Shown here: one piece after another, positions 1-64,000 of the stretch
How positions within the stretch are numbered: the first letter of the stretch is position 1
Layout: each line of letters starts with the position of its first letter
Assembly (NCBI RefSeq): GCF_039538065.1
Contig: NZ_BAABBR010000001.1
Location: 1,216,501-1,280,500, forward strand
Direction of reading: 5' to 3'
Length of the DNA stretch: 64,000 nucleotides
Source: Sphingomonas rosea
Lineage (GTDB): Bacteria > Pseudomonadota > Alphaproteobacteria > Sphingomonadales > Sphingomonadaceae
Program-made: the position numbers and the translations under genes
Notes under the pieces: generated by a model
What the model saw: the letters and a program-made list of their open reading frames with translations, nothing else
Databases searched by the model: none
Told to the model about the DNA's origin: nothing

Positions 1-1498
1 CCAGCGCCTGGTTGTCGAGCCGGTTCACGGGCGTCGGCACCCGCGCCATGTCGGGCGCGAAGTCGAACATCATCCGCTCGCTCGCCGGGGTCAGGAAGCG
101 GAGGTTGGGCGGAAGCCGGACGGCATCGCCGATCGGCCGGCGCGCGGCCATGGTGAACCCCCATTCGCCGAAACTCGGCACGTAGGCGTGGTAGCCGCGC
201 GCCTGGAACCCCGCCGCCTCGAGCGTGCTCGCCACGGTCCAGTAGCTCCGCGGCGCGACCAGCGGCGAGGTGCTCTGGACGCTCATCATGCCCTCGGGCT
301 TCAGGAGCCGCGCGACCTCGCGGTAGAAGCTTTCGGTATAAAGCTTCCCGAGCGAGAATTCGGTGGGATCGGGAAAGTCGATCAGAATGGCATCGAAGGC
401 CGCATGTGGCTGGCGCACCCAGCGGAAGGCATCGGCATTGACGACCTGAAGCCTTGGCGAGGTCAGCGAGCGTTCGTTGAGCGCGCTCAGTTGCGGCGTG
501 TTGCGGAACAGCGCGGTCATGGCGGGATCGAGATCGACGAGGGTCACGCTCCGCACGCGTTGGTCGCGCAACACCTCGCGCGCGGCGAGCCCGTCGCCGC
601 CGCCCAGGATCAGCACACGGGCGGGGTTCGCGACGCGCCCGAGCACGGGCCAGACCAGCGCCTCGTGATAGCGATATTCGTCACGCGAGGAGAATTGGAG
701 GTTGCCATTGAGGTACAGCCGCAGGTCGTTGTCGCGGCGGGTGAGGACGATCCGCTGATAGGGGGTCGAGCTCGCGTAGATGACGGGCTCGTTGTAGAAG
801 GCGACCTCGGACCAGCGCTGGATCTTCTCGGCCCAGGCCATGCCCGCGACCAGGCTCGCCGCGCTGAGCAGGGCGGCGACCAGCTCGAGCCGCATCCGCC
901 GCTCGCGCCGAAGGACGACCAGCAGCGCGATCGCCACGGCGACGTTGAGCAGCCCGAACAGAAAGCCGGTTCGGATGAGGCCGAGCTTGGGGACCAGCAG
1001 CAGGGGGAACAGCAAGGACGCCACCAGCGCACCGACATAATCGTAGGTCAGCACGGTCGAGACCAGCTCGCGCAGCGCGAAGCGGTGGCGCAGGATGCGG
1101 ATCAGCAGCGGGATCTCGAGCCCGACCAGGATTCCGATCAGCAGCACCAGCCCGTAGAGCGCGACGCGAAAATCGCTGGCGTAAGGGAACAGCAGGAACA
1201 ATGCGGCCGCAAGCCAGCCGCCGACCAGCGCCAGCAGCACCTCGACCCGGACGAACGCGAGCAGTTCGTCCTCGCGGATGTAGCGCGACAGCCAGCTGCC
1301 GATCCCCATGGCGAAGAGATAGGTGCCGATGACGGTCGAGAATTGGGTGACGCTGTCGCCGAGCAGGTAGCTGGCGAGCGTTCCGGCGAGCAGCTCGTAG
1401 ATGAGGCCGCAGGTCGCGACCACGAACACGGAGAAGAGGAGGATGAGGGCAAGGCGGGGCTGTCCGTCGTCGACCCTTTCCTCGGCGAGGTCAGCCAT
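1..1498 (-). CDS. Membrane-anchored spermidine-synthase-like aminopropyltransferase (3' end beyond window)
   Basis: About 499 residues are visible and the frame is still open at base 1. The N-terminal half holds several hydrophobic helices, starting with one about 20 residues in. The C-terminal half is a SAM-type Rossmann domain with the GGGDGLAAREVL nucleotide loop near residue 295 and a DFPDP active-site motif. The SpeE family transfers aminopropyl from decarboxylated SAM to putrescine; membrane-fused members are widespread but mostly uncharacterised, so the substrate is inferred. The ATG overlaps the DUF350 stop by 8 bp, which makes it the last seen gene of the operon that starts with the SPFH gene. 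No SAM decarboxylase gene is visible here. Confidence 0.85.
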   Translation of the reverse strand, partial: MADLAEERVDDGQPRLALILLFSVFVVATCGLIYELLAGTLASYLLGDSVTQFSTVIGTYLFAMGIGSWLSRYIREDELLAFVRVEVLLALVGGWLAAALFLLFPYASDFRVALYGLVLLIGILVGLEIPLLIRILRHRFALRELVSTVLTYDYVGALVASLLFPLLLVPKLGLIRTGFLFGLLNVAVAIALLVVLRRERRMRLELVAALLSAASLVAGMAWAEKIQRWSEVAFYNEPVIYASSTPYQRIVLTRRDNDLRLYLNGNLQFSSRDEYRYHEALVWPVLGRVANPARVLILGGGDGLAAREVLRDQRVRSVTLVDLDPAMTALFRNTPQLSALNERSLTSPRLQVVNADAFRWVRQPHAAFDAILIDFPDPTEFSLGKLYTESFYREVARLLKPEGMMSVQSTSPLVAPRSYWTVASTLEAAGFQARGYHAYVPSFGEWGFTMAARRPIGDAVRLPPNLRFLTPASERMMFDFAPDMARVPTPVNRLDNQAL

Positions 1499-1700
1499 GA
1501 ACCGCCGCGGCGATGATCGTCGAGATGCCGATGGCGACCGAGCCGGCGAGCAGGGCCACCGCGAGGTTCTTCCGCTCGATGATCTCGCGCCACAGGTCGC
1601 CCGGGGTCAGCTTGTCGACGAGGACGAAACTGAACACGAAGATGACGATCCCCATGAAGGCGTAGAGCAGGGTCGCGAGGAAGGTGTTGATGGAAAGCAT
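1491..1700 (-). CDS. DUF350 family small membrane protein
   Basis: A 69-residue protein with two hydrophobic helices (about residues 7-27 and 45-66) joined by a short polar segment containing DKLTPGD and ERKN. This matches the DUF350 family (E. coli YjfL type), a small inner-membrane family of unknown biochemical role. GGAGG lies 10 nt before the ATG and overlaps the stop of the upstream 47-aa gene. It is cotranscribed with SPFH, DUF4178 and SpeE-like genes, a combination I know from other proteobacteria and that suggests a membrane-located module. The family call rests on length, topology and context. Confidence 0.8.
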   Translation of the reverse strand: MLSINTFLATLLYAFMGIVIFVFSFVLVDKLTPGDLWREIIERKNLAVALLAGSVAIGISTIIAAAVHG

Positions 1701-1715
1701 GGCCGCATGTCCTCC

Positions 1716-1859
1716 TTATTTGTGGGTTGGGCCGTAGAAGCCGGACGAGCTGCGCCGGCTTCCGTCGGCGAACGGAGACCAGGCGTAATAGCTCGCGGCG
1801 ACCGAGGCGGTGAGCATGGCGAGGCACCAGAGCGCGAAGAGGAAGACCCGGTTGCTCAC
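1716..1859 (-). CDS. 47-aa single-helix membrane peptide between DUF4178 and DUF350
   Basis: The GTG start overlaps the TGA of the DUF4178 gene as GTGA, and the stop overlaps the DUF350 ribosome-binding site, so translation is probably coupled on both sides. The peptide has one hydrophobic helix (about residues 4-22, rich in L, A, V) followed by a polar Ser/Arg/Gly tail ending in GPTHK. A longer reading from an upstream ATG at 1898 would run back into the DUF4178 gene and lacks support. No family is recognised. The position and coupling argue that it is a real subunit rather than a chance frame. Confidence 0.6.
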   Translation of the reverse strand: MSNRVFLFALWCLAMLTASVAASYYAWSPFADGSRRSSSGFYGPTHK

Positions 1860-3226
1860 CGCCGGTACCCGCTCTTCGATGCCTGCGCCTTGCGCCACAT
1901 CCAGACGGCGATCGGCGCGAAGATCAGCAGCATGAACATGGCCATGTTGCCGAAGAAGACCCCGCCCGGGGTGATGGTGAAGCGAAGATTGATCGATTCG
2001 GGCGCACTGCCCCAGCCGCTTCCGTCGCCCGAGGCCCAGGACGAGCTGGTCGATGACGAATAGCTCGAACTGCTCCAGTTCTGGGCCTTCGCCTCGACCA
2101 TCACGTCATAGGTGCCCGCCGGCACGCTCGCGAATTTCGTGGTCTCGCGGCGGCTGCCTTCGGTCCAGTTTCCATCGCTGTCGCGGCCGGCATAATATTC
2201 GACAATCCCGTAGGCATCGATCGCCTGCTGGGTCCGCCGGTCGACCAGGCTGTAGTCGAGGTCGACCCACTTGTTGACGAACTGGTCGCCGCGCGCGGTG
2301 ATCGTCACGGCCTGATAGGGGCGCTTCAGGGTCACCGTTCCCAGCATCATCGTGCGCGCCGGCTCGCCGGTGTAGACGGTCATGCTCTGGCTCACCGACC
2401 CGCGCGACATGCCGAAGAAGATGCCGATCACCAGCAGGAGGAAGCAGGTCGCGATGGCGATCCCGATCATCTTGCTGAGGTCGTCACCATCGCTGGCGCG
2501 CTTGACCGGTGTCAGGCCCTGCGCGGCTGACGCCGTGCGAGGGGAGGCGCTGGCCTTGCGGCCGAACTGGCGCGGTCCGCCGCCGGTCGCGGGCCCCGCG
2601 GAGGGGGAAGCCGGCGCGGGGTCGGCAAAGGACGCGCGGACCGCGTCGCCGTCGGGCAATTGCTCGGTCAGCGTCCAGTTGACCTCGTCGGCGCTCCGTT
2701 CCCACGACAGCGAGGAGCCGCCGCTGGAGAAAGTCGTCGCCTCGACCGTGTCGCCGGCGCGGACCCGCCAGTAGAATTCGCCGACAACCGAATTGGTGCG
2801 GGTGGTGACGGGCGCATAGTCGAGGAAGAAGCGGGTGCCGTCGAGCGTGACGACGTCGTCGCTTTCGGTCACCGGATTGCGGTTGAGCGCGGTTCCCAGC
2901 GACCATTCGCCGTCGGCCTCGATCAGCCAGCGATAGCCGGCATAAGGATTGAACAAAAGGTATTCAGTCCACGAGGCGCCGTCGTCGGAGCGCTCGAGCC
3001 GGCCGATCACCTCCCATTCCGTCCCGACCAAGGTTCCGCGCGCGCCGAGCGGCAGGTCGCCGGCCGAGGCGGCCTGGTGATATTCGGTGATGAGCCGGAC
3101 GTCAGGATTGGTGACGTCGAGCTCGGAGCCGCAATATTGGCAGGCGACGGTGGTCGAATAGCCCGCCGCCTTGATCGCGATCGAGCCCCCGCAGCTCGGG
3201 CAATTGATGAGCCGGGCCGCGCTCAT
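1856..3226 (-). CDS. DUF4178 protein with N-terminal zinc ribbon and two membrane helices
   Basis: This is a 456-residue protein. Cys9/Cys12 and Cys29/Cys32 form a rubredoxin-like zinc ribbon, and residues of about 55-200 resemble DUF4178 (TEWEVIGRL, then EYLLFNPYAGYRWL). A low-complexity Ala/Pro/Ser linker leads to a membrane helix near 255-273, then an extracytoplasmic beta-rich domain with a Ser-rich stretch near 395-410, and a second helix near 428-447. The ATG overlaps the stop of the preceding DUF4178 gene (ATGA). The domain's role is unknown; DUF4178 genes commonly sit beside spermidine synthase and DUF350 genes. It may assemble with the SPFH protein at the membrane, which is inference. 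Confidence 0.8.
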   Translation of the reverse strand: MSAARLINCPSCGGSIAIKAAGYSTTVACQYCGSELDVTNPDVRLITEYHQAASAGDLPLGARGTLVGTEWEVIGRLERSDDGASWTEYLLFNPYAGYRWLIEADGEWSLGTALNRNPVTESDDVVTLDGTRFFLDYAPVTTRTNSVVGEFYWRVRAGDTVEATTFSSGGSSLSWERSADEVNWTLTEQLPDGDAVRASFADPAPASPSAGPATGGGPRQFGRKASASPRTASAAQGLTPVKRASDGDDLSKMIGIAIATCFLLLVIGIFFGMSRGSVSQSMTVYTGEPARTMMLGTVTLKRPYQAVTITARGDQFVNKWVDLDYSLVDRRTQQAIDAYGIVEYYAGRDSDGNWTEGSRRETTKFASVPAGTYDVMVEAKAQNWSSSSYSSSTSSSWASGDGSGWGSAPESINLRFTITPGGVFFGNMAMFMLLIFAPIAVWMWRKAQASKSGYRR

Positions 3227-3879
3227 CGATAATTCGCCGGCATCGGCCAGCCCTCGATCGAACGGAGGTTGCGCGGGTTGAGTTCGGCCAGCGAATGATA
3301 ACGGCCTTCATAGGCCATGACGCCCTGCGCATCGCGCTGGACGCTCAAGGCCCCGCCGGCGGTGTCGCGAAAGTCGATGCTGGTCATGGTCCAGTCGGGC
3401 GGGGTCGGGAATGGCAGGTCGCCCTCCCCGCCGAGGCAGCGCGCTTCCTTGACGTCGGTCACGCTATAGTCGTCGATGCGGTCGCCGACCCGGAAGGCCT
3501 CGCCGCGCGCGAACCGGTCGACGAGGGGATGGCTGTCGAGGTCCGGGCGCTCGCGCAACAGCATGTACTGGCCCATGGCCTCGCCCAGCCAGCGCGCCTT
3601 GCCGTCGCCGCAGGACAATAGCCACTCGTTCCAGCTGCCGTCCTGCCAGCCCCAGCGGACGCGTCCGACCACCTCGAAGGTGAGCCCATCGACGGCGCCG
3701 CTCGTGCCGAGCTGGATGGGCGAGACGTCGAACGGAAGCACCGCCGACTTGCCGATGTCGCTCAGGCCCTCGCCCTGCCGGAGCAGGACCGAATGACAGT
3801 AACCGCACACCGCATAGGGCATGGCGGCCGAGCGCAGCGGCACCTCGGCGCCGCAAGCGGGGCACGAGAGGGCGGTCAT
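3223..3879 (-). CDS. Short DUF4178 protein with zinc ribbon
   Basis: This 218-residue soluble protein is a shorter relative of the next gene. It has a zinc ribbon (Cys6, Cys9, Cys25, Cys28) and then a DUF4178-like domain (TFEVVGRVRWGW, NEWLLSCGDGKARWLGE). It has no membrane helix. The ATG lies one base after the SPFH stop and its own stop overlaps the next start, so the two DUF4178 proteins and the SPFH protein are tightly coupled. Two paralogous zinc-ribbon DUF4178 proteins side by side, one soluble and one membrane-anchored, may form a heteromer. Confidence 0.8.
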   Translation of the reverse strand: MTALSCPACGAEVPLRSAAMPYAVCGYCHSVLLRQGEGLSDIGKSAVLPFDVSPIQLGTSGAVDGLTFEVVGRVRWGWQDGSWNEWLLSCGDGKARWLGEAMGQYMLLRERPDLDSHPLVDRFARGEAFRVGDRIDDYSVTDVKEARCLGGEGDLPFPTPPDWTMTSIDFRDTAGGALSVQRDAQGVMAYEGRYHSLAELNPRNLRSIEGWPMPANYR

Positions 3880-3880
3880 G

Positions 3881-4882
3881 CTACTTGAGGCGCGCCAGCA
3901 GCTCGGTCTTCTTGCTGTCGAACTCTTCCTGCGTGATCGCGCCCGCGGTCAGCAGACGGTGGAGCTTCTCGATCAGCTCGAACGGATCGCCCGCCGGCGC
4001 GGCGGCGGCAGCCGGGGCGGCCGCTTGCGTGCCTTGGCCGAGGCCTTGCGCCATGGTCGCGCCGATCGCCGCGGCGGCGCCCATGCCGGCGCCCATGCCG
4101 GCAAGGCCGCCCTCCTGGCCCGCCGCCTTCTCGAGCGCCTCGGCCGACTGGAACTTGGCGTATCGATCAAGGTCGCCGATGACGCGCATCGAGCTGCCCT
4201 TGTCGAGGTGGCGCTGGACTTCCTCAGGCAGCGACACGCTTTCGACGAAGAAGCTGAGGCAGCCGATGCCCCAGCGCTTGAAGCTTTCCTCGACCGCGCC
4301 GCGCAGCGTGTCGGACAATTTCTGCTGGTTGGCCGCGAGGTCGAGGAAGGGGACGCCGCTATTGGCGATCCCGGTCGCAATCGCAGTCTGGATCGCGCCG
4401 CGCAGCGTCTGCTCGATGTTGCCGACCGACAGGCCGGGCAACGTGCCGAGCAGGTTGTAGGCGAATTCCTGCACGTCGCTGATCGCGATCGAATAGCTGC
4501 CGAAGGCGCGGATCCGCAGCGCCCCGAATTCGGCGTCACGGACGGTGATCGGCTGCGGCGTCCCCCATTTCAGCCCGGTCTGCTCTTTCAGCGAGAAGAA
4601 GATGATGTCGGACTTGTGGGGGCTTTCGAATGCCTTGTCCCAGTTGCGCAGGCTGGTGATGAACGGGAAGTTCGCGGTGTCGAGCGTGTGGAGACCCGGG
4701 CGGAAGAATTCGACCAGCTTGCCTTCGTCGAAAAAGGCCGCGGTCTGGCCCTCGCGGACTGTCAGCTGCGCACCGTTCTGGATTTCCTGATCGGGAAAAT
4801 AGACCCGCCAGGCGAGCTCGCCCGGCTCTTCCTGCCACTGGATGACGTCGATGAACTGCTTACGCAGGAAATCCAGGACCAT
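3881..4882 (-). CDS. SPFH (band 7) domain protein with C-terminal SHOCT domain
   Basis: A 333-residue protein of the YdjI/virion-core-like SPFH branch. The N-terminus (FLRKQFIDVIQWQ) is followed by a long SPFH domain to about residue 250, an Ala/Gly-rich linker (about 255-297) and a C-terminal SHOCT motif (FELIEKLHRLL ... ITQEEFDSKKTELL). SPFH proteins oligomerise on membranes and scaffold partner proteins; SHOCT is a short oligomerisation helix pair. There is no N-terminal transmembrane helix, so attachment is probably peripheral. A purine-rich ribosome-binding site (GGGGGAGA) precedes the ATG. It is the first gene of the SPFH-DUF4178-DUF4178-peptide-DUF350-SpeE operon. Confidence 0.87.
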   Translation of the reverse strand: MVLDFLRKQFIDVIQWQEEPGELAWRVYFPDQEIQNGAQLTVREGQTAAFFDEGKLVEFFRPGLHTLDTANFPFITSLRNWDKAFESPHKSDIIFFSLKEQTGLKWGTPQPITVRDAEFGALRIRAFGSYSIAISDVQEFAYNLLGTLPGLSVGNIEQTLRGAIQTAIATGIANSGVPFLDLAANQQKLSDTLRGAVEESFKRWGIGCLSFFVESVSLPEEVQRHLDKGSSMRVIGDLDRYAKFQSAEALEKAAGQEGGLAGMGAGMGAAAAIGATMAQGLGQGTQAAAPAAAAAPAGDPFELIEKLHRLLTAGAITQEEFDSKKTELLARLK

Positions 4883-4993
4883 GATCTCTCCCCCTTCCGC
4901 TTACTTCGCGGGCTGGTGGCCATGATTGCCCAAGCTTCATGCACCAGCAAGCCGCGAGTCTCGCGGAACGGGAAGAAATTCGACGAGCGACCG

Positions 4994-5491
4994 CTAGAGC
5001 GCGGCGCGGACCAGCCGGCGAGTGCCCTCGGTCGCCGTGCCGAAGACCAGATGCGAGGCGAGCGCATAGAGGTGGGTCTCTGGTTTCGCCTTCCACGGCG
5101 CGTCGCCGAGCCCGGCGGCCGGTACGCCGACCTCGTCGAAGATCAGCGCCGTTCCCAGGCCGAACAGCGCACCGCCGCCCTCGGTGATGTCGGGATAACG
5201 CTCGGCGAGCGCGCCATAGCTGGCGCCCAGAACCGCACCGAAGGCATAGTGAACCGCTTGGCCTGCCATGGGCCTGCTTTCCTTGGGCACCGGCGCACCG
5301 GTGGCGGCCTCGGCCAGCCGGTCTGCCGCCTTCTCGGTCGCGGGCTCGCTGTCGGATGGCGGCTGCATCTTCGACAGGAGGCGCTGTGCGAGGTCCATGG
5401 CGAAGGAGGCGGCAAGCCCGGCGACGAGGCCGGCGGCCGCGCCGCGCAGGAGGTCAGGGTTGGTGGAGGGGCGCGTCTGGTCCTTGCTCAC
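4994..5491 (-). CDS. DUF1440-like membrane protein
   Basis: This 165-residue protein starts at a GTG preceded by AGAAGGA at good spacing; the longer frame from 5533 lacks this signal. It has helices at about residues 16-34 (GAAAGLVAGLAASFAMDLA) and 78-95 (HYAFGAVLGASYGALAE), a Gly-rich stretch GGGALFGLGTALIFDE, and a HLVFG helix near the end. The pattern matches DUF1440 (YagU-like inner-membrane proteins linked to acid resistance in E. coli). It is 111 bp upstream of the SPFH gene on the same strand, so membership of that operon is possible but not shown. Confidence 0.65.
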   Translation of the reverse strand: MSKDQTRPSTNPDLLRGAAAGLVAGLAASFAMDLAQRLLSKMQPPSDSEPATEKAADRLAEAATGAPVPKESRPMAGQAVHYAFGAVLGASYGALAERYPDITEGGGALFGLGTALIFDEVGVPAAGLGDAPWKAKPETHLYALASHLVFGTATEGTRRLVRAAL

Positions 5492-5630
5492 GAAAAATCC
5501 TTCTGAAGTTTTCCCGTCAACCGCCGCGGCCACGGCACTGTTCCTACCTTTCTGCCAAATGAATGACCGTTGTTAGGCGGTAGCAACCAATCGCGCCGCG
5601 GAGGGGTTCTATGGTCCTGATCCCCCGATT

Positions 5631-7691
5631 GTGGAGCCGGACTTGCGGATATTGTCGATCGCGCTTGGTGGGTGCTTGCGCCCGCCACCTCTTCCCCTCG
5701 GGATCACCGAGGACAGCGGCGGTCACCTGACGTATCTGTGGGGCGCGGCCGAGGCACTTGCCGAGCGTGACGACGTCAGCCACGTCGAGCTCGTCACCCG
5801 CCTGTTCGACGAGCCCGAACTCGGTCCCGACTACAAGATTCCGTTGCAGGCCTGCGGTCCCAAACTCGACATCCGCCGGATCGACAGCGGTAACCGGCGC
5901 TACCTCTCGAAGGAAGCCGCCGCCGCCGACCGCCCCGCCTTCATCGCCGCCCTGCTTGCCGACCTCGAAACCCGCGACGTCCTCCCCGACGTCGTCCACG
6001 CCCATTTCGCCGACGCGGCCGAGACGGCCATCGCGATCCGCGACCAGTTCGGCATTCCCTTCGTCTACACCGCCCACTCGCTCGGCATCGACAAGAGCGA
6101 CCATGTCACCGCCGACGGCGACCTCACCCGCCGGATCGGGTTCGAGGACCGGGCGATTGCCGAGGCCGATGCCATTATCGCCTCCTCGCGCGATGAGGCG
6201 GAGCGGCAATTGATGCGCTATCCGTCGGCCGACGCGGCGAAAATCCACCGGATCCCGCCGGGTGCCGGCCTGCGCCAGGCCGCGGGGTCGAACTTCGCCC
6301 GTGCCCGCGAAATGGTCGCGCCGTTCCTTCGCAACCCTGACAAACCCGTGATTCTCGCGGTCGCGCGTCCGGTTCACAAGAAGAACCTCGGCCTGCTGGT
6401 CGAGATGTTCGGCCGCTCACCCGCGCTCCGCGAAGCGGCCAACCTCGTCATCGTCGCGGGCCTCCGCGACGGTCCCGACAGCGGGGAACAGGAGCAGCGC
6501 GAGGTCATCGCGCAGCTGCTCGACGGGCTCGACCGCCACGACCTTTACGGCTCGCTCGCCCTGCCCAAGCGGCACGGGCAGTCCGACATCGCTTCCTTCT
6601 ATGCCTATGCGCGCGAGACCGGCGGGCTGTTCGTCAATCCGGCCGCGACCGAGCCTTACGGCCTGACGCTGACCGAGGCCGCGCTCCACGCCTTGCCGGT
6701 GGTCGCGACCTGCCACGGCGGGGCCGCCGACATCGTCGCCGAACTCGGCCACGGGATCAGCGCGGACCCGTCCGACGAGGAAGCGTTCATCGGGGGGATG
6801 CTTGCAGTGCTGGGCGACCGCGACCGCTGGGCCGAGGCCGCCGCCGAGGGCCAGGCCCGGGTCAGGGTGCACAGCTGGGAGCGCTACGCGGAACGCTTTG
6901 TCGCCATCGCCAACGACATGAGGGCGCCGCATTCGGCCACCGCCCGCGGTCGCGATCTCCTCCTCTCCGATATCGACGGAACGCTTACCGGCTGCCGCAT
7001 CGGCGCGCGCAACCTTCGTGCCGCGCTGCTCCGCGATCCTCGGCGGCTGTTCGGGATCGCAACCGGTCGCTCGCTTCAGGAAGCCCAGCGCATCCTCGGC
7101 GAATGGCATTATCCCGCGCCGACCGTGCTCGTCACGTCGGTCGGATCGGAGATCTACTGGCGCGAGGGCGGCCGCCTCGTCGCCGACCAATCATTCGCCG
7201 ACCGGCTAGCGCACGACTGGGATCCTGAGCGGATCGGCGAGGCATTGGCCGATCTCGACCGGCTCGTCCTCCAGCCCCCGGTCGAACAGCGGCGCTTCAA
7301 GATCAGTTATTTTGCCAGCGGCAACGATATCGCGGCGCTGGTCGAGGAGCGGCTCGCCGAGGCGGGACTTGTCGCCCGCGTCATCCACAGTCACGGCAAC
7401 CTCCTCGACATCCTCCCCACCAATGGCGGCAAGGCAGCCGCGATGCGCTGGGTCGCCCGGCGCCTGGGCCTACCGCTGTCGGCGGTGTTCGCGGCGGGAG
7501 ACAGCGGGAACGACCGCGACATGCTGGAAGCCTGCCCGCGTGCCATCCTTGTCGCCAATCATTGCCCGACAGTCGCGGACCTCGCGCGGCGGCCCAATGT
7601 CACCCGCACCGCGGCGCCGCACGCCCGGGGGATCGTCGAGGCACTCGAACGCTTCGACAAAGAGAACCATGACGGGCGGCTGGCGGCATGA
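5631..7691 (+). CDS. Sucrose-phosphate-synthase-like glycosyltransferase fused to HAD-IIB phosphatase
   Basis: A 686-residue fusion. Residues 1 to about 435 are a GT-B glycosyltransferase of the sucrose synthase/SPS type: an EDSGGHLTYLWG donor loop, HAHFADAAE, HSLGIDKSDH, the ARPVHKKN phosphate-binding segment and a C-terminal EPYGLTLTEAALHALPVV motif. Residues from about 440 are a sucrose-phosphatase-like HAD-IIB domain with DIDGTLTG, a TSVGSEIYW cap motif, KISYF, NGGKAAAMRW and GDSGNDRDML. The expected activity is transfer from a nucleotide sugar to a sugar phosphate followed by dephosphorylation, giving sucrose or a related disaccharide; the acceptor is uncertain. GTG start. Its stop overlaps the next GT gene (ATGA). 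Confidence 0.85.
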   Translation: MEPDLRILSIALGGCLRPPPLPLGITEDSGGHLTYLWGAAEALAERDDVSHVELVTRLFDEPELGPDYKIPLQACGPKLDIRRIDSGNRRYLSKEAAAADRPAFIAALLADLETRDVLPDVVHAHFADAAETAIAIRDQFGIPFVYTAHSLGIDKSDHVTADGDLTRRIGFEDRAIAEADAIIASSRDEAERQLMRYPSADAAKIHRIPPGAGLRQAAGSNFARAREMVAPFLRNPDKPVILAVARPVHKKNLGLLVEMFGRSPALREAANLVIVAGLRDGPDSGEQEQREVIAQLLDGLDRHDLYGSLALPKRHGQSDIASFYAYARETGGLFVNPAATEPYGLTLTEAALHALPVVATCHGGAADIVAELGHGISADPSDEEAFIGGMLAVLGDRDRWAEAAAEGQARVRVHSWERYAERFVAIANDMRAPHSATARGRDLLLSDIDGTLTGCRIGARNLRAALLRDPRRLFGIATGRSLQEAQRILGEWHYPAPTVLVTSVGSEIYWREGGRLVADQSFADRLAHDWDPERIGEALADLDRLVLQPPVEQRRFKISYFASGNDIAALVEERLAEAGLVARVIHSHGNLLDILPTNGGKAAAMRWVARRLGLPLSAVFAAGDSGNDRDMLEACPRAILVANHCPTVADLARRPNVTRTAAPHARGIVEALERFDKENHDGRLAA

Positions 7692-8824
7692 GGAACAGGA
7701 TCGGTTATTTCGTCCACCACCAGGGTCGCGGCCATGCCGAGCGCGCGGCAGACCTCGTCCATGCCCTCGGGCCCGACACCCCGGTGACGCTCTTCTCCGC
7801 CCGCGACGATATCTTCCCGGCGCTTCCCGACTGGGCCGAAGTCAAGCGTGTCCCCTCGCTGTTCGAGGCCGCCGGACCGGTGCCCGAGAGGCTGGCCGGC
7901 GCGCGCACCCCGCCGACCTTGCATTGCGCGCCGCTCGGCTGGGACCAGATCACCGAAGCGGTCGCGATTCTCGCCCGCTGGTTCCACGAGGCGCGGCCGG
8001 CCCTGTTCATCAGTGACGTCTCGGCCGAACTCGCGCAGCTTGCGCGGATCGCCTCCATTCCCTGCGTCCCCGTGCTCCAGCATGGCGACCGCGCCGATCC
8101 CGGGCACATGGCGGCCTATGAGGGCGCGGTCGGAATCCTCGCACCTTACGCCGCCGCGCTTGAACAGCCCGGCCGGCCCGAGTGGATGCAAAGCCTCATT
8201 CATTACGCCGGCGGGCTAGGGGTCGAGACCGAACCGCTCGACAAGGCCGCCGCCCGCACGGCGCTCGGCATCCATCCCGACACCGATCTCGTCCTCGTCA
8301 TCGCCGGCGGCGGGGGCGAAGGAACGCCCGCCCCGCCGCTCAGCCTCGGCGCGCGTGCCGAACCCGACAGCCGCTGGGTCACGATCGGCTCGGTCACCGA
8401 AGCCTGGCACGATACCCCACCCGGCAACCTCGAGCATCGCGGCTGGGTAAACGACGCCCGCCTGTGGGTCGCCGCGGCGGACCGGATCGTTTCCTCGAGC
8501 GGCAACACCACCGTGCACATGGTCGCGGCCGCCGGCCGGCCATGGATCGTCATTCCCGAATGGCGCTATTTCGACGAGCAGCGCTGGAAGGCGCGGATGC
8601 TCGGGGAAGCCGGCGCGGCGGTCGTCGCCGACAGCTGGCCGGCCAGCGCCGCCGCCTGGACCCGCCTGTGGGACGAAGCGAGCGCGCTCGACCTTGGACG
8701 GCAGAAGGCGCTCATCGATCCCGAGGCGGCCACTCGTACCGCGACCTGGCTGCGTGACCTCATCGCCCGTTCGTGGGGAACGGCAGCGCAGTCGTCGCGA
8801 ACCCTCCAGGCGGTGGCCTCGTGA
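7688..8824 (+). CDS. GT-B glycosyltransferase, MurG/UGT-like
   Basis: This 378-residue protein has the two-domain GT-B plan. The N-terminus GYFVHHQGRGHAERA carries the Gly-rich/His loop typical of MurG-like enzymes, and the C-terminal half has a GGGGEG turn, SSSGNTTVHMVAAAGRP and an IPEWRYFDEQRWKA segment that usually binds the nucleotide-sugar donor. No membrane helix. It overlaps the upstream SPS-like gene by 4 bp and the downstream GT2 gene by 4 bp, so the three are translated as a unit and probably build one glycoside. Donor and acceptor cannot be read from sequence. Confidence 0.8.
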   Translation: MRNRIGYFVHHQGRGHAERAADLVHALGPDTPVTLFSARDDIFPALPDWAEVKRVPSLFEAAGPVPERLAGARTPPTLHCAPLGWDQITEAVAILARWFHEARPALFISDVSAELAQLARIASIPCVPVLQHGDRADPGHMAAYEGAVGILAPYAAALEQPGRPEWMQSLIHYAGGLGVETEPLDKAAARTALGIHPDTDLVLVIAGGGGEGTPAPPLSLGARAEPDSRWVTIGSVTEAWHDTPPGNLEHRGWVNDARLWVAAADRIVSSSGNTTVHMVAAAGRPWIVIPEWRYFDEQRWKARMLGEAGAAVVADSWPASAAAWTRLWDEASALDLGRQKALIDPEAATRTATWLRDLIARSWGTAAQSSRTLQAVAS

Positions 8825-9741
8825 GCGCGCCGATCAGCGTCTGCACGCTCGGTGCCGGCCGCGCCGCGCACCTGACCAACCTCGTCCTCGGGCTCGCCCA
8901 AGGCCGGGTGCTGCCGGACGAACTCGTCATCGGGGTGATGCAGGACGAGCCTTACGAGCTTCCCGACACCCCTTTCCCGATTCGCCAGCATATCCTCGGC
9001 AGCGGCACGCTGACGCTCTCGGCGGCGCGCAACCGCGCGGCGCGCGAAGCGGCGAACGAGCGGCTTGTCTTCCTCGACATCGACTGCATCCCCGACCCCG
9101 AACTCGTTGCCGATTATGCCGACCGGATGGACCGCGCCGACGGCATCCTGATGGGCGAGGTGCTCTACCTGCCGAAGGGCGCGACCGACGGCGGGCTCGA
9201 TTTTCAAGCCTTCGCGCAGCACGGGGTCAAGCATAGCGAGCGCTCGGGTCCGCCCGAGACCCCGCTCGGCGACTGCACCGACTATCGCTGCTTCTGGTCG
9301 TTAAACTTCGCGATGCGGCGCTCGCAGTTCCTGGCGCTCGGCGGGTTCGACGAGAGCTTCGTCGGCTATGGCGGCGAGGATACCGACTTCGGCCGGATGG
9401 CAGCCGAAGCGGGCGTCTCCTTCCACTGGACGAGGGGCGCGCGCGCCTATCACCAATATCACCCGCACCACATGCCGCCGGTGCATCATCTCGACAGCGT
9501 GATCGCCAACGCCCACCGCTTCCGCGACAAATGGGGCCATGTGACCATGGACCATTGGCTCAAGGCGTTCGGCCTGATGGGCCTGGTCGAGGAGCGCGGC
9601 GGGTCATTTCATCGGCGCCGCGCCACCGAAGAAGCCGATCTTGCCTTGACCGCGCAGCAGTCGGACCAGCCCTATGCGAGCAGCGCGCGCGTCCTTGCCC
9701 TGCTCGAAGCGAAGCGCGCACCGGCAACCGCCGAGGCATAG
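8821..9741 (+). CDS. GT2-family glycosyltransferase with galactosyltransferase-like C-terminus
   Basis: This 306-residue GT-A fold enzyme starts at a GTG that overlaps the previous stop (GTGA); a longer frame from 8773 lies inside the upstream gene. The metal-binding DxD-like motif is DIDCIPDPEL, and the acceptor-side motif is GGFDESFVGYGGEDTDFG, as in the GT7-C/galactosyltransferase C-terminal family. A HQYHPHHMPPVHHL histidine cluster follows. It is the third gene of the SPS-like/GT-B/GT2 operon. Its 3' end overlaps the convergent GT4 gene by 70 bp. Confidence 0.8.
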   Translation: MSAPISVCTLGAGRAAHLTNLVLGLAQGRVLPDELVIGVMQDEPYELPDTPFPIRQHILGSGTLTLSAARNRAAREAANERLVFLDIDCIPDPELVADYADRMDRADGILMGEVLYLPKGATDGGLDFQAFAQHGVKHSERSGPPETPLGDCTDYRCFWSLNFAMRRSQFLALGGFDESFVGYGGEDTDFGRMAAEAGVSFHWTRGARAYHQYHPHHMPPVHHLDSVIANAHRFRDKWGHVTMDHWLKAFGLMGLVEERGGSFHRRRATEEADLALTAQQSDQPYASSARVLALLEAKRAPATAEA

Positions 9742-10829
9742 GCCGCTTCATAACGCTCGATCATCGCCGCGACACTGAAGTGACGCCCGGCCCGCGCCCG
9801 CGCGGTTGCCCGGTCGACGCCCAGCGCGCGGCGAATGGCACGGGGCAGATCGGCAACGGTCGCGGCCACAGCGCCGGCCTCGCCGATCACTTCGGGGATG
9901 GCGCCGCGCGCAAGGCCCGCGACCGGCACTCCGCAGGCCATCGCCTCGATCATGGTGAGGCCGAACGGTTCGTCCCACATGGGCGTGGCGAGCAGCACCG
10001 ACGACTGCCGGACGGCCGTGACCAGCGCATTACCCGAGAGATGTCCGAGATAGCGATGCGGCAGGCGGAGCCTTGCCTTGACCTCCGCCCAATAGTCGCG
10101 GCAGTCGATCGGCCCGGCGATATCGAGCGCAATGCCCGCGGCTTCGGCGGCGTCGATCGCCTCGAGCGTCCCCTTGGTCGGCGTGATCCGGCCGACGAGG
10201 ATCGCGCGCCCCTGCCCGTGGGCCGTGAAGGGCCAGCGGGCGATGTCGATCCCGTTCCATGCGACCCGGGTCCGGCCCGCAGGCCACAGGCCCTGCTGCT
10301 GGCCCGAGCAGACCGTCCGCTCCTGCCACGGGATGTCGGCATTGCGCGCGACCGCCTCGGCCAGCGCCTCGAACGGCGGGACATGGAGCGACGTCACCAT
10401 CGGAACTTCGTCCCGCGTCCCCCAGTCGAGGAGGTCGGGAAAGAGCGCGTTGTTGTGGACGACGTCATAATCACCCGCGAGTATCTCCGTCCAGGCGCGC
10501 GCATAGGTGCGGGTCAGCCAGGCGCGGAGCGTCGGGGTTCCGTGCCACAGCGCCCACGGCAGTTCGGCCTCGTAGGAGGTCGGTGCGATCGGATGGAGCG
10601 GGAGGGCCGGATCGCTGTCGCCGCTGGCGAAGAGCGTGACGTCATGTCCCGCCTCGACCAGTCCCCGGACGAGCGTGTCGCAATGCGCCTCCATTCCGCC
10701 CATGAACGGGGCGGCGACGGGGTGGCGGACATGCGCGATGACGGCGATCCGCAACGGGCGGGCGATAGGGGAGGCTTGCACCCGGTCCGAACGGCAAGCC
10801 TGGCCTAACGTTCCTGCGGAAGCGCTCAA
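9672..10829 (-). CDS. GT4-family glycosyltransferase at the end of the chemotaxis operon
   Basis: A 385-residue GT-B enzyme. The N-terminus IAVIAHVRHPVAAPFMGGME carries the donor-domain Gly loop, and the C-terminal half has ILVGRITPTKGTLEAI and the EPFGLTMIEAMACGVPV motif of GT4. The TTG at 10829 overlaps the stop of the MCP-like gene (TTGA), giving an N-terminus of low conservation; a GTG at 10781 would give a start nearer the first beta strand, and neither has a clear ribosome-binding site. The coupling puts it in the chemotaxis transcript, while function more likely links it to the adjacent glycosyltransferases. Flagellar or surface glycosylation is possible but unproven. Confidence 0.8.
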   Translation of the reverse strand: MSASAGTLGQACRSDRVQASPIARPLRIAVIAHVRHPVAAPFMGGMEAHCDTLVRGLVEAGHDVTLFASGDSDPALPLHPIAPTSYEAELPWALWHGTPTLRAWLTRTYARAWTEILAGDYDVVHNNALFPDLLDWGTRDEVPMVTSLHVPPFEALAEAVARNADIPWQERTVCSGQQQGLWPAGRTRVAWNGIDIARWPFTAHGQGRAILVGRITPTKGTLEAIDAAEAAGIALDIAGPIDCRDYWAEVKARLRLPHRYLGHLSGNALVTAVRQSSVLLATPMWDEPFGLTMIEAMACGVPVAGLARGAIPEVIGEAGAVAATVADLPRAIRRALGVDRATARARAGRHFSVAAMIERYEAAYASAVAGARFASSRARTRALLA

Positions 10830-12532
10830 AAGAGTCCGTCGTCCTCGTCTTGCGCATCAGGCGGCGGGGGTGCGGACTCCGCCTCGCCCACCTCGTCAGG
10901 CGCGGCAAAGCGGCGATGAAGCTGGCGCTCGCTCGCCATGGTGTAGATGGGCGCGATCTGGTCGAGTACCGCTTGCGCCTCCGCATTGGCCTCGGCGGTC
11001 ACTCCGGCGAAGCGGCCCTGCACCGACCGCAGCCCGCCGAGCGCCGTCTCGAGCGCGGCGGAGAAACTGTCGAGCCTCCCCACCGTCTCGACCGCCCCGC
11101 CCACCGCCGCCGCCGCCGAGGCCGCCTGCCGGTCGAGCCGCGCGATCCCCTCGTCGCTCCGCCTTGCGCCCTCGCTGATGATCGCCAGCGATTGCGCAAG
11201 CGTCACCTCGCCCTCCGCCTCGCTAGCGGCGCCCCCCGCCAGCCCCGCCGCCGCTTCGGTCAGCGTGGCGACGCCGGCATCGACCCGCGTGCAAATGGCT
11301 TCGAGCGTGCCGACGAAAGCGCGGATTTCGCGCGCGATCTGGGCAAGGCCGACCCCTTCTTGCCCCATGCGGAAGCAACGGACGTCGGTGTTCCAGGCCA
11401 TGTTGTCGACGTCGGCGGTGACCTGATGGACGAGCGACAAGCGCTCGCTCAGGCGCACCACGGTTTGTGCGGTCTGGGCACCGAGCGCCTGCGAGCATCC
11501 ATCGGCCTCCTGCAATCGCTCGGTAAAGACCCCGATCGCCGCCACCCCGCGTTCGAGCGCGTGGAGGAGGTCGCTGCTCGATCTCGTCTTGCCATCGCCT
11601 TCCTGCAGGGCGAGCAGTGCGGCGATCTCTCCCGCCAGCGCCTGCTGACCCTCGAGCATCCGGCCGCACTCGCGGCGGAAGTCGGCCAGCGTCTCCTCAC
11701 CCTGCGCTTCGAGCATCGCGAGCACCTGCGCGGCCGCTGCGGCGCGCACGGGATCGCCGGCGGTGTCGAGGCCGAGGTCGGTGACAAGGATCCGGTATCC
11801 GGTCGCGATATGCTCGAGCCGCTGGCGGGTGATGTCCCCGATCTGCATCGCGCCGAGCGCGTCGGCGAGATGCGCCCGGATCTGCCCCGCAATGGCGGCA
11901 ATCGCGTCCGACCGGTCCGCCGCAACCTGGAGATAATCGCGCAGCGCCAGGGCATTGCGGGTCAGCTTCAAGGGCGCGTCCTCGGCGACCGCCGCGCATT
12001 CGGCGGCGAGCTTGCGATCCGACGACTGCACCGAGGGCAGGATCGAGAGCAGGTGCCGCACCTCGCCGCGGATGCCGCGGATCTCGCTCTCGCTGACGTC
12101 CAATCGCACCAGCATCTGGTCGGCGAATTCGGAAAAGCCCGGCTGCCCGCCCGAGGCGACCTTGATGTTGAGGCCGCAGATGCGGAGGAAATCGAGCGTC
12201 CGGCCGACTCCCGACACCTCGTCGCTAACCGCGTTCGCCGCGGCCGAAATCGCGGCCAGCGCGCCCGCCCGGCCGCCGATCGTCGTGGGCAGAAGCTCGA
12301 TCCGTGCGGCGAGCATTTCCATGTTGGTGACGGCCCGACCCGCCGCCTCGCGGTCGAGCGCGCCGGTGACCTCGGCGAGGGTTGCGATCAGTTCCTCGAC
12401 CAACCCATAGGCGGCGGCGAGCGCATTGCCGGCCTCGACGAAGGCCGCGTCCAGCCCGCTCGCGACGAGGTCGATCGCGACGTCCGCGCTCGCCGCCGAT
12501 TCTTCGCCCGCGATGATCGCCGCTGACTGCAT
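10826..12532 (-). CDS. Soluble, helical MCP-like protein with CheZ-style DxxxQ motif
   Basis: A 568-residue, Ala-rich, wholly alpha-helical protein without membrane segments. Two stretches look like degenerate receptor tips: LRICGLNIKVASGG (about 116-129) and MAWNTDVRCFRMGQEGVG (about 378-395), the latter aligning by eye with the [11 protein letters not shown] hairpin but with the key residues changed. Between them, MQIGDITRQRLEHI holds a D233xxxQ237 motif like that of CheY-P phosphatases of the CheZ type. The tail is acidic (DEDDGLF). GAAGGA-like sequence precedes both a TTG (12538) and the chosen ATG. It follows cheB in the che operon, which has no cheZ, cheC or cheX. Confidence 0.6.
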   Translation of the reverse strand: MQSAAIIAGEESAASADVAIDLVASGLDAAFVEAGNALAAAYGLVEELIATLAEVTGALDREAAGRAVTNMEMLAARIELLPTTIGGRAGALAAISAAANAVSDEVSGVGRTLDFLRICGLNIKVASGGQPGFSEFADQMLVRLDVSESEIRGIRGEVRHLLSILPSVQSSDRKLAAECAAVAEDAPLKLTRNALALRDYLQVAADRSDAIAAIAGQIRAHLADALGAMQIGDITRQRLEHIATGYRILVTDLGLDTAGDPVRAAAAAQVLAMLEAQGEETLADFRRECGRMLEGQQALAGEIAALLALQEGDGKTRSSSDLLHALERGVAAIGVFTERLQEADGCSQALGAQTAQTVVRLSERLSLVHQVTADVDNMAWNTDVRCFRMGQEGVGLAQIAREIRAFVGTLEAICTRVDAGVATLTEAAAGLAGGAASEAEGEVTLAQSLAIISEGARRSDEGIARLDRQAASAAAAVGGAVETVGRLDSFSAALETALGGLRSVQGRFAGVTAEANAEAQAVLDQIAPIYTMASERQLHRRFAAPDEVGEAESAPPPPDAQDEDDGLF

Positions 12533-12578
12533 GGCCAACGTCAGTCCTTCGCCTGCTTGCGAAAGGACGACCGGGCGC

Positions 12579-13667
12579 TCACCGGGCCGCCGCCTGCAGC
12601 ATTTCCTGCGCGATGTGCCCCAAGGGCACGATCTTCTCGACCCCGCCGTGCGCGATCGCCTCCTTGGGCATGCCGAAGACGATCGAGCTCGCCTCGTCCT
12701 GCGCGATGGTGCGCGCGCCCGCATCCTTCATCTCGCGCATGCCCCGCGCGCCATCGTCGCCCATGCCGGTCATGATGACGCCGACCGCATTCGACCCCGC
12801 CGCCTGGGCGACCGAGCGGAACAGGACGTCGACCGAGGGCCGGTGGCGCGAGACGAGCGGCCCGTCCTTGACCGCCACCTGGTAGCGCGCGCCGCGCCGT
12901 TCGAAGATCATGTGCTTGCCGCCGGGCGCGATCAGCACCTGGCCGCGCAGCACCGGATCGCCATTCGCCGCCTCGCGCACATCGACTTCGCACAGGCTGT
13001 TCAGCCGCTGGGCAAAGGCGCGGGTGAAATGCTCGGGCATGTGCTGCACGACGACGATTCCCGGCGAATTGGCGGGCAGTTGCTCCAGCACCTGGCGAAG
13101 CGCCTCGGTCCCGCCGGTCGAGGCGCCAAGGCAGACCACCATCTCGGTGGTGCGGCTCATCGCCCGTCCGCTCGGCGGCGGAAGCATGGCGTCGGCGGTG
13201 AGCTTCTGCTGCGGCACGACGGCACGCGGCGCCGGGCTGTTGCGCCCGCGCAGCCGCGCCCGCGCCGCCGCCTTCACCGTGTCGCGAATCTGGAGGTTAT
13301 GCTCCGACAGATGCTCGGCGACCCCGACCTTGGGCTTGCAGATGACGTCGACCGCGCCCGCTTCCATCGCCTGCAGCAGCGTTTCCGACCCCGCCTCGGT
13401 CAGCGAGGAGCACATGACGACGGGCACCGGGCACTGGCTCATCAGCTTCCTGAGGAAGGTGATCCCGTCCATCCGCGGCATTTCGACGTCGAGGGTGATG
13501 ACGTCGGGCAGTTGCTCGGCGATCCGCTTGGCGGCGATGAACGGGTCGGACGCGGTGCCCATCACCTCGATCTCGGGATCGGCCTCAAGAACGCTGGTCA
13601 TGACCTGCCGGACGATCGCGCTGTCGTCGATGACCAGGACGCGAATCTTGCGTTGCAGCTCGGTCAT
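12579..13667 (-). CDS. cheB: Protein-glutamate methylesterase CheB
   Basis: This 362-residue protein has the usual two domains. An N-terminal receiver carries the acidic DDS pair, phospho-acceptor Asp60 in [11 protein letters not shown] and the KPK lysine. A linker follows, then the methylesterase domain with the serine motif [11 protein letters not shown], the histidine in VVQHMP and the catalytic aspartate region [11 protein letters not shown]. CheB removes methyl groups from chemoreceptors and deamidates glutamines, activated by CheA phosphorylation. It lies 3 bp after cheR and precedes the MCP-like gene. The length is typical of the family. Confidence 0.97.
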
Positions 13668-13670
13668 GCG

Positions 13671-14534
13671 TCAGCTCCGCCTGAAAATGGTGTTGGCGAC
13701 CTGGACGATCGGCAGGTCGTGGCCGGCGATCGTCTCCGAATGGCCGAGAAACAGCAGGCCGCCCGGCGCCAGCTGCTCGACCAGCTGGCCGACCACGCGC
13801 AGCTGCGTCTCGCGGTCGAAATAGATGAGGACGTTGCGGCAAAAGACGAGCTGCATCGGCTCGCCGACCGGATATTGCCCGTCCATCAGGTTGAGGCGCG
13901 CGAAGGCGACGTTGCGCCGCAGCGTCGGAGTGACGCGCACGACGTCGCGGTCGGGATCGGTCGAAGCCATGAGATAGCGCCGCCGCAATTCGGCGGGCAC
14001 CGGATCGACGAACTCGGCGGGATAGATGCCGGTGCGCGCGATCTCGAGCATGCTGGTGTCGAGGTCGGTCGCGAGCACCTTGTAATTCGCCGCGAGCCGG
14101 CCGCGCAGCCAGTCGTCGATCACCATCGCGATGGTGTAGGGCTCGGCCCCGTTCGAACAGGCGACACTCCACGCGCGGAGGTTCGTCACCCCCTGCGCCA
14201 GAAGCTCGGGCAGCGCGACGTCGCGTAGATAGTCGAAGTGATAGGGCTCGCGGAAGAAGTCGGTCTTGTTGGTCGTGACCGCGTTGATCAGATACTCGCT
14301 CTCGACCTCGATATTGTCCTCGTCGAAAAGATAGTCGCAATAGTCGTCGAGCGTTTCGGCCCCGACCGCGCGCTGGCGGCGGCGCAGCCGGCCCTCAAGC
14401 ATCGTCTGCTTGCTCGGCGGCATGCGGATGCCCGCGGTCTCGAAGATATATTTGGCGAGCGCGTTGAAATTCTGCCGGCCAATCCGGTCGGTCATCGGTG
14501 CGCCCGGATGCGGCGGGGGAACGAAATTCTTCAC
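13671..14534 (-). CDS. cheR: Chemotaxis protein methyltransferase CheR
   Basis: Methylates receptor glutamates using SAM. The N-terminal helical domain (ALAKYIFETAGIRMPPSKQ, then LEGRLRRRQR) is followed by TTNKTDFFREPYHFDYL, the SAM-binding AWSVACSNGAEPYTIAM segment, ATDLDTSMLEIARTGIYP and VFCRNVLIYFD, all standard CheR landmarks. The GTG at 14534 has GAGG seven bases upstream and gives 287 residues; the ATG at 14495 (274 residues) is the alternative and removes a Pro-rich leader. It sits between cheW and cheB in the operon. Confidence 0.95.
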   Translation of the reverse strand: MKNFVPPPHPGAPMTDRIGRQNFNALAKYIFETAGIRMPPSKQTMLEGRLRRRQRAVGAETLDDYCDYLFDEDNIEVESEYLINAVTTNKTDFFREPYHFDYLRDVALPELLAQGVTNLRAWSVACSNGAEPYTIAMVIDDWLRGRLAANYKVLATDLDTSMLEIARTGIYPAEFVDPVPAELRRRYLMASTDPDRDVVRVTPTLRRNVAFARLNLMDGQYPVGEPMQLVFCRNVLIYFDRETQLRVVGQLVEQLAPGGLLFLGHSETIAGHDLPIVQVANTIFRRS

Positions 14535-14580
14535 CTCTGAGCCTCGCTGGAAAGGGCGGCCCGCGCGGTCGCCGAAGCGG

Positions 14581-15060
14581 TCAGGCGGCGGTCGCCATGG
14601 ACGACAGTTCGGCCGCCTCGACGTCGGAGAAGATCCGGCCCATGTCGATGAACACGACGAACCCCTCGGCCCGCCTGGCCACGCCCGCGATATAGTCTGA
14701 CGCCCAGCGGGTCCCGACATCGGGTGCGGGGCCGATCTGCGCGGTGTCCACGGTACTGACGTCGAGCACCCGGTCGACCACGAGCCCGAGCGTCAGCACT
14801 CGCGCCCCGAGCGGCACGTCGACGACCAGGATCCGCGTGCTGAGGCTCGGCACCGCCGCCGGCATTCCCAGCCGCAGCCGCAGGTCGACCGTGGTCACGC
14901 CCTCGCCGCGAAGGTCGGTGAGGCCGAGCATGAAGCCGGGGCCGTTCGGGATCCGGAAGGGCTCGCGGTAATCGAGGATCTCGCGGACCAGGGTGACGGG
15001 GATCGCGAAAGTCTCGGCATCGAGCCCGAAGGTCACGACCTGCAGTTCGCCCCCGCTCAT
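14581..15060 (-). CDS. cheW: CheW coupling protein (distal copy)
   Basis: This 159-residue single CheW domain begins [14 protein letters not shown] and has [14 protein letters not shown] and [20 protein letters not shown], the conserved receptor/CheA interface. CheW links chemoreceptors to CheA kinase. The ATG overlaps the stop of the three-unit MCP (ATGA), suggesting that this CheW and that receptor are made together. A second CheW lies upstream at 19408-19917; the two are divergent, so they may favour different receptors. Confidence 0.95.
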
Positions 15061-17387
15061 GCCGCCTTGCTTTCGAAGTCGGCGTCCTGCGCATCGGGGC
15101 CGCCGTGCGCAAGATCGAGCGCGAAGCCGGTGATCCGGGCCTGCTGGTCGGCGACCGACGGGCCGCGGACCGTCCGCTTGACCTTGGCAGCGGCCTTCGC
15201 CGGACGCACCGGCCTCGCCTTGGGCGCGGCCTCGCGCCGCGGCTTGGTCGAGGCGGCGCTCGCCCCGGCGCCCCGGTCGTTGCCGAGCCGGAAGTAGGCG
15301 ATGCTCCCCTGCAGCTGTTCGGCCTGGCTGGCGAGCAGTTCGGACGTGGTCGAGATCTGCTCGGACGCGCCGGCATTCTGCTGGGTCACCTGGTCGAGCT
15401 GCTGGATCGCCTCGTTGATCTGCGAAGCGCCGATGTCCTGCTCGCGGCAGGCGGAGCTGATCTCGAGCACCAGTTCGGCGGTCCGGCGGATATCGGGCAC
15501 CAGCTTGGCCAGCATCTCGCCCGCGTCGGCCGCGGCCTTGAGCGTGTCGCCCGAGACCGAGCTGATCTCGGCCGCCGCGCTCTGACTGCGTTCGGCAAGC
15601 TTGCGGACTTCGGACGCGACCACCGCGAAGCCGCGGCCATGCTCGCCCGCCCGCGCGGCCTCGACCGCGGCGTTGAGCGCGAGAAGGTCGGTCTGGCGCG
15701 CAATTTCCTGCACGATGCTGATCTTCTCGGCGATCGTGCGCATTGCCTCCACCGCCTTTTCGACCGCCGCGCCGCTGGCCTCGGCATCGCGCGAGGACTG
15801 CCGCGCCATCTTCTCGGTCTGCGCGGCATTGTCGGCATTCTGCCGGATGTTCGCCGCCATCTGCTCCATCGAGGCCGAGGCTTCCTCGGTCGCCGCTGCC
15901 TGCTCGGTCGCGCCCTGCGAGACCTGCTCGGAGCTCGCCGACAGCTCCTGGCTGCCCGACGACACGCTGTCCGCCGCCGCGGTCGCATTGCCGACCACCT
16001 CGCGCAGCCGGTCGACCATCCGGGTGAGCGCGTGGCCCAACGTGTCATTGGCCGACAGCGGCTGGTGCTCGACCGTGAGGTCGCCGTCGGCGATCCGGTC
16101 GGCGAGATCGGCGCTGACCCGCAGGCTGTCGACCAGCGCGTTGATCGCGGTCTTCATCTTCTGGTGATCGCCCTCGCAGACGATCTCCACCCGTTCGGCG
16201 AGATCGCCGGTGCTGACCCGATCGAGGATCCGATTGCCTTCGACGATGGGGAGCAGGATCGCGTCGAGCATTCCGTTGATCCCCGCGACCAGCCTGGCGA
16301 AATCGCCGACGAACTTCTTGTCCTCGCCGCGTTCGGACAGGTGACCGGCGGTGGCGGCGTCGATCAGGCGCCCGATCTCGCCGGTGATGTCACGCAGGTT
16401 GCCGCGCAGCGTCTCGACGGTGTCGTTGATGAACGCCTTCTTGCCCGGGAACTGCTCGAGCGGGGCGTCGAAATTGCCTTCGCCAAACTCCTTGATGCAG
16501 GCCATGGCCTTCTTCTTCACCGCGATATGGGCGGCGACCATCTCGTTGACGCCCCGCGCCATGATCGCGAAGTCGCCTTGGAACTTCTCGGCGGGCACGA
16601 AGACGTCGATGTTGCCGCGGTCATGCTCGGCGGACATGTGCCGCATCTCGGCGATGATGCCCTTCAAATTCCCGCGGAGGGTCTCGATCGTCTCGTTGAT
16701 GAAAGCCTTCTTGCCGGGGAGCCGGGCCATCGGCGCCTCGAAATTGCCTTCGCCGAATTCCTTGACGCAGGCCATCGCCAGCTTCTTTACCGCGATGTGC
16801 GCCGCGACCATGTCGTTGACCCCGCGCGCGACGATCCCGAAGTCGCCCTTGAACTTCTCGACCGGCACGAAGACGTCGATGTCGCCCTTCTCGTGCTCGG
16901 CAGCCATGTGGCTCATCTCGGCGATGATGCCCTTCAAATTACCGCGAAGCGTCTCGATCGTGTCGTTGATGAAGGCCTTCTTGCCGGGAAGCTGGGGCAT
17001 CGGCGCTTCGAAATTCCCGTCGGCGAACTCGCGCACGCAGGCCATCGCCATCTTCTTCACCGCGATATGGGCCGCGACGAGCCCGTTGGTCTTTTCGGCA
17101 ATGGCGGCGAGGTCGCCGCGGAACCGCTGCACAGGGATGACGACATCGATGTCGCCCCGCTCATGCTCCGCCAGGACGTGATCGAGGCTGTCGCCAAGCG
17201 CGCTGACCGGGTCCAGCGCCTGCTCGAGCAGGTCATTGACCGCGACCAGCACCTCGCGGGTCCGGCCCTTGGCGAGCGACACGTCGGCGCGCTCCGAAAG
17301 GCGCCCGTCCGCGAGCGCGCGGCCGACCCGGGCCAGTTCGCCCGTGACGAGATCGGCGGATACCGTGTCGAAGAACCCAAGCGACAT
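15057..17387 (-). CDS. Soluble poly-HAMP chemoreceptor (three 90-residue units)
   Basis: A 776-residue methyl-accepting chemotaxis protein without membrane helices. Residues 1-105 are a helical leader; residues 106-375 are three tandem 90-residue units, each like a pair of HAMP domains ([40 protein letters not shown]). Further HAMP-like segments follow ([28 protein letters not shown]) before the signalling hairpin with [19 protein letters not shown] Lys/Pro/Ala-rich tail follows. No ligand-binding domain is apparent, so it may sense through the HAMP stack or a partner, as in soluble Aer2-like receptors. It is followed by cheW with a 4-bp overlap. Confidence 0.92.
16263..17072 (-). repeat. Three tandem 270-bp coding repeats (90-residue HAMP-pair units)
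   Basis: Residues 106-195, 196-285 and 286-375 of the receptor each start with AHIAVKK and share KKAFIN and ETLRGNL at fixed positions. The first two are nearly identical; the third diverges in its second half ([15 protein letters not shown]). The period is exactly 90 residues. Confidence 0.85.
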
Positions 17388-17435
17388 GATCCTGCTTCCT
17401 TGTGATGGGTCTGAAGAGAGTGAACGGTCCGGGGC

Positions 17436-19367
17436 TCAGGCCGCCTTTTCGAAGTCGGCATCCTCGGCGTCCGGGCCGCCCTGGCTGAGGTCGAGCGCGA
17501 AGCGGGTTACCCGCCCCTGCTGATCGGCGACGCCGCCGGGCTTGCTGCGAGCCTTCGCTCTGGGTTTCGGAGCTGCCTTCTTGACCGGAGCGGCGGTGCG
17601 GCGCGCAGGCTGGCCCGCGGCGACAACCTTGGCCGCGGCGACCGCGCCCTCCAGCTGGAAATAGCCAATGCTCGCCTGGAGTTCGCCCGCCTGCTGCGCC
17701 AGAAGCTCGGACGTGGTCGAAATCTGCTCGGACGCGCCGGCATTCTGCTGGGTTACCTGGTCGAGCTGCTGGATCGCCTCGTTGATCTGCGAAGCGCCGA
17801 TGTCCTGCTCGCGGCAGGCGGAGCTGATCTCGAGCACCAGTTCCGCGGTCCGGCGGATATCGGGCACCAGCTTGGCCAGCATTTCGCCCGCGTCGGCCGC
17901 GGCCTTCAGCGTGTCGCCCGAGACCGAGCTGATCTCGGCGGCCGCGCTCTGGCTGCGTTCGGCAAGCTTGCGGACTTCGGATGCCACCACCGCGAAGCCG
18001 CGGCCATGCTCGCCCGCCCGCGCCGCCTCGACCGCCGCGTTGAGCGCGAGGAGGTCGGTCTGGCGCGCAATCTCCTGCACGATGCTGATCTTCTCGGCGA
18101 TCGTGCGCATCGCCTGCACCGCCTTTTCGACCGCAACCCCGCTCGCCTCGGCGTCGCGGGCGGACTGGCGCGCCATCTTCTCGGTCTGGGCGGCGTTGTC
18201 GGCATTCTGGCGGATGTTGGCGGCCATCTCCTCCATCGAGGCCGAGGCCTGCTCGGTCGCCGCCGCCTGCTCGGTCGCGCCCTGCGAGACCTGCTCGGAG
18301 CTGCTCGACAGCTGCTGGCTTCCGGCCGACACGCTGTAGGAGGCGGCCGTCACGTCGCCGACCACCGACCTCAGGCTGTCGACCAGCGCGTTGACCGAAT
18401 CCTTCATCTTGGCATGGTCGCCGTCGCACTCGATCTCGACCCGTTCGGTCAGGTCACCGGTGCTGACCCGGTCAAGGACGCGATTGCCCTCGAGGATGGG
18501 AACCAGGATGGCGTCGAGCATCGCGTTGATGCCCGCCACGAGCTGCGCGAAATTGCCGACGAAGCGGCGGTCTTCGCCGCGTTCGGCAAGATTGCCCGCG
18601 GTTGCCGCGTCGATCAGCCGCCCGATCTCATGCGTGATGTCGCGCAGATTGCCGCGCAGCGTCTCGACAGTCTCGTTGATGAAGGCCTTCTTGCCCGGGA
18701 ACTGCTCGAGCGGCGCATCGAAATCGCCCTCGCCGAAGGCCTTCATGCAGGCCATGGCCTTCTTCTTCACCGCGATGTGCGCGGCGACCATCTCGTTGAT
18801 GCCGCGCGCGACGATCCCGAAATCGCCCTTGAACTTCTCGGCGGGCACGAAGACGTCGATATCGCCCTTCTCGTGCTCGGCGGCCATGTGGCGCATCTCG
18901 GCGATGATGCCCTTCAAGTTCCCGCGAAGCGTCTCGATCGTGTCGTTGATGAAGGCCTTCTTGCCCGGAAGCTGCTCCATCGGCGCCTCGAAATTGCCCT
19001 CGCTGAACTCCTTGATGCAGGCCATCGCCATCTTCTTGACCGCGATGTGGGCGGCGACGAGTTCGTTGGTCCGGCGGGCGATGACGGCGGCCTTGCCGGC
19101 GAACTGCTCGACCGGAACGACGACCTCGATGTCGCCGCGGGCATGCTCGTCGTGCACATGGGCAATCGCCACGTCGAGCGCGTCGATCGGTTGGACCGCG
19201 CGGTCGAGCAGCCGGTTCACGGCCGCGAGCAGCTCCTGGGTCGCGCGATTGGCGCCTTGGCCGTGGGCGCGCTCGGCTATGTCTCCACGCGCCATGGCTG
19301 CTTCCAGCCGGACGAGTTCCGCCTGGACGATGCCCGCATTCACGCCGCCAAACCATTCAAGTGACAT
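17436..19367 (-). CDS. Soluble poly-HAMP chemoreceptor (two 90-residue units)
   Basis: A 643-residue tandem paralogue of the downstream receptor. It has the same leader plan, two 90-residue units (residues 106-285), a HAMP-like [10 protein letters not shown] segment and an MCP signalling hairpin ([18 protein letters not shown]) almost identical in residues and bases to the neighbour. It lacks one repeat unit and the [14 protein letters not shown] segment present in the larger copy. No membrane helix. Both end in a similar acidic tail ([12 protein letters not shown] against [13 protein letters not shown]). It probably arose with its neighbour by tandem duplication and shares CheA/CheW. Confidence 0.92.
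18513..19052 (-). repeat. Two tandem 270-bp coding repeats (90-residue HAMP-pair units)
   Basis: Residues 106-195 and 196-285 of the second receptor, again starting at AHIAVKK, with the final unit ending in the divergent [11 protein letters not shown] form. They correspond to the first (or second) and last units of the neighbouring receptor. Confidence 0.85.
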
Positions 19368-19407
19368 CGTCTATCGCCTTTCGATGATGGTGCCGCGCAG
19401 CCTCTTC

Positions 19408-19917
19408 CTAGGCCGCCGCCGACAGGTCCGGGACGGCGTGGTTGCCGAGCAGCGGGTCGAAGATCGCGCCGAGATCGGGAAGGACGATCACGCCATCGTC
19501 GCGCCGGACCATCGCGCGCAGATAGTCGCGCCGCCAGCGCAGGCCGACCGCAGGCGCAGGCTCGCTCGCCTCGCGACGCAGGGTCGCGACCTCGTGCACC
19601 TTGTCGGTCCGGATCCCGATCTGGATCGCTCCGTTGCCCGTTGCGAGCTCGATCACCACGATCCGGCTGTCGACGGTCGGCTCGGTCGCCGGAAAGCCGA
19701 ACGCCGGTCGAAGGTCTGCGATGGGGATGATCTTGCCGCGGAAGTTGACCACGCTGCCGACCAGCGGGTTGGCGCCCGGCACGGCTGTCTCGGGCAGGAG
19801 GTCGAGGATCTCGCGCACCAGCACGGCCTCGACCGCGAAGGTCTCCGAATGGAGATCGAAGGTCAGGACCTCGAGCTCGCCCGCCGGTCCCCAGTTGATG
19901 TCGTTGGCTTGGTCCAT
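19408..19917 (-). CDS. cheW: CheW coupling protein (proximal copy)
   Basis: A 169-residue CheW domain: VLTFDLHSETFAVEAVLVREILD, then VVNFRGKIIPIADLRPAFGF and a C-terminal RDDGVIVLPDLGAIFD segment. It bridges CheA and receptors. It is 3 bp after cheA and about 40 bp before the two-unit MCP. It has a ten-residue N-terminal extension relative to the other CheW and differs at many interface positions. Confidence 0.95.
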   Translation of the reverse strand: MDQANDINWGPAGELEVLTFDLHSETFAVEAVLVREILDLLPETAVPGANPLVGSVVNFRGKIIPIADLRPAFGFPATEPTVDSRIVVIELATGNGAIQIGIRTDKVHEVATLRREASEPAPAVGLRWRRDYLRAMVRRDDGVIVLPDLGAIFDPLLGNHAVPDLSAAA

Positions 19918-19920
19918 GGG

Positions 19921-21888
19921 TCAGGCGACGGCGCGAAGCCGCTCCTCTTGCTGCTGGCCGAGGGCGAGAAGCTGGGCGACGTCGAGGATCAGCGCGACAT
20001 TGCCGTCCCCGAGGATCGTCGCCCCGGCGAAGATCGCGACGTCACTGTGAACCGGGCTCATCGGCTTGATCACCGTCTGGTGGCTGCCGATGATCTGGTC
20101 GACGACGAGGCCGATGCGGTCGGTGCCGGTCGAGATGATCACGATCTTCTGGTGCGGGTCGGGGGCGCTGTTGCCGCCGAACAATTCGCGCAGCCGCATG
20201 AACGGGACCAGTTGGTCGCGCAGGGTGATGAGGCTGCGCCCGCGCGAGCGCTGATCCTCCTCGGTGCTGAGCTCGATGCACTCCTCGACCGCCGACAGCG
20301 GAATGACATAGCGGGCGGCACCGACGCGGATCAGCAGCCCGTCGATAATCGCGAGCGTCAGCGGGATGCGCAGCGAGATGACCGAGCCTTCGCCCGCGCT
20401 GCTCGCAACGTCGATCGTGCCCCGCAGGCTCTCGATCGTCCGCTTGACCACGTCCATGCCGACCCCGCGCCCCGACAGGCTCGTCACCTGCTGCGCGGTC
20501 GAGAAGCCGGGATGGAAGATCATCTGCAGGAGTTCGTGATCGCTCGCCGCCTGGCCGGGTTGGAGGAGGCCCTGTGCCTCGGCCTTGGCACGGACCCGGC
20601 CGAGGTCGATCCCGCGCCCGTCGTCGCGGATTTCGATGATCACCTCTCCGCCCGCCTGCCTGGCCGACAGCCGGACCTCGCCGGTCGGCGCCTTGCCGGC
20701 GGCCGCGCGCTCGTCGGCGCTTTCCAGCCCATGGTCGCAGCTGTTGCGGATGAGGTGGATCATCGGATCCGCCAGCCGTTCCATTACCGTCTTGTCGACC
20801 TCGGTGGTCTCGCCTTCGGTGACGAGCTCGATCGCCTTGCCGGTGTCGCGCGCAAGGTCGTGGACCAGCCGGCGGAAGCGGCCGAACAGGCTTGAGACGG
20901 GCACCATCCGCAGCACCATCATCGTGTCGCGAAGTTCGCCCGCGAGCCGCTCGATGTCCTCGGAGATGGCATGCAGCGTCTGGTTGGCGGCGCCCGCCCC
21001 GCCCTGCGCGAGCTGCGACAGGCGGCTCTGGACGATGACCAGCTCGCCGACCCGGTCCATCAGGAGGTCGAGCCGCTCGGCCGGCACGCGGACGGTGTCG
21101 CTCGGCTTGCCGGCCGGTGCGCCCGCATCATTGGCGGGTCGCGGATCGTCGCCCGGGCGCGATGGCGCGGTGGGATCCTCGGCGGCGGCGACCGGCGCGT
21201 TCGCAGCGTCTCCGCCCAAGGGCTCGAGGCTCAGCTCCATTTCGTCCATCACGAAGATGAAGACGTCCTCGATGTCGGCGAGCGCGATGTCGCCGTGAAG
21301 CTCGACCTCCCAGCCGATGTGGCATTCGGTCGGCACCAGCTCGGCGAGCGGTGGAATGCGGTCGGTGAGCGCGGTGATCCGGCACTCACCCAGCGCCCGC
21401 AATTCGTCGAGCAGGATGAGCGGGTTGGTGCCGTTCGCCATCGCATCGACCGGAAGCCGGAAGACCAGCCGCCATCCGGCCTCCGCCGCCTGCGCCGGAG
21501 CGCCGCCCGCCGGAGCTTCCTCGAGGACGACCCGCAGGCGTTCGAGGATCGCATCCCCGGCTGCGCCGCCTTCCCCGCTCTGGTCGGTGAGCAAGGTCCG
21601 CATATGGTCCTGCGCCGCAAGCACCACCGCGACCAGGTCGCGGGTCGCGGGCACCTGCCGCTTGCGGACCCGGTCGAACGCCGTCTCGCAATGGTGGGTG
21701 AAGCCGGCAAGCGCATCGAAGCCGAACATCGCCCCCGAGCCCTTGAGCGTGTGCAGCCCGCGGAAGACCGCGTCGATCAGGTCGCGATCGTCGAGCCGAT
21801 GATCGAGATCGAGCAACGCCTGCTCGACCTGGTCGAGGAGCTCGTTCGCCTCGGTCAGGAAGGCGGCGATGGGATCGTTTGCGCTCAC
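19921..21888 (-). CDS. cheA: Chemotaxis histidine kinase CheA
   Basis: A 655-residue kinase with the expected order: P1 phosphotransfer domain with His46 in RGLHTLKGSGAMFG, a degenerate P2-like region (about 140-250), P3 dimerisation, P4 ATPase with the N-box HLIRNSCDHGLE, DDGRGID and GRGVGMDVV, and a C-terminal CheW-like P5. The GTG at 21888 overlaps the cheY stop (GTGA) and gives the natural P1 start; the upstream frame is antisense to nothing useful. It phosphorylates CheY and CheB in response to receptor state. Confidence 0.97.
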   Translation of the reverse strand: MSANDPIAAFLTEANELLDQVEQALLDLDHRLDDRDLIDAVFRGLHTLKGSGAMFGFDALAGFTHHCETAFDRVRKRQVPATRDLVAVVLAAQDHMRTLLTDQSGEGGAAGDAILERLRVVLEEAPAGGAPAQAAEAGWRLVFRLPVDAMANGTNPLILLDELRALGECRITALTDRIPPLAELVPTECHIGWEVELHGDIALADIEDVFIFVMDEMELSLEPLGGDAANAPVAAAEDPTAPSRPGDDPRPANDAGAPAGKPSDTVRVPAERLDLLMDRVGELVIVQSRLSQLAQGGAGAANQTLHAISEDIERLAGELRDTMMVLRMVPVSSLFGRFRRLVHDLARDTGKAIELVTEGETTEVDKTVMERLADPMIHLIRNSCDHGLESADERAAAGKAPTGEVRLSARQAGGEVIIEIRDDGRGIDLGRVRAKAEAQGLLQPGQAASDHELLQMIFHPGFSTAQQVTSLSGRGVGMDVVKRTIESLRGTIDVASSAGEGSVISLRIPLTLAIIDGLLIRVGAARYVIPLSAVEECIELSTEEDQRSRGRSLITLRDQLVPFMRLRELFGGNSAPDPHQKIVIISTGTDRIGLVVDQIIGSHQTVIKPMSPVHSDVAIFAGATILGDGNVALILDVAQLLALGQQQEERLRAVA

Positions 21889-22253
21889 CGGCCCAGCACC
21901 TTGCGCGCGACCCGGATCAGCTGGTCGGCGACGAACGGCTTGACCAGCCAGCCCGTCGCGCCTGCGGCCTTGGCCTCCTGCTTCATCGCATCGGCGCTCT
22001 CGGTGGTCAGGAAGATGATCGGCGTCCCGCATTGCGCGGGATCGCGGCGCAGCTCGCGGATCATCGTCAGCCCGTCCATGTTGGGCATGTTCTGGTCGGT
22101 GATGATCAGGTCGAATCGGGTCGCGCGCGACTTGTTGAGCCCGTCGAGCCCGTCGCTCGCCTCGGTGACGCTGTAGCCTGCGCCCGTCAGCGCCAGCTTG
22201 ATCGCCATCCGCAGGCTCGGCGAATCGTCGACGGTGAGGATCGAGGCGCTCAT
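21885..22253 (-). CDS. cheY: CheY-type single-domain response regulator
   Basis: 122 residues with Asp9/Asp10, the phospho-acceptor Asp53 in ITDQNMPNMDG, a LTTES switch segment and Lys104 in VKPF. CheY-P binds the flagellar motor switch. The ATG overlaps the stop of the STAS gene (ATGA), and its stop overlaps cheA, so STAS, CheY and CheA are coupled. An ATG at 22271 is possible but would extend into the STAS gene. Confidence 0.95.
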   Translation of the reverse strand: MSASILTVDDSPSLRMAIKLALTGAGYSVTEASDGLDGLNKSRATRFDLIITDQNMPNMDGLTMIRELRRDPAQCGTPIIFLTTESADAMKQEAKAAGATGWLVKPFVADQLIRVARKVLGR

Positions 22254-22546
22254 TGCGCGGCTCCGGCGCACCAGAAGTCGCGGTCGGCGTCGATGAAGCC
22301 GGCGCGGACCAGCAGGCCCTCCACCGTCTCCGGCACCGCCGATCCCAGCCGCAACTGCTTGCCCTGCTCGGCGGCATGGACCCGCGCCGCGGTCACGATC
22401 TGGAGGAAGCTCAGATCGAGTTCGCCCACCTCCGCGAGGTCGAGTGCGACCTCGTCATACTGCGCCAGCGCGTCGCCGACCGCGTCCGCGAACGCCCCCG
22501 CGGTCACGACCGTCACCGAAGCCGGTACCTTCACAACCTTCGTCAC
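22250..22546 (-). CDS. STAS-domain protein, first gene of the chemotaxis operon
   Basis: This 98-residue protein starts at a GTG with GAGGGA a few bases upstream; the larger frame to 23611 is antisense to moaA. The core VALDLAEVGELDLSFLQIV is the STAS (anti-sigma antagonist-like) fold, with Ser in the loop where SpoIIAA-type proteins are phosphorylated. STAS genes head che operons in several alphaproteobacteria; the role is not settled. It could be a partner-switch input or a scaffold. Confidence 0.85.
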   Translation of the reverse strand: MTKVVKVPASVTVVTAGAFADAVGDALAQYDEVALDLAEVGELDLSFLQIVTAARVHAAEQGKQLRLGSAVPETVEGLLVRAGFIDADRDFWCAGAAQ

Positions 22547-22696
22547 GCGTCCCTCGCAAAGTCGTCGAAGACGTTCCCCTTGCGAATAGTAGAGCGATCG
22601 GGCGACCTCCCCGCCGAGCGACGCAAATATCCCGCCCGCCCCGAGCGCTCGCGTGCTAGGCTCGTGCCCGTGAGCAAGGAGGCAGCAGGCAGCGCG

Positions 22697-23674
22697 ATGG
22701 TCGATGGCCACGGGAGGCGCATCAGCTACGTCCGCCTGTCGGTGACCGACCGCTGCGACCTGCGCTGCCGCTATTGCATGGCCGAGCGCATGACCTTCGC
22801 GCCGCGGCCCGACCTCCTCACGATCGACGAACTGGCAAAGCTCGGCGACCTGCTCGTCGAGCGCGGCGTGACCCGGATCCGCCTCACCGGGGGCGAGCCG
22901 CTGGTCCGGCCGGGCATCGTCGACCTCGTCCGCGCGCTCGGCCGCCGGATCGGCGCGGGACTCGAGGAAGTGACCCTCACGACCAACGGCACGCAGCTGG
23001 CTTCGCTCGCGGGGCCGCTGCGCGACGCGGGCGTCCGGCGGATCAACGTCAGCCTCGACACGCTCGACCCCGACCGCTTCCGCCACATCGCCCGGCGCGA
23101 CGCGCTCGGACCCGTGCTCGAGGGCATCGCCGCCGCCCGCCGCGCGGGGCTCGCCATCAAGATCAACATGGTGGCGCTGCGCGGCCTCAACGAGGCCGAG
23201 ATCCCCGCCATGCTGCGGTGGTGCGCGGGCGAGGGCCACGACCTCACCCTCATCGAGACCATGCCGCTCGGCACGGTCGCCGACGACCGCACCGACCATT
23301 ACCTCCCGCTCGATCAGGTCCGGCGGCGGCTCGAGCGGGACTTTACGCTCTCCCCGAGCCTGCACCGCACCGGCGGCCCCGCGCGCTACTATCAGGTCGC
23401 CGAACTCGGCTGCCGGATCGGCTTCATCACGCCGTTGAGCGCCAATTTCTGCGACAGCTGCAACCGCATCCGGATCGCCGCGACCGGCACCGTCTACGGC
23501 TGCCTCGGCCACGACCAGAAGGTCGAGCTTCGCGATCTCCTCCGTGGCGGGGACGAGGAGGCCGCGAAGGCCGCGCTCGACCGGCTGGTCGCCGGCAAGC
23601 CGCGGGCCCACGACTTCCGGATCGACGCGCCCGCCCCCGCCGTCTCACGCCACATGAGCGTCACCGGCGGCTGA
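22697..23674 (+). CDS. moaA: GTP 3',8-cyclase MoaA
   Basis: A radical-SAM enzyme that starts molybdenum-cofactor synthesis from GTP. The N-terminal CDLRCRYC cluster motif, LRLTGGEP, TTNGTQL and NVSLDTLD are seen, the second [4Fe-4S] cluster is in FCDSCNRIR ... GCLGH, and the protein ends with the conserved Gly-Gly. The ATG chosen has AGGAGG about 14 bases upstream; a GTG at 22670 is an alternative. 325 residues is normal. It is divergent from the chemotaxis operon and followed after 8 bp by the permease. Confidence 0.95.
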
Positions 23675-23682
23675 CCGAGGCG

Positions 23683-24417
23683 GTGGACCAGGAGCTGATC
23701 CTCGCCGTCTGCATGGGCGTCGGCGCTGCACTCTATTCGAGCGTCGGACATGGCGGCGCCTCGGCCTATCTCGCGCTGATGGCCCTGTTCGGGGTCGCGC
23801 CGGCGACCATGAAGCCGACCGCCCTCGTCCTCAACCTGCTGGTCGCCTCGCTCGGAGCGCTCCGCTACCTGCGCGCCGGCCTGTTCCGCTGGCGGACCCT
23901 GTGGCCGTTCCTGCTCGGCGCCATGCCTTTCGCCTTCCTCGGCGGCGCGCTGAAGCTTCCGGGCGAATGGTATCGGCCGCTGGTCGGCCTCGTCCTCCTC
24001 TTCTCCGCCGCCCGCCTCCTCTGGCCGCGCGAGATCCGGGCACTGCGCGAGACCCGCGATCCGCCAATTCCGCTCGCCATCCTGATCGGCGCGGGGATCG
24101 GTTTCCTCTCGGGCCTGACGGGCACCGGCGGCGGCATCTTCCTCTCGCCCTTGCTCCTGTTCATGGCGTGGAGCGCGCCCAAGCCCACCTCGGGCGTCGC
24201 CGCAGTCTTCATCCTCGCCAATTCGGCCGCCGGACTCCTCGGCAATCTTTCGAGCACAGGCGAGCTTCCCGACGCCCTGCCCCTCTATGCAGGAAGCGTG
24301 CTCGTCGGCGCGCTGGTCGGCACCACGCTCGGGATCCGCCTGCCCGCGCCGCTGGTGCTCAAATCGCTGGGGCTTGTCCTCGTCGTCGCCGGCACCAAGC
24401 TCCTCGGCCTCTTCTAG
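23683..24417 (+). CDS. TauE/SafE-family sulfite/anion exporter-like permease
   Basis: A 244-residue, highly hydrophobic protein with about seven to eight membrane helices. Repeated half-motifs [16 protein letters not shown] and [16 protein letters not shown] mark the two TauE/SafE halves. The GTG has GAGG just upstream, and moaA ends 8 bp earlier. Members move sulfite, sulfoacetate or related anions, and in this setting an oxyanion role such as molybdate or a sulfur compound is only a guess. It meets moeA tail to tail with a 4-bp overlap. Confidence 0.85.
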
Positions 24418-25601
24418 AAGTCGAGCACCGGCACCATCGTCCCCGCCGGCACCGGCGCGGTCCCCGGCGCAAGGCGAATGAGCAGCTCGGCCTGCGCCAG
24501 CGCCAGCTGCGCCCCGCTGTCCTGCTGCCCGAGCAGCTTTACCGCGCCATCCTCGAGCACCGCGCGCGCGAAAGTCTCGCGTGGCCCCGTCGCCTCGAGC
24601 GCGCGCCCGAGCGGTGCCATCCGCCAGCGCAGCGCGTCCCGCGGCTCGCCACCGCTCAAGCCCCGCAGCAGGGGCAACAGGAACAATCGCGCGGTCACCA
24701 GCGCCGAGGTCGGATTGCCCGGCAGCCCCAGCACCAGCCGGTGCCCAACGCGGCCCAGCCACACCGGCTTGCCCGGCTTGATCGCGACCTTCGAGAAGAT
24801 GAGGTCGAGCCCGATTTCGGCGAACATCGTCTTGGCATAATCGCGCTCGCCCACCGACGCGCCGCCGGTGACCACCACGAGGTTCGCCTCCGCCAGCGCC
24901 GCCGCAGCCCCTTCGCGCAAGGCTGCCGGATCGTCCCGCAGGCGCCGCTGCCCCGCCACCAATCCGCCGGCTTCCGCGACCAGCGCGGCGAGCGCGACCG
25001 AAATGCTGTCCGGGATCTGTCCCCTCGCGGCGCGCGCGCGGCCGGGCTCGGCAAGCTCGTCACCCGTCGCGATCAGCCCGACCCGCGGACGCCGCCCGAC
25101 CGTGACTTCGCCCACATCGCCCGCCGCCGCCGCGACGAGGTTACGGGGGTCAAGCCGCGTCCCCGCGGCGAGCAGCAGGTCGCCGGTGCGGAAGTCCGAT
25201 CCCGCCACGCGGATGAAGCGCGCCGCGCCCGGCCGCTCGTCGAACAAGGCCCGGTCGCCCTCGCGCCGGACCTGCTCCTGCATCACCACCCGGTCGGCCC
25301 CCGCCGGGACCGGCGCCCCGGTAAAGATCCGCATCGCCGCGCCGGGTGGGAGCGAAGCCACCGGACCACCGCCCGCCGCCGACTCGCCCGCCACCGGCAA
25401 CGCCGCCGGAAGCGCGGCCAGATCGGCCTCGCGCACCGCGTAGCCGTCCATCGAGGACAAGTCGGCGAAAGGCGCATCGACCATCGCGTGGACCGGCTCG
25501 ACGAGGATCCGCCCCGCCGCCTCGGCAAGGGGTACCGTCTCGCTTCCGAGCGGCCGCGCCGCCCCGGCCAGCAGCGCGAAGGCCGCGTCGAACGAAATCA
25601 T
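24414..25601 (-). CDS. moeA: Molybdopterin molybdenumtransferase MoeA
   Basis: 395 residues with the full MoeA plan: domain start [24 protein letters not shown], the hinge [11 protein letters not shown], a MogA-like domain with [15 protein letters not shown] and the LPGNPTSA motif, then a small beta domain. It inserts molybdate into adenylylated molybdopterin. The ATG overlaps the moaC stop (ATGA). It is the last gene of the moaD-moaE-moaB-moaC-moeA operon. Confidence 0.96.
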
Positions 25602-26071
25602 CGCGCCCAGCTGCCCGACTTGCCGCCGGTCTTCGCGACGACCTCCATCCCTTCGATGACCATCGTCCGGTCGATCGCCTTGAGCATGTCGAACAGGGTC
25701 AGGCAGGCGACCGAGACGGCGGTGAGCGCCTCCATCTCGACCCCGGTCACGCCGCTGGTCCGTACCTCGGCCTCGACGCGGAAGCCGGGGAGCGCCGTGT
25801 CCGCCTCGATCCGCACCGCGACATTGGTCAGCGCCAGCGGATGGCAGAGCGGGATGAGCTCGGCGGTGCGCTTGGCCGCCATGATCCCGGCAATCTCCGC
25901 CGTCTGCACCACCATGCCCTTAGGCGTCGTCCCCTCGGCGACCTGCCGCAGGGTCTCGGGCGCGCAGCGCAGCCGGCCATGCGCCACCGCCGTCCGGTCG
26001 GTCACCGCCTTGTCGGTCACATCGACCATCCGCGCCCGTCCGTCCTCGCCAAGATGACTGAGCCCGCTCAT
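25598..26071 (-). CDS. moaC: Cyclic pyranopterin monophosphate synthase MoaC
   Basis: 157 residues, the usual MoaC size. MVDVTDK near residue 15, [20 protein letters not shown] with the conserved ELIPLCHP, and [14 protein letters not shown] are diagnostic; MoaC turns the MoaA product into cPMP. The ATG overlaps the moaB stop by 4 bp and its own stop overlaps moeA. Confidence 0.97.
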
Positions 26072-26607
26072 GCCGCGCTCCCGGCGAGGCGCGGGATCAG
26101 CTCGGCGATCGAGCAGGGCCGGTAGCGGCTGTCGAATTCGAACCGGAGCACGTGGTCCCAGGCGTCACGGCACGCCCCGCTCGAGCCAGGCAGGCAGAAG
26201 ATGAAGGTGTCGCCAATCTGTCCCGCGAACGCGCGCGACTGGAGCGTCGAGAGCCCGACGGTCCCGAGGCTGACCTGGTGGAAGACCACCGCAAAGCCAT
26301 CCATCTCGCGCCTGAGGAGCGGCTTCACCGCCTCGGGCGTCACGTCGCGCGGGCTGAACCCGGTGCCGCCCGTCGAGACGATGATGTCGACCGCCCGGTC
26401 CGCCACCCACGCCTGCACCTGCGCCCGGATCGCGGCGACGTCGTCGCGCACGATCGCCTTGCCGGCGAGCTCGTGCCCTGCGCCCGTCAGCCGCTCGGCC
26501 AGCGTCCGGCCCGAACCATCACTCTCCTCGTCGCGAGTGTCCGACACGGTCAGCACCGCAATGCGGAGCGGTAGGAAGGCCCTGCGCTCATCAATCGATC
26601 CGGCCAA
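26068..26607 (-). CDS. moaB: MoaB/Mog-family molybdopterin adenylyltransferase
   Basis: 179 residues with [16 protein letters not shown] at the N-terminus, [16 protein letters not shown] as the molybdopterin-binding loop and [13 protein letters not shown] near the end. This is the MoaB branch; in organisms without MogA it is expected to adenylylate molybdopterin. It follows moaE by 3 bp and overlaps moaC. Confidence 0.95.
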
Positions 26608-26610
26608 ATT

Positions 26611-27057
26611 CTACTCCCATCGCGTCGCGGCGTGCCGGTCGGCCTCGGTCGGCTCGATCCAGCGGCCGCCGCCCGTCGCTTCCTCGCGTTTCCAGAACAC
26701 CGCCTCGGTCTTGAGCCGGTCCATCAGATAATCCGCCGCCTCGAACGCCGCGCGGCGATGCGGTGCGGCCGCCGCGACCCAGACGATTGGCTCTCCCGGA
26801 CCGATCAGCCCGCAGCGATGCACGACCTCGATCCCGCTGACCTCGAACCGGGCCGCGCCCGCCGCCGCGATCGCCTCGAGCGAGACCGCCGTCCGCAGCG
26901 GATGATGCTCGAGCAGCAACCCCGTGACGTCGCCGCCGCGCACGAGCCCGGTGAAGGTCACCACCGCCCCGGCCTCCTCGCCGAGCCGCGCCAGGAAATC
27001 GCGATACAGCGCTTCGGGCGAGAACGGCCCGTCGATGAGCGTGGCGCGGGCCGTCAC
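26611..27057 (-). CDS. moaE: Molybdopterin synthase large subunit MoaE
   Basis: 148 residues. FTGLVRGGDVTGLLLEHHP, HRCGLIGPGEPIVWVAAAAP and the catalytic-lysine segment LKTEAVFWKRE are standard MoaE features. It combines with thiocarboxylated MoaD to convert cPMP to molybdopterin. The GTG begins directly after the moaD stop with no gap, in keeping with 1:1 production. Confidence 0.96.
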   Translation of the reverse strand: MTARATLIDGPFSPEALYRDFLARLGEEAGAVVTFTGLVRGGDVTGLLLEHHPLRTAVSLEAIAAAGAARFEVSGIEVVHRCGLIGPGEPIVWVAAAAPHRRAAFEAADYLMDRLKTEAVFWKREEATGGGRWIEPTEADRHAATRWE

Positions 27058-27306
27058 TCAGCCCCCCGAAACCGGCGGCCAGAATTCGACCGCGTCGTCG
27101 GGCCCGATCATGTCGTCCTCACCGGCGAGTGTGTCGCGGACCCAGGCCTTCGCGCGCGACGCCGACAGTTCGCCGGCCATCCCCAGCCGTTCGGCCGCCA
27201 GCCGTTCCCGAAGCCCGCCCAGGCTCACGCCGCCCTTCGGCACTTCCACCTCGAGGTGGCGCCCCATGGCGTCGGCGAGCAGCCCATAGAAGGAGACGCG
27301 GGTCAT
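27058..27306 (-). CDS. moaD: Molybdopterin synthase small subunit MoaD
   Basis: 82 residues with a ubiquitin-like fold ending in VEFWPPVSGG; the terminal Gly-Gly is activated to a thiocarboxylate. It is the first gene of the minus-strand Mo-cofactor operon. Only about 50 bp separate its start from the flgL stop, so the promoter is either short or within the end of flgL. Confidence 0.95.
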   Translation of the reverse strand: MTRVSFYGLLADAMGRHLEVEVPKGGVSLGGLRERLAAERLGMAGELSASRAKAWVRDTLAGEDDMIGPDDAVEFWPPVSGG

Positions 27307-27357
27307 CGCCTCCGAGGTCGCGCGCTCCTACGCCCGCGTCAACCGCTTGGAAGACCT

Positions 27358-28275
27358 TTAGCGAATGTAATTCACCAGGCTGAGGTTCGAGAGCCGGCTG
27401 AACAACGTGTAGCTCGCCTGCAGGCTCGACTGGCGCTGCACCAAAGTGCTCGCCACCTCGGCCATGTCGGCATCCTCGTTGCGCGCGACCAGCCGCTGAA
27501 GGATCAGCGAGCGTTCGCTCGCCCGGTCGGCGAGTTCCTCGACCTGCGCCTGGCGCCGGCCGTTCTCGGCATGCGACGCGCGCAGGGTCTTCAAACCGTC
27601 GTTGATCTTGCCCACCGCCTCGTTGATCGCGGCCTGCTGCGCCGCGGTCGGGACGTCGCCGATCGCCCCCGCATCGGCCAGCGCCCGGAAGGCCTCGAAC
27701 ATCTCCGACCCGAAGCTGCTCGCGGTCGCGCCGAACGAGACGTCGAGCCCGTCGGCCACCCGCGCCTTCAATTCCACCCCGTCGTTGGCAAAGGCACTTG
27801 CGGTCGGCACCCCCGCGCTCGCCGCGAGGCTCGCCGGAACGAACGGTGCCGTGTCGGTCCGCGACCCCGCGAACAGATACGTCCCGCCCTCGTCGCTGTT
27901 GAGCGCCGAGCGGAAGCGCTGGAACGTCTCTTCCGCCAGCTCCTGCAACCCCTCCGAACGCTTGCTCGCCGAGGTCGTCAGCAGCTTGTCGCGGAACGAG
28001 ACCATCATGTCCTCGATGCTCGCCATCTGCGTGTCCATGATCGATAAGGTCGTGCCGATCCTGGCCCCCACCGCCGCATGCGCTTCCTGCCGCGCGAGCA
28101 GGGTCCGCGCCGACAGGTTGCGCATCGTCTCGATTCCGAGCGAAGCGAAGTCGGGCGCCTTCTTGCCGGTCGCCATCTGCTGTTGGGTCTCGACCAGCTT
28201 GCGCTGCGAAATGGCGATCGACTCGAACAGCGTCCGCTGCATCGGCACCGTCGCGACCCTGTTCCATCCGGTCAT
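27358..28275 (-). CDS. flgL: Flagellar hook-filament junction protein FlgL
   Basis: 305 residues. The N-terminal QRTLFESIAISQRKLVETQQ coiled region and the C-terminal SLQASYTLFSRLSNLSLVNYI are flagellin-like terminal helices as in FlgL (HAP3). It joins FlgK to the filament. The start overlaps the flgK stop by one base. The context flgE-flgK-flgL fixes the assignment. Confidence 0.93.
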   Translation of the reverse strand: MTGWNRVATVPMQRTLFESIAISQRKLVETQQQMATGKKAPDFASLGIETMRNLSARTLLARQEAHAAVGARIGTTLSIMDTQMASIEDMMVSFRDKLLTTSASKRSEGLQELAEETFQRFRSALNSDEGGTYLFAGSRTDTAPFVPASLAASAGVPTASAFANDGVELKARVADGLDVSFGATASSFGSEMFEAFRALADAGAIGDVPTAAQQAAINEAVGKINDGLKTLRASHAENGRRQAQVEELADRASERSLILQRLVARNEDADMAEVASTLVQRQSSLQASYTLFSRLSNLSLVNYIR

Positions 28276-30365
28276 CAGCGCACCATCCCGATCAGCGTGT
28301 CGTACATCTGCGTCGCCGTGGTCATCACCCGCGCCGCGGCCGAATAGCTGTTCTGGAGGGTGACGAGGCTCGCCAGTTCCTCGTCGATATTGACCCCCGA
28401 ATAGCTGTCGCGGCGGTTGACCGCGTCGGCCTTGCGCGCCTCCATGTCGGCGACCCGGTCCTTGGCCCCCGACGCGTCGAGGCCCGCCTGGCCGAGCACG
28501 AAGCTCGCGAAGCTCTCCATTCCCGAGATCCGCCCGCGCCCGAGGTCCACCGCCGCGCGAAGCTGGTCGACGAAAGCATTGGCGCCGCGGCTGTCGCCGG
28601 TGCCGACCGCCCTGGTCCCGACCGCCGCGGCAATGTCGAGCCGGGCGAGCGGGAGCCGCTTGGCGCTCGCCGCCATGTCGGGCCGCACCTCCGCCCCGCC
28701 GAGCCCCGTCTCCATCCCCGAGGGCAGGAGTAGGGAGGTCAGCGAACGGCCGGTGCCATAACGATCGGAGGTATCGGTCACGACCCCGAGGCTCGCGGTC
28801 GGAAGCGAGGCGACCGGCGTGAAGGCGAGCCGCCCGCGCGCATCGAGCGAGGCCGTCCCGAAGGCCGCCAGCGGTCCCGCGTTCAAGTCCGCCACGATGT
28901 CGCCGAAGGTCCCGCCGGCGACCGGATTGACCGTTGCCTGCGCCAGCACCCGCCCGTCGGGGCCGCGCAGGACAAATTGGGCGCTGGTGCCCGTGGCCAC
29001 CCCGTGCGGATCGGCAGCGGTGAAGCCGGCGGGTCCGAAGGTGCGCCCGCCGCTGACGAGGTCGTTGAGCCCGAACGCCTGCCCGAAGCCGAGCCCGGCG
29101 CGATCACTCGGGCTCGCCGGGTCCTGCGCCACCGCGACTCCCAGCCCGCCGTTTCCGACGATGCTGAGCTTGCCGCCGGTGAAACTCGCGGTGGCGAGCC
29201 CGCCGAGCCCGGCGTTGATCGCGTTGACCGCATCCTGGATCGTCGCCCCGGGCCCCAGCGCCGCGAAGTCGAGCGTCACCTTCCCCGCGAGCGTCCCGTC
29301 GGGTTGCAAAGCCGCGACCACCGCCCTGCCGGTGAAACCCAGCCGGTCGGACGCCGCGAAGCCCGTCTGCGCCCCCTCGAGCGAGTTTGGCGCGGGCACC
29401 GTGGTCCCGGCATTGCTCACCGCATTGAGGCTTTCGGCCAGCCCGCCGAACAGGCTCCCGATCTCCTCCGCGAAGGCGGGCAGTCGCCGGTCGCGCAATT
29501 CCATCAGCCCGCCCAGCCGGCCGCCGACGGCGGGCGTGTCGAGCCGCTCGCCCGTGTCGGCGCCGAGGCTTCCGTCGGCTTCGGCGAAGCGGACCCGGAC
29601 CGCGGGATAGATGGGCTGGACGCTGCCGTCGCTCGGCGGATAGTCGAGCAGCCGGAGCCGCCGGTCGAGCAGGGTCACTCCGCCCGCCGTGTCGATCGTC
29701 AGCCGCCCGTCGGCGCCCTCGCGGACCTCGACCTTGATCAGCCCCGACAGTTCCTCGACCGCGCTCATCCGCTGGTCGGTCGCGCCATTGGCCGCCCGCC
29801 CGCCCGCCGCCTGCCGCGCGACCGCGTCGTTCAACCGGTCGATCCGCTGGAGCAACGTGTTGATCGTATCGACCGTGTAGCTGAACTCGCGCTCGGCATC
29901 GACGCGCAGGCCCGCGACGTCGCTGTCGAGCGTCTGGAGCGAGGACAGCGCCTGCTGGACCGAGCCGACGAAGCCGCGCACCGTCGGCTCGCTCGCCGCG
30001 CCGCCGGTCATCGCCACCGCCGCCGCCCCGATCGCGTCGAGCCGCGCCGGAAGTCCGCCAGAGTCTCCCGGCGCGCCGAGCAAGGCCTGAAGCCGGTCGA
30101 GCGTATTCGCCACCGCCTCGGCCTGTCCCCATTCGCCGGCGCGGCGATAGACCGTCGCCTCGAGGAAGCGGTCGGCGACCCGCACCGCTTCCTGCGCGCG
30201 CACCCCCGTCACCTGCCCCGCGGTCACGCCCGTCTGAAGCGGCACGCGCTCGCGGGCGTAGCCGGGCGTGTTGACGTTGGCGATGTTGTTCGAGGCCGAG
30301 CGCAAGCCCGCCTGGGCGGCGTTCAGCCCCGACAGGGCGCTCCCGAGGATCTGCGACAGGCTCAT
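28275..30365 (-). CDS. flgK: Flagellar hook-associated protein FlgK
   Basis: 696 residues. The N-terminus has GSALSGLNAAQAGLRSASNN then NVNTPGYARERV, the axial-protein motif; the end has the SLVTLQNSYSAAARVMTTAT helix. The middle is a variable Gly/Ala/Asp-rich domain, longer than in E. coli (547 residues). It forms the first hook-filament junction ring. It is 10 bp after flgE. Confidence 0.94.
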   Translation of the reverse strand: MSLSQILGSALSGLNAAQAGLRSASNNIANVNTPGYARERVPLQTGVTAGQVTGVRAQEAVRVADRFLEATVYRRAGEWGQAEAVANTLDRLQALLGAPGDSGGLPARLDAIGAAAVAMTGGAASEPTVRGFVGSVQQALSSLQTLDSDVAGLRVDAEREFSYTVDTINTLLQRIDRLNDAVARQAAGGRAANGATDQRMSAVEELSGLIKVEVREGADGRLTIDTAGGVTLLDRRLRLLDYPPSDGSVQPIYPAVRVRFAEADGSLGADTGERLDTPAVGGRLGGLMELRDRRLPAFAEEIGSLFGGLAESLNAVSNAGTTVPAPNSLEGAQTGFAASDRLGFTGRAVVAALQPDGTLAGKVTLDFAALGPGATIQDAVNAINAGLGGLATASFTGGKLSIVGNGGLGVAVAQDPASPSDRAGLGFGQAFGLNDLVSGGRTFGPAGFTAADPHGVATGTSAQFVLRGPDGRVLAQATVNPVAGGTFGDIVADLNAGPLAAFGTASLDARGRLAFTPVASLPTASLGVVTDTSDRYGTGRSLTSLLLPSGMETGLGGAEVRPDMAASAKRLPLARLDIAAAVGTRAVGTGDSRGANAFVDQLRAAVDLGRGRISGMESFASFVLGQAGLDASGAKDRVADMEARKADAVNRRDSYSGVNIDEELASLVTLQNSYSAAARVMTTATQMYDTLIGMVR

Positions 30366-30375
30366 GCGTCAGTCG

Positions 30376-31677
30376 CTACCGCTTCAGGTTCGACAGTTCC
30401 TGCAGCATGTCGTCGACCGTGGTGATGATCTTCGAGGACGCGCTGTAGGCCCGCTGGAAGCGGATCATGTTGGTGAATTCCTGGGCGAGGTCGACGTTCG
30501 AGGCCTCGAGGGTCGAGCCCGAGATCATTCCCGCGCCGAGCGCGCCCGGCGGATTGATTGCGACCGATCCGCTGGCGCTCGACACCGCAAACGCATTGCC
30601 GGTGAGCCGGGTCAGCCCGTCGGGATTCTGGAAGGTCGCGATCGGCAGCTGATAGACCTTGCGCGCGGTGCCGTCGTCGAACACCGCGCTGACCACGCCC
30701 TTGTCGTCGACCTCGATGCTCGCGATGTTGCCGAGCAGCCCGCCATCGACGCTCGAGCTGATCAGCGCGCTCTGCCCGCCGAACTGGGTCAGGCCGTCGA
30801 GCCCCCCGTCGGTGCCGAGCTGGAGATCGATCGGCTGCGAACCCGCGCCATTGGTCCAGGCCGGCGTCACCGAGCCGAACAGCGCCGCGGTCGAACCGGC
30901 GAGGTCGAGGCTTCCGTCGGGATTGAACGCCACCGTCCCGCTCGTCAGCAGGCCGCCGGCCGCGGTCACGTCGCTCGCCGGCACCGCGAAGATCTCGGCC
31001 TGCCACTGGTTGGGCGCGGTCTTGAGGAAGCCCACGCTGATCCGGTGCGCGCCGCCCTGCGCGTCATAGATGTCGAAGCTGCGCTGGAACTGCGGGGTGA
31101 CCGTCCCCGCCGCCAGGTCGCCCGCCGCATAAGCGCCGGTATAGGCCGCCGCGTCCGACTGGAGGTTGGCGCGCATCTGGAGCTTGCTGGTCGGCGCCGC
31201 CGAACCCGTCAGCTCGCTCAGCCGGACCGGCTCGAGCGCGTTCAGGTTGCCCGTGTCGACGAAATTGCCCGCCGCATCGAGCCGCCAGCCCTGGAGATAA
31301 TAGCCGCTCGTGTTGCGCAGGAACCCCTGGAGGTCGGGCTTGAACGCGCCCGCCCGGGTGAACGCCACCTCGGCATCCGGCCCGTCGCCCGAGCGCACCA
31401 CGAAGAAGCCCGCCCCGTCGATCGCGAGGTCGGTCTGGCTCGAGCTCGCCTGGAGCAGCCCCTGCTTGCTGATCAGCGCCTGCGGGGCCGCCGCGACGCC
31501 GCCCGCCGAATAGCTCGACCGCATCCGCCCGTCGGTGACGAGGGTCCGGAACTCGGTCGCCACCCCCTTGTAGCCGATGGTGTTGATGTTGGTGATGTTG
31601 TCCGCGACCGTCGCCATGGCGGACGATTGCGCACCGAGGCCGGACACGCCGGCATAAAGGGCGGAATAAAGGCTCAA
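30376..31677 (-). CDS. flgE: Flagellar hook protein FlgE
   Basis: 433 residues starting at TTG: the conserved MSLYSALYAGVSGLGAQS start fits, and GAGGAG is about ten bases upstream. NITNINTIGYKGVATEF, LAIDGAGFFVV and the C-terminal FTNMIRFQRAYSASSKII are hook/rod landmarks. It is the first gene of the minus-strand flgE-flgK-flgL operon and divergent from flbT. Confidence 0.94.
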   Translation of the reverse strand: MSLYSALYAGVSGLGAQSSAMATVADNITNINTIGYKGVATEFRTLVTDGRMRSSYSAGGVAAAPQALISKQGLLQASSSQTDLAIDGAGFFVVRSGDGPDAEVAFTRAGAFKPDLQGFLRNTSGYYLQGWRLDAAGNFVDTGNLNALEPVRLSELTGSAAPTSKLQMRANLQSDAAAYTGAYAAGDLAAGTVTPQFQRSFDIYDAQGGAHRISVGFLKTAPNQWQAEIFAVPASDVTAAGGLLTSGTVAFNPDGSLDLAGSTAALFGSVTPAWTNGAGSQPIDLQLGTDGGLDGLTQFGGQSALISSSVDGGLLGNIASIEVDDKGVVSAVFDDGTARKVYQLPIATFQNPDGLTRLTGNAFAVSSASGSVAINPPGALGAGMISGSTLEASNVDLAQEFTNMIRFQRAYSASSKIITTVDDMLQELSNLKR

Positions 31678-31759
31678 GGTAGGAAAGCTCCTCGGCGGAT
31701 CCGGCCCGCTGCCGGTCCTTCCCTCCTCTTATAGAGGGCCCGCCGAACCAGCCCTCGGC

Positions 31760-31776
31760 ACGGCAATTTTTGCCGT
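31760..31776. promoter_or_regulatory. Inverted repeat between divergent flgE and flbT
   Basis: ACGGCAA-TTT-TTGCCGT, a perfect 7-bp inverted repeat centred in the 165-bp divergent region. No poly-T follows on either strand, so an operator is more likely than a terminator. No factor is assigned; no convincing sigma-54 or sigma-28 promoter was found nearby. Confidence 0.4.
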
Positions 31777-31842
31777 CCCCGCCCCGTCTCGCCCTCCGCT
31801 GCCTCTAAGGTGGACGGGACCAGACCAGCTTGGGAGACCACA

Positions 31843-32256
31843 TTGACCCTCCGCATTTCCCTTCGCGACGGCGAGCGTGTCGTCATCAACGGCGCGATCA
31901 TCCGCTCCTCGGGCCGGACCGACCTCGCGATCGAAAGCAAGGTGACGATCCTGCGCGGCCGCGAGATCATGGCCCCGGCCGAAGCCAACACCCCGGCCCG
32001 GGCGCTCTATTTCCACACCATGATGGCCTATCTCGACCCCGAACGGATCGAGGAGCATCACCGCCAGATCCTCGGCCTCCTTGGCGGCGTCTCGCGCCTC
32101 TCGACCTGCGAGACCGGCCGCGCCGCGGTCGCCTCCTTCGCCGAGCGCGCGGCGAGTGCCGATTATTATCGCGCGCTCGGCGACTGCCGGACGCTGATGC
32201 GGCTCGAGCATGACGCGCTCGCCGGGGTGGCGGAGGTCGCGGAGCTCGCGGCCTGA
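31843..32256 (+). CDS. flbT: Flagellar biosynthesis repressor FlbT
   Basis: 137 residues starting at a TTG with GGGAG eight bases upstream; the GTG at 31810 is less likely. TLRISLRDGERVVINGAIIR is the family's opening, followed by KVTILRGREIM and a helical C-terminus. In Caulobacter FlbT binds the flagellin mRNA leader and represses its translation until the hook is complete. The usual partner flaF is not in this window. The stop overlaps the apparent start of fliI. Confidence 0.93.
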   Translation: MTLRISLRDGERVVINGAIIRSSGRTDLAIESKVTILRGREIMAPAEANTPARALYFHTMMAYLDPERIEEHHRQILGLLGGVSRLSTCETGRAAVASFAERAASADYYRALGDCRTLMRLEHDALAGVAEVAELAA

Positions 32257-33588
32257 GCGCCGTCCAGAGCCTCGCCGCGCTGAGCGCCGCGATCCGCGCG
32301 ACCGATCCGGTCCGCCGGTTCGGTCGCCTTCGCCGGGTCCAGGGCGCGGCGCTCGAAGTCGGCGGCCTCGGCGGCGCGGCCAGCGTCGGCGCCCGCCTGC
32401 GCATTTCCAGCGCGACCGGCGAAGTCGAGGCCGAAGTCACCGCCCTGAACGGCGAGGCAGTCACCGCGCTCGCCTTCGATCCGACCGACTGCCTCGTCGC
32501 GGGCGATCCGGCCGAGCTCGTCGCCGGTCAGTCGGCGCTGCACCCGTCCGACGCCTGGCTCGGCCGGGTCGTCGACGGCCTCGGCCGCCCGCTCGACGGC
32601 AAGGGCGCGCTCCGCCCCGGCACCGCGCCTGCTTCGCTTCGCGCCTTCCCGCCGCCCGCCGCCCGCCGCGCCCGCGTCGGCCGCCGGATCGACACCGGCG
32701 TTCGCGCGCTCGACCTCTTCGCCCCGCTCTGCGAGGGCCAGCGGCTTGGCCTGTTCGCCGGCTCGGGCGTCGGCAAGTCGGTGCTGCTCTCGATGCTCGC
32801 GCGCTGGGCCGATTGCGACGTCGCGGTGATCGGGCTGATCGGCGAGCGGCCGCGAGGTGCAGGAATTCATCGAGGACGACCTCGGTCCGGAGGGGCTCGC
32901 CCGCTCGGTCGTGGTCGTTGCCACTTCCGACGCGCCCGCCCTTCTCCGCCGCCAGGCCGCGCTCGCGACCCTCGCCATCGCCGAGCATTTTCGTGATGCC
33001 GGCAAGCGCGTCCTCTGCCTGATGGATTCGGTCACCCGCTTCGCCATGGCCGGGCGCGAGATCGGCCTCGTCTCGGGCGAGCCCCCCGCGACGCGCGGCT
33101 ACCCGCCCTCGGTCTTCGCCGACCTGCCCCGCCTGCTCGAGCGCGCGGGCCCCGGCCTTCCCGGCCAGGGCAGCATCACCGGCCTGTTCACGGTCCTCGT
33201 CGACGGCGACGACCATGACGAACCGATCGCCGACGCCGTGCGCGGGATCCTCGATGGCCACGTCGTCCTCAGCCGGAGCATCGCCGAGCGCGGCCGCTAT
33301 CCCGCGATGGATCTGCTGAAGTCGGTCAGCCGGACTCTCCCCCACTGCCTCGACCCGGAGGACAACCGGACCCGACTCGAAGCCCGGCGAATCCTCTCGA
33401 CCTGGGCCGACATGGAGGAGCTTGTGCGCCTCGGCGCCTATGCTCCCGGCGCCAGTCCCGAAGTCGACCGCGCCATCGCGCTTGCCCCGCTGGTCGAGGG
33501 CCTGGTCGCGCAGGGCAAGGAGGATCGCGGTCGATCGTCCGCCGCCTTTGCCGACCTCGCCAACATCCTTGCCGAGCCCGAACCATGA
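32253..33588 (+). pseudogene. fliI: fliI, flagellar export ATPase, disrupted by a 2-base frameshift and lacking a standard start
   Basis: The N-terminal part (32253 to about 32849) reads as FliI with the Walker A segment GLFAGSGVGKSVLL; the C-terminal part (32851-33588) reads in another frame with EFIEDDLG, the Walker B region [11 protein letters not shown] and [15 protein letters not shown]. The join falls at bases GAGCGGCCGCGAG, where GERGREVQEF needs two more bases; without them translation stops at 32996 after about 247 codons. Restoring two bases gives 445 residues, the family's normal length. No ATG, GTG or TTG opens the N-terminal frame; the best candidate is CTG at 32253 in a CTGA overlap with flbT. 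All catalytic motifs are otherwise intact, so the damage is recent or a sequence error. Confidence 0.85.
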
Positions 33589-33986
33589 GCCGCCTCGGCC
33601 CCGCCATCCGTCACCGCAAGCGGATGCTCGACCAGGTCGCGATGGAAATCGCCGCCGAGCAGGCGCGCGATGGCGCGCTGCTCACGAAGGGGGAAACCCT
33701 AACTGCGAGGCGCGCCTGCGAACGCCTCCGCGCCGCGGTCACGCCAGTGCCGAGCGACGCCTGGTTCGAGAACACCCGCCGCCGCCTCGGCGCCCTCGCC
33801 GCCGCGCGCGCCGAATCCGCATCGCGCCTCGCCGAGCTTCGCCACGTCGCGGTCGAGCAGCGTGCGCGCCTCCGCCTGCTCGAGGACGCCGCCGCCGCCG
33901 CCCACGCGGCCGATCGCCGCCGGCGCGAACGCACGATTGCCGCGCAGCTCGACGATCGAACCGCCAGCCTGTGGCACCGCGCATGA
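33585..33986 (+). CDS. fliJ: FliJ-like flagellar export chaperone
   Basis: 133 residues, almost entirely alpha-helical and rich in Arg/Ala/Glu, with long heptad-like stretches (about 10-125) as in FliJ, the coiled-coil stalk that fits into the FliI hexamer. Primary sequence conservation of FliJ is low; the call rests on size, helicity and its position after fliI, whose stop it overlaps (ATGA). Confidence 0.75.
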
Positions 33987-34879
33987 CCGGCGACATCGGC
34001 CGCCTCGCCCCTGCCGCCCGCGCCGAACTCATCTACCGCTCGGCCCGCGCCGGGCTCGAGGACCGCCTGTGGCAGATCGCCATCGGCCGCGCCGATGCGG
34101 GGGTGGAGACCGCTGCCGAGCCCGCTTCGCCACGCCTGCTCGACCTGTCGAAACTCGTCGACGCGCTTGCCGCCGACGACCGCTTCGCGCCCCAACTCAC
34201 GCCAGGCCCCGTCCCGAGCCCCACCAACACCGGACCGCTCAACCTCGGCGCCAACGCCACCTTCGCCCCCGCCATCGAAGCCGCCGCCGCGCGTACCGGC
34301 CTCGCGCCCGCGATGCTCGCCGCGATCGTCGACGCCGAGGCCGGCCGCGCCGCCGACGGGCGCTGGGACCCGGGGAGCCGCAATCCGCGCTCCACCGCCA
34401 CCGGCCTCGGCCAATTCCTCCAGTCGACCTGGCTCGGCGAGGCCCGCCGCGAGGGAAGCTGGCTCCACGCCGTCGCGACCGAGCGCGGCTGGCTCGGCCC
34501 GTCGGGCGCGATCCGCCCCGAAGCCCAGGCCGCGCTCCTCGCGCTGCGCACCGATCCCGCGGCCTCGATCAACGCCGTCGCCGACCATGCCGCCGCCAAT
34601 CTCGCACGGCTGCGGTCGGCCGGAATCCGGACCGACGACCTCGCGTCGACCGCCAAGGCCGCCTATCTCGCCCACCATCTCGGTCTCGGCGACGCCATGC
34701 GATACCTCGGCCGCGGCCTCGACGACGCGCGCGCCGGTCGCCTCCTCGCCGCGCAGGTCGGATCGGCCGCCGCCGCGCGCCGGATCGAGGCCGCCGCCAG
34801 CGCCAGCCAGGCCCATCGCAACTGGCTCGAAACCTATGTCGCGCGGCGTATCCAGCCCGCGCGTTTCCAGACCGCCTGA
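33983..34879 (+). CDS. Lytic transglycosylase-like protein of the flagellar cluster
   Basis: 298 residues. After a 90-residue N-terminal region and a Pro/Asn linker, a SLT-like domain (about 105-160) has AIVDAEAGRAADG with the likely catalytic Glu and TATGLGQFLQSTW, matching the GLMQ segment of the family. The rest is helical. Transglycosylases open peptidoglycan for the flagellar rod; here it may replace the FlgJ muramidase domain. No signal peptide is seen, so it may leave by the flagellar export apparatus. It overlaps fliJ by 4 bp. Confidence 0.75.
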   Translation: MTGDIGRLAPAARAELIYRSARAGLEDRLWQIAIGRADAGVETAAEPASPRLLDLSKLVDALAADDRFAPQLTPGPVPSPTNTGPLNLGANATFAPAIEAAAARTGLAPAMLAAIVDAEAGRAADGRWDPGSRNPRSTATGLGQFLQSTWLGEARREGSWLHAVATERGWLGPSGAIRPEAQAALLALRTDPAASINAVADHAAANLARLRSAGIRTDDLASTAKAAYLAHHLGLGDAMRYLGRGLDDARAGRLLAAQVGSAAAARRIEAAASASQAHRNWLETYVARRIQPARFQTA

Positions 34880-34887
34880 CGCCCCAG

Positions 34888-34908
34888 ATCGATCCGGATC
34901 GGATCGAT
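34888..34908. repeat. Inverted repeat after the transglycosylase gene
   Basis: ATCGATCC-GGATC-GGATCGAT, perfect 8-bp arms with a 5-base centre, nine bases after the stop codon. No T-run follows, so it is a weak terminator candidate; it could also be an operator for the sigma-factor gene 150 bp downstream. Confidence 0.4.
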
Positions 34909-35061
34909 AGGGAATAGGCTTCAAGAGCGGATTTCCCTCACTCCACCTCGATTAACTCCAACTCGGAGCGACAGGTTTAACGCGATTAACCGCGCGGGTC
35001 GCTTGCTCCTCCCATCGGAACGCCGGGAATTGGCCTTGGCGTCGCATCCGGGGGGACGCCT

Positions 35062-36060
35062 ATGTCGAAAACCACTGCGGCACTCGAAGTTGCCGTTGCC
35101 GAACTCATCGCGATCAAGGGCAGCGGCGAGGCGCCGCTCAGCGCGCGCCAGCGCCGCGACATCGACCGCGTCTTCGTCCGGCTCCAGCGCCTCCTCGCCC
35201 CGCGCTTCCGGCACTTCATTCGCCAATATGGCCTGGGCAACCACTGGGACGATGCCGAGCAGTGCTGCGCCATCGCGGTGCACCGCGCGATCGAGGCCTA
35301 TGATCCGGAAAAGGCCCAGTTCACCACCTTCGTCAACTGGCAGATCCGCGGCGAACTCCAGTCGCTCCGCTTTCGCCTGATGACCGACCAGCGCCCCTCG
35401 GCGCAGAAGGTCTCGGCCACCACCGTCTCGCTCCACAGCATCTCGCACGACGCCGACGGCGAGGAGAATTCGCTCGAGGCGATGATCGAGGACGAGGACG
35501 CGCTGGAGCGGACCGAGCGTTCGGCCAGCGACTATCTCGCCCGCGCCGCCGCCCAGTGCCTGATCGAGGAATTCGTGCAGAAGGGCCGCCACGCCGCGCT
35601 CGACGCGCTGCGCCGCAAGCAGCCCAAGCGCGAGCTCGCCCGCCAGCTCAAGGCCGGTGGCCGCGCCGGGCTCGACGAGGAAGCCGTGGCGAGCATCGAG
35701 GCGCGGCTCGAGCGCGACCGCGAGATCCTCTCGGCCCGCGTGTTCGGCGAACTCGCCGACTATGACGCGCCCGAGGGCAGCGGCCTCAACCGCGAGCAGG
35801 TCCGCCAGATCGGCAAGCGCGCCGCCAAGGTCATGGCCGAGCTCGCCGAGGTGCATCCGCGCTTCCGCGTCATGGCCGATTACGGGCCCACGGTGGCCAG
35901 CCGTCGCAGCCGCACGGCAGCCGCCCCGGCAGCCGCATCGCTCCTCCCCGAGCCCGCCGCCGCCCCGACCGCGGTGGTCGCGCTCGACGACATCGACGAG
36001 GCCGCGCCCTTCACCCCCAGCAACGTCCTCCCCCTCCACCCCGATCAGCGCGCCGCCTGA
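35062..36060 (+). CDS. Divergent sigma-70-family factor in the flagellar region
   Basis: 332 residues. A region-2-like segment (about 45-110) has DDAEQCCAIAVHRAIEAYDP and FTTFVNWQIRGELQSLRFR, as in the core-binding and -10 helices. A region-4.2-like helix-turn-helix (about 225-270) has DREILSARVF and GLNREQVRQIGKRAAKVM. The C-terminal 60 residues are a low-complexity Ala/Pro tail. A GGGGGA site precedes the ATG. It resembles the RpoH/FliA-sized group more than ECF factors but is not clearly any named sigma. Its place beside flagellar and chemoreceptor genes suggests control of motility genes, by inference. Confidence 0.7.
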   Translation: MSKTTAALEVAVAELIAIKGSGEAPLSARQRRDIDRVFVRLQRLLAPRFRHFIRQYGLGNHWDDAEQCCAIAVHRAIEAYDPEKAQFTTFVNWQIRGELQSLRFRLMTDQRPSAQKVSATTVSLHSISHDADGEENSLEAMIEDEDALERTERSASDYLARAAAQCLIEEFVQKGRHAALDALRRKQPKRELARQLKAGGRAGLDEEAVASIEARLERDREILSARVFGELADYDAPEGSGLNREQVRQIGKRAAKVMAELAEVHPRFRVMADYGPTVASRRSRTAAAPAAASLLPEPAAAPTAVVALDDIDEAAPFTPSNVLPLHPDQRAA

Positions 36061-36124
36061 CCGGGCCCGGGAGCGCCACCCGCCAGCCGTGCTCCCTGGT
36101 TCACTCCTCATCACCGGCAAGAAG

Positions 36125-36160
36125 AAAGGCCCGGCAGCGTCCTCGCGCTGCCGGGCCTTT
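36125..36160. terminator. Bidirectional intrinsic terminator
   Basis: AAAGGCCCGGCAGCG, a six-base loop, then the perfect complement ending CCTTT: a 15-bp stem between the convergent sigma-factor and chemoreceptor genes. The A-run and T-run at its ends allow termination in both directions. Confidence 0.85.
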
Positions 36161-36212
36161 CACCGACCCGAGGTTTAAGGGGGGAATACCGGGGCCGGAT
36201 CTCCTCAAACCA

Positions 36213-37670
36213 TCAGAATTCGTGCCAGTCGTCGTCCCCGCCGCCCGCAGCGAGCTTGTCGAGCGACATCGGCGGCAGCGCCTTCACGGGCGACACATAA
36301 GCCCCCTCCTTGCCGCGCTTTGGCAGCCCCGGAGACGGCCTGCCGACCGCCGCCGGCTTGGGCGCGGGCGCGGCGGCCTTGGCCGGCGCGAGCACCGCCG
36401 GCGCGGGGCCCCCGGTCCGGAACTGCTGCGCCTTCTGGGCGAGCGCCGTCACTTCGTTCAGGAGGTTGCGCGCCGCCGCGCTCGTTTCCTCGACCATCGC
36501 CGCATTCTGCTGGGTGGACTGGTCCATGCTCGACACCGCGGCCGAGATTTCGGCGATCGCCTGTGCCTGCGCTTGGTTGTCGGACGCAATCGATCCCAGC
36601 AGCTGGTGCACCGCGCCCACGTCCGACGAAATGTCCTGCAGCGCGCCGTCGACCTTCTCGACCGCGCCCACCGCCGAGACGATGTCGGTCTGCGTGACCG
36701 TCAGCTGGTCGCGGGCCCGCTTGGCTTCCTCCTCCGCACGCATCGCGAGCGCGCTGACGAGATCGGCGACGACCGCAAAGCCGCGGCCCGCCTCGCCCGC
36801 CCGGCCCGCCTCGACCGCCGCGTTCATCGCCAGCACCCGCGTCTGGAAGGCGATCTTGTCGAGCCCCTCGATCACGCTGTCGATCCCCTTGGCGCTGTCG
36901 CTGACGCGGCCCATCGCCTGGACGGCCTCGTCGGCCAGCGCGCGGCCGCCGCTGACGGTCGCGATCGCCTGGTCGGCGCGCCCTACGGTCTCGCTCGAGG
37001 CCTCGGCCGAGGCGCGGAGCCGCCCGTTCATCTGCTGCACCGCCGCGCTCGTCTCCTCGAGGCTCGCGGCATTGCCTTCGGTCCGCCGGGCCAGGTCCTC
37101 GCTCGCCTGCGCGATCTCGTCGCTCCCGACGCGGATGCCGGACGCGCTTTGAGTCACCGCGAGGATCAGGTCCGCAATGCCGGCGACGGCCTCGTTGTAG
37201 GCATCTTTCAGCCCCGCATAGGCCGGGGGCGCGTCGGCGGTGATCCGGACGGTGAGGTCGCCGCCGCGCAGGGCCTTGAGCGCATCGCCGAACAGGTCGA
37301 CCACCGCTTTCTGCTCCCTCGCCTGCGCGACCATCTGTTCGCGGGCCGTGTCGCGGAACACGAACATCGCCTTGGTCATGCGGCCGACGCAGTCGGTATA
37401 GTCGGTGAAGGCGATCGGCGTATCGAGATCGCCCTTGGCCAGCGCCTCCATCCGGGCGACCGTCGCGACATAGGGACCCGAGATGGCCTCGCGGAAGCTG
37501 GCGCCGACAATGCCCGCCGCGACCGCCGCGGCCGCGCCCACGCCGGCGGCGAGGAGATCGCCCCGCACCAGGGCGACCAGGGTCGGCACGCAGACGAGCC
37601 CGGTCATCACCGCCACGATGGTGAAGAGCTTGCTTCGGATGGGCATCGTTTCGCGGAACGATTGCATCAT
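36213..37670 (-). CDS. Membrane methyl-accepting chemotaxis protein with CheR-tether-like C-terminus
   Basis: 485 residues. Two adjacent helices (about 16-36 and 41-59) with almost no periplasmic loop are followed by HAMP segments (ARMEALAKGDLDTPI and LKALRGGDLTVRI) and a signalling hairpin AFQTRVLAMNAAVEAGRAGE. The tail after a Pro/Ala linker ends DDDWHEF, which resembles the xWxxF pentapeptide that tethers CheR and CheB. With no real periplasmic domain it may sense membrane or cytoplasmic state. Two ATGs open the frame. It is separated from the main che operon by over 13 kb. Confidence 0.9.
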   Translation of the reverse strand: MMQSFRETMPIRSKLFTIVAVMTGLVCVPTLVALVRGDLLAAGVGAAAAVAAGIVGASFREAISGPYVATVARMEALAKGDLDTPIAFTDYTDCVGRMTKAMFVFRDTAREQMVAQAREQKAVVDLFGDALKALRGGDLTVRITADAPPAYAGLKDAYNEAVAGIADLILAVTQSASGIRVGSDEIAQASEDLARRTEGNAASLEETSAAVQQMNGRLRASAEASSETVGRADQAIATVSGGRALADEAVQAMGRVSDSAKGIDSVIEGLDKIAFQTRVLAMNAAVEAGRAGEAGRGFAVVADLVSALAMRAEEEAKRARDQLTVTQTDIVSAVGAVEKVDGALQDISSDVGAVHQLLGSIASDNQAQAQAIAEISAAVSSMDQSTQQNAAMVEETSAAARNLLNEVTALAQKAQQFRTGGPAPAVLAPAKAAAPAPKPAAVGRPSPGLPKRGKEGAYVSPVKALPPMSLDKLAAGGGDDDWHEF

Positions 37671-37976
37671 TTCGCTTCTCCCCCGAGCCGGCCGGCATCA
37701 GCCCCGACGGGCCACTCCCCACGAACAGTTGCAGCCATCTGACTTCCTCTCTCGATCCTGCGCGTCGGCGCCACGCGCGCGCTTCCCGTTCGCCGGGCGC
37801 GGCGCCGCTCCCTTGCCTTGTAGAGGGCTGTGGCGCTCCACCGGCGCGAAGCCGGCGATCGAATGGGCCGGCCCGCTGACGCCAACGCCGGGCCTGCACA
37901 GAAAGCGCTGTCCTACAGCAAACCTCTTTGGTTATCTTTATTCGACTCGGACCAGCCCATTCCAAGGATTGACCTC
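37671..37976. other. 306-bp divergent intergenic region, chemoreceptor / lysis genes
   Basis: No convincing gene is seen. It must hold promoters for the receptor (minus) and the endolysin (plus). A small inverted repeat GCTGT-CCT-ACAGC lies at 37907-37919, about 58 bp before the endolysin ATG, and an AT-richer stretch (CTTTGGTTATCTTTATTC) follows it. These could be an operator and promoter; no consensus was matched. Confidence 0.45.
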
Positions 37977-38546
37977 ATGTCCGCAAGCGCGCCCGCCCCG
38001 ACCATCGACCAGCTGATCGACGAGCTCATCGCCCGCGAGGGCGGCTATGTCGACCACAAGGCCGATCGCGGTGGCCCCACACGCTTCGGTATAACCGAAG
38101 CGGTTGCCCGGGCGCATGGTTACACCGGCCCGATGTCGCTTCTTCCCCAGGCCGAGGCGGCGGCCATCTACCGGCGGCTCTACTGGCTCCGGCCGAGATT
38201 CGACCAGGTCCAGCGCCGCGCCCCGCGGATCGCGGCCGAGCTGTTCGACACCGGCGCCAACATGGGGCCCGGCGTCGCGGTCACCTTTCTCCAGCGCGCG
38301 CTCACCGCATTGAACCGCAATGGCAAGGATTATCCCGACCTCACGCCCGACGGGCGGATCGGTCCGATCACGCTTGCCGCGATCGACGCCTTTCTCGCGC
38401 TTCGCAAGGCCGAGGGCGAGACCGTCCTCCTCCGCGCGCTCGAGGCGCTGCAGGGCGAGCGCTACCTTCGCCTGGCCGAGAAGCGACCCGCGAACGAAGC
38501 CTTTATCTACGGCTGGCTCGCGAACCGGATCGGTAACGTCGACTGA
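37977..38546 (+). CDS. GH108-family endolysin / muramidase
   Basis: 189 residues. IAREGGYVDHKADRGGPTRF with the catalytic Glu of the EGGY motif and GITEAVARAHG is the glycoside hydrolase family 108 signature; the C-terminal half (LDGRIGPITL-like DGRIGPITLAAIDAFLAL) is the peptidoglycan-binding part of this family. There is no signal peptide, so export needs a holin. AAGGA precedes the ATG by nine bases. A 3TM holin follows 54 bp later. No phage structural genes are in the window. Confidence 0.88.
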   Translation: MSASAPAPTIDQLIDELIAREGGYVDHKADRGGPTRFGITEAVARAHGYTGPMSLLPQAEAAAIYRRLYWLRPRFDQVQRRAPRIAAELFDTGANMGPGVAVTFLQRALTALNRNGKDYPDLTPDGRIGPITLAAIDAFLALRKAEGETVLLRALEALQGERYLRLAEKRPANEAFIYGWLANRIGNVD

Positions 38547-38600
38547 AGAACGACTCGCTTACCCTGTGACCTTCGAGACCTTGTTCAGGAAACCCCAAAC

Positions 38601-39014
38601 ATGCCCATCATCGAAGCCATCGTCGGCCCCGTCGCCAAGCTGATCGACAAGATCATTCCCGATCCCGCCGCCCGCGACCGCGCCAAGCTCGAACTCCTCA
38701 AGCTCGAGGGCGACCAGGACATGGCCGCCATCGCCCAGCAGATGCAGGCGATCGTGGTCGAGGCCCAGTCGGCCGACCCCTGGACCAGCCGCGCGCGGCC
38801 GAGCTTCCTCTACGTCATGTACGCGCTGATGCTCTGGTCCATTCCCATGGGCCTGATCGCGGCCGCCAACCCGTCCACCGCCAACGCCATCGCGGTCGGC
38901 ATGACCGTCTATCTGCGCGGCCTGCCGAGCGAGCTCTACACCCTCTTCGGCACCGGCTACCTCGGCTACACCGCCGCCCGGACCTGGGGAAAGCTCAAGG
39001 GCGTCGAACGCTAG
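38601..39014 (+). CDS. 3TM-type phage holin-like protein
   Basis: 137 residues. An N-terminal amphipathic segment (IIEAIVGPVAKLIDKIIPDP) and a charged helix are followed by hydrophobic helices at about 68-86 (PSFLYVMYALMLWSIPMGL), 92-107 and 112-126. This is the plan of the 3TM holin family found next to GH108 endolysins. AGGAA precedes the ATG. The pair resembles the lysis cassette of the Rhodobacter gene transfer agent and the holin/hydrolase pairs used for protein release. Confidence 0.85.
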   Translation: MPIIEAIVGPVAKLIDKIIPDPAARDRAKLELLKLEGDQDMAAIAQQMQAIVVEAQSADPWTSRARPSFLYVMYALMLWSIPMGLIAAANPSTANAIAVGMTVYLRGLPSELYTLFGTGYLGYTAARTWGKLKGVER

Positions 39015-39108
39015 GAAGCGACTCCTCCCCCTTGCCCCTTTAGTCCACCCGTGGAACGATCTTCCCCGAGCCGTCTTCTAGGATGGCAAAAGGGAGGACG
39101 TTTCGCGC

Positions 39109-40575
39109 TTGGGGCAGCTACCGGAACCGCGTCGCAATTGCTGGCGGATCGAGGAAGCGTCGCGCGCGGCGGTGATCGTCGACGCCTGCGACTATTATCG
39201 CATCATCCGCGAGGCGATGCTGCGCGCCAAGCATCGCATCATGATCATCGGCTGGGACTTCGACCCGCGGATCAAGCTCGACCGGACCGAGAGCGATCAA
39301 AGCCTCGGCGACTTCCTCCTCGAGCTTGCGCACAAGAAGCCCGACGTCCCGATCAAGATCCTGAGCTGGCGGGTCGGCGCGCTCAAGCTCGCGCTGCGCG
39401 GAAGCGCCCTTCTCTGGCTGGCGCGGCTGACCTGGACCAAGGCAATCCGCTTCGTGATGGACGGCGCGCATCCGGTCGGCTGCTCGCACCACCAGAAGAT
39501 CGTCGTCATCGACGACTGCTTCGCCATCTGCGGCGGGATCGACATGACCGGCGACCGTTGGGACCGGCCCGCGCACGAGGACCATGATCCCGACCGCCGG
39601 CGCCCCGGCGGCTCCGAATACGGCCCCTGGCATGACGCCACCATGGCCTGCGAAGGCCCGCTCGCTGCCGCGCTCGGCGAACTTGCCCGGACCCGCTGGG
39701 AGCATGCCACCGGGGAAAAGCTCGACCCGATCGATTGCCACGACGAGGTCTGGCCCGATCATCTCGAGCCGCAGTTCGAAGACAGCCGCTTCGCCATCGC
39801 CCGGACGGTCGCCGCCTACCAGGACTGGAAGGAGGTCAAGGAGATCGAGGCGCTGACCCTCGACATGATCGCCGCGGCCAGGCGCTTCATCTACGCCGAA
39901 AACCAGTATTTCACCTCGCCCAAGATCGCCGCCGCGATCATCAAGCGCCTGGGCGAGCCCGACCCGCCCGAATTCCTGCTGGTCAATCCGGTCCAGGCCG
40001 ACGGCTGGCTCGAGCAGGTCGCGATGGACGCCACGCGGCTTCGCCTGGTCGAGCTCATCGGCAATGCCGACCCCGGCAACCGCTTCCGCATCGTCACCCC
40101 CAAGACCAGGGGCGACGACGACATCTACGTCCACGCCAAGCTGATGATCGTTGACGATACGATGCTCAAGATCGGCTCGGCCAACATGAACAACCGCAGC
40201 CTCGGCCTCGACAGCGAGTGCGACGTGATGCTCGACGCGTCGACCGATGCCGAGCGCGATGCCCTCGCCGCGCTGCGCACCCGCCTCCTTGCCGAACATC
40301 TCGACACGACCGAGGAAAAGGTCGCCGCCACCTTCGCCGAGAAGGGCTCGCTCCTCGCCACGCTCGACGCCCTCAACCCTAGGACAGGTCGCCGGCTGGA
40401 GCCGCTGCCGTTCGAACGGCCCGAGGGCGTGGCCAAGACTATCGCCGAGACCGAACTACTCGACCCCAAGAGTCCCGACATGATGTTCGAAGGCTTCACG
40501 CACCGCAGCCTGTTCGATCCGCTGCGTGACCGGATCCATCGCCGCCGCGCCCGCAAGCGGCACCCGAACGCCTGA
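39109..40575 (+). CDS. Phospholipase D / cardiolipin-synthase-like protein
   Basis: 488 residues with two HKD catalytic motifs: HHQKIVVIDD (about residue 129) and VHAKLMIVDD (about 343), each followed by the conserved Gly/Asn-Ser region (GGIDMTGDRW; GSANMNNRSLGLDSE). The N-terminus CWRIEEASRAAVIVDACDYY is typical of this PLD branch. The start is TTG with AGGGAGG about a dozen bases upstream. There are no membrane helices apart from a weakly hydrophobic LALRGSALLWLARL stretch. It acts on phospholipids by transphosphatidylation or hydrolysis; substrate uncertain. Confidence 0.88.
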   Translation: MGQLPEPRRNCWRIEEASRAAVIVDACDYYRIIREAMLRAKHRIMIIGWDFDPRIKLDRTESDQSLGDFLLELAHKKPDVPIKILSWRVGALKLALRGSALLWLARLTWTKAIRFVMDGAHPVGCSHHQKIVVIDDCFAICGGIDMTGDRWDRPAHEDHDPDRRRPGGSEYGPWHDATMACEGPLAAALGELARTRWEHATGEKLDPIDCHDEVWPDHLEPQFEDSRFAIARTVAAYQDWKEVKEIEALTLDMIAAARRFIYAENQYFTSPKIAAAIIKRLGEPDPPEFLLVNPVQADGWLEQVAMDATRLRLVELIGNADPGNRFRIVTPKTRGDDDIYVHAKLMIVDDTMLKIGSANMNNRSLGLDSECDVMLDASTDAERDALAALRTRLLAEHLDTTEEKVAATFAEKGSLLATLDALNPRTGRRLEPLPFERPEGVAKTIAETELLDPKSPDMMFEGFTHRSLFDPLRDRIHRRRARKRHPNA

Positions 40576-41495
40576 TGGCCCGCTCCTCGCGCCGCACCCG
40601 CTGGCATAACATCCCCCGGGTCGCGGCCGAGTTCGTCGATCGCTTTGGCTGGAGCCCGGTCAGCCTCCTCAACAAGATCGACCGCCTTACCCCCGGCCGC
40701 GGCGATCGCGCGCACCGGATCGGCGACGGGGTCCGCTACGGTCCGCACCGCCGCCACCATCTCGACATCTGGGCGCCCTCGCACCCGACCTCGGCGCGGC
40801 TTCCGGTCGTGGTCTTCTTCTATGGCGGCGGCTGGCATTCGGGCGAGCGCACCGATTACGGCTTCGCCGCCGCCGCCTTCGCCGCGCAGGGCTTCGTCGC
40901 GGTGGTTCCCGACTACCGGCTCGTCCCCGAGGTCCGCTATCCCGACTTCCTCGAGGATGCCGCGCTCGCGCTCAAATGGGTGTGGGGCAACATCGGCCTC
41001 TATGGCGGCGACCCCGCGCGCATCACGGTCGCGGGCCATAGCGCCGGCGCCTACATCGCCGCGATGCTCGCGCTCGACCCGCGCTGGCTCTCCTCGGTGC
41101 AATTGCCGCCGAGCACGGTCAGGGCCGGCGTCCTGCTCTCGGGCCCGTTCGACTTCGCCCCGTTCCGCGAGTGGCGCGGGCGGGCCACCTTTGGTGGCTA
41201 CCCCGACCCGGCCGAGACGCAGCCGATCAACCACGTCCGCGCCGACGCCCCGCCGCTCCTCCTGCTCCACGGCAGCTCGGACCGGCTGGTCTACGCCAAG
41301 AACAGCAAAAGCCTCGCGAGCGCGCTGACCCGTGCCGGCGCGCCGTACGAGATGAAGATCTACCGCGGCTGCGACCATGCCGGGACCGTGGTCGCGCTCT
41401 CCCGTCCCTTCCGCGGCCGCTTCCCCGTCCTCGCCGACGCGGCCGCTTTCTTGCGCTCGGCGCTCGGGCTTCCCACTTCCGCCGCCACAGCATGA
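40575..41495 (+). CDS. Alpha/beta hydrolase (esterase/carboxylesterase-like)
   Basis: 306 residues. [15 protein letters not shown] holds the oxyanion-hole GGG motif of the hormone-sensitive-lipase-like group, GHSAGAY the nucleophile serine, HGSSDRLV the aspartate and CDHAGTV the histidine. No signal peptide. It overlaps the PLD gene by one base (TGATG) and hslV by 4 bp, so PLD and hydrolase are likely cotranscribed, possibly in lipid turnover. Confidence 0.88.
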
Positions 41496-42040
41496 GCGGG
41501 ACGAACATGGAACAATGGCACGGCACCACGATCCTCGGGGTGCGCAAGGACGGCCGCACGGTGATCGCCGGCGACGGTCAGGTCAGCATGGGCAACACGG
41601 TGATGAAGCCCAATGCGAAGAAGGTCCGGCGGCTGGGCCGTGACGGCAGCGTCATCGGCGGGTTCGCCGGCGCGACCGCCGACGCCTTCACCCTGTTCGA
41701 ACGGCTCGAGAAGAAGCTCGAGGCGCATCAGGGCCAGCTCCTCCGCGCCGCGGTCGAGCTCGCCAAGGACTGGCGCACCGACAAGTTCCTGCGCAACCTC
41801 GAGGCGATGATGATCGTCGCCGACAAGGAAGTGATGCTGGTCATCACCGGCAATGGCGACGTGCTCGAGCCCGAAGGCGGGATCGCCGCGATCGGCTCGG
41901 GAGGGCTCTACGCGCTCTCGGCGGCCAAGGCGCTCGACGACTACGAGACCGATCCCGACAAGCTCGCCCGCCGCGCCATGGCGATCGCCGCCGAGGTCTG
42001 CGTCTTCACCAACGACCGACTGACCGTCGAGACGGTCTGA
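41492..42040 (+). CDS. hslV: ATP-dependent protease peptidase subunit HslV
   Basis: 182 residues from the ATG overlapping the upstream stop; an ATG at 41507 would give 177. The catalytic threonine is the first T of [12 protein letters not shown] after a short pro-region, and [16 protein letters not shown] and [14 protein letters not shown] are conserved. With HslU it forms the bacterial proteasome-like protease. Confidence 0.97.
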
Positions 42041-42051
42041 CCCCTATTCCC

Positions 42052-42069
42052 CCTCCCGCCCGCGGGAGG
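42052..42069. repeat. Hairpin between hslV and hslU
   Basis: CCTCCCGC-CC-GCGGGAGG, an 8-bp palindromic stem with a tight centre in the 45-bp gap. Similar GC-rich palindromes are common between sphingomonad genes. It may stabilise or attenuate the transcript between hslV and hslU. Confidence 0.45.
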
Positions 42070-42085
42070 CGAGAAGGCTCAGGAA

Positions 42086-43384
42086 ATGAACGACAATCTT
42101 ACCCCCAAGACCATCGTCGCCGCCCTCGACGACCACATCATCGGCCAGGCCGACGCCAAGCGCGCGGTCGCGGTCGCGCTGCGCAACCGCTGGCGCCGCC
42201 AGCAGCTCAGCCCGGAGTTGCGCGACGAGGTCACGCCCAAGAACATCCTGATGATCGGGCCGACCGGTTGCGGGAAGACCGAGATCAGCCGGCGCCTTGC
42301 CCGGCTCGCCGACGCGCCCTTCGTCAAGGTCGAGGCGACCAAGTTCACCGAGGTCGGCTATGTCGGCCGCGACGTCGAGCAGATCGCCCGCGACCTCGTC
42401 GAGGAAGCCGTCCGGCTCGAAAAGGAACGTCGCCGCCTGGCCGTCCGGACCGCCGCCGAAGACGCCGCGATGGAGCGGCTGCTCGACGCACTCACCGGCA
42501 AGGGCTCGAGCGAGGCGACGCGGGCGAGCTTCAAGGCCCGCTACGCCGACGGCAGCCTCGACACCGCCGAGGTCGAGATCGACGTCACCGAGGCCCCGTC
42601 CATGCCCTTCGACCTCCCCGGCCAGGGCGGCATGGGCATGATCAACCTCAGCGAGATGATGAGCAAGGCGATGGGCGGCGCGCCCAAGAAGCGGCGCAAG
42701 CTCAAGGTCCCCGACGCCTTCGCCAAGTTGACCGAGGAAGAAGCCGACAAGCGCCTCGACCAGGACGACATCACCGCCAAGGCGCTCGCCGATGCGGAGG
42801 CCAATGGCATCGTCTTCCTCGACGAGATCGACAAGATCGCGGTCAGCGACGTGCGCGGCGGCTCGGTCAGCCGCGAGGGCGTCCAGCGCGACCTCCTCCC
42901 GCTGATCGAGGGCACCACGGTCGCGACCAAATACGGCCCGCTCAAGACCGACCACATCCTGTTCATCGCGTCTGGCGCCTTCCATGTCGCCAAGCCCGCC
43001 GACCTGCTGCCCGAACTCCAGGGCCGCTTGCCGATCCGGGTCGAATTGAAGGCGCTGACCGAGGAGGATTTCGTCCGGATCCTGTCCTCGACCCGCGCCA
43101 GCCTGACCGAGCAATATCGCGCCCTGCTGGCGACCGAGGGGGTCGAGATCAGCTTCGACGACGACGGCATCCGCGCCCTCGCCCGGATCGCGGCCGAGGT
43201 GAATGAAAGCCTCGAGAACATCGGTGCGCGCCGGCTTCAGACGGTGATGGAGAAGCTCCTCGAGACGATCAGCTTCGAGGCCGAGGATCGCCGCGGCGAA
43301 ACGCTCAAGGTCGACGCGGCCTTCGTCGAGAGCCAGCTCAGCCAGCTCGCCCGCAACACCGACCTCAGCCGCTACGTGCTTTGA
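42086..43384 (+). CDS. hslU: ATPase subunit HslU (ClpY)
   Basis: 432 residues. [20 protein letters not shown] opens the protein; Walker A is GPTGCGKTE, Walker [12 protein letters not shown], and the GYVGRD pore loop is present. The I-domain lies about 100-235. The C-terminus ends LSRYVL, the tail that docks into HslV. It unfolds substrates for HslV and follows it by 45 bp. Confidence 0.97.
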
Positions 43385-43449
43385 CGTTCTTGTAACGTTC
43401 CGCCTGTTCGGCCATCCTCCTCTCCATTCGAATCAGGGGAGACGAGACG

Positions 43450-43851
43450 ATGGCCGAACAGGGTGGGTGCCACTGCGGCGCGATCCGCTACACGATCCGC
43501 GACGGCGCCGAGCCGGCGCATCACGCGCTCTGCCACTGCCGCGATTGCCAGCGGGCGAGCGGCGCGCCGGCCAACAGCTGGAGCCTGTTCGCCAAGGACG
43601 ACGTGACGATCGTCGGCGAACCCAAGGGCTATCAAAGCTCGGAGCATGCGACACGCCAGTTCTGCGCGACCTGCGGCACCAGCCTGTTCTACCTGAACGA
43701 TCAGATCTTCCCCGGAAAGATCGACATCCAGTCCGCGACCCTCGACAATCCCGACGCCTTCCCTGTTCAGGGCCAGATCCAGACGGCCGAGCGGATCGGC
43801 TGGATGGCCCACTTGGACGAGAAGCCGTCGTTCGAGCGTTATCCCGGCTGA
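43450..43851 (+). CDS. GFA-family (glutathione-dependent formaldehyde-activating-like) protein
   Basis: 133 residues with the three Cys clusters of the family: GGCHCGAIRY, CHCRDCQRASGA and FCATCGTSLFY, which bind zinc, and FPGKIDIQSATLDNP near the end. The family includes S-hydroxymethylglutathione synthase and centromere-protein-V-like members; most are uncharacterised. GGGGAG precedes the ATG. Its end overlaps the convergent gene by 13 bp. Confidence 0.88.
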   Translation: MAEQGGCHCGAIRYTIRDGAEPAHHALCHCRDCQRASGAPANSWSLFAKDDVTIVGEPKGYQSSEHATRQFCATCGTSLFYLNDQIFPGKIDIQSATLDNPDAFPVQGQIQTAERIGWMAHLDEKPSFERYPG

Positions 43852-44516
43852 TCGGCCTTGCGGTAGCGCCACATCAGCCCGTTCGGGAGCGGTGACCAGA
43901 GGCTGGTCCTGACGCCCGCGAGCCGCAGCTTGTCCGCCACCCACTGGTTGCAGGTCTGCACCGCGCTGGCGTGGCCGCGGCCCTCGTAGAAGGCGTCGTC
44001 CGAACCGTAGCCGGCATGATCGATTCGCCGCGGCGGGCCGTCGAACTCGGCCCGGATCGCCGCCCACAGCCGGCGATATTCCTCGGGCCGGAGCCGGATC
44101 GCGACCAATTCGACGCCGGGATCGGCGGTGCGGTCGACGTGGAGAACCCGCTCGCCCCCGGTCAGCGCATGGAGCGCGGTGCCGAGTGTCAGGTCGCGCC
44201 AGGTCGGGGTCTCGAGATAGACCTTGCGCTCGCCCGCCCCGAATCCGAACCAGCGCGCCCCGAACGGCGGCGCGGCGAAATCGCCTTCGGGAAGGAGCGG
44301 CCGCCAGTCGAGCCCGTTGGCATTGGCCGGCATGACGATGTCGGTGTGGACTCCGTTCGAGCGGAGATAGATGGTCGTGCCCTGTTCGGCCTCGCGCCAC
44401 CCGGCATTGACCGGGACGAGGGCGCCGACGACCCCCGCCAGGAGTATGAGCAGCGGCACTCCGAGCAGGGCAAGTCCGATCCGGCGACCCCATCCACCCT
44501 TACGCCGACGACCCAT
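43839..44516 (-). CDS. TIGR02117/DUF2459-family protein
   Basis: 225 residues from the ATG with AGGGG about seven bases upstream. A basic start MGRRRKGGWGRR leads to a signal-anchor helix (about 13-33). The body has RSNGVHTDIVMPAN, GAGERKVYLETPTW and TCNQWVADKLRLAGV with a conserved Cys, as in this family of unknown function; the Cys/His pattern suggests a papain-like hydrolase fold. It is predicted to face the periplasm. Confidence 0.75.
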   Translation of the reverse strand: MGRRRKGGWGRRIGLALLGVPLLILLAGVVGALVPVNAGWREAEQGTTIYLRSNGVHTDIVMPANANGLDWRPLLPEGDFAAPPFGARWFGFGAGERKVYLETPTWRDLTLGTALHALTGGERVLHVDRTADPGVELVAIRLRPEEYRRLWAAIRAEFDGPPRRIDHAGYGSDDAFYEGRGHASAVQTCNQWVADKLRLAGVRTSLWSPLPNGLMWRYRKADQPG

Positions 44517-44594
44517 TTTCACCCCTGCCTTGCCTATTGCGCGCTCGCAAACTATCTGCGCCGCTCGTCGTCTCGACAATGAGGCGACACCGGT

Positions 44595-44671
44595 CGGGGC
44601 GTAGCGCAGCCTGGTAGCGCATCACACTGGGGGTGTGGGGGTCGCAGGTTCGAATCCTGTCGCCCCGACCA
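44595..44671 (+). tRNA. tRNA-Pro (anticodon GGG)
   Basis: 77 nt folding as a complete cloverleaf: acceptor CGGGGCG/CGCCCCG, D arm GCGC/GCGC, anticodon stem TCACA/TGTGG with loop CTGGGGG (anticodon GGG at 34-36, reading CCC/CCU), T arm GCAGG/CCTGT with TTCGAAT loop, and encoded CCA. A T-run follows. Confidence 0.96.
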
Positions 44672-44705
44672 TTTTTCTCTTCACTGCGAAAGATCAGCTG
44701 AGCCG

Positions 44706-45041
44706 ATGCCTGACCCGAGCTTCCTCCTAGGCGCCGCCGCAGCGCCCTCCGGCGCCACGGCTTTCCTGATGCAGACCTTCCCCTTCCTGCTGATCTTCGT
44801 GATCTTCTATTTCCTGATGATCCGCCCGCAGCAGAAGCGCGTGCGTGAGCACCAGGCGATGCTCGCGGCGGTCAAGAAGGGCGACGACGTGATCACCGCC
44901 GGCGGCATTCGCGGCCGGGTCACCCGCGTCGTCGACGAGCGCGAGGTCGAGGTCGAGATCGCGCAGGGCGTCAAGGTCCGCGTGGTGAAGTCGACCCTCA
45001 CCCAGATCATCAACCCGACCGCCAAGGTCGCGAACGACTGA
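44706..45041 (+). CDS. yajC: Preprotein translocase accessory subunit YajC
   Basis: 111 residues with one membrane helix (about 22-39, FPFLLIFVIFYFLM) followed by IRPQQKRVREHQAML and GDDVITAGGIRGRVTRV, the YajC signature. YajC associates with SecDF in the inner membrane. The stop overlaps secD (TGATG). Confidence 0.97.
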   Translation: MPDPSFLLGAAAAPSGATAFLMQTFPFLLIFVIFYFLMIRPQQKRVREHQAMLAAVKKGDDVITAGGIRGRVTRVVDEREVEVEIAQGVKVRVVKSTLTQIINPTAKVAND

Positions 45042-46633
45042 TGTTCGACCCGCCCAAGTGGAAGATCTGGTCGATCCTCCTGGTCATCGCCGTCGGCATC
45101 ATCCTCGCCGTTCCGAGCTTCTTCCCGCGCGATCAGGTCGCCAAATGGCCCGCCTGGGCGCCCAAGACGCAGATCGCGCGCGGCCTCGACATCGCCGGCG
45201 GTAGCCAGCTTCTCCTCGAAGCCGATCTCGCCGACGCGACCCGCCAGCGCCTCTCGGCGATGGACGACAGCGTCACCCAGGAACTGCGCCGCGAGCCGCG
45301 CATCCAGGTCGGCGACATCTCCTCGTCGAACGGCCAGGTCAGCTTCATGCTGCGCGATCCGACCCAGCTCGACGCCGCGGTCGAGCGCGTCCGCACGCTG
45401 ACCCAGGGCGTCGGCCTCACCGGCACCCGCACCTGGAACGTGTCGACGCAGGACGGCAACCGGGTGATCATGGTCCCGACGCCCGAGGGCAATGCCCAGG
45501 CGATCAAGGACGCGATGACCGTCGCCCGCGACGTCGTGCGCCGCCGGATCGATCCCTCGGGCACGCGCGAAATCACCGTCATCAACCAGGGCCAGAACCG
45601 GATCCTCGTCCAGGTCCCGGGCATCGACGATCCCGAGGCGTTGAAGCGCCTGATCGGCCAGACCGCCCGGCTCGAATTCAAGCTCGTCGACCAGAATGCC
45701 GACCAGGCCCAGGTCGCGCAGGGCCGCGCGCCCGCCGGCAGCCAGGTGCTCCCGCGCGCCGACGGCACCGGCTTCGTCGCGCTTCAGCGCCGGGTAATGG
45801 TCAGCGGCGAGGAAGTCGCCGACGCCAAGCAGGTGTTCGACCAGCAGTCGGGCGCCCCGGTCGTCTCGATCCGCTTCGACAGCTCGGGCGCGCGCCGCTT
45901 CGGCCGCACCACCACCGAGAACGTCAACAAGCCGTTCGCGATCGTCCTCGACAACAAGGTGATCTCGGTCGCCAACATCAACGAGCCGATCCTCGGCGGC
46001 AGCGCGCAGATCAGCGGCGGCTTCACCACGCAAAGCGCCAACGAGCTCGCCATCTCGCTCTCGTCGGGCAAGCTGCCGGTGAAGCTCGACGTCATCGAGG
46101 AACGCACCGTCTCGGCCGAGCTCGGCAACGATTCGATCCGCTCGGGCGCCATCGCCTCGGGCGTGGCGGTCCTCGCGGTGATGCTGTTCATGGTCATCAC
46201 CTACGGCCGCTTCGGCTGGTATGCGAACCTCGGCCTCGTCATCAACACGCTGCTGATCCTCGGCGTGATGGGCCTCATCGGCTCGGCGCTGACCCTGCCC
46301 GGCATCGCCGGCTTCGTGCTCACCATCGGCGCGGCGGTCGACGCCAACGTGCTGATCAACGAGCGCATCCGCGAAGAGCAGCGCCGTGGCCGCAAGATCC
46401 TCGACGCGATCGAGACCGGCTACAAGGAAGCGTCCACCGCCATCTTCGACGCCAACATCACCAACGTCATCGCCGCGGCGATCATGTGGTATTTCGGCTC
46501 AGGGCCAGTGCGCGGCTTCGCGATCGTGCTGCTGATCGGCATCATCACCTCGGTCTTCACCGCGGTGAACTTCACCCGCCTTCTGGTCGCCCTCTGGGTC
46601 CGCAAGAAGCGTCCGCGCGAACTGCACATCTGA
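45041..46633 (+). CDS. secD: Protein translocase subunit SecD
   Basis: 530 residues. The first helix (about 6-23) is followed by GLDIAGGSQLLLEADL, a large periplasmic domain with VRRRIDPSGTREITV, then five helices in the C-terminal third with AIASGVAVLAVMLFM, GFVLTIGAAVDANVLINERI and RGFAIVLLIGIITSVFTAV. It uses the proton gradient to aid export through SecYEG. It lies between yajC and secF. Confidence 0.97.
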   Translation: MFDPPKWKIWSILLVIAVGIILAVPSFFPRDQVAKWPAWAPKTQIARGLDIAGGSQLLLEADLADATRQRLSAMDDSVTQELRREPRIQVGDISSSNGQVSFMLRDPTQLDAAVERVRTLTQGVGLTGTRTWNVSTQDGNRVIMVPTPEGNAQAIKDAMTVARDVVRRRIDPSGTREITVINQGQNRILVQVPGIDDPEALKRLIGQTARLEFKLVDQNADQAQVAQGRAPAGSQVLPRADGTGFVALQRRVMVSGEEVADAKQVFDQQSGAPVVSIRFDSSGARRFGRTTTENVNKPFAIVLDNKVISVANINEPILGGSAQISGGFTTQSANELAISLSSGKLPVKLDVIEERTVSAELGNDSIRSGAIASGVAVLAVMLFMVITYGRFGWYANLGLVINTLLILGVMGLIGSALTLPGIAGFVLTIGAAVDANVLINERIREEQRRGRKILDAIETGYKEASTAIFDANITNVIAAAIMWYFGSGPVRGFAIVLLIGIITSVFTAVNFTRLLVALWVRKKRPRELHI

Positions 46634-46644
46634 GGCGCCAAGCG

Positions 46645-47607
46645 ATGAAACTCCTCAAGCTCGTCCCCGACAACACCAACATCGACTTCATGAAGGTGCG
46701 CAACATCGCCCTCGTGATCTCGATCATCCTGACCGTCGCCAGCCTGTCGCTGGTCGCGATCAAGGGCCTCAACCTCGGGATCGATTTCGTCGGTGGCCAG
46801 GTCGTTCGCGCGACCTTCGCCCAGCCGATCAACATCGAGGACCTGCGCGGGCGGATGAACGCGCTCGACGTCGGCGAAGCGAGCATCCAGGACTTCGGCG
46901 ACAACCGCACCTACCAGGTCCGCCTGCCGAGCCCGCCCGACGCCAAGGCCTCGGCCGAGATCGTCGGCAAGGTCCGCACCGCGCTCCAGAACCAGTATCC
47001 GGGCGTCAAGGTCGGCGCCGGCGAAGCGGTATCCGGCAAGGTCAGCGAAGAGCTCGCCCGCGACGGCGCGCTGGCGCTCGGGCTCGCGATGCTCGGAATC
47101 GCCATCTACATCTGGTTCCGGTTCGAGTGGCAGTTCGGCGTCGGCGCGCTGGTGACCCTGTTCCACGACGTCTCGATGATTCTCGGCTTCTTCGCCGTGA
47201 CCCGCCTGCAATTCGACCTCAACGTCGTCGCGGCGTTCCTCACCGTCGTCGGCTATTCGCTCAACGACACCGTCGTCATCTACGACCGCATTCGCGAGAA
47301 TCTGCGCAAGTATCGCAAGATGCAGATCATCCCGATGCTCAACCTGACGCTGAACGAGACGCTGTCGCGCACCATCGTCACCTCGCTCTCGATCATGCTC
47401 GCGCTGACCATGCTGCTGATCTTCGGTCCCGAGGTGATCTTCGGCCTGACCGCGGCGATCCTGCTCGGCACCTTCGTCGGCACCTATTCGTCGATCTACA
47501 TCTCGGCCCCGATCCTGGTCTGGCTGGGCGTCCGCCCCGACAGCTTCCTCAAGGCCGAGGACAAGGCACCCGCGAAACTTGCCGGGGGCGACGGCGCGGT
47601 GGTGTAA
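46645..47607 (+). CDS. secF: Protein translocase subunit SecF
   Basis: 320 residues from the ATG 11 bp after secD; GAGG lies about ten bases upstream. First helix about 21-41, then GIDFVGGQVVRATF, and the membrane part with VVAAFLTVVGYSLNDTVVIY and RTIVTSLSIMLALTMLLIFG. It pairs with SecD; both carry the conserved GF/GxD motifs. Confidence 0.97.
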   Translation: MKLLKLVPDNTNIDFMKVRNIALVISIILTVASLSLVAIKGLNLGIDFVGGQVVRATFAQPINIEDLRGRMNALDVGEASIQDFGDNRTYQVRLPSPPDAKASAEIVGKVRTALQNQYPGVKVGAGEAVSGKVSEELARDGALALGLAMLGIAIYIWFRFEWQFGVGALVTLFHDVSMILGFFAVTRLQFDLNVVAAFLTVVGYSLNDTVVIYDRIRENLRKYRKMQIIPMLNLTLNETLSRTIVTSLSIMLALTMLLIFGPEVIFGLTAAILLGTFVGTYSSIYISAPILVWLGVRPDSFLKAEDKAPAKLAGGDGAVV

Positions 47608-47675
47608 GCCGGCGTTCAGCCGCCGGCCGCCATCTCCGCTTGGCCCCCACGTCCGACTGTCCTAGAAGGCCGCTC

Positions 47676-48470
47676 ATGCTCAAGCCCACCCGTTCGATCG
47701 TCCTGCTGCTCGCCTGCGCCGCCATCCTGCCCGCCGCCGGCTGCGCCCGCAATCGGACCAAGGCCGACACCAATTACGTCGCGCGCGACGTCAACACGCT
47801 CTACTCGCTCGCCAAGAGCCGGCTCGATAACCGGGACTACGAGACCGCGGCCAAGCTGTTCGACGAGGTCGAGCGCCAGCATCCCTATTCGGTCTGGGCG
47901 CGCCGCGCGCAGCTGATGAGCGCGTTCAGCTATTACATGGCGCAGAGCTATCCCGACGCGGTCAGCTCGGCCCAGCGCTTCCTGACGATCCATCCGGGCA
48001 ACAAGGATGCGCCCTACGCGAACTATCTGATCGCGATGAGCTATTATAACCAGATCGCGGACGTCACCCGCGACCAGCGGATCACCGGCCAGGCCGGCGA
48101 CGCCTTCCGCGAGCTCATCCGCCGCTACCCCGAGAGCCGCTACGCCGCCGACGCGCGCCTCAAGCTCGACCTCATCAACGACCAGCTCGCCGGCAAGGAA
48201 ATGGAAGTCGGCCGCTACTACCAGCGGTCGGGCAATTGGCTCGCCAGCGTCAGCCGCTTCCGCGAGGTGATCGACACCTACCAGACCACCACCCACACGC
48301 CCGAGGCGCTGATGCGCCTGACCGAGAGCTATCTCGCGCTCGGCCTTCCGGACGAAGCGGCCAAGTCGGCCGCCGTGCTCGGCCGCAACTATCCGGGCAC
48401 CGACTGGTACAAGCGCGCCTACGACCTCGTCCGCAAGCACGTGCCGAACGCGCCGCTCAGCGCGGCCTGA
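47676..48470 (+). CDS. bamD: Outer-membrane assembly lipoprotein BamD
   Basis: 264 residues. A lipoprotein signal peptide ends LPAAGC with the lipidated Cys near 27; TPR repeats follow (YSLAKSRLDNRDYETAAKLF, ERQHPYSVWARRAQLM, YAADARLKLDLINDQLAGKE). BamD is an essential part of the BAM complex that inserts beta-barrels. AAGG precedes the ATG. Placement next to secDF and recN is common in alphaproteobacteria. Confidence 0.95.
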   Translation: MLKPTRSIVLLLACAAILPAAGCARNRTKADTNYVARDVNTLYSLAKSRLDNRDYETAAKLFDEVERQHPYSVWARRAQLMSAFSYYMAQSYPDAVSSAQRFLTIHPGNKDAPYANYLIAMSYYNQIADVTRDQRITGQAGDAFRELIRRYPESRYAADARLKLDLINDQLAGKEMEVGRYYQRSGNWLASVSRFREVIDTYQTTTHTPEALMRLTESYLALGLPDEAAKSAAVLGRNYPGTDWYKRAYDLVRKHVPNAPLSAA

Positions 48471-48475
48471 CGCCT

Positions 48476-50128
48476 ATGCTGCGGCAGCTCGTCATCCGTG
48501 ACGTGGTGCTGATCGACCGTCTGACGCTCGACTTCGGCGATGGCCTCGGGGTCCTCACCGGCGAGACCGGCGCGGGCAAGTCGATCCTGCTCGATTCGCT
48601 TGGCCTCGCGCTCGGCATGCGCGCCGACAGCGGCCTCGTCCGCGCGGCCCAGGACGCCGCCGCCGTCACCGCTGCCTTCGAACTCGGCCCCGACCACCCG
48701 GCGGTGCCGCTCCTCGACGCCGCCGGGGTCGAACAGGAAGCGGGCGAACCCCTCCTCTTCCGCCGCACCTTGAAGGCCGATGGCGGCAGCCGCGCCTTTC
48801 TCGGCGGCGCGCCCGTTCCCGCCTCGACCTTGCGCGAGGTCGGCGCGAGCCTGGTCGAGATCCACGGCCAGCACGACGACCGCGGCCTGCTCAATCCCAA
48901 GGGCCACCGCGGGCTGCTGGACAGCTTCGGCAAGGTCCGGACCGACGCCGTCCAGCGCGCCTGGACCCGCCTCACCGATCTCCGCCAGGAGCTCGACCAG
49001 CTCCGCCGCAGCCAGGAAGATGCCGACCGCGACCGCGATTTCCTCGAACATAGCGTCGAGGAACTGCGCAAGCTCCGCCCCGAGGAAGGCGAGGAGGAGG
49101 CGCTGGCCGAAAAGCGCGCCGCGATGAAGCAGTTCGCGCGCATCACCGACGACCTCGACGGCCTGCAGGAGCTATTCACCGGTTCCGAGGGCGGCCTGTC
49201 GCAGCTCCGACAGGCGGCGCGCCGCCTCGAACGGGTCGGCGACGCCCACCCGCTTCTCGCCGAGGCGCTCGCCGCCCTCGACCGCGCGATCATCGATGCC
49301 TCGGAAGCCGAGGACAAGGTCGAGCGCGCCCGCACCGAACTCGATTTCTCGCCCGATGACCTCGAGGCCGCCGAGGCCCGCCTCTTCGAACTGCGCGGCA
49401 TCGCCCGCAAGCACCGGGTCGAGCCCGACCAGCTGCGCCATCTCCTGATCCAGATGGAGGAAGCGCTCGAAAGCGCCGCCGGCGGCTCGGCCCGGATCGC
49501 CGAGCTCGAGCGCAGCCTCGATGTCGCCGAGGCCGATTATCATGCCGCCGCCGCCGCGCTGACCGAGGCCCGCCAGGCCGCCGCCGCCCGGCTCGACGCC
49601 GCGGTCGCCGCCGAGCTCGCGCCGCTCAAGCTCGAGGCCGCGCGCTTCCGCACCGTCGTCTCGCCCGGCGAACCCGGCCCCGCCGGCGCCGACCGCGTCG
49701 AATTCGAAGTCTCGACCAATCCCGGCGCCCCGTTCGGCGCGCTGATCAAGATCGCCTCGGGCGGCGAATTGTCGCGCTTCATCCTCGCCCTGAAGGTCGC
49801 CCTCGCCGAAGAAGGCGGCGCTTCGACCATGATTTTCGACGAGATCGACCGCGGGGTCGGCGGCGCGGTGGCGAGCGCCATCGGCGACCGCCTCGCCCGC
49901 CTCGCCACCCGCAGCCAGCTCCTCGTCGTCACCCACTCGCCCCAGGTCGCCGCGCGCGCCCGCCACCATTACCGGATCGAGAAGAGCCACGGGGCCGACG
50001 GCACGCGCACCACCGTGCGCCTGCTCTCCGCCGACGAGCGCCGCGAGGAGATCGCCCGAATGCTCTCGGGCGCCGAAGTCACCGAGGAAGCCCGGGCGCA
50101 GGCCGCGCGGCTGCTCGAAACCGTCTGA
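48476..50128 (+). CDS. recN: DNA repair protein RecN
   Basis: 550 residues, SMC-like. Walker A is GETGAGKSILLD near residue 30; IHGQHDDRGLL follows; a coiled-coil occupies about 160-370; the signature is ASGGELSRFILALKVAL and Walker B MIFDEIDRGVGG, with VVTHSPQVAARA at the D-loop/H-loop. It acts in double-strand break repair. It starts 5 bp after bamD, so both are in one transcript. Confidence 0.97.
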   Translation: MLRQLVIRDVVLIDRLTLDFGDGLGVLTGETGAGKSILLDSLGLALGMRADSGLVRAAQDAAAVTAAFELGPDHPAVPLLDAAGVEQEAGEPLLFRRTLKADGGSRAFLGGAPVPASTLREVGASLVEIHGQHDDRGLLNPKGHRGLLDSFGKVRTDAVQRAWTRLTDLRQELDQLRRSQEDADRDRDFLEHSVEELRKLRPEEGEEEALAEKRAAMKQFARITDDLDGLQELFTGSEGGLSQLRQAARRLERVGDAHPLLAEALAALDRAIIDASEAEDKVERARTELDFSPDDLEAAEARLFELRGIARKHRVEPDQLRHLLIQMEEALESAAGGSARIAELERSLDVAEADYHAAAAALTEARQAAAARLDAAVAAELAPLKLEAARFRTVVSPGEPGPAGADRVEFEVSTNPGAPFGALIKIASGGELSRFILALKVALAEEGGASTMIFDEIDRGVGGAVASAIGDRLARLATRSQLLVVTHSPQVAARARHHYRIEKSHGADGTRTTVRLLSADERREEIARMLSGAEVTEEARAQAARLLETV

Positions 50129-50145
50129 GCAAAAAAGAGGCTGAC

Positions 50146-50856
50146 ATGACCGAGCGGACCATCACGCACGAATTTGGCGGCGACCGGCTCGAAAGCGTCC
50201 TCGTCTTACCCGACGGCGAGGCGACCGCGACGATCATCATCGTCCCCACCGTCGCCGGCGTCAGCGAGCTCGAGCTCGGCTTTGCACGCGACCTCGCCGA
50301 GCGCGGTTACGCCGCTCTCGTTGCCGATCTGTGGGGCCGCCGCTTCACCATGCCCGACGACCGCCCGGCCGCCTTTGCGCAGATGAACGACCTCAAGGCC
50401 GACCGCGCCGCGCTCCGCGACCGCCTTCTCGACATCGTTGCGGTCGCCAGGACCGAGACCGGCCACGACGAACCCCGCATCGCGGCGATCGGTTTCTGCT
50501 TCGGGGGCCTCTGCGTCCTCGACCTCGCGCGCTCCGGCGTTGGAATCGCCGGCGTCGCGAGCTTCCACGGCCTGTTCGACGCGCCCGACCTCCCGCGGCG
50601 CAAGATCGCCGCCAAGGTCGTCGCCTATCACGGCTGGAACGACCCGATGGTCCCCCCGGACGCCGTCGTCGGCCTCGCCGCCGAGCTCACCGAGGCCGGC
50701 GCCGACTGGCAGATCCTCGGCTATGGCCATGTCGGTCACGGCTTCACCAACCCCAATGCCCATCGCCTCGGCGTCGATGGCGTCGCCTTTGACGCCGCCG
50801 CCGCGCGCCGCAGCTGGACCGCGCTCCACGATTATCTGGATGAACTGTTCGCCTGA
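50146..50856 (+). CDS. Dienelactone-hydrolase-family protein
   Basis: 236 residues, alpha/beta hydrolase fold. The nucleophile elbow is GFCFGGLCV with Cys, as in dienelactone hydrolases; HGWNDPMVPP carries the aspartate and GHVGHGFTNP the histidine. The substrate is unknown. It is 17 bp after recN with AAGAGG upstream. Confidence 0.85.
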   Translation: MTERTITHEFGGDRLESVLVLPDGEATATIIIVPTVAGVSELELGFARDLAERGYAALVADLWGRRFTMPDDRPAAFAQMNDLKADRAALRDRLLDIVAVARTETGHDEPRIAAIGFCFGGLCVLDLARSGVGIAGVASFHGLFDAPDLPRRKIAAKVVAYHGWNDPMVPPDAVVGLAAELTEAGADWQILGYGHVGHGFTNPNAHRLGVDGVAFDAAAARRSWTALHDYLDELFA

Positions 50857-53394
<2,538 letters not shown>

Positions 53395-53406
53395 GCGACG
53401 CGTAAG

Positions 53407-53470
53407 TGTCACATTTCTATGATGTTTGACAGAAAAGTGACAACATGATTTCTCTTTCGTGACAGACACG
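53407..53470. promoter_or_regulatory. Repeated GTGACA/TGTCAC half-sites upstream of the UrcA gene
   Basis: TGTCAC at 53407-53412, GTGACA at 53437-53442 and again at 53459-53464, the last within CGTG-ACAGA-CACG. The two direct copies are 22 bp apart, two helical turns. A TTGACA at 53426-53431 may be a -35 element, but no good -10 follows. Binding of a dimeric regulator is plausible, not shown. Confidence 0.4.
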
Positions 53471-53482
53471 AGGAGAACCCCC

Positions 53483-53812
53483 ATGCGCATGCTCGCCATC
53501 GCTTCCGCCGCCGCCCTGATCGCCTGCTCGGGAGCCGCCGTCGCGGCCGAGCCGATGGGGACGCTCGTCGTCAGCGCGACCCGCAGCCTCGCCGACAACC
53601 AGCGCACGGTCTCCTATGGCGACCTCCAGCTCGCCTCCGCCGATGGCCGCGCGCAGCTGCGCAACCGCGTCGCGGGCGCGATCGCCGACCTTTGCGATCC
53701 CCGCCGTTTCTCGGTCGCCGAACCGCATGATTCGATCCGCTGCACTGCGCAGGCCTGGAGCGACATCACGCCCCGCCTCGACCAGCTCACCCCGCGGATG
53801 GCCTCGCGCTGA
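53483..53812 (+). CDS. UrcA family periplasmic protein
   Basis: 109 residues. The ATG has AGGAGA at good spacing. Signal peptide about residues 1-22 ending AAVAAE; the mature part has TVSYGDLQLASADGRAQLRNRV and two Cys (DLCDPR and IRCTAQ), as in the UrcA family of small exported proteins. Its function is unknown. It has an unusual AT-richer upstream region with repeated sites. Confidence 0.8.
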   Translation: MRMLAIASAAALIACSGAAVAAEPMGTLVVSATRSLADNQRTVSYGDLQLASADGRAQLRNRVAGAIADLCDPRRFSVAEPHDSIRCTAQAWSDITPRLDQLTPRMASR

Positions 53813-53821
53813 GGCCTGGCC

Positions 53822-54232
53822 CTAGCGCCGGATGACGTGCACCGGCCGCGGCGTGTCGCCGATCCAGATCGCCGTGCCCGCATAATAATCGAACGGATTG
53901 TCGAGCCGCGGCTTGAGGTCGACCCGGGTCCCGTTGGGCGTGCGATTGGTCGCGGCGAGGATCAGCGCGTTTGCGCCGCGCGCGCCCGCCACCGCGCGCA
54001 ACTGGCGTTCGAGCACCGCCGGCGGCGTCTCCCCGTCGTCCTTGACCCACACGTCCTCGACCACCTGGTAGGCGGCGGGCACGTCGCTGGCGCTGGCGAA
54101 GGTCGCGACCCGGTCCCCCGGCACTCTGACCGCACGGCTGAGCGCCGGCTCGCCATCGGCAATGTGCTGGACCGAACAGCCCGCCAGCGCGAACAGCCCG
54201 CAGGCGAGAAGCGAACGACAGAGATGACGCAT
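53822..54232 (-). CDS. Predicted lipoprotein of unknown function
   Basis: 136 residues starting at an ATG with GGGGGA upstream. A lipobox FALAGC puts the lipidated Cys near residue 19. The mature part has a helical LERQLRAVAGARGANALIL segment and a short beta-rich end (AIWIGDTPRPVHVIR). No family was recognised. It stands alone, convergent with the UrcA gene 9 bp away. Confidence 0.65.
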   Translation of the reverse strand: MRHLCRSLLACGLFALAGCSVQHIADGEPALSRAVRVPGDRVATFASASDVPAAYQVVEDVWVKDDGETPPAVLERQLRAVAGARGANALILAATNRTPNGTRVDLKPRLDNPFDYYAGTAIWIGDTPRPVHVIRR

Positions 54233-54306
54233 GATATTTCCCCCGATGTGACCGCGAGAAACAACGGCCGCCGCGCTGAACCGCGTCTTAATCCGGCAGC
54301 GCGTCC

Positions 54307-55185
54307 TTACTGCCGTTCCAGCACCAGCACGCGCCATTCGCCGCTGCCGCCCTCGACCAGCCGGCAGCCGCGGCTGACATAGGCGTCCGTCACCGCCTCG
54401 GCCTGCGTGTCGAGCAGCCCCGCCAGCACGATCGTCCCGCCCGCCGCGGTTGCGTCGACGAAGTCGCCCGCCAGCTCGATCAGCGGCCCGGCGAGGATGT
54501 TGGCGATGAGGAGATCGAACGGCGCGCGTTCGGCCAGCGCCGGATGCGCCATGCCGTCGGCCACCGCCAGCGCCAGTTCGCCTGCGCCCTCGCCCAGCGC
54601 CACCCCGTTTGCCTGCGCATTGTCGCGCGTGACGTCGATGCTGATCGGATCGATGTCGGTGGCGATGGCCTTCGCGTCCGGCCAGAGCGCCATGGCTCCG
54701 AACGCCAGCAGCCCCGTCCCCGTCCCGATGTCGGCGATATTGGCGAAAGCCTTGCCCGCCGCCTCGAGCCGGTCGAGCGCCTCGAGGCAGCCCTTGGTGG
54801 TGTGGTGATGCCCCGTCCCGAAGGCGAGGCCCGCGTCGATCAGGAAGTTGATCGCGCCATCCTCGGGCCCGTGCGCCGGGGTCCGGACGAAGAACCGCCC
54901 CGCGCGGATCGGCTCGAGCCCGGCCTGGCTGCGCGTCACCCAATCCTCGTCGGCGAGTTCCTCGAGCACCGGCTCGCCGCTCGCGAGGCCCTGCAGCACC
55001 GCCAGCTCGGCCGCGGTCGGCTCCGCCTCGAAGTAGGCGTGGAGCCGCCAGTCGTCGGGACGATGCTCGTCGGGTTCGTCGGCGACGATCACCGGCGGGT
55101 TGGGGTGGTCGCCGAACGGATCGTCCATGGCGCCGACGGCCTCGCCCTCGGCACGGTTGCAGGGGATCGTGACGCGCCAGCTCAT
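54307..55185 (-). CDS. prmA: Ribosomal protein L11 methyltransferase PrmA
   Basis: 292 residues. The N-terminal substrate domain is followed by LAFGTGHHHTTKGCLEAL, the SAM-binding IADIGTGTGLLAFGAM, ATDIDPISIDVTRDNAQANG and FDLLIANILAGPLIEL, all typical. It trimethylates L11. The ATG overlaps the stop of the metallo-beta-lactamase gene (ATGA), so the two are cotranslated. Confidence 0.93.
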   Translation of the reverse strand: MSWRVTIPCNRAEGEAVGAMDDPFGDHPNPPVIVADEPDEHRPDDWRLHAYFEAEPTAAELAVLQGLASGEPVLEELADEDWVTRSQAGLEPIRAGRFFVRTPAHGPEDGAINFLIDAGLAFGTGHHHTTKGCLEALDRLEAAGKAFANIADIGTGTGLLAFGAMALWPDAKAIATDIDPISIDVTRDNAQANGVALGEGAGELALAVADGMAHPALAERAPFDLLIANILAGPLIELAGDFVDATAAGGTIVLAGLLDTQAEAVTDAYVSRGCRLVEGGSGEWRVLVLERQ

Positions 55186-56093
55186 TTGCTTGGCGCCTCC
55201 TTGGCCAGCCGCTCGTCGAGCGCCTTGGTTTTGGCCGCCGCATAATTCCTGCAGCCCTCGGGATCGAACAGGGCCGCCGTGCCGCCGAACCGCTGGCGCA
55301 TGTTGCTCGCGCCCGGATGCGGGGTGAGCAGGATGTCGCACTCGAGGCCGGCCATCTTGGCGATGCCTTGGCGCAGGCTCGCCACCCACGCCGGATGGTC
55401 GGTGAAGCGATAGTCGTCGCGGCTGACCGGCGAGAGGCTGTCGGCAAAGACCATCGTCCGGCACACGCCGCCGTCGCAGCTCACCCAGCTCCAGCTGAGC
55501 GCGCCCGCCGTATGGCCCGGAGTCGCGGTCGCGGTGAGCTGAAGTCCGCCGCTGCGCACCGTGTCGCCGTCCTTGACGATCCGCCCGACGGTGACCGTCG
55601 GCACGCGCGGCAGGATGCCTGCCTGCGGATCGTCGGCCGCCGTGACCCCGGTCCGGAACACCTGCGCGGCCGGTGCCGAGGCGACCAGCTGCGCGCCGGT
55701 CAGCTGCTGCAGCCGTGCCATCCCGCCGACGTGATCGACATGCTCGTGGCTGTGGAGGAGATATTTGACGTCGGACAGCTGGAAGCCCAGCCGCCGGATG
55801 TTCGCCGCGACGAGGTCGGCGCCCTTTTCGGTGCCGCTGTCGATCAGCACGTCGCCGGCCTTGTCGGTGATCAGGATCGCGCTGATCCCGCAGGTTCCGA
55901 CATAATAAGTGTTGCCGAAGATCCGGACCGGCGGCGCGGGCTTGTCCCAATCGTCATTGTCGCCGCAGGTCCGCGCGAAGGCCGGCCCCGCGACCGCGAT
56001 CGGCGCCGGGAATTTCTCGTAGACCACGGGTTTGCCGAGCGGGATGCTGATCTGCTGGCCGGCCAGCGCGGCAAGCATCAGGCTAACGGACAT
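55182..56093 (-). CDS. Subclass B3 metallo-beta-lactamase
   Basis: 303 residues. The ATG at 56093 has GGAG upstream and lies within the end of the SDR gene. A signal peptide-like start (SLMLAALAGQQ) is short. Zinc ligands: HEHVDH (residues 116-121, matching HxHxDH), His194 in TPGHTAGALSWSW and His259 in LLTPHPGAS; ADSLSPVS is the B3-type segment where B1 enzymes have the Cys ligand. These features point to B3 rather than a glyoxalase. Hydrolysis of carbapenems is expected of the subclass but unproved for this protein. Confidence 0.85.
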   Translation of the reverse strand: MSVSLMLAALAGQQISIPLGKPVVYEKFPAPIAVAGPAFARTCGDNDDWDKPAPPVRIFGNTYYVGTCGISAILITDKAGDVLIDSGTEKGADLVAANIRRLGFQLSDVKYLLHSHEHVDHVGGMARLQQLTGAQLVASAPAAQVFRTGVTAADDPQAGILPRVPTVTVGRIVKDGDTVRSGGLQLTATATPGHTAGALSWSWVSCDGGVCRTMVFADSLSPVSRDDYRFTDHPAWVASLRQGIAKMAGLECDILLTPHPGASNMRQRFGGTAALFDPEGCRNYAAAKTKALDERLAKEAPSK

Positions 56094-56781
56094 AGGAAGC
56101 TCCATTGACGTCGATCACGCAACCGGTAGCGCTCGCCGGGGCCTGCGTCGCGAGCCAGCGGATCGTCTCGCCGACTTCGGCCGCGCTAGCCACACGGCCG
56201 AGCGGAATTTCCGCCAGCACCTTCTCTCCGCCGCGGCTGGCGAGATATTCCTCGGTCATCTCGGTGACGGTGAAGCCCGGAGTCACCCCGAAGGCGAGGA
56301 TGTTCTCGCCCGCATAGCCCCGCGCGATCGTCTTGGTGACCGCGACGAGCGCGGCCTTCGACGCCGCATAATGCCAGTGCTGGGGACTGTCACCGCGATA
56401 GCCCGCGCGGCTCGCGACGTTGACGATCCGCCCGCCGCCAATCGCCCGGAAGTGCCCGACCGCGAGCCGGCTGAGGTCGACCGCGGCCTGCAGATTGACC
56501 TGCATCGTGCGCGCCCACTGCGCCTGCCACTCGGCCTCGGGCGCGTCGTCGGCGACCGCCTCATAGACCCCGGCATTGTTGACCAGGACGTCGATCCGGC
56601 CGAGCCGCGCCACCGCCTCGTCCCAGCAGCGCGCTGCCGCCTCGCCGTCGGCGAAATCGGCCGCGACCAGCCCCTCGCCGCCCTTGGTTGAGGTGCCGAG
56701 CACCGTGTGGCCGGCGGCCCGAAGCGCGTCGGCGGCCGCCTTGCCGATACCCCGGCTCGCGCCGGTCAGGAGAATGTTCAT
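56083..56781 (-). CDS. Short-chain dehydrogenase/reductase
   Basis: 232 residues. NILLTGASRGIGKAAAD is the cofactor loop, VLVNNAGVYEA the NNAG motif, NVASRAG the catalytic Ser and HYAASKAALVAVTKT the YxxxK pair. It has a FabG-like plan; substrate unknown. Upstream lies a REP-like repeat and no clear ribosome-binding site. It overlaps the lactamase gene by 11 bp. Confidence 0.9.
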   Translation of the reverse strand: MNILLTGASRGIGKAAADALRAAGHTVLGTSTKGGEGLVAADFADGEAAARCWDEAVARLGRIDVLVNNAGVYEAVADDAPEAEWQAQWARTMQVNLQAAVDLSRLAVGHFRAIGGGRIVNVASRAGYRGDSPQHWHYAASKAALVAVTKTIARGYAGENILAFGVTPGFTVTEMTEEYLASRGGEKVLAEIPLGRVASAAEVGETIRWLATQAPASATGCVIDVNGASYVR

Positions 56782-56825
56782 GGGGGAGGCTGTGTCACTC
56801 CCCTTTGCGTCACGCAACAACCTCC

Positions 56826-56902
56826 TTCGTCCTGAGCGACGTCGAAGGACGCTTGCCCCCCGCCCTTCGACTGCGCGCCTGGGGCGCTCCGCTCAGGACG
56901 AA
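56826..56902. repeat. Nested inverted repeat (REP-like intergenic element)
   Basis: TTCGTCCTGAGC (56826-56837) pairs with GCTCAGGACGAA (56891-56902), and inside them GTCGAAGG (56841-56848) pairs with CCTTCGAC (56864-56871). The motifs are those of a palindromic element I recall as frequent in sphingomonad genomes. It may end transcription of the chemoreceptor gene. Confidence 0.75.
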
Positions 56903-56915
56903 CGAAGAGGGATCG

Positions 56916-58247
56916 TCAGGCCGCGAACTTGGAGATGAACTCGGCCGTCGCGCTCTTGAACTCGCCGATCTGCTGGCTGAACCGGCCGAAGCCCTGCTCC
57001 ACCCCGTCGATGTCGCGCGCGACGTTCTCGGTATCGGTCCGGATCGCCGCGATGGTCGAGCTCATCGAATCGGCTGCAAGCGCGGTCTCGTCGACCGCCG
57101 CGGTGATCATGGTCACCGTCTGCGCCTGCAATTCCATCGCCTGGCGGATTCGGTCGGCGCTGGTCTGCACCTCCTCGACCGTGCCCTGGATCGAGCTGTT
57201 GGCCTCGACCGTCTGCCTGGTCGCCGCGGTGATCGCCGAAATCTTGGCGGTGATGTCGTCGGTCGCCCGAGCGGTCTGCGAAGCGAGGCTCTTCACCTCC
57301 TGCGCGACCACCGCGAAGCCGCGGCCGGCATCGCCCGCGCGCGCCGCCTCGATCGTGGCGTTCAGGGCGAGCAGATTGGTCTGGCCCGCAATGTCGCGGA
57401 TGAGGCCGAGGATCGATTCGATCGCCTCGACATGCGCCGACAGCGCCTGGCTGACCTTGACCGCCTGCGCGGCCTGGTCACCGGCCCGGGTCGATACGGT
57501 CGCCGCCGTCTCGACTTCGGCCCGGGCGTCCTCGATCGCGCGGATGAGGCCGGCCGCGGTATGCGCCGCCTCGCGCATCGCCACCGCCGACTGCTCGGCC
57601 GCCGCGGCGACTTCGCTGGTCTTGCCGAGCATGCCGCGGGTGGCGGCCGCCGTGGCGCTCGCCTGGCCGCGCAGCATGTCGCTGTCGCTGCTCGCGCGGG
57701 CCACCGAGGCGACCACGCGGCGGTTGAATTCCTCCGCCTTGGCGTGCCGCTCCTTGTCGTGATTGGTCTGCTGGTAATGGATGGCGTGCGCGACGAAGAC
57801 GTCGATCTCGACCATGTTCATCTCGTGGATGGTCTGCGCCGCCGCCGCCCGCTCGGCCGAATCGTTGAAGGTCGCGCGCATCGCCGTGGTCAGCGCCTCG
57901 GCCTCGCCCGACAGACCCGCCATCAGCGTCGTCAGCGAGACGTCGGCCGCCATCGCATCCTCGACATATTTCCTGGCGGTGTTGACCCAGCCCGTCTCGG
58001 TCAGGCGCAGGAACTTGTCGCGCAGGTAAGGGATGATCCGGTCGGCCAGGTGGTCGAGCTTGGCATCGCTGAAGTGGCCGCGCCCGTCCGAATGCTCGCG
58101 ATAGCGCTCCCAGAACTTGCGGGCGACGTCGCGCTCGTGGCTCGCGACCGCGCTCCACAGGGCGGCGGCGCGGGCCGGCAGGTCACCGGCCGGATCGAAG
58201 GCCTTGAGGCGGCGAGCGTGACTGGCATCGGTGGCGGGCATCGACAA
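56916..58247 (-). CDS. Soluble chemoreceptor with N-terminal globin-like sensor region
   Basis: 443 residues, no membrane helix. Residues about 25-170 are helical with a pattern reminiscent of globin-coupled sensors ([56 protein letters not shown]), but the proximal His could not be placed with certainty. The signalling domain has [20 protein letters not shown]. No CheR pentapeptide. It may sense oxygen or another cytoplasmic cue. The globin assignment is tentative; the receptor call is firm. Confidence 0.85.
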
Positions 58248-58407
58248 CTATACTCCTGGACCACATGGGTTTGGTGGAGCCTGCCTAGTCCCGATTGGTT
58301 AAGAGGCGGTTAGGCCCATCGGCCCTCCTTGCCCTATGCGGCGGCCCGTCCTAGGTGCACCGCACAAGCATTTCCGCCCGTTTCTGCCGGAGCATTCGAA
58401 GACTCTC

Positions 58408-58818
58408 ATGGCACGTAATACTGCAAGGCCGCTGTCGCCCCATCTCACCATATGGAAATGGGGTCCGCACATGCTGGTGTCGATCCTTCACCGCGCCACC
58501 GGCGTCGCGCTCACGCTCGGCGGGCTGTTCCTGCTGACCTGGTGGCTCCTCGCGTTGTCGGGCAGCGCCGAGGGCTATGCGACCTTCACCAGCTTCGTCG
58601 GCTGGAAGCTCGGGCCCGTGCCGCTGATCCTGATCGGCCTCGTGCTCCTGACCTGGGCCTTCTTCCAGCACACGCTGTCGGGCCTCCGCCACCTCGTCAT
58701 GGACGTCGGCGCGGGCTTCGAGCTCAAGACCAACAAGACCATGGCGCTCGGCACGATCGTCGGCTCGCTGATCCTCACCGCCCTGTTCTGGGCCATCATC
58801 CTCGGGAAAGCCGCATGA
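58408..58818 (+). CDS. sdhC: Succinate dehydrogenase cytochrome b556 subunit SdhC
   Basis: 136 residues. RPLSPHLTIWKWG and SILHRATGVALT are the quinone-site/family signature; three helices at about 28-52, 68-90 and 110-130, with the heme-ligand candidate His in FFQHTLSGLRHL. It anchors SdhAB. The ATG is chosen by similarity; only weak SD. It is divergent from the chemoreceptor. Confidence 0.93.
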   Translation: MARNTARPLSPHLTIWKWGPHMLVSILHRATGVALTLGGLFLLTWWLLALSGSAEGYATFTSFVGWKLGPVPLILIGLVLLTWAFFQHTLSGLRHLVMDVGAGFELKTNKTMALGTIVGSLILTALFWAIILGKAA

Positions 58819-59246
58819 CCGGGCCGAAGCAAATGGGCGCGCACGAGCGCAACGCCGTTCCGGACGGCAAGACCCCGCTTGGCCGGGTCCGCGGCCTCGG
58901 CTCGGCGCATCACGGCGGCGGCCACTGGATCAAGGAGCGCGTCTCGTCCGCTGCCCTGCTCCTGCTCGGCACCTGGTTCCTCGCCTCGCTGCTGCTGCTG
59001 CCCGACTTCACCCAATCGACCATCACCGCCTGGCTGTCGGGCCCGTTCGGCTTCGTCCCCATGGCCCTGTTCGTCTACCTCTGCTTCGAGCACAGCTTCG
59101 AGGGCGTGAAGGTCATCGTCGACGACTATCAGGGTGACGAAGGCGGCCGCCTGACCTGGCACATCATCTCCCTTTTCCTCCACGTCGGGGCTGGCGCACT
59201 GGCGCTCTTTGCCCTCGCCCGTATCGCTTTCGGAGCCGCCGCCTGA
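58815..59246 (+). CDS. sdhD: Succinate dehydrogenase membrane anchor SdhD
   Basis: 143 residues from the ATG overlapping sdhC. Three helices at about 45-64, 78-92 and 116-140; [20 protein letters not shown] opening and [14 protein letters not shown] with the heme/quinone residues match SdhD. With SdhC it forms the quinone site of complex II. Its stop overlaps sdhA (TGATG). Confidence 0.92.
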
Positions 59247-61048
59247 TGACCGCCGCCTACCAGATCATCGACCATGTCTATGACGTCGTCGTCGTCGGCG
59301 CCGGCGGCGCCGGGCTTCGCGCGACCATGGGCGCGGCCGAAAAGGGCCTCAAGACCGCCTGCGTCACCAAGGTCTTCCCGACCCGCAGCCACACCGTCGC
59401 CGCGCAGGGCGGGATCGCCGCCAGCCTCGGCAACATGGGTCCGGACCACTGGACCTGGCACATGTACGACACCGTCAAGGGCTCCGACTGGCTCGGCGAC
59501 CAGGACGCGATCGAATATCTCTGCCGTGAGGCCCCCGCCGCGGTCTACGAGCTCGAGCACGCCGGCCTTCCGTTCAGCCGCACCGACGACGGCAAGATCT
59601 ACCAGCGCGCGTTCGGCGGCATGACTCAGAACATGGGCGAAGGCCCGGCCGCGCAGCGCACCTGCGCCGCCGCCGACCGCACCGGCCACGCCATGCTCCA
59701 CGCGCTCTACCAGCAGAGCCTGAAGTATAATTCCGACTTCTTCGTCGAATATTTCGCCCTCGACCTCATCATGGAGGACGGCGAGTGCCGCGGCATCATG
59801 GCCCTGTGCATGGAAGACGGGTCGATCCACCGCTTCCGCGCCCAGGCCGTGGTCCTTGCGACCGGCGGCTACGGCCGCTGCTATTTCTCGGCGACCAGCG
59901 CCCACACCTGCACCGGTGACGGCAATGCCATGGTGATGCGCGCCGGGCTGCCGCTGCAGGACATGGAATTCGTCCAGTTCCACCCGACCGGCATCTACGG
60001 TGCCGGCGTCCTCATCACCGAGGGCGCGCGCGGCGAGGGCGGCTACCTCACCAACTCGGCGGGCGAACGCTTCATGGAGCGCTACGCCCCGTCGGCCAAG
60101 GACCTCGCCAGCCGCGACGTCGTGTCGCGCTCGATGGCGATGGAGATCCGCGAGGGCCGCGGCGTCGGCAAGGAGAAGGACCACATCTTCCTTCACCTCG
60201 ACCACATCGATCCCAAGATCCTCGCCGAGCGCCTGCCCGGCATCACCGAGACCGCCAAGATCTTCGCCGGCGTCGACATGACCCGCGAGCCGATCCCGGT
60301 CACGCCGACCGTCCACTACAACATGGGCGGCATCCCGACCAACTATCACGGCGAAGTCGTCACCTTGCGCGACGGCAATCCCGACAGCGTCGTCCCCGGC
60401 CTGTTCGCGGTCGGCGAAGCGGCCTGCGTCTCGGTCCATGGCGCCAACCGCCTCGGCTCGAACAGCCTCATCGACCTCGTCGTCTTCGGCCGCGCCGCGG
60501 GCCTTCGCCTCGGCGAGATCCTCAAGCCCGGCGCTGCGCCCAAGCCGCTCGCCAAGACCAGCGCCGAGTTCGCGCTCGGCCGCCTCGACCACTTCCGTCA
60601 CGCCGAGGGCTCGACGCCCACCGCGCAGATCCGCAACGAGATGCAGCGCACGATGCAGGCCGATTGCGCGGTCTTCCGCACCGAGCGCACCCTCGACGAG
60701 GGCGTCGGCAAGATCGACGCGGTCTATCGCAGCCTGTCGGACGTCAAGGTCACCGACCGCAGCCTCATCTGGAACACCGACCTCGTCGAGACGCTCGAGC
60801 TCGACAACATGCTCGGCCAGGCCCTCATCACCATGCACAGCGCCGCCAACCGCAAGGAAAGCCGCGGCGCGCACATGCACGAGGACTTCCCCGAGCGCGA
60901 CGACGCGAACTGGATGAAGCACACGGTCGCCTGGTTCGACGGCTGGGGCGGCAAGAGCGGCAACGTCGCAATCGATTACCGCCCGGTCCACGACTACACG
61001 CTCACCGACGAGGTCGGCTACATCAAGCCCAAGGCCCGCGTTTACTGA
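59246..61048 (+). CDS. sdhA: Succinate dehydrogenase flavoprotein subunit SdhA
   Basis: 600 residues. [16 protein letters not shown] binds FAD, His49 in [10 protein letters not shown] is the covalent FAD site, [14 protein letters not shown] and [18 protein letters not shown] are conserved; the C-terminus has [12 protein letters not shown]. It oxidises succinate. The iron-sulfur subunit gene sdhB, usually next, is not found in the rest of the window. Confidence 0.97.
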
Positions 61049-61055
61049 TCGGCCC

Positions 61056-61081
61056 CGCCCCTCCCCTTCGGGAGAGGGGCG
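61056..61081. terminator. Hairpin between sdhA and the convergent small gene
   Basis: CGCCCCTC-CCC-TTC-GGG-A-GAGGGGCG: an 11-bp stem with one bulged A and a TTC loop, just after the sdhA stop. No T-run follows; it may end or stabilise the sdhCDA transcript. Confidence 0.6.
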
Positions 61082-61086
61082 ACCCG

Positions 61087-61278
61087 TTACGCCTCGGGCG
61101 CCAACGTCAACGGCCGAGGCACCCGCTTGCCCTTGGTCCGGCTGGTCAGATGAACCCGCCCGCACCGGTCACAGCGATACGTCCTGAGATCGAGCCCCGC
61201 TGACGCGGCAACCGCCAGCGCCTCCGCGGCCGAGGCAAAAGCGCGCTTGCGCCGGCAGACACTTAGTTTCGTGCGCAA
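61087..61278 (-). CDS. Small zinc-finger-like protein (63 aa)
   Basis: TTG start with GAAGG about ten bases upstream. A basic N-terminus with one Cys (SVCRRKRAF) is followed by a short helix (ASAAEALAVAASAGL) and a YRCDRCGRVHLTSRTKG knuckle; Cys8, Cys36, Cys39 and His43 could bind zinc. Small proteins of this form occur in sphingomonads and phages but have no known role. The call as a gene rests on this metal-site pattern. Confidence 0.6.
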   Translation of the reverse strand: MRTKLSVCRRKRAFASAAEALAVAASAGLDLRTYRCDRCGRVHLTSRTKGKRVPRPLTLAPEA

Positions 61279-61308
61279 CGCGCCAAGGCCTTCATGAAGG
61301 CGCGGACG

Positions 61309-61539
61309 TCAAGTTTCCGACGGCCGAGGTCCACGCGCCGGATCTTCTCCGACAATCGCCTGCCAGCCCTTGCGAACGCCATATTGCACCGCCCAGCCAA
61401 GCGCCCAGGTCGCCACCACCGGCGCGATGGCGCGGATCGCCGTCTCCGCCACGGTGCCGATGATGGCACCCTTGATGCCACTGTCGCCGTCCTCGCGATC
61501 GATCGCCGCGCCGATCAGGGCCCCGAACAGATTTGCCAC
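61309..61539 (-). CDS. Small Gly/Ala-rich membrane-associated protein (76 aa)
   Basis: GTG start with AAAGGAG at good spacing. Two weakly hydrophobic segments: LFGALIGAAID (4-14) and IKGAIIGTVAETAIRAIAPVV (about 22-42), with glycine-zipper-like spacing, then WALGWAVQYG. The polar tail ends RGPRPSET. No family was recognised. It lies 30 bp before the zinc-finger gene on the same strand. Confidence 0.6.
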   Translation of the reverse strand: MANLFGALIGAAIDREDGDSGIKGAIIGTVAETAIRAIAPVVATWALGWAVQYGVRKGWQAIVGEDPARGPRPSET

Positions 61540-61596
61540 GCCGTTTCTCCTTTCCCGGCAGAAACGCGCGGCGCCTGATCGGTTCCGAAAGCCCGC

Positions 61597-62097
61597 TCAG
61601 ACCAGCGTCGGCAACAGCGTCGCCAACTGATCCATCTGCGCCGGCAGTCCCTTGGCCGAGCCCTGCATCGCTTCTTCCAGCGCCTCGGCACTGGGATAGG
61701 CTTCGTGGAAGGTCAGCAGTGTCTGCCCTTCGCCGTGCGCCGCGAAGGTGACGGTGGTCACCGCGCCCTCTTCCTCGCCCTCGTCATTTGTCCAGACGAT
61801 CCGTTCCCCCGGCACCACCTCGAGATACTGGCCGTAGAAGGCCATGCTGCCCCCCTCGCCCGCGGCGAACTCGAGCCGGTACTTGCCGCCGGTCCGCACA
61901 TCCATGTCGCAGCCGACGAGGCTGATCCCGAAGCCCTCGGGCACCCACCAGCGACGGAACAGCTCGGGCACGGCCCAGGCGCGATAGACGAGCGCCGGCG
62001 GCGCATCGAACAGCCGGGTCGCGACGAGTTCGGTGTCGCCCTTCCGCTCCACCGACGTGGCGCCCATCATCGCGTGGCTAGTCGTTCGCGCGTCCAT
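61597..62097 (-). CDS. SRPBCC (AHSA1-like) domain protein
   Basis: 166 residues. The ATG has AGGAGG six bases upstream, inside the end of the ArsR gene (20-bp overlap). TRLFDAPPALVYRAWAVPELFRRWW and RIVWTNDEGEE are typical of the AHSA1/START-like fold that binds hydrophobic ligands. Paired ArsR-SRPBCC genes are common; ligand and role are unknown. An auxiliary role in the regulator's response is likely. Confidence 0.88.
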   Translation of the reverse strand: MDARTTSHAMMGATSVERKGDTELVATRLFDAPPALVYRAWAVPELFRRWWVPEGFGISLVGCDMDVRTGGKYRLEFAAGEGGSMAFYGQYLEVVPGERIVWTNDEGEEEGAVTTVTFAAHGEGQTLLTFHEAYPSAEALEEAMQGSAKGLPAQMDQLATLLPTLV

Positions 62098-62437
62098 GCT
62101 CTTCCTCCTGCTTGAGTTCGTCGAGAACCGTGTCGAGCCTCGCGAAACGCGCCTCGAACAGCGCCGCCATGTCGGCCAGCCATTGCGCCTCGTGGTCGAG
62201 CCCGCGCGCGCCCAGCCGGCAGGTCCGCACCCGCCCGACCTTCTGAGTCGCCACCAGCCCCGCCCCCTCGAGCACCGCGACATGCTTCTTCATGCCGGTC
62301 AGCGTCATCCCGAAGCGGCCGGCGAGATCGGAGATGCTCGCCTCGCGCCGCGCCAGTTCGGCGATCACCCCGCGCCGTGTCGCATCGGACAAAGCGGCGA
62401 AGGAGCGATCGAGCGCTGGCGACTCATAGTGAACCAT
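62078..62437 (-). CDS. ArsR-family transcriptional regulator
   Basis: 119 residues from ATG at 62437, whose MVHYESPALDRSFAALSDATRR start is typical; the TTG at 62461 would add eight residues. Winged helix: LARREASISDLAGRFGMTLTGMKKHVAVLEGAGLV. No metal-binding Cys pairs, so it is of the non-metal branch that accompanies SRPBCC proteins. A perfect palindrome covers its start codon, suggesting self-repression. Confidence 0.88.
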   Translation of the reverse strand: MVHYESPALDRSFAALSDATRRGVIAELARREASISDLAGRFGMTLTGMKKHVAVLEGAGLVATQKVGRVRTCRLGARGLDHEAQWLADMAALFEARFARLDTVLDELKQEEEHGRAND

Positions 62438-62445
62438 CAGGTTCA
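62430..62445. promoter_or_regulatory. Palindromic operator over the ArsR start codon
   Basis: TGAACC-ATCA-GGTTCA, perfect 6-bp arms, includes the ATG at 62437. Its position means that bound ArsR would block transcription and its transcript's start region, a common autoregulation layout. Confidence 0.6.
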
Positions 62446-62495
62446 GTGTTACGCTGATCAAAGCCGGTCCGCAAGGCCCGACCGGCTGACCCCGC

Positions 62496-64000
62496 TCAGG
62501 CGGCGATCTGGAGCTGGTCCCGGCCCGCGCGCTTGGCGCGATAAAGGGCGGCGTCGGCCGACTTGAGCGCGCTTCGAAGCCCCGTCTCGCCGATCACCGC
62601 GACGCCGCCGCTGATCGTCACGCGGATCCGGCCCGCTTCGGTCGTGATCGGTGACGCGGACATGAGCAATCGCAGGCGGTCGCAAATGTCATAGGCTTGC
62701 TGGAGCGAGGTGTGCTCGAACAGGACCACGAATTCCTCGCCGCCCAGCCGGCACATCCGGTCATGCCCGCGAACGAAGCCCTTGGCGGCGCGGGCGAAGC
62801 CGACCAGCACCTCGTCGCCGACTTCGTGGCCATGCGTGTCGTTCACCGCCTTGAAGCGGTCGATGTCGAGAATGGCGAGGCAATGCTCGCCTTGGCAGAG
62901 ATCAGCGGCCATCTGCTCGAGCGCCCGCCGATTGGGCAGCCGGGTCAGCGCATCGACCAGCGCCGCCTCCTGCCAGCTCTCTTCGCTCTGCTTGGCGAGC
63001 GTCACGTCGCGGATCATCGCGAGCAGTTCATAGGGCCGGCCATCGTCGTCGAGCAGCGCGCGCCCGTGGGTCGCGAACCAGCGTATCTCGCCCTCGCGGG
63101 TCATGCTGCGATATTCGTAGCGGCGCGGTTCGCCGGCGCTCGCGAGTGTCTGGCGATGCTCCTCGATCACCCGCGCGAGGTCGGCCGGGTGGATGAGGTC
63201 GCGGCTCGCCTGCCCGACGAGCGCCTCGGGCGTATGCCCCAGAAGCTGGTGAATGCTCGGCGAGACGTAGCGAATGCGCCCATCCGGCGCGATCCGCATG
63301 ATGACGTCGGTGCAATATTCGGCCAGCAGCCGGAACTCGGCCTCGCTCCGCCGGAAGCTGCGCAGGAGCTTTCGACGATGATGGAGATCGGCCGCGACCG
63401 GAAGCACGGTCAGCACGGTCGCGACCAGGAATAGCTGGAAGAACAGCATGCGCGCGGGAAGGCTCGCCCCCGACAGCGCGACCGGGCCTTGTCCCGCGCC
63501 GGTCAGGGAGCCGCCGATCAGGGCCAGGCCCACGAGGGCGAAGGCCGCGCCCAGCCGCTCGAGCCGGAAGGTCGCGAGCAGCACGAACATCACCGGCAGG
63601 AACAGCAAAGGCCAATCGGTCTGCGCGAAGACGGCGATGTCGACCACGACAAGCAGCGGCAGGAGGATCGCGGCGTCGAGCTTGCGGCGCTGCAGGAGTT
63701 GCGCGCTGTCGCGGCGGGCCGAACGGCTGGCAAGGAGATGCGCGATCGGCAGGATCGTGAGGTTGCCGAGGGCGTGACCGCTGATGAAGGTCGCGACACC
63801 CGGCAACGGCGCATGGCCGATCAGCCACAGCACCGCGCCCACGACCGGCGCGACGCAGACCGGCGCCACCACCATCGCGAAGACGAAGCGGCCGAACCAC
63901 GACAGGTCGGCCATCAGTTCGCGCTGGCCGGCGCTGCGGGTCATGATGAGCGCGGCGACGGTGCCTTCGCCGAGATTGACGATCACGAACCAGGGTGCCG
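62496..64000 (-). CDS. PAS-GGDEF diguanylate cyclase with MASE1-like membrane domain (5' end beyond window)
   Basis: The frame is open to the right edge; about 501 residues are visible. An N-terminal membrane part with several helices resembles MASE1 (APWFVIVNLGEGTVAAL, ATFISGHALGNLTILP). A PAS domain (about 225-340) has LAEYCTDVIMRIAPDGRIRYVSPS and a PAC-like end. The GGDEF domain has LTRLPNRRAL and RLGGEEFVVLFE, with RGHD as an inhibitory I-site just upstream. It is expected to make c-di-GMP, which in this setting would influence motility. A GTG at 63986 is internal to the helix, so the true start lies outside. Confidence 0.9.
   Translation of the reverse strand, partial: APWFVIVNLGEGTVAALIMTRSAGQRELMADLSWFGRFVFAMVVAPVCVAPVVGAVLWLIGHAPLPGVATFISGHALGNLTILPIAHLLASRSARRDSAQLLQRRKLDAAILLPLLVVVDIAVFAQTDWPLLFLPVMFVLLATFRLERLGAAFALVGLALIGGSLTGAGQGPVALSGASLPARMLFFQLFLVATVLTVLPVAADLHHRRKLLRSFRRSEAEFRLLAEYCTDVIMRIAPDGRIRYVSPSIHQLLGHTPEALVGQASRDLIHPADLARVIEEHRQTLASAGEPRRYEYRSMTREGEIRWFATHGRALLDDDGRPYELLAMIRDVTLAKQSEESWQEAALVDALTRLPNRRALEQMAADLCQGEHCLAILDIDRFKAVNDTHGHEVGDEVLVGFARAAKGFVRGHDRMCRLGGEEFVVLFEHTSLQQAYDICDRLRLLMSASPITTEAGRIRVTISGGVAVIGETGLRSALKSADAALYRAKRAGRDQLQIAA

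Follow-up and report, generated by a model that had tools for sequence, protein, structure and literature searches.

A frameshifted fliI with a conserved CTG as its probable start in a Sphingomonas rosea flagellar locus whose assembly lacks core flagellar families

The fliI gene of Sphingomonas rosea is split between two reading frames in the assembled sequence, and on balance we lean towards reading it as a gene that broke recently within a remnant flagellar locus, that is normally started at CTG and whose lesion is tolerated without the flagellar core. The gene lies in a window of 64,000 nucleotides (positions 1216501-1280500 of the genome G000, which is assembled as one contig of 2,675,604 bases with a completeness of 99.96). 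According to the proposed explanation, fliI would normally be translated from the conserved CTG, probably by termination-reinitiation from flbT, as suggested by the CTGA stop/start overlap and the Shine-Dalgarno-like stretch upstream. In G000, two bases would have been lost from the GERGREV block, parting the Walker A motif from the remaining ATPase, so that neither piece alone would be a working export ATPase. The lesion could be tolerable because the assembly offers no export gate, MS ring or switch for FliI, the core presumably having been lost first. The features of the gene and its upstream neighbour are as follows:

31810..32256, + strand: flbT (GTG ORF); its stop TGA at 32254-32256 overlaps the fliI start; NF001995/NF009432 matches below cut-off
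32229..32252, + strand: GGAGG and GGAG within the flbT 3' end, resembling a Shine-Dalgarno sequence
32253..32256, + strand: CTGA overlap of the fliI CTG and the flbT TGA, at the same position in G000, G021, G020, G011, G017 and G070
32253..32996, + strand: first fliI piece, with the N-terminal domain and Walker A motif and a tail of about 50 codons out of frame before the stop
32844..32856, + strand: fliI junction in the GERGREV block, two bases short against intact relatives
32857..33588, + strand: second fliI piece, remaining nucleotide-binding domain and C-terminal domain

The sequence-only reading had placed fliI in two frames over 32253..33588, and the frame break is confirmed in the assembled sequence. 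The first frame runs from CTG 32253 to the stop at 32994-32996 (247 codons, about 197 of them FliI-like and the remainder out of frame) and carries the Walker A motif GSGVGKS at residue 170. FliI likeness of the second frame begins at 32848, its first standard start is GTG 32857, and 243 codons lead from there to a stop ending at 33588. In the Pfam search, PF00006 was divided between the frames (1-54 in the first piece, 56-213 in the second), and PF18269 was matched by the second piece only. For either piece the top NCBIfam family was TIGR03498 (FliI_clade3), matched over 1-176 by the first piece (182.4 bits) and over 182-418 by the second (371.2 bits), both below the curated cut-off of 587.45. 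The Walker A motif and the remaining nucleotide-binding domain, which FliI requires in one chain, are found in two. Codon-position composition was of the coding type in both frames (GC3 0.91 and 0.87, GC2 lowest), indicating one fliI gene and not a chance overlap. The length of 445 residues given earlier for the repaired protein agrees with the arithmetic over both frames, and the two-base shortage described for the GERGREV block was also borne out. In the whole G000 genome, no match exceeded the cut-off of the FliI/YscN family TIGR01026; three further weaker matches elsewhere look like ATP synthase and Rho-type proteins by our own reading, and this profile search revealed no second flagellar-type FliI.

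The second fliI piece was searched against 71 genomes of the genus. A fliI of this type (at least 74% identity) was found in seven of them (G000, G021, G020, G011, G017, G070 and G087), and FliI-like proteins of 44-48% identity occurred in four others. All six congeners besides G000 carry GERGREV or GERGREL within one open frame, so the comparison of sister genomes that had been suggested from the sequence alone placed the lesion in G000 only. Across 109 loci from near and far relatives, some of which are the same place met twice, the frame was open through GER[GS]RE[VA] in 100; the nine without a match to this pattern were L111-L115 (via matches of 55-59 bp), L046, L068, L072 and L095. The short junction was absent from every relative examined. 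As far as the genomes read can tell, the two-base lesion is private to G000, and the gene has the marks of a frameshifted pseudogene, namely unbroken orthologues in its close relatives and none within G000 itself. The flbT gene is located directly upstream of fliI in the congeners too.

The CTG within the CTGA overlap is kept in six of the seven genomes with this fliI, and the most distant one, G087, has an ATG without overlap. The distance from the CTG to GERGREV is 196 codons in five genomes and 192 in G020. Upstream of the CTG, four of the six genomes have no in-frame ATG, GTG or TTG, and in G011 and G017 an ATG lies within flbT, 20 codons before the CTG; no alternative in-frame start was common to all six. 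It had been claimed that the N-terminal frame of G000 contains no standard start, which holds for the first 176 codons, and GTG 32781, ATG 32793 and GTG 32826 are present deeper inside. These lie around or after Walker A and cannot be the gene start. The exact start of flbT itself is uncertain, its homology beginning near 31843.

A putative ribosome-binding sequence is located upstream of the conserved CTG. Anti-Shine-Dalgarno complementarity was scored on the 20 nt upstream of the CTG, with 1000 random sites of the window as background. The duplex energies (kcal/mol) were -6.3 in G000, -3.8 in G021 (weak), -11.8 in G020, -9.5 in G011, -7.9 in G017 and -9.5 in G070. The six-genome mean was -8.1 versus -3.0 for the background and none of 20,000 random sets of six was as low, but the stretch also encodes the FlbT end and its conservation is therefore not independent. 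CTG 32253 is thus probably a conserved non-canonical fliI start, and by its conservation such a start would be ordinary within the lineage and unusual in general. The sequence-only reading had counted the start codon as a second anomaly of the gene and had itself held that a CTG kept in relatives would remove it; with the codon kept in six of seven genomes, this anomaly falls away.

Bacterial initiation at CTG is already known. Among the matches listed for CTG/CUG starts in the bacterial literature, several titles name such starts and none resembles this case. The available part of one study describes the -4 nt overlaps ATGA and GTGA as the commonest arrangement for termination-reinitiation and non-canonical starts as only rarely used (PMC10666635). 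The fliI arrangement shares with these the 4-nt stop/start overlap and a Shine-Dalgarno-like stretch upstream, but its start is CTG, whereas ATGA and GTGA are the -4 nt overlaps named in that part of the paper. Another study counts AUG, GUG and UUG as canonical and describes complexes on CUG as less stable (PMC11497404). The conserved CTG may offer a clean natural test of whether reinitiation from an overlapping stop can support a normally poor start codon.

The predicted loss of flagella, which the sequence-only reading had ascribed to the fliI lesion, does not depend on fliI, because FlhA, FliP, FliF and FliG were not found in the G000 assembly and flagellin was met there as a C-terminal fragment only. 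Whole-genome family searches, all absences in which refer to unmasked assembly sequence only, found no FlhA, FliP, FliF or FliG C-domain in G000 and its five sisters G021, G011, G017, G020 and G070 (one contig each, completeness 99 to 100). All four families were found in G087, and each search was positive in four of 14 control genomes. Since neither FlhA nor FliP, the export-gate partners expected in the same genome as fliI, was found in the assembly, FliI would have no gate to serve, with its gene intact or broken. The family Flg_bb_rod was present in 16 of the 71 genomes of the genus, with two matches each in G000 (flgE and flgK), G011, G017 and G020, four in G021 and G070 and six in G087. 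Flagellin_N was strong in G021, G070 and G087 only among the seven genomes; G000 had one weak match, just over the cut-off, in flgL.

A second cluster is kept in G070 and, by protein comparison, likewise in G021 (L202, L203), with an N-terminally cut flgD, fliL, flgF, flgG, flgH and a full flagellin, kept without FlhA, FliP, FliF and FliG. Partial flagellar sets together with loss of motility are described in the available part of a previous study, which also gives FliI matches for nearly all proteomes, motile or not (PMC12199754). G000 resembles those cases in having some flagellar genes and no complete motor, but differs in also keeping constrained hook and junction genes and in having deletion endpoints common to several species. 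A fliH-fliI deletion was studied in a flhB(P28T) background (PMC4905995), so export may not depend on FliI in every setting.

The flagellar and chemotaxis genes retained around fliI are as follows:

12582..22377, - strand: chemotaxis cluster with cheB, cheR, two MCPs, cheW, cheA and cheY
27361..28278, - strand: flgL (hook-filament junction), intact; NCBIfam FlgL/flagellin matches all below cut-off; orthologues in congeners
28278..30365, - strand: flgK, intact; TIGR02492 over cut-off
30376..31677, - strand: flgE (hook), intact; NF004242 over cut-off
33585..33986, + strand: fliJ-like ORF, fast evolving, named by position alone, no family match
33983..34879, + strand: ORF without Pfam match, overlapping the fliJ-like ORF by ATGA
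35062..36060, + strand: sigma-70 region-2 protein, flagellar sigma-like by position; PF04542 23.8 against a cut-off of 24; conserved in congeners

The chemotaxis set that the earlier reading expected to be kept is present in the window. At 15060-19367, two chemoreceptors with several HAMP-type domains are encoded in this genome without flagellar core genes. At 37830-39011, endolysin-like (Glyco_hydro_108) and gene-transfer-agent holin-like genes adjoin the flagellar genes.

Most of the remaining flagellar genes appeared to be constrained. The median pN/pS among the six genomes was 0.256 for flgE, 0.251 for flgK, 0.370 for flgL, 0.270 for flbT, 0.356 and 0.223 for the first and second fliI pieces, 0.303 for the sigma factor and 0.692 for the fliJ-like ORF. 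Nine genes of the window outside the flagellar set, four of them compared in three genomes only, ranged from 0.152 to 0.513 (0.152 for an hslU-like gene, 0.257 for secD). For most flagellar genes the values are therefore those of functioning genes, evidence against the function as a whole having been lost long ago. Between the sisters G011 and G070, flgE showed a dN of 0.028 and a dS of 0.39. For the first fliI piece, pN/pS was 0.356-0.599 in the five pairs with G000 and 0.111-0.442 in the ten pairs without it, the higher values being partly due to lower dS; a slight relaxation on the G000 side is possible. The second piece showed no surplus of amino-acid replacements in G000 (dN to G020 0.131 vs 0.144 for G021), and the evidence on relaxed constraint is mixed.

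The core region of G087 was used as a DNA query, with scores computed for 40 of the roughly 300-360 first-look candidates in each genome, so that weak remnants could escape. No FlhA or FliF was among the 40 scored, and flgD was located directly against the end of flagellin in G000, G011, G020 and G017. Base-level reading showed that G000, G021, G011, G017, G020 and G070 all have flgD cut at one and the same position. The cut flgD is joined to flagellin at an identical junction position in G000, G011, G020 and G017, and to a gene start just after fliL in G021 and G070; this start looks like fliM, judging from the gene after fliL in G087. A tree of four non-flagellar genes (4221 nt) grouped G011 with G070 (100%), then G017 (100) and G020 (96), with G000 and G021 remaining, and the flagellar tree agreed on G011 and G070. 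These two sisters differ in scar type, therefore the two scar types do not follow descent. Over 55 flagellin codons, 0-3.5 nonsynonymous versus 6-16 synonymous differences separated the six genomes, and in the four scar genomes this remnant had a dN of 0.008-0.029 vs a dS of 0.20-0.58. The flgD remnant was less constrained (pN/pS 0.31-0.55). The flgD without its N-terminus and the last 62 or so flagellin codons stand head to head at L224:9500-10750 (G000, outside the window), L225, L226 and L227.

The frequency of frame breaks in the assembly was examined with a codon-usage HMM, run on the window, on an adjacent 200 kb and on 400 kb across the genome (664 kb in total, one stretch with a masked run). 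In the 603,918 bp classed as coding, the only genuine in-gene frame switch was that of fliI, which indicates that indels are not widespread in the assembly. The boundary at CTG 32253 was forced by the flbT stop and was not counted as evidence. Of the simulated one- or two-base deletions, 167 of 202 were detected where the gene end was 150 nt or more away, and 30 of 98 where it was closer, under a hit rule somewhat looser than that of the screen. Short-sided shifts escape this screen, and one such shift in flgL of G017 went unreported. This gene has its own independent frameshift near the N-terminus (L161, G017:C1:1102001-1122000), flagged by three of five query sets. An apparent biotin-dependent carboxylase gene of G021 is frameshifted next to a run of C (L173:9700-11701; CPSase_L_D2 1-126 and 132-209). 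Two of the three frame breaks met are in flagellar genes, the compared regions having been chosen around them.

Two other ways of counting frameshifts were tried. Synteny with G021 over the 200 kb adjoining the window matched only 2 to 3 ORFs and was dropped. An unfiltered tblastn split screen gave many splits in ORFs without coding-like composition, and a composition filter was used instead. In the unfiltered screen, queries from G021 and G017 picked up the fliI split; under the filter only those from G021 did, not those from G011, G070, G020 and G017. The G017 ORF at 44285-44770 was flagged as split in four sisters and is read as two genes joined in G017.

The earlier suggestion that the break is either a mutation or a sequence error holds as framed, with raw reads being what separates the two, and a true two-base mutation is only slightly ahead of a consensus error. 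It is quite possible that the gap exists only in the assembly and that the cellular fliI is intact. The gap is private to one genome, fliI has no further lesion and its second piece is still constrained, all of which would be expected from such an error, and the carboxylase gene of the sister G021 is unlikely to be dead, suggesting that isolated errors of the consensus are possible in assemblies of this set. However, the HMM found no second in-gene switch at the sensitivity given above, and the junction lies in a CG tract and not in a homopolymer. Nor is the pattern GCGCGGCCGCG depleted genome-wide in G000 (44 forward and 41 reverse occurrences; 21-34 forward and 18-25 reverse in the five sisters), and 34 CGCGGCCGCG sites in the 684 kb of sequence searched indicate that the junction context is not systematically collapsed. 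Programmed ribosomal frameshifting, by which a single FliI would be made from the two frames, would agree with both halves being open and the second being constrained; it is very improbable, as the six intact congeners read straight through and neither a conserved shift site nor the short junction was found in any relative examined. A recently broken copy of fliI is favoured by the domain split, the intact congeners and the open frame at most other loci, the core families not found, the unique HMM switch, the junction pattern not being depleted, the independent flgL frameshift in G017, the conserved CTG and the second piece without surplus replacements in G000. It is opposed by the lone carboxylase frameshift of G021, the mixed evidence on relaxation, the constraint on the remaining flagellar genes and the published fliH-fliI deletion.

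The constraint on the remaining flagellar genes is a poor fit with a long-dead system, and a true fliI lesion would be costly if core genes exist elsewhere. A complete flagellum in the cell, with the core cluster carried by a replicon or an excised circle that the one-contig assemblies do not contain, is doubtful, and would not exclude the other explanations. It would account for the constraint on flgE, flgK, flbT, fliI and the 55-codon flagellin remnant, and flagellar systems on large plasmids are present within the Sphingomonadales in Sphingobium sp. V4 and Erythrobacter aureus. Plasmid-mediated motility in Marinovum is reportedly the subject of one paper (PMC12843797), which we also count on this side. 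However, both plasmid examples carry fliI on the replicon of flhA, the six assemblies consist of one contig each at the completeness given above, no such replicon was found for G000 in the unmasked sequence searched, and the flgD remnant is less constrained. The identical ends, the conflict with phylogeny and the preserved flagellin end may be explained by an excision that can be reversed, by a replicon missing from the assembly or by a remnant put to new use, none of which we prefer. A preserved flagellin end is expected if the pieces rejoin at times, or if a mini-flagellin of 62 codons has its own job. That the core was removed in this lineage by recurrent, site-specific and perhaps reversible DNA excision seems improbable; if it were true, the broken fliI would be a lesion gathered while the system was off.

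The fliI lesion by itself is an ordinary private frameshift, and the residual flagellar genes with their common scars are the most interesting part, beyond fliI itself. Hook, junction and ATPase genes without a basal body, together with common deletion endpoints, would if real point to a flagellum switched by DNA excision, or alternatively to flagellar parts reused without a type III gate. Flagellar pieces were also met elsewhere in the genus (L229, L230, L231): G009 has fliR and flhB, G003 has flgG, flgH and flagellin near a contig end, and G092 has flgI, flhB and fliR near a contig end. In G064, where Flg_bb_rod was found once, the locus L228:8733-11318 encodes an FlgG 83% identical to that of G070, an FlgH 62% identical, and a 188-codon gene with an FlgF-like end.
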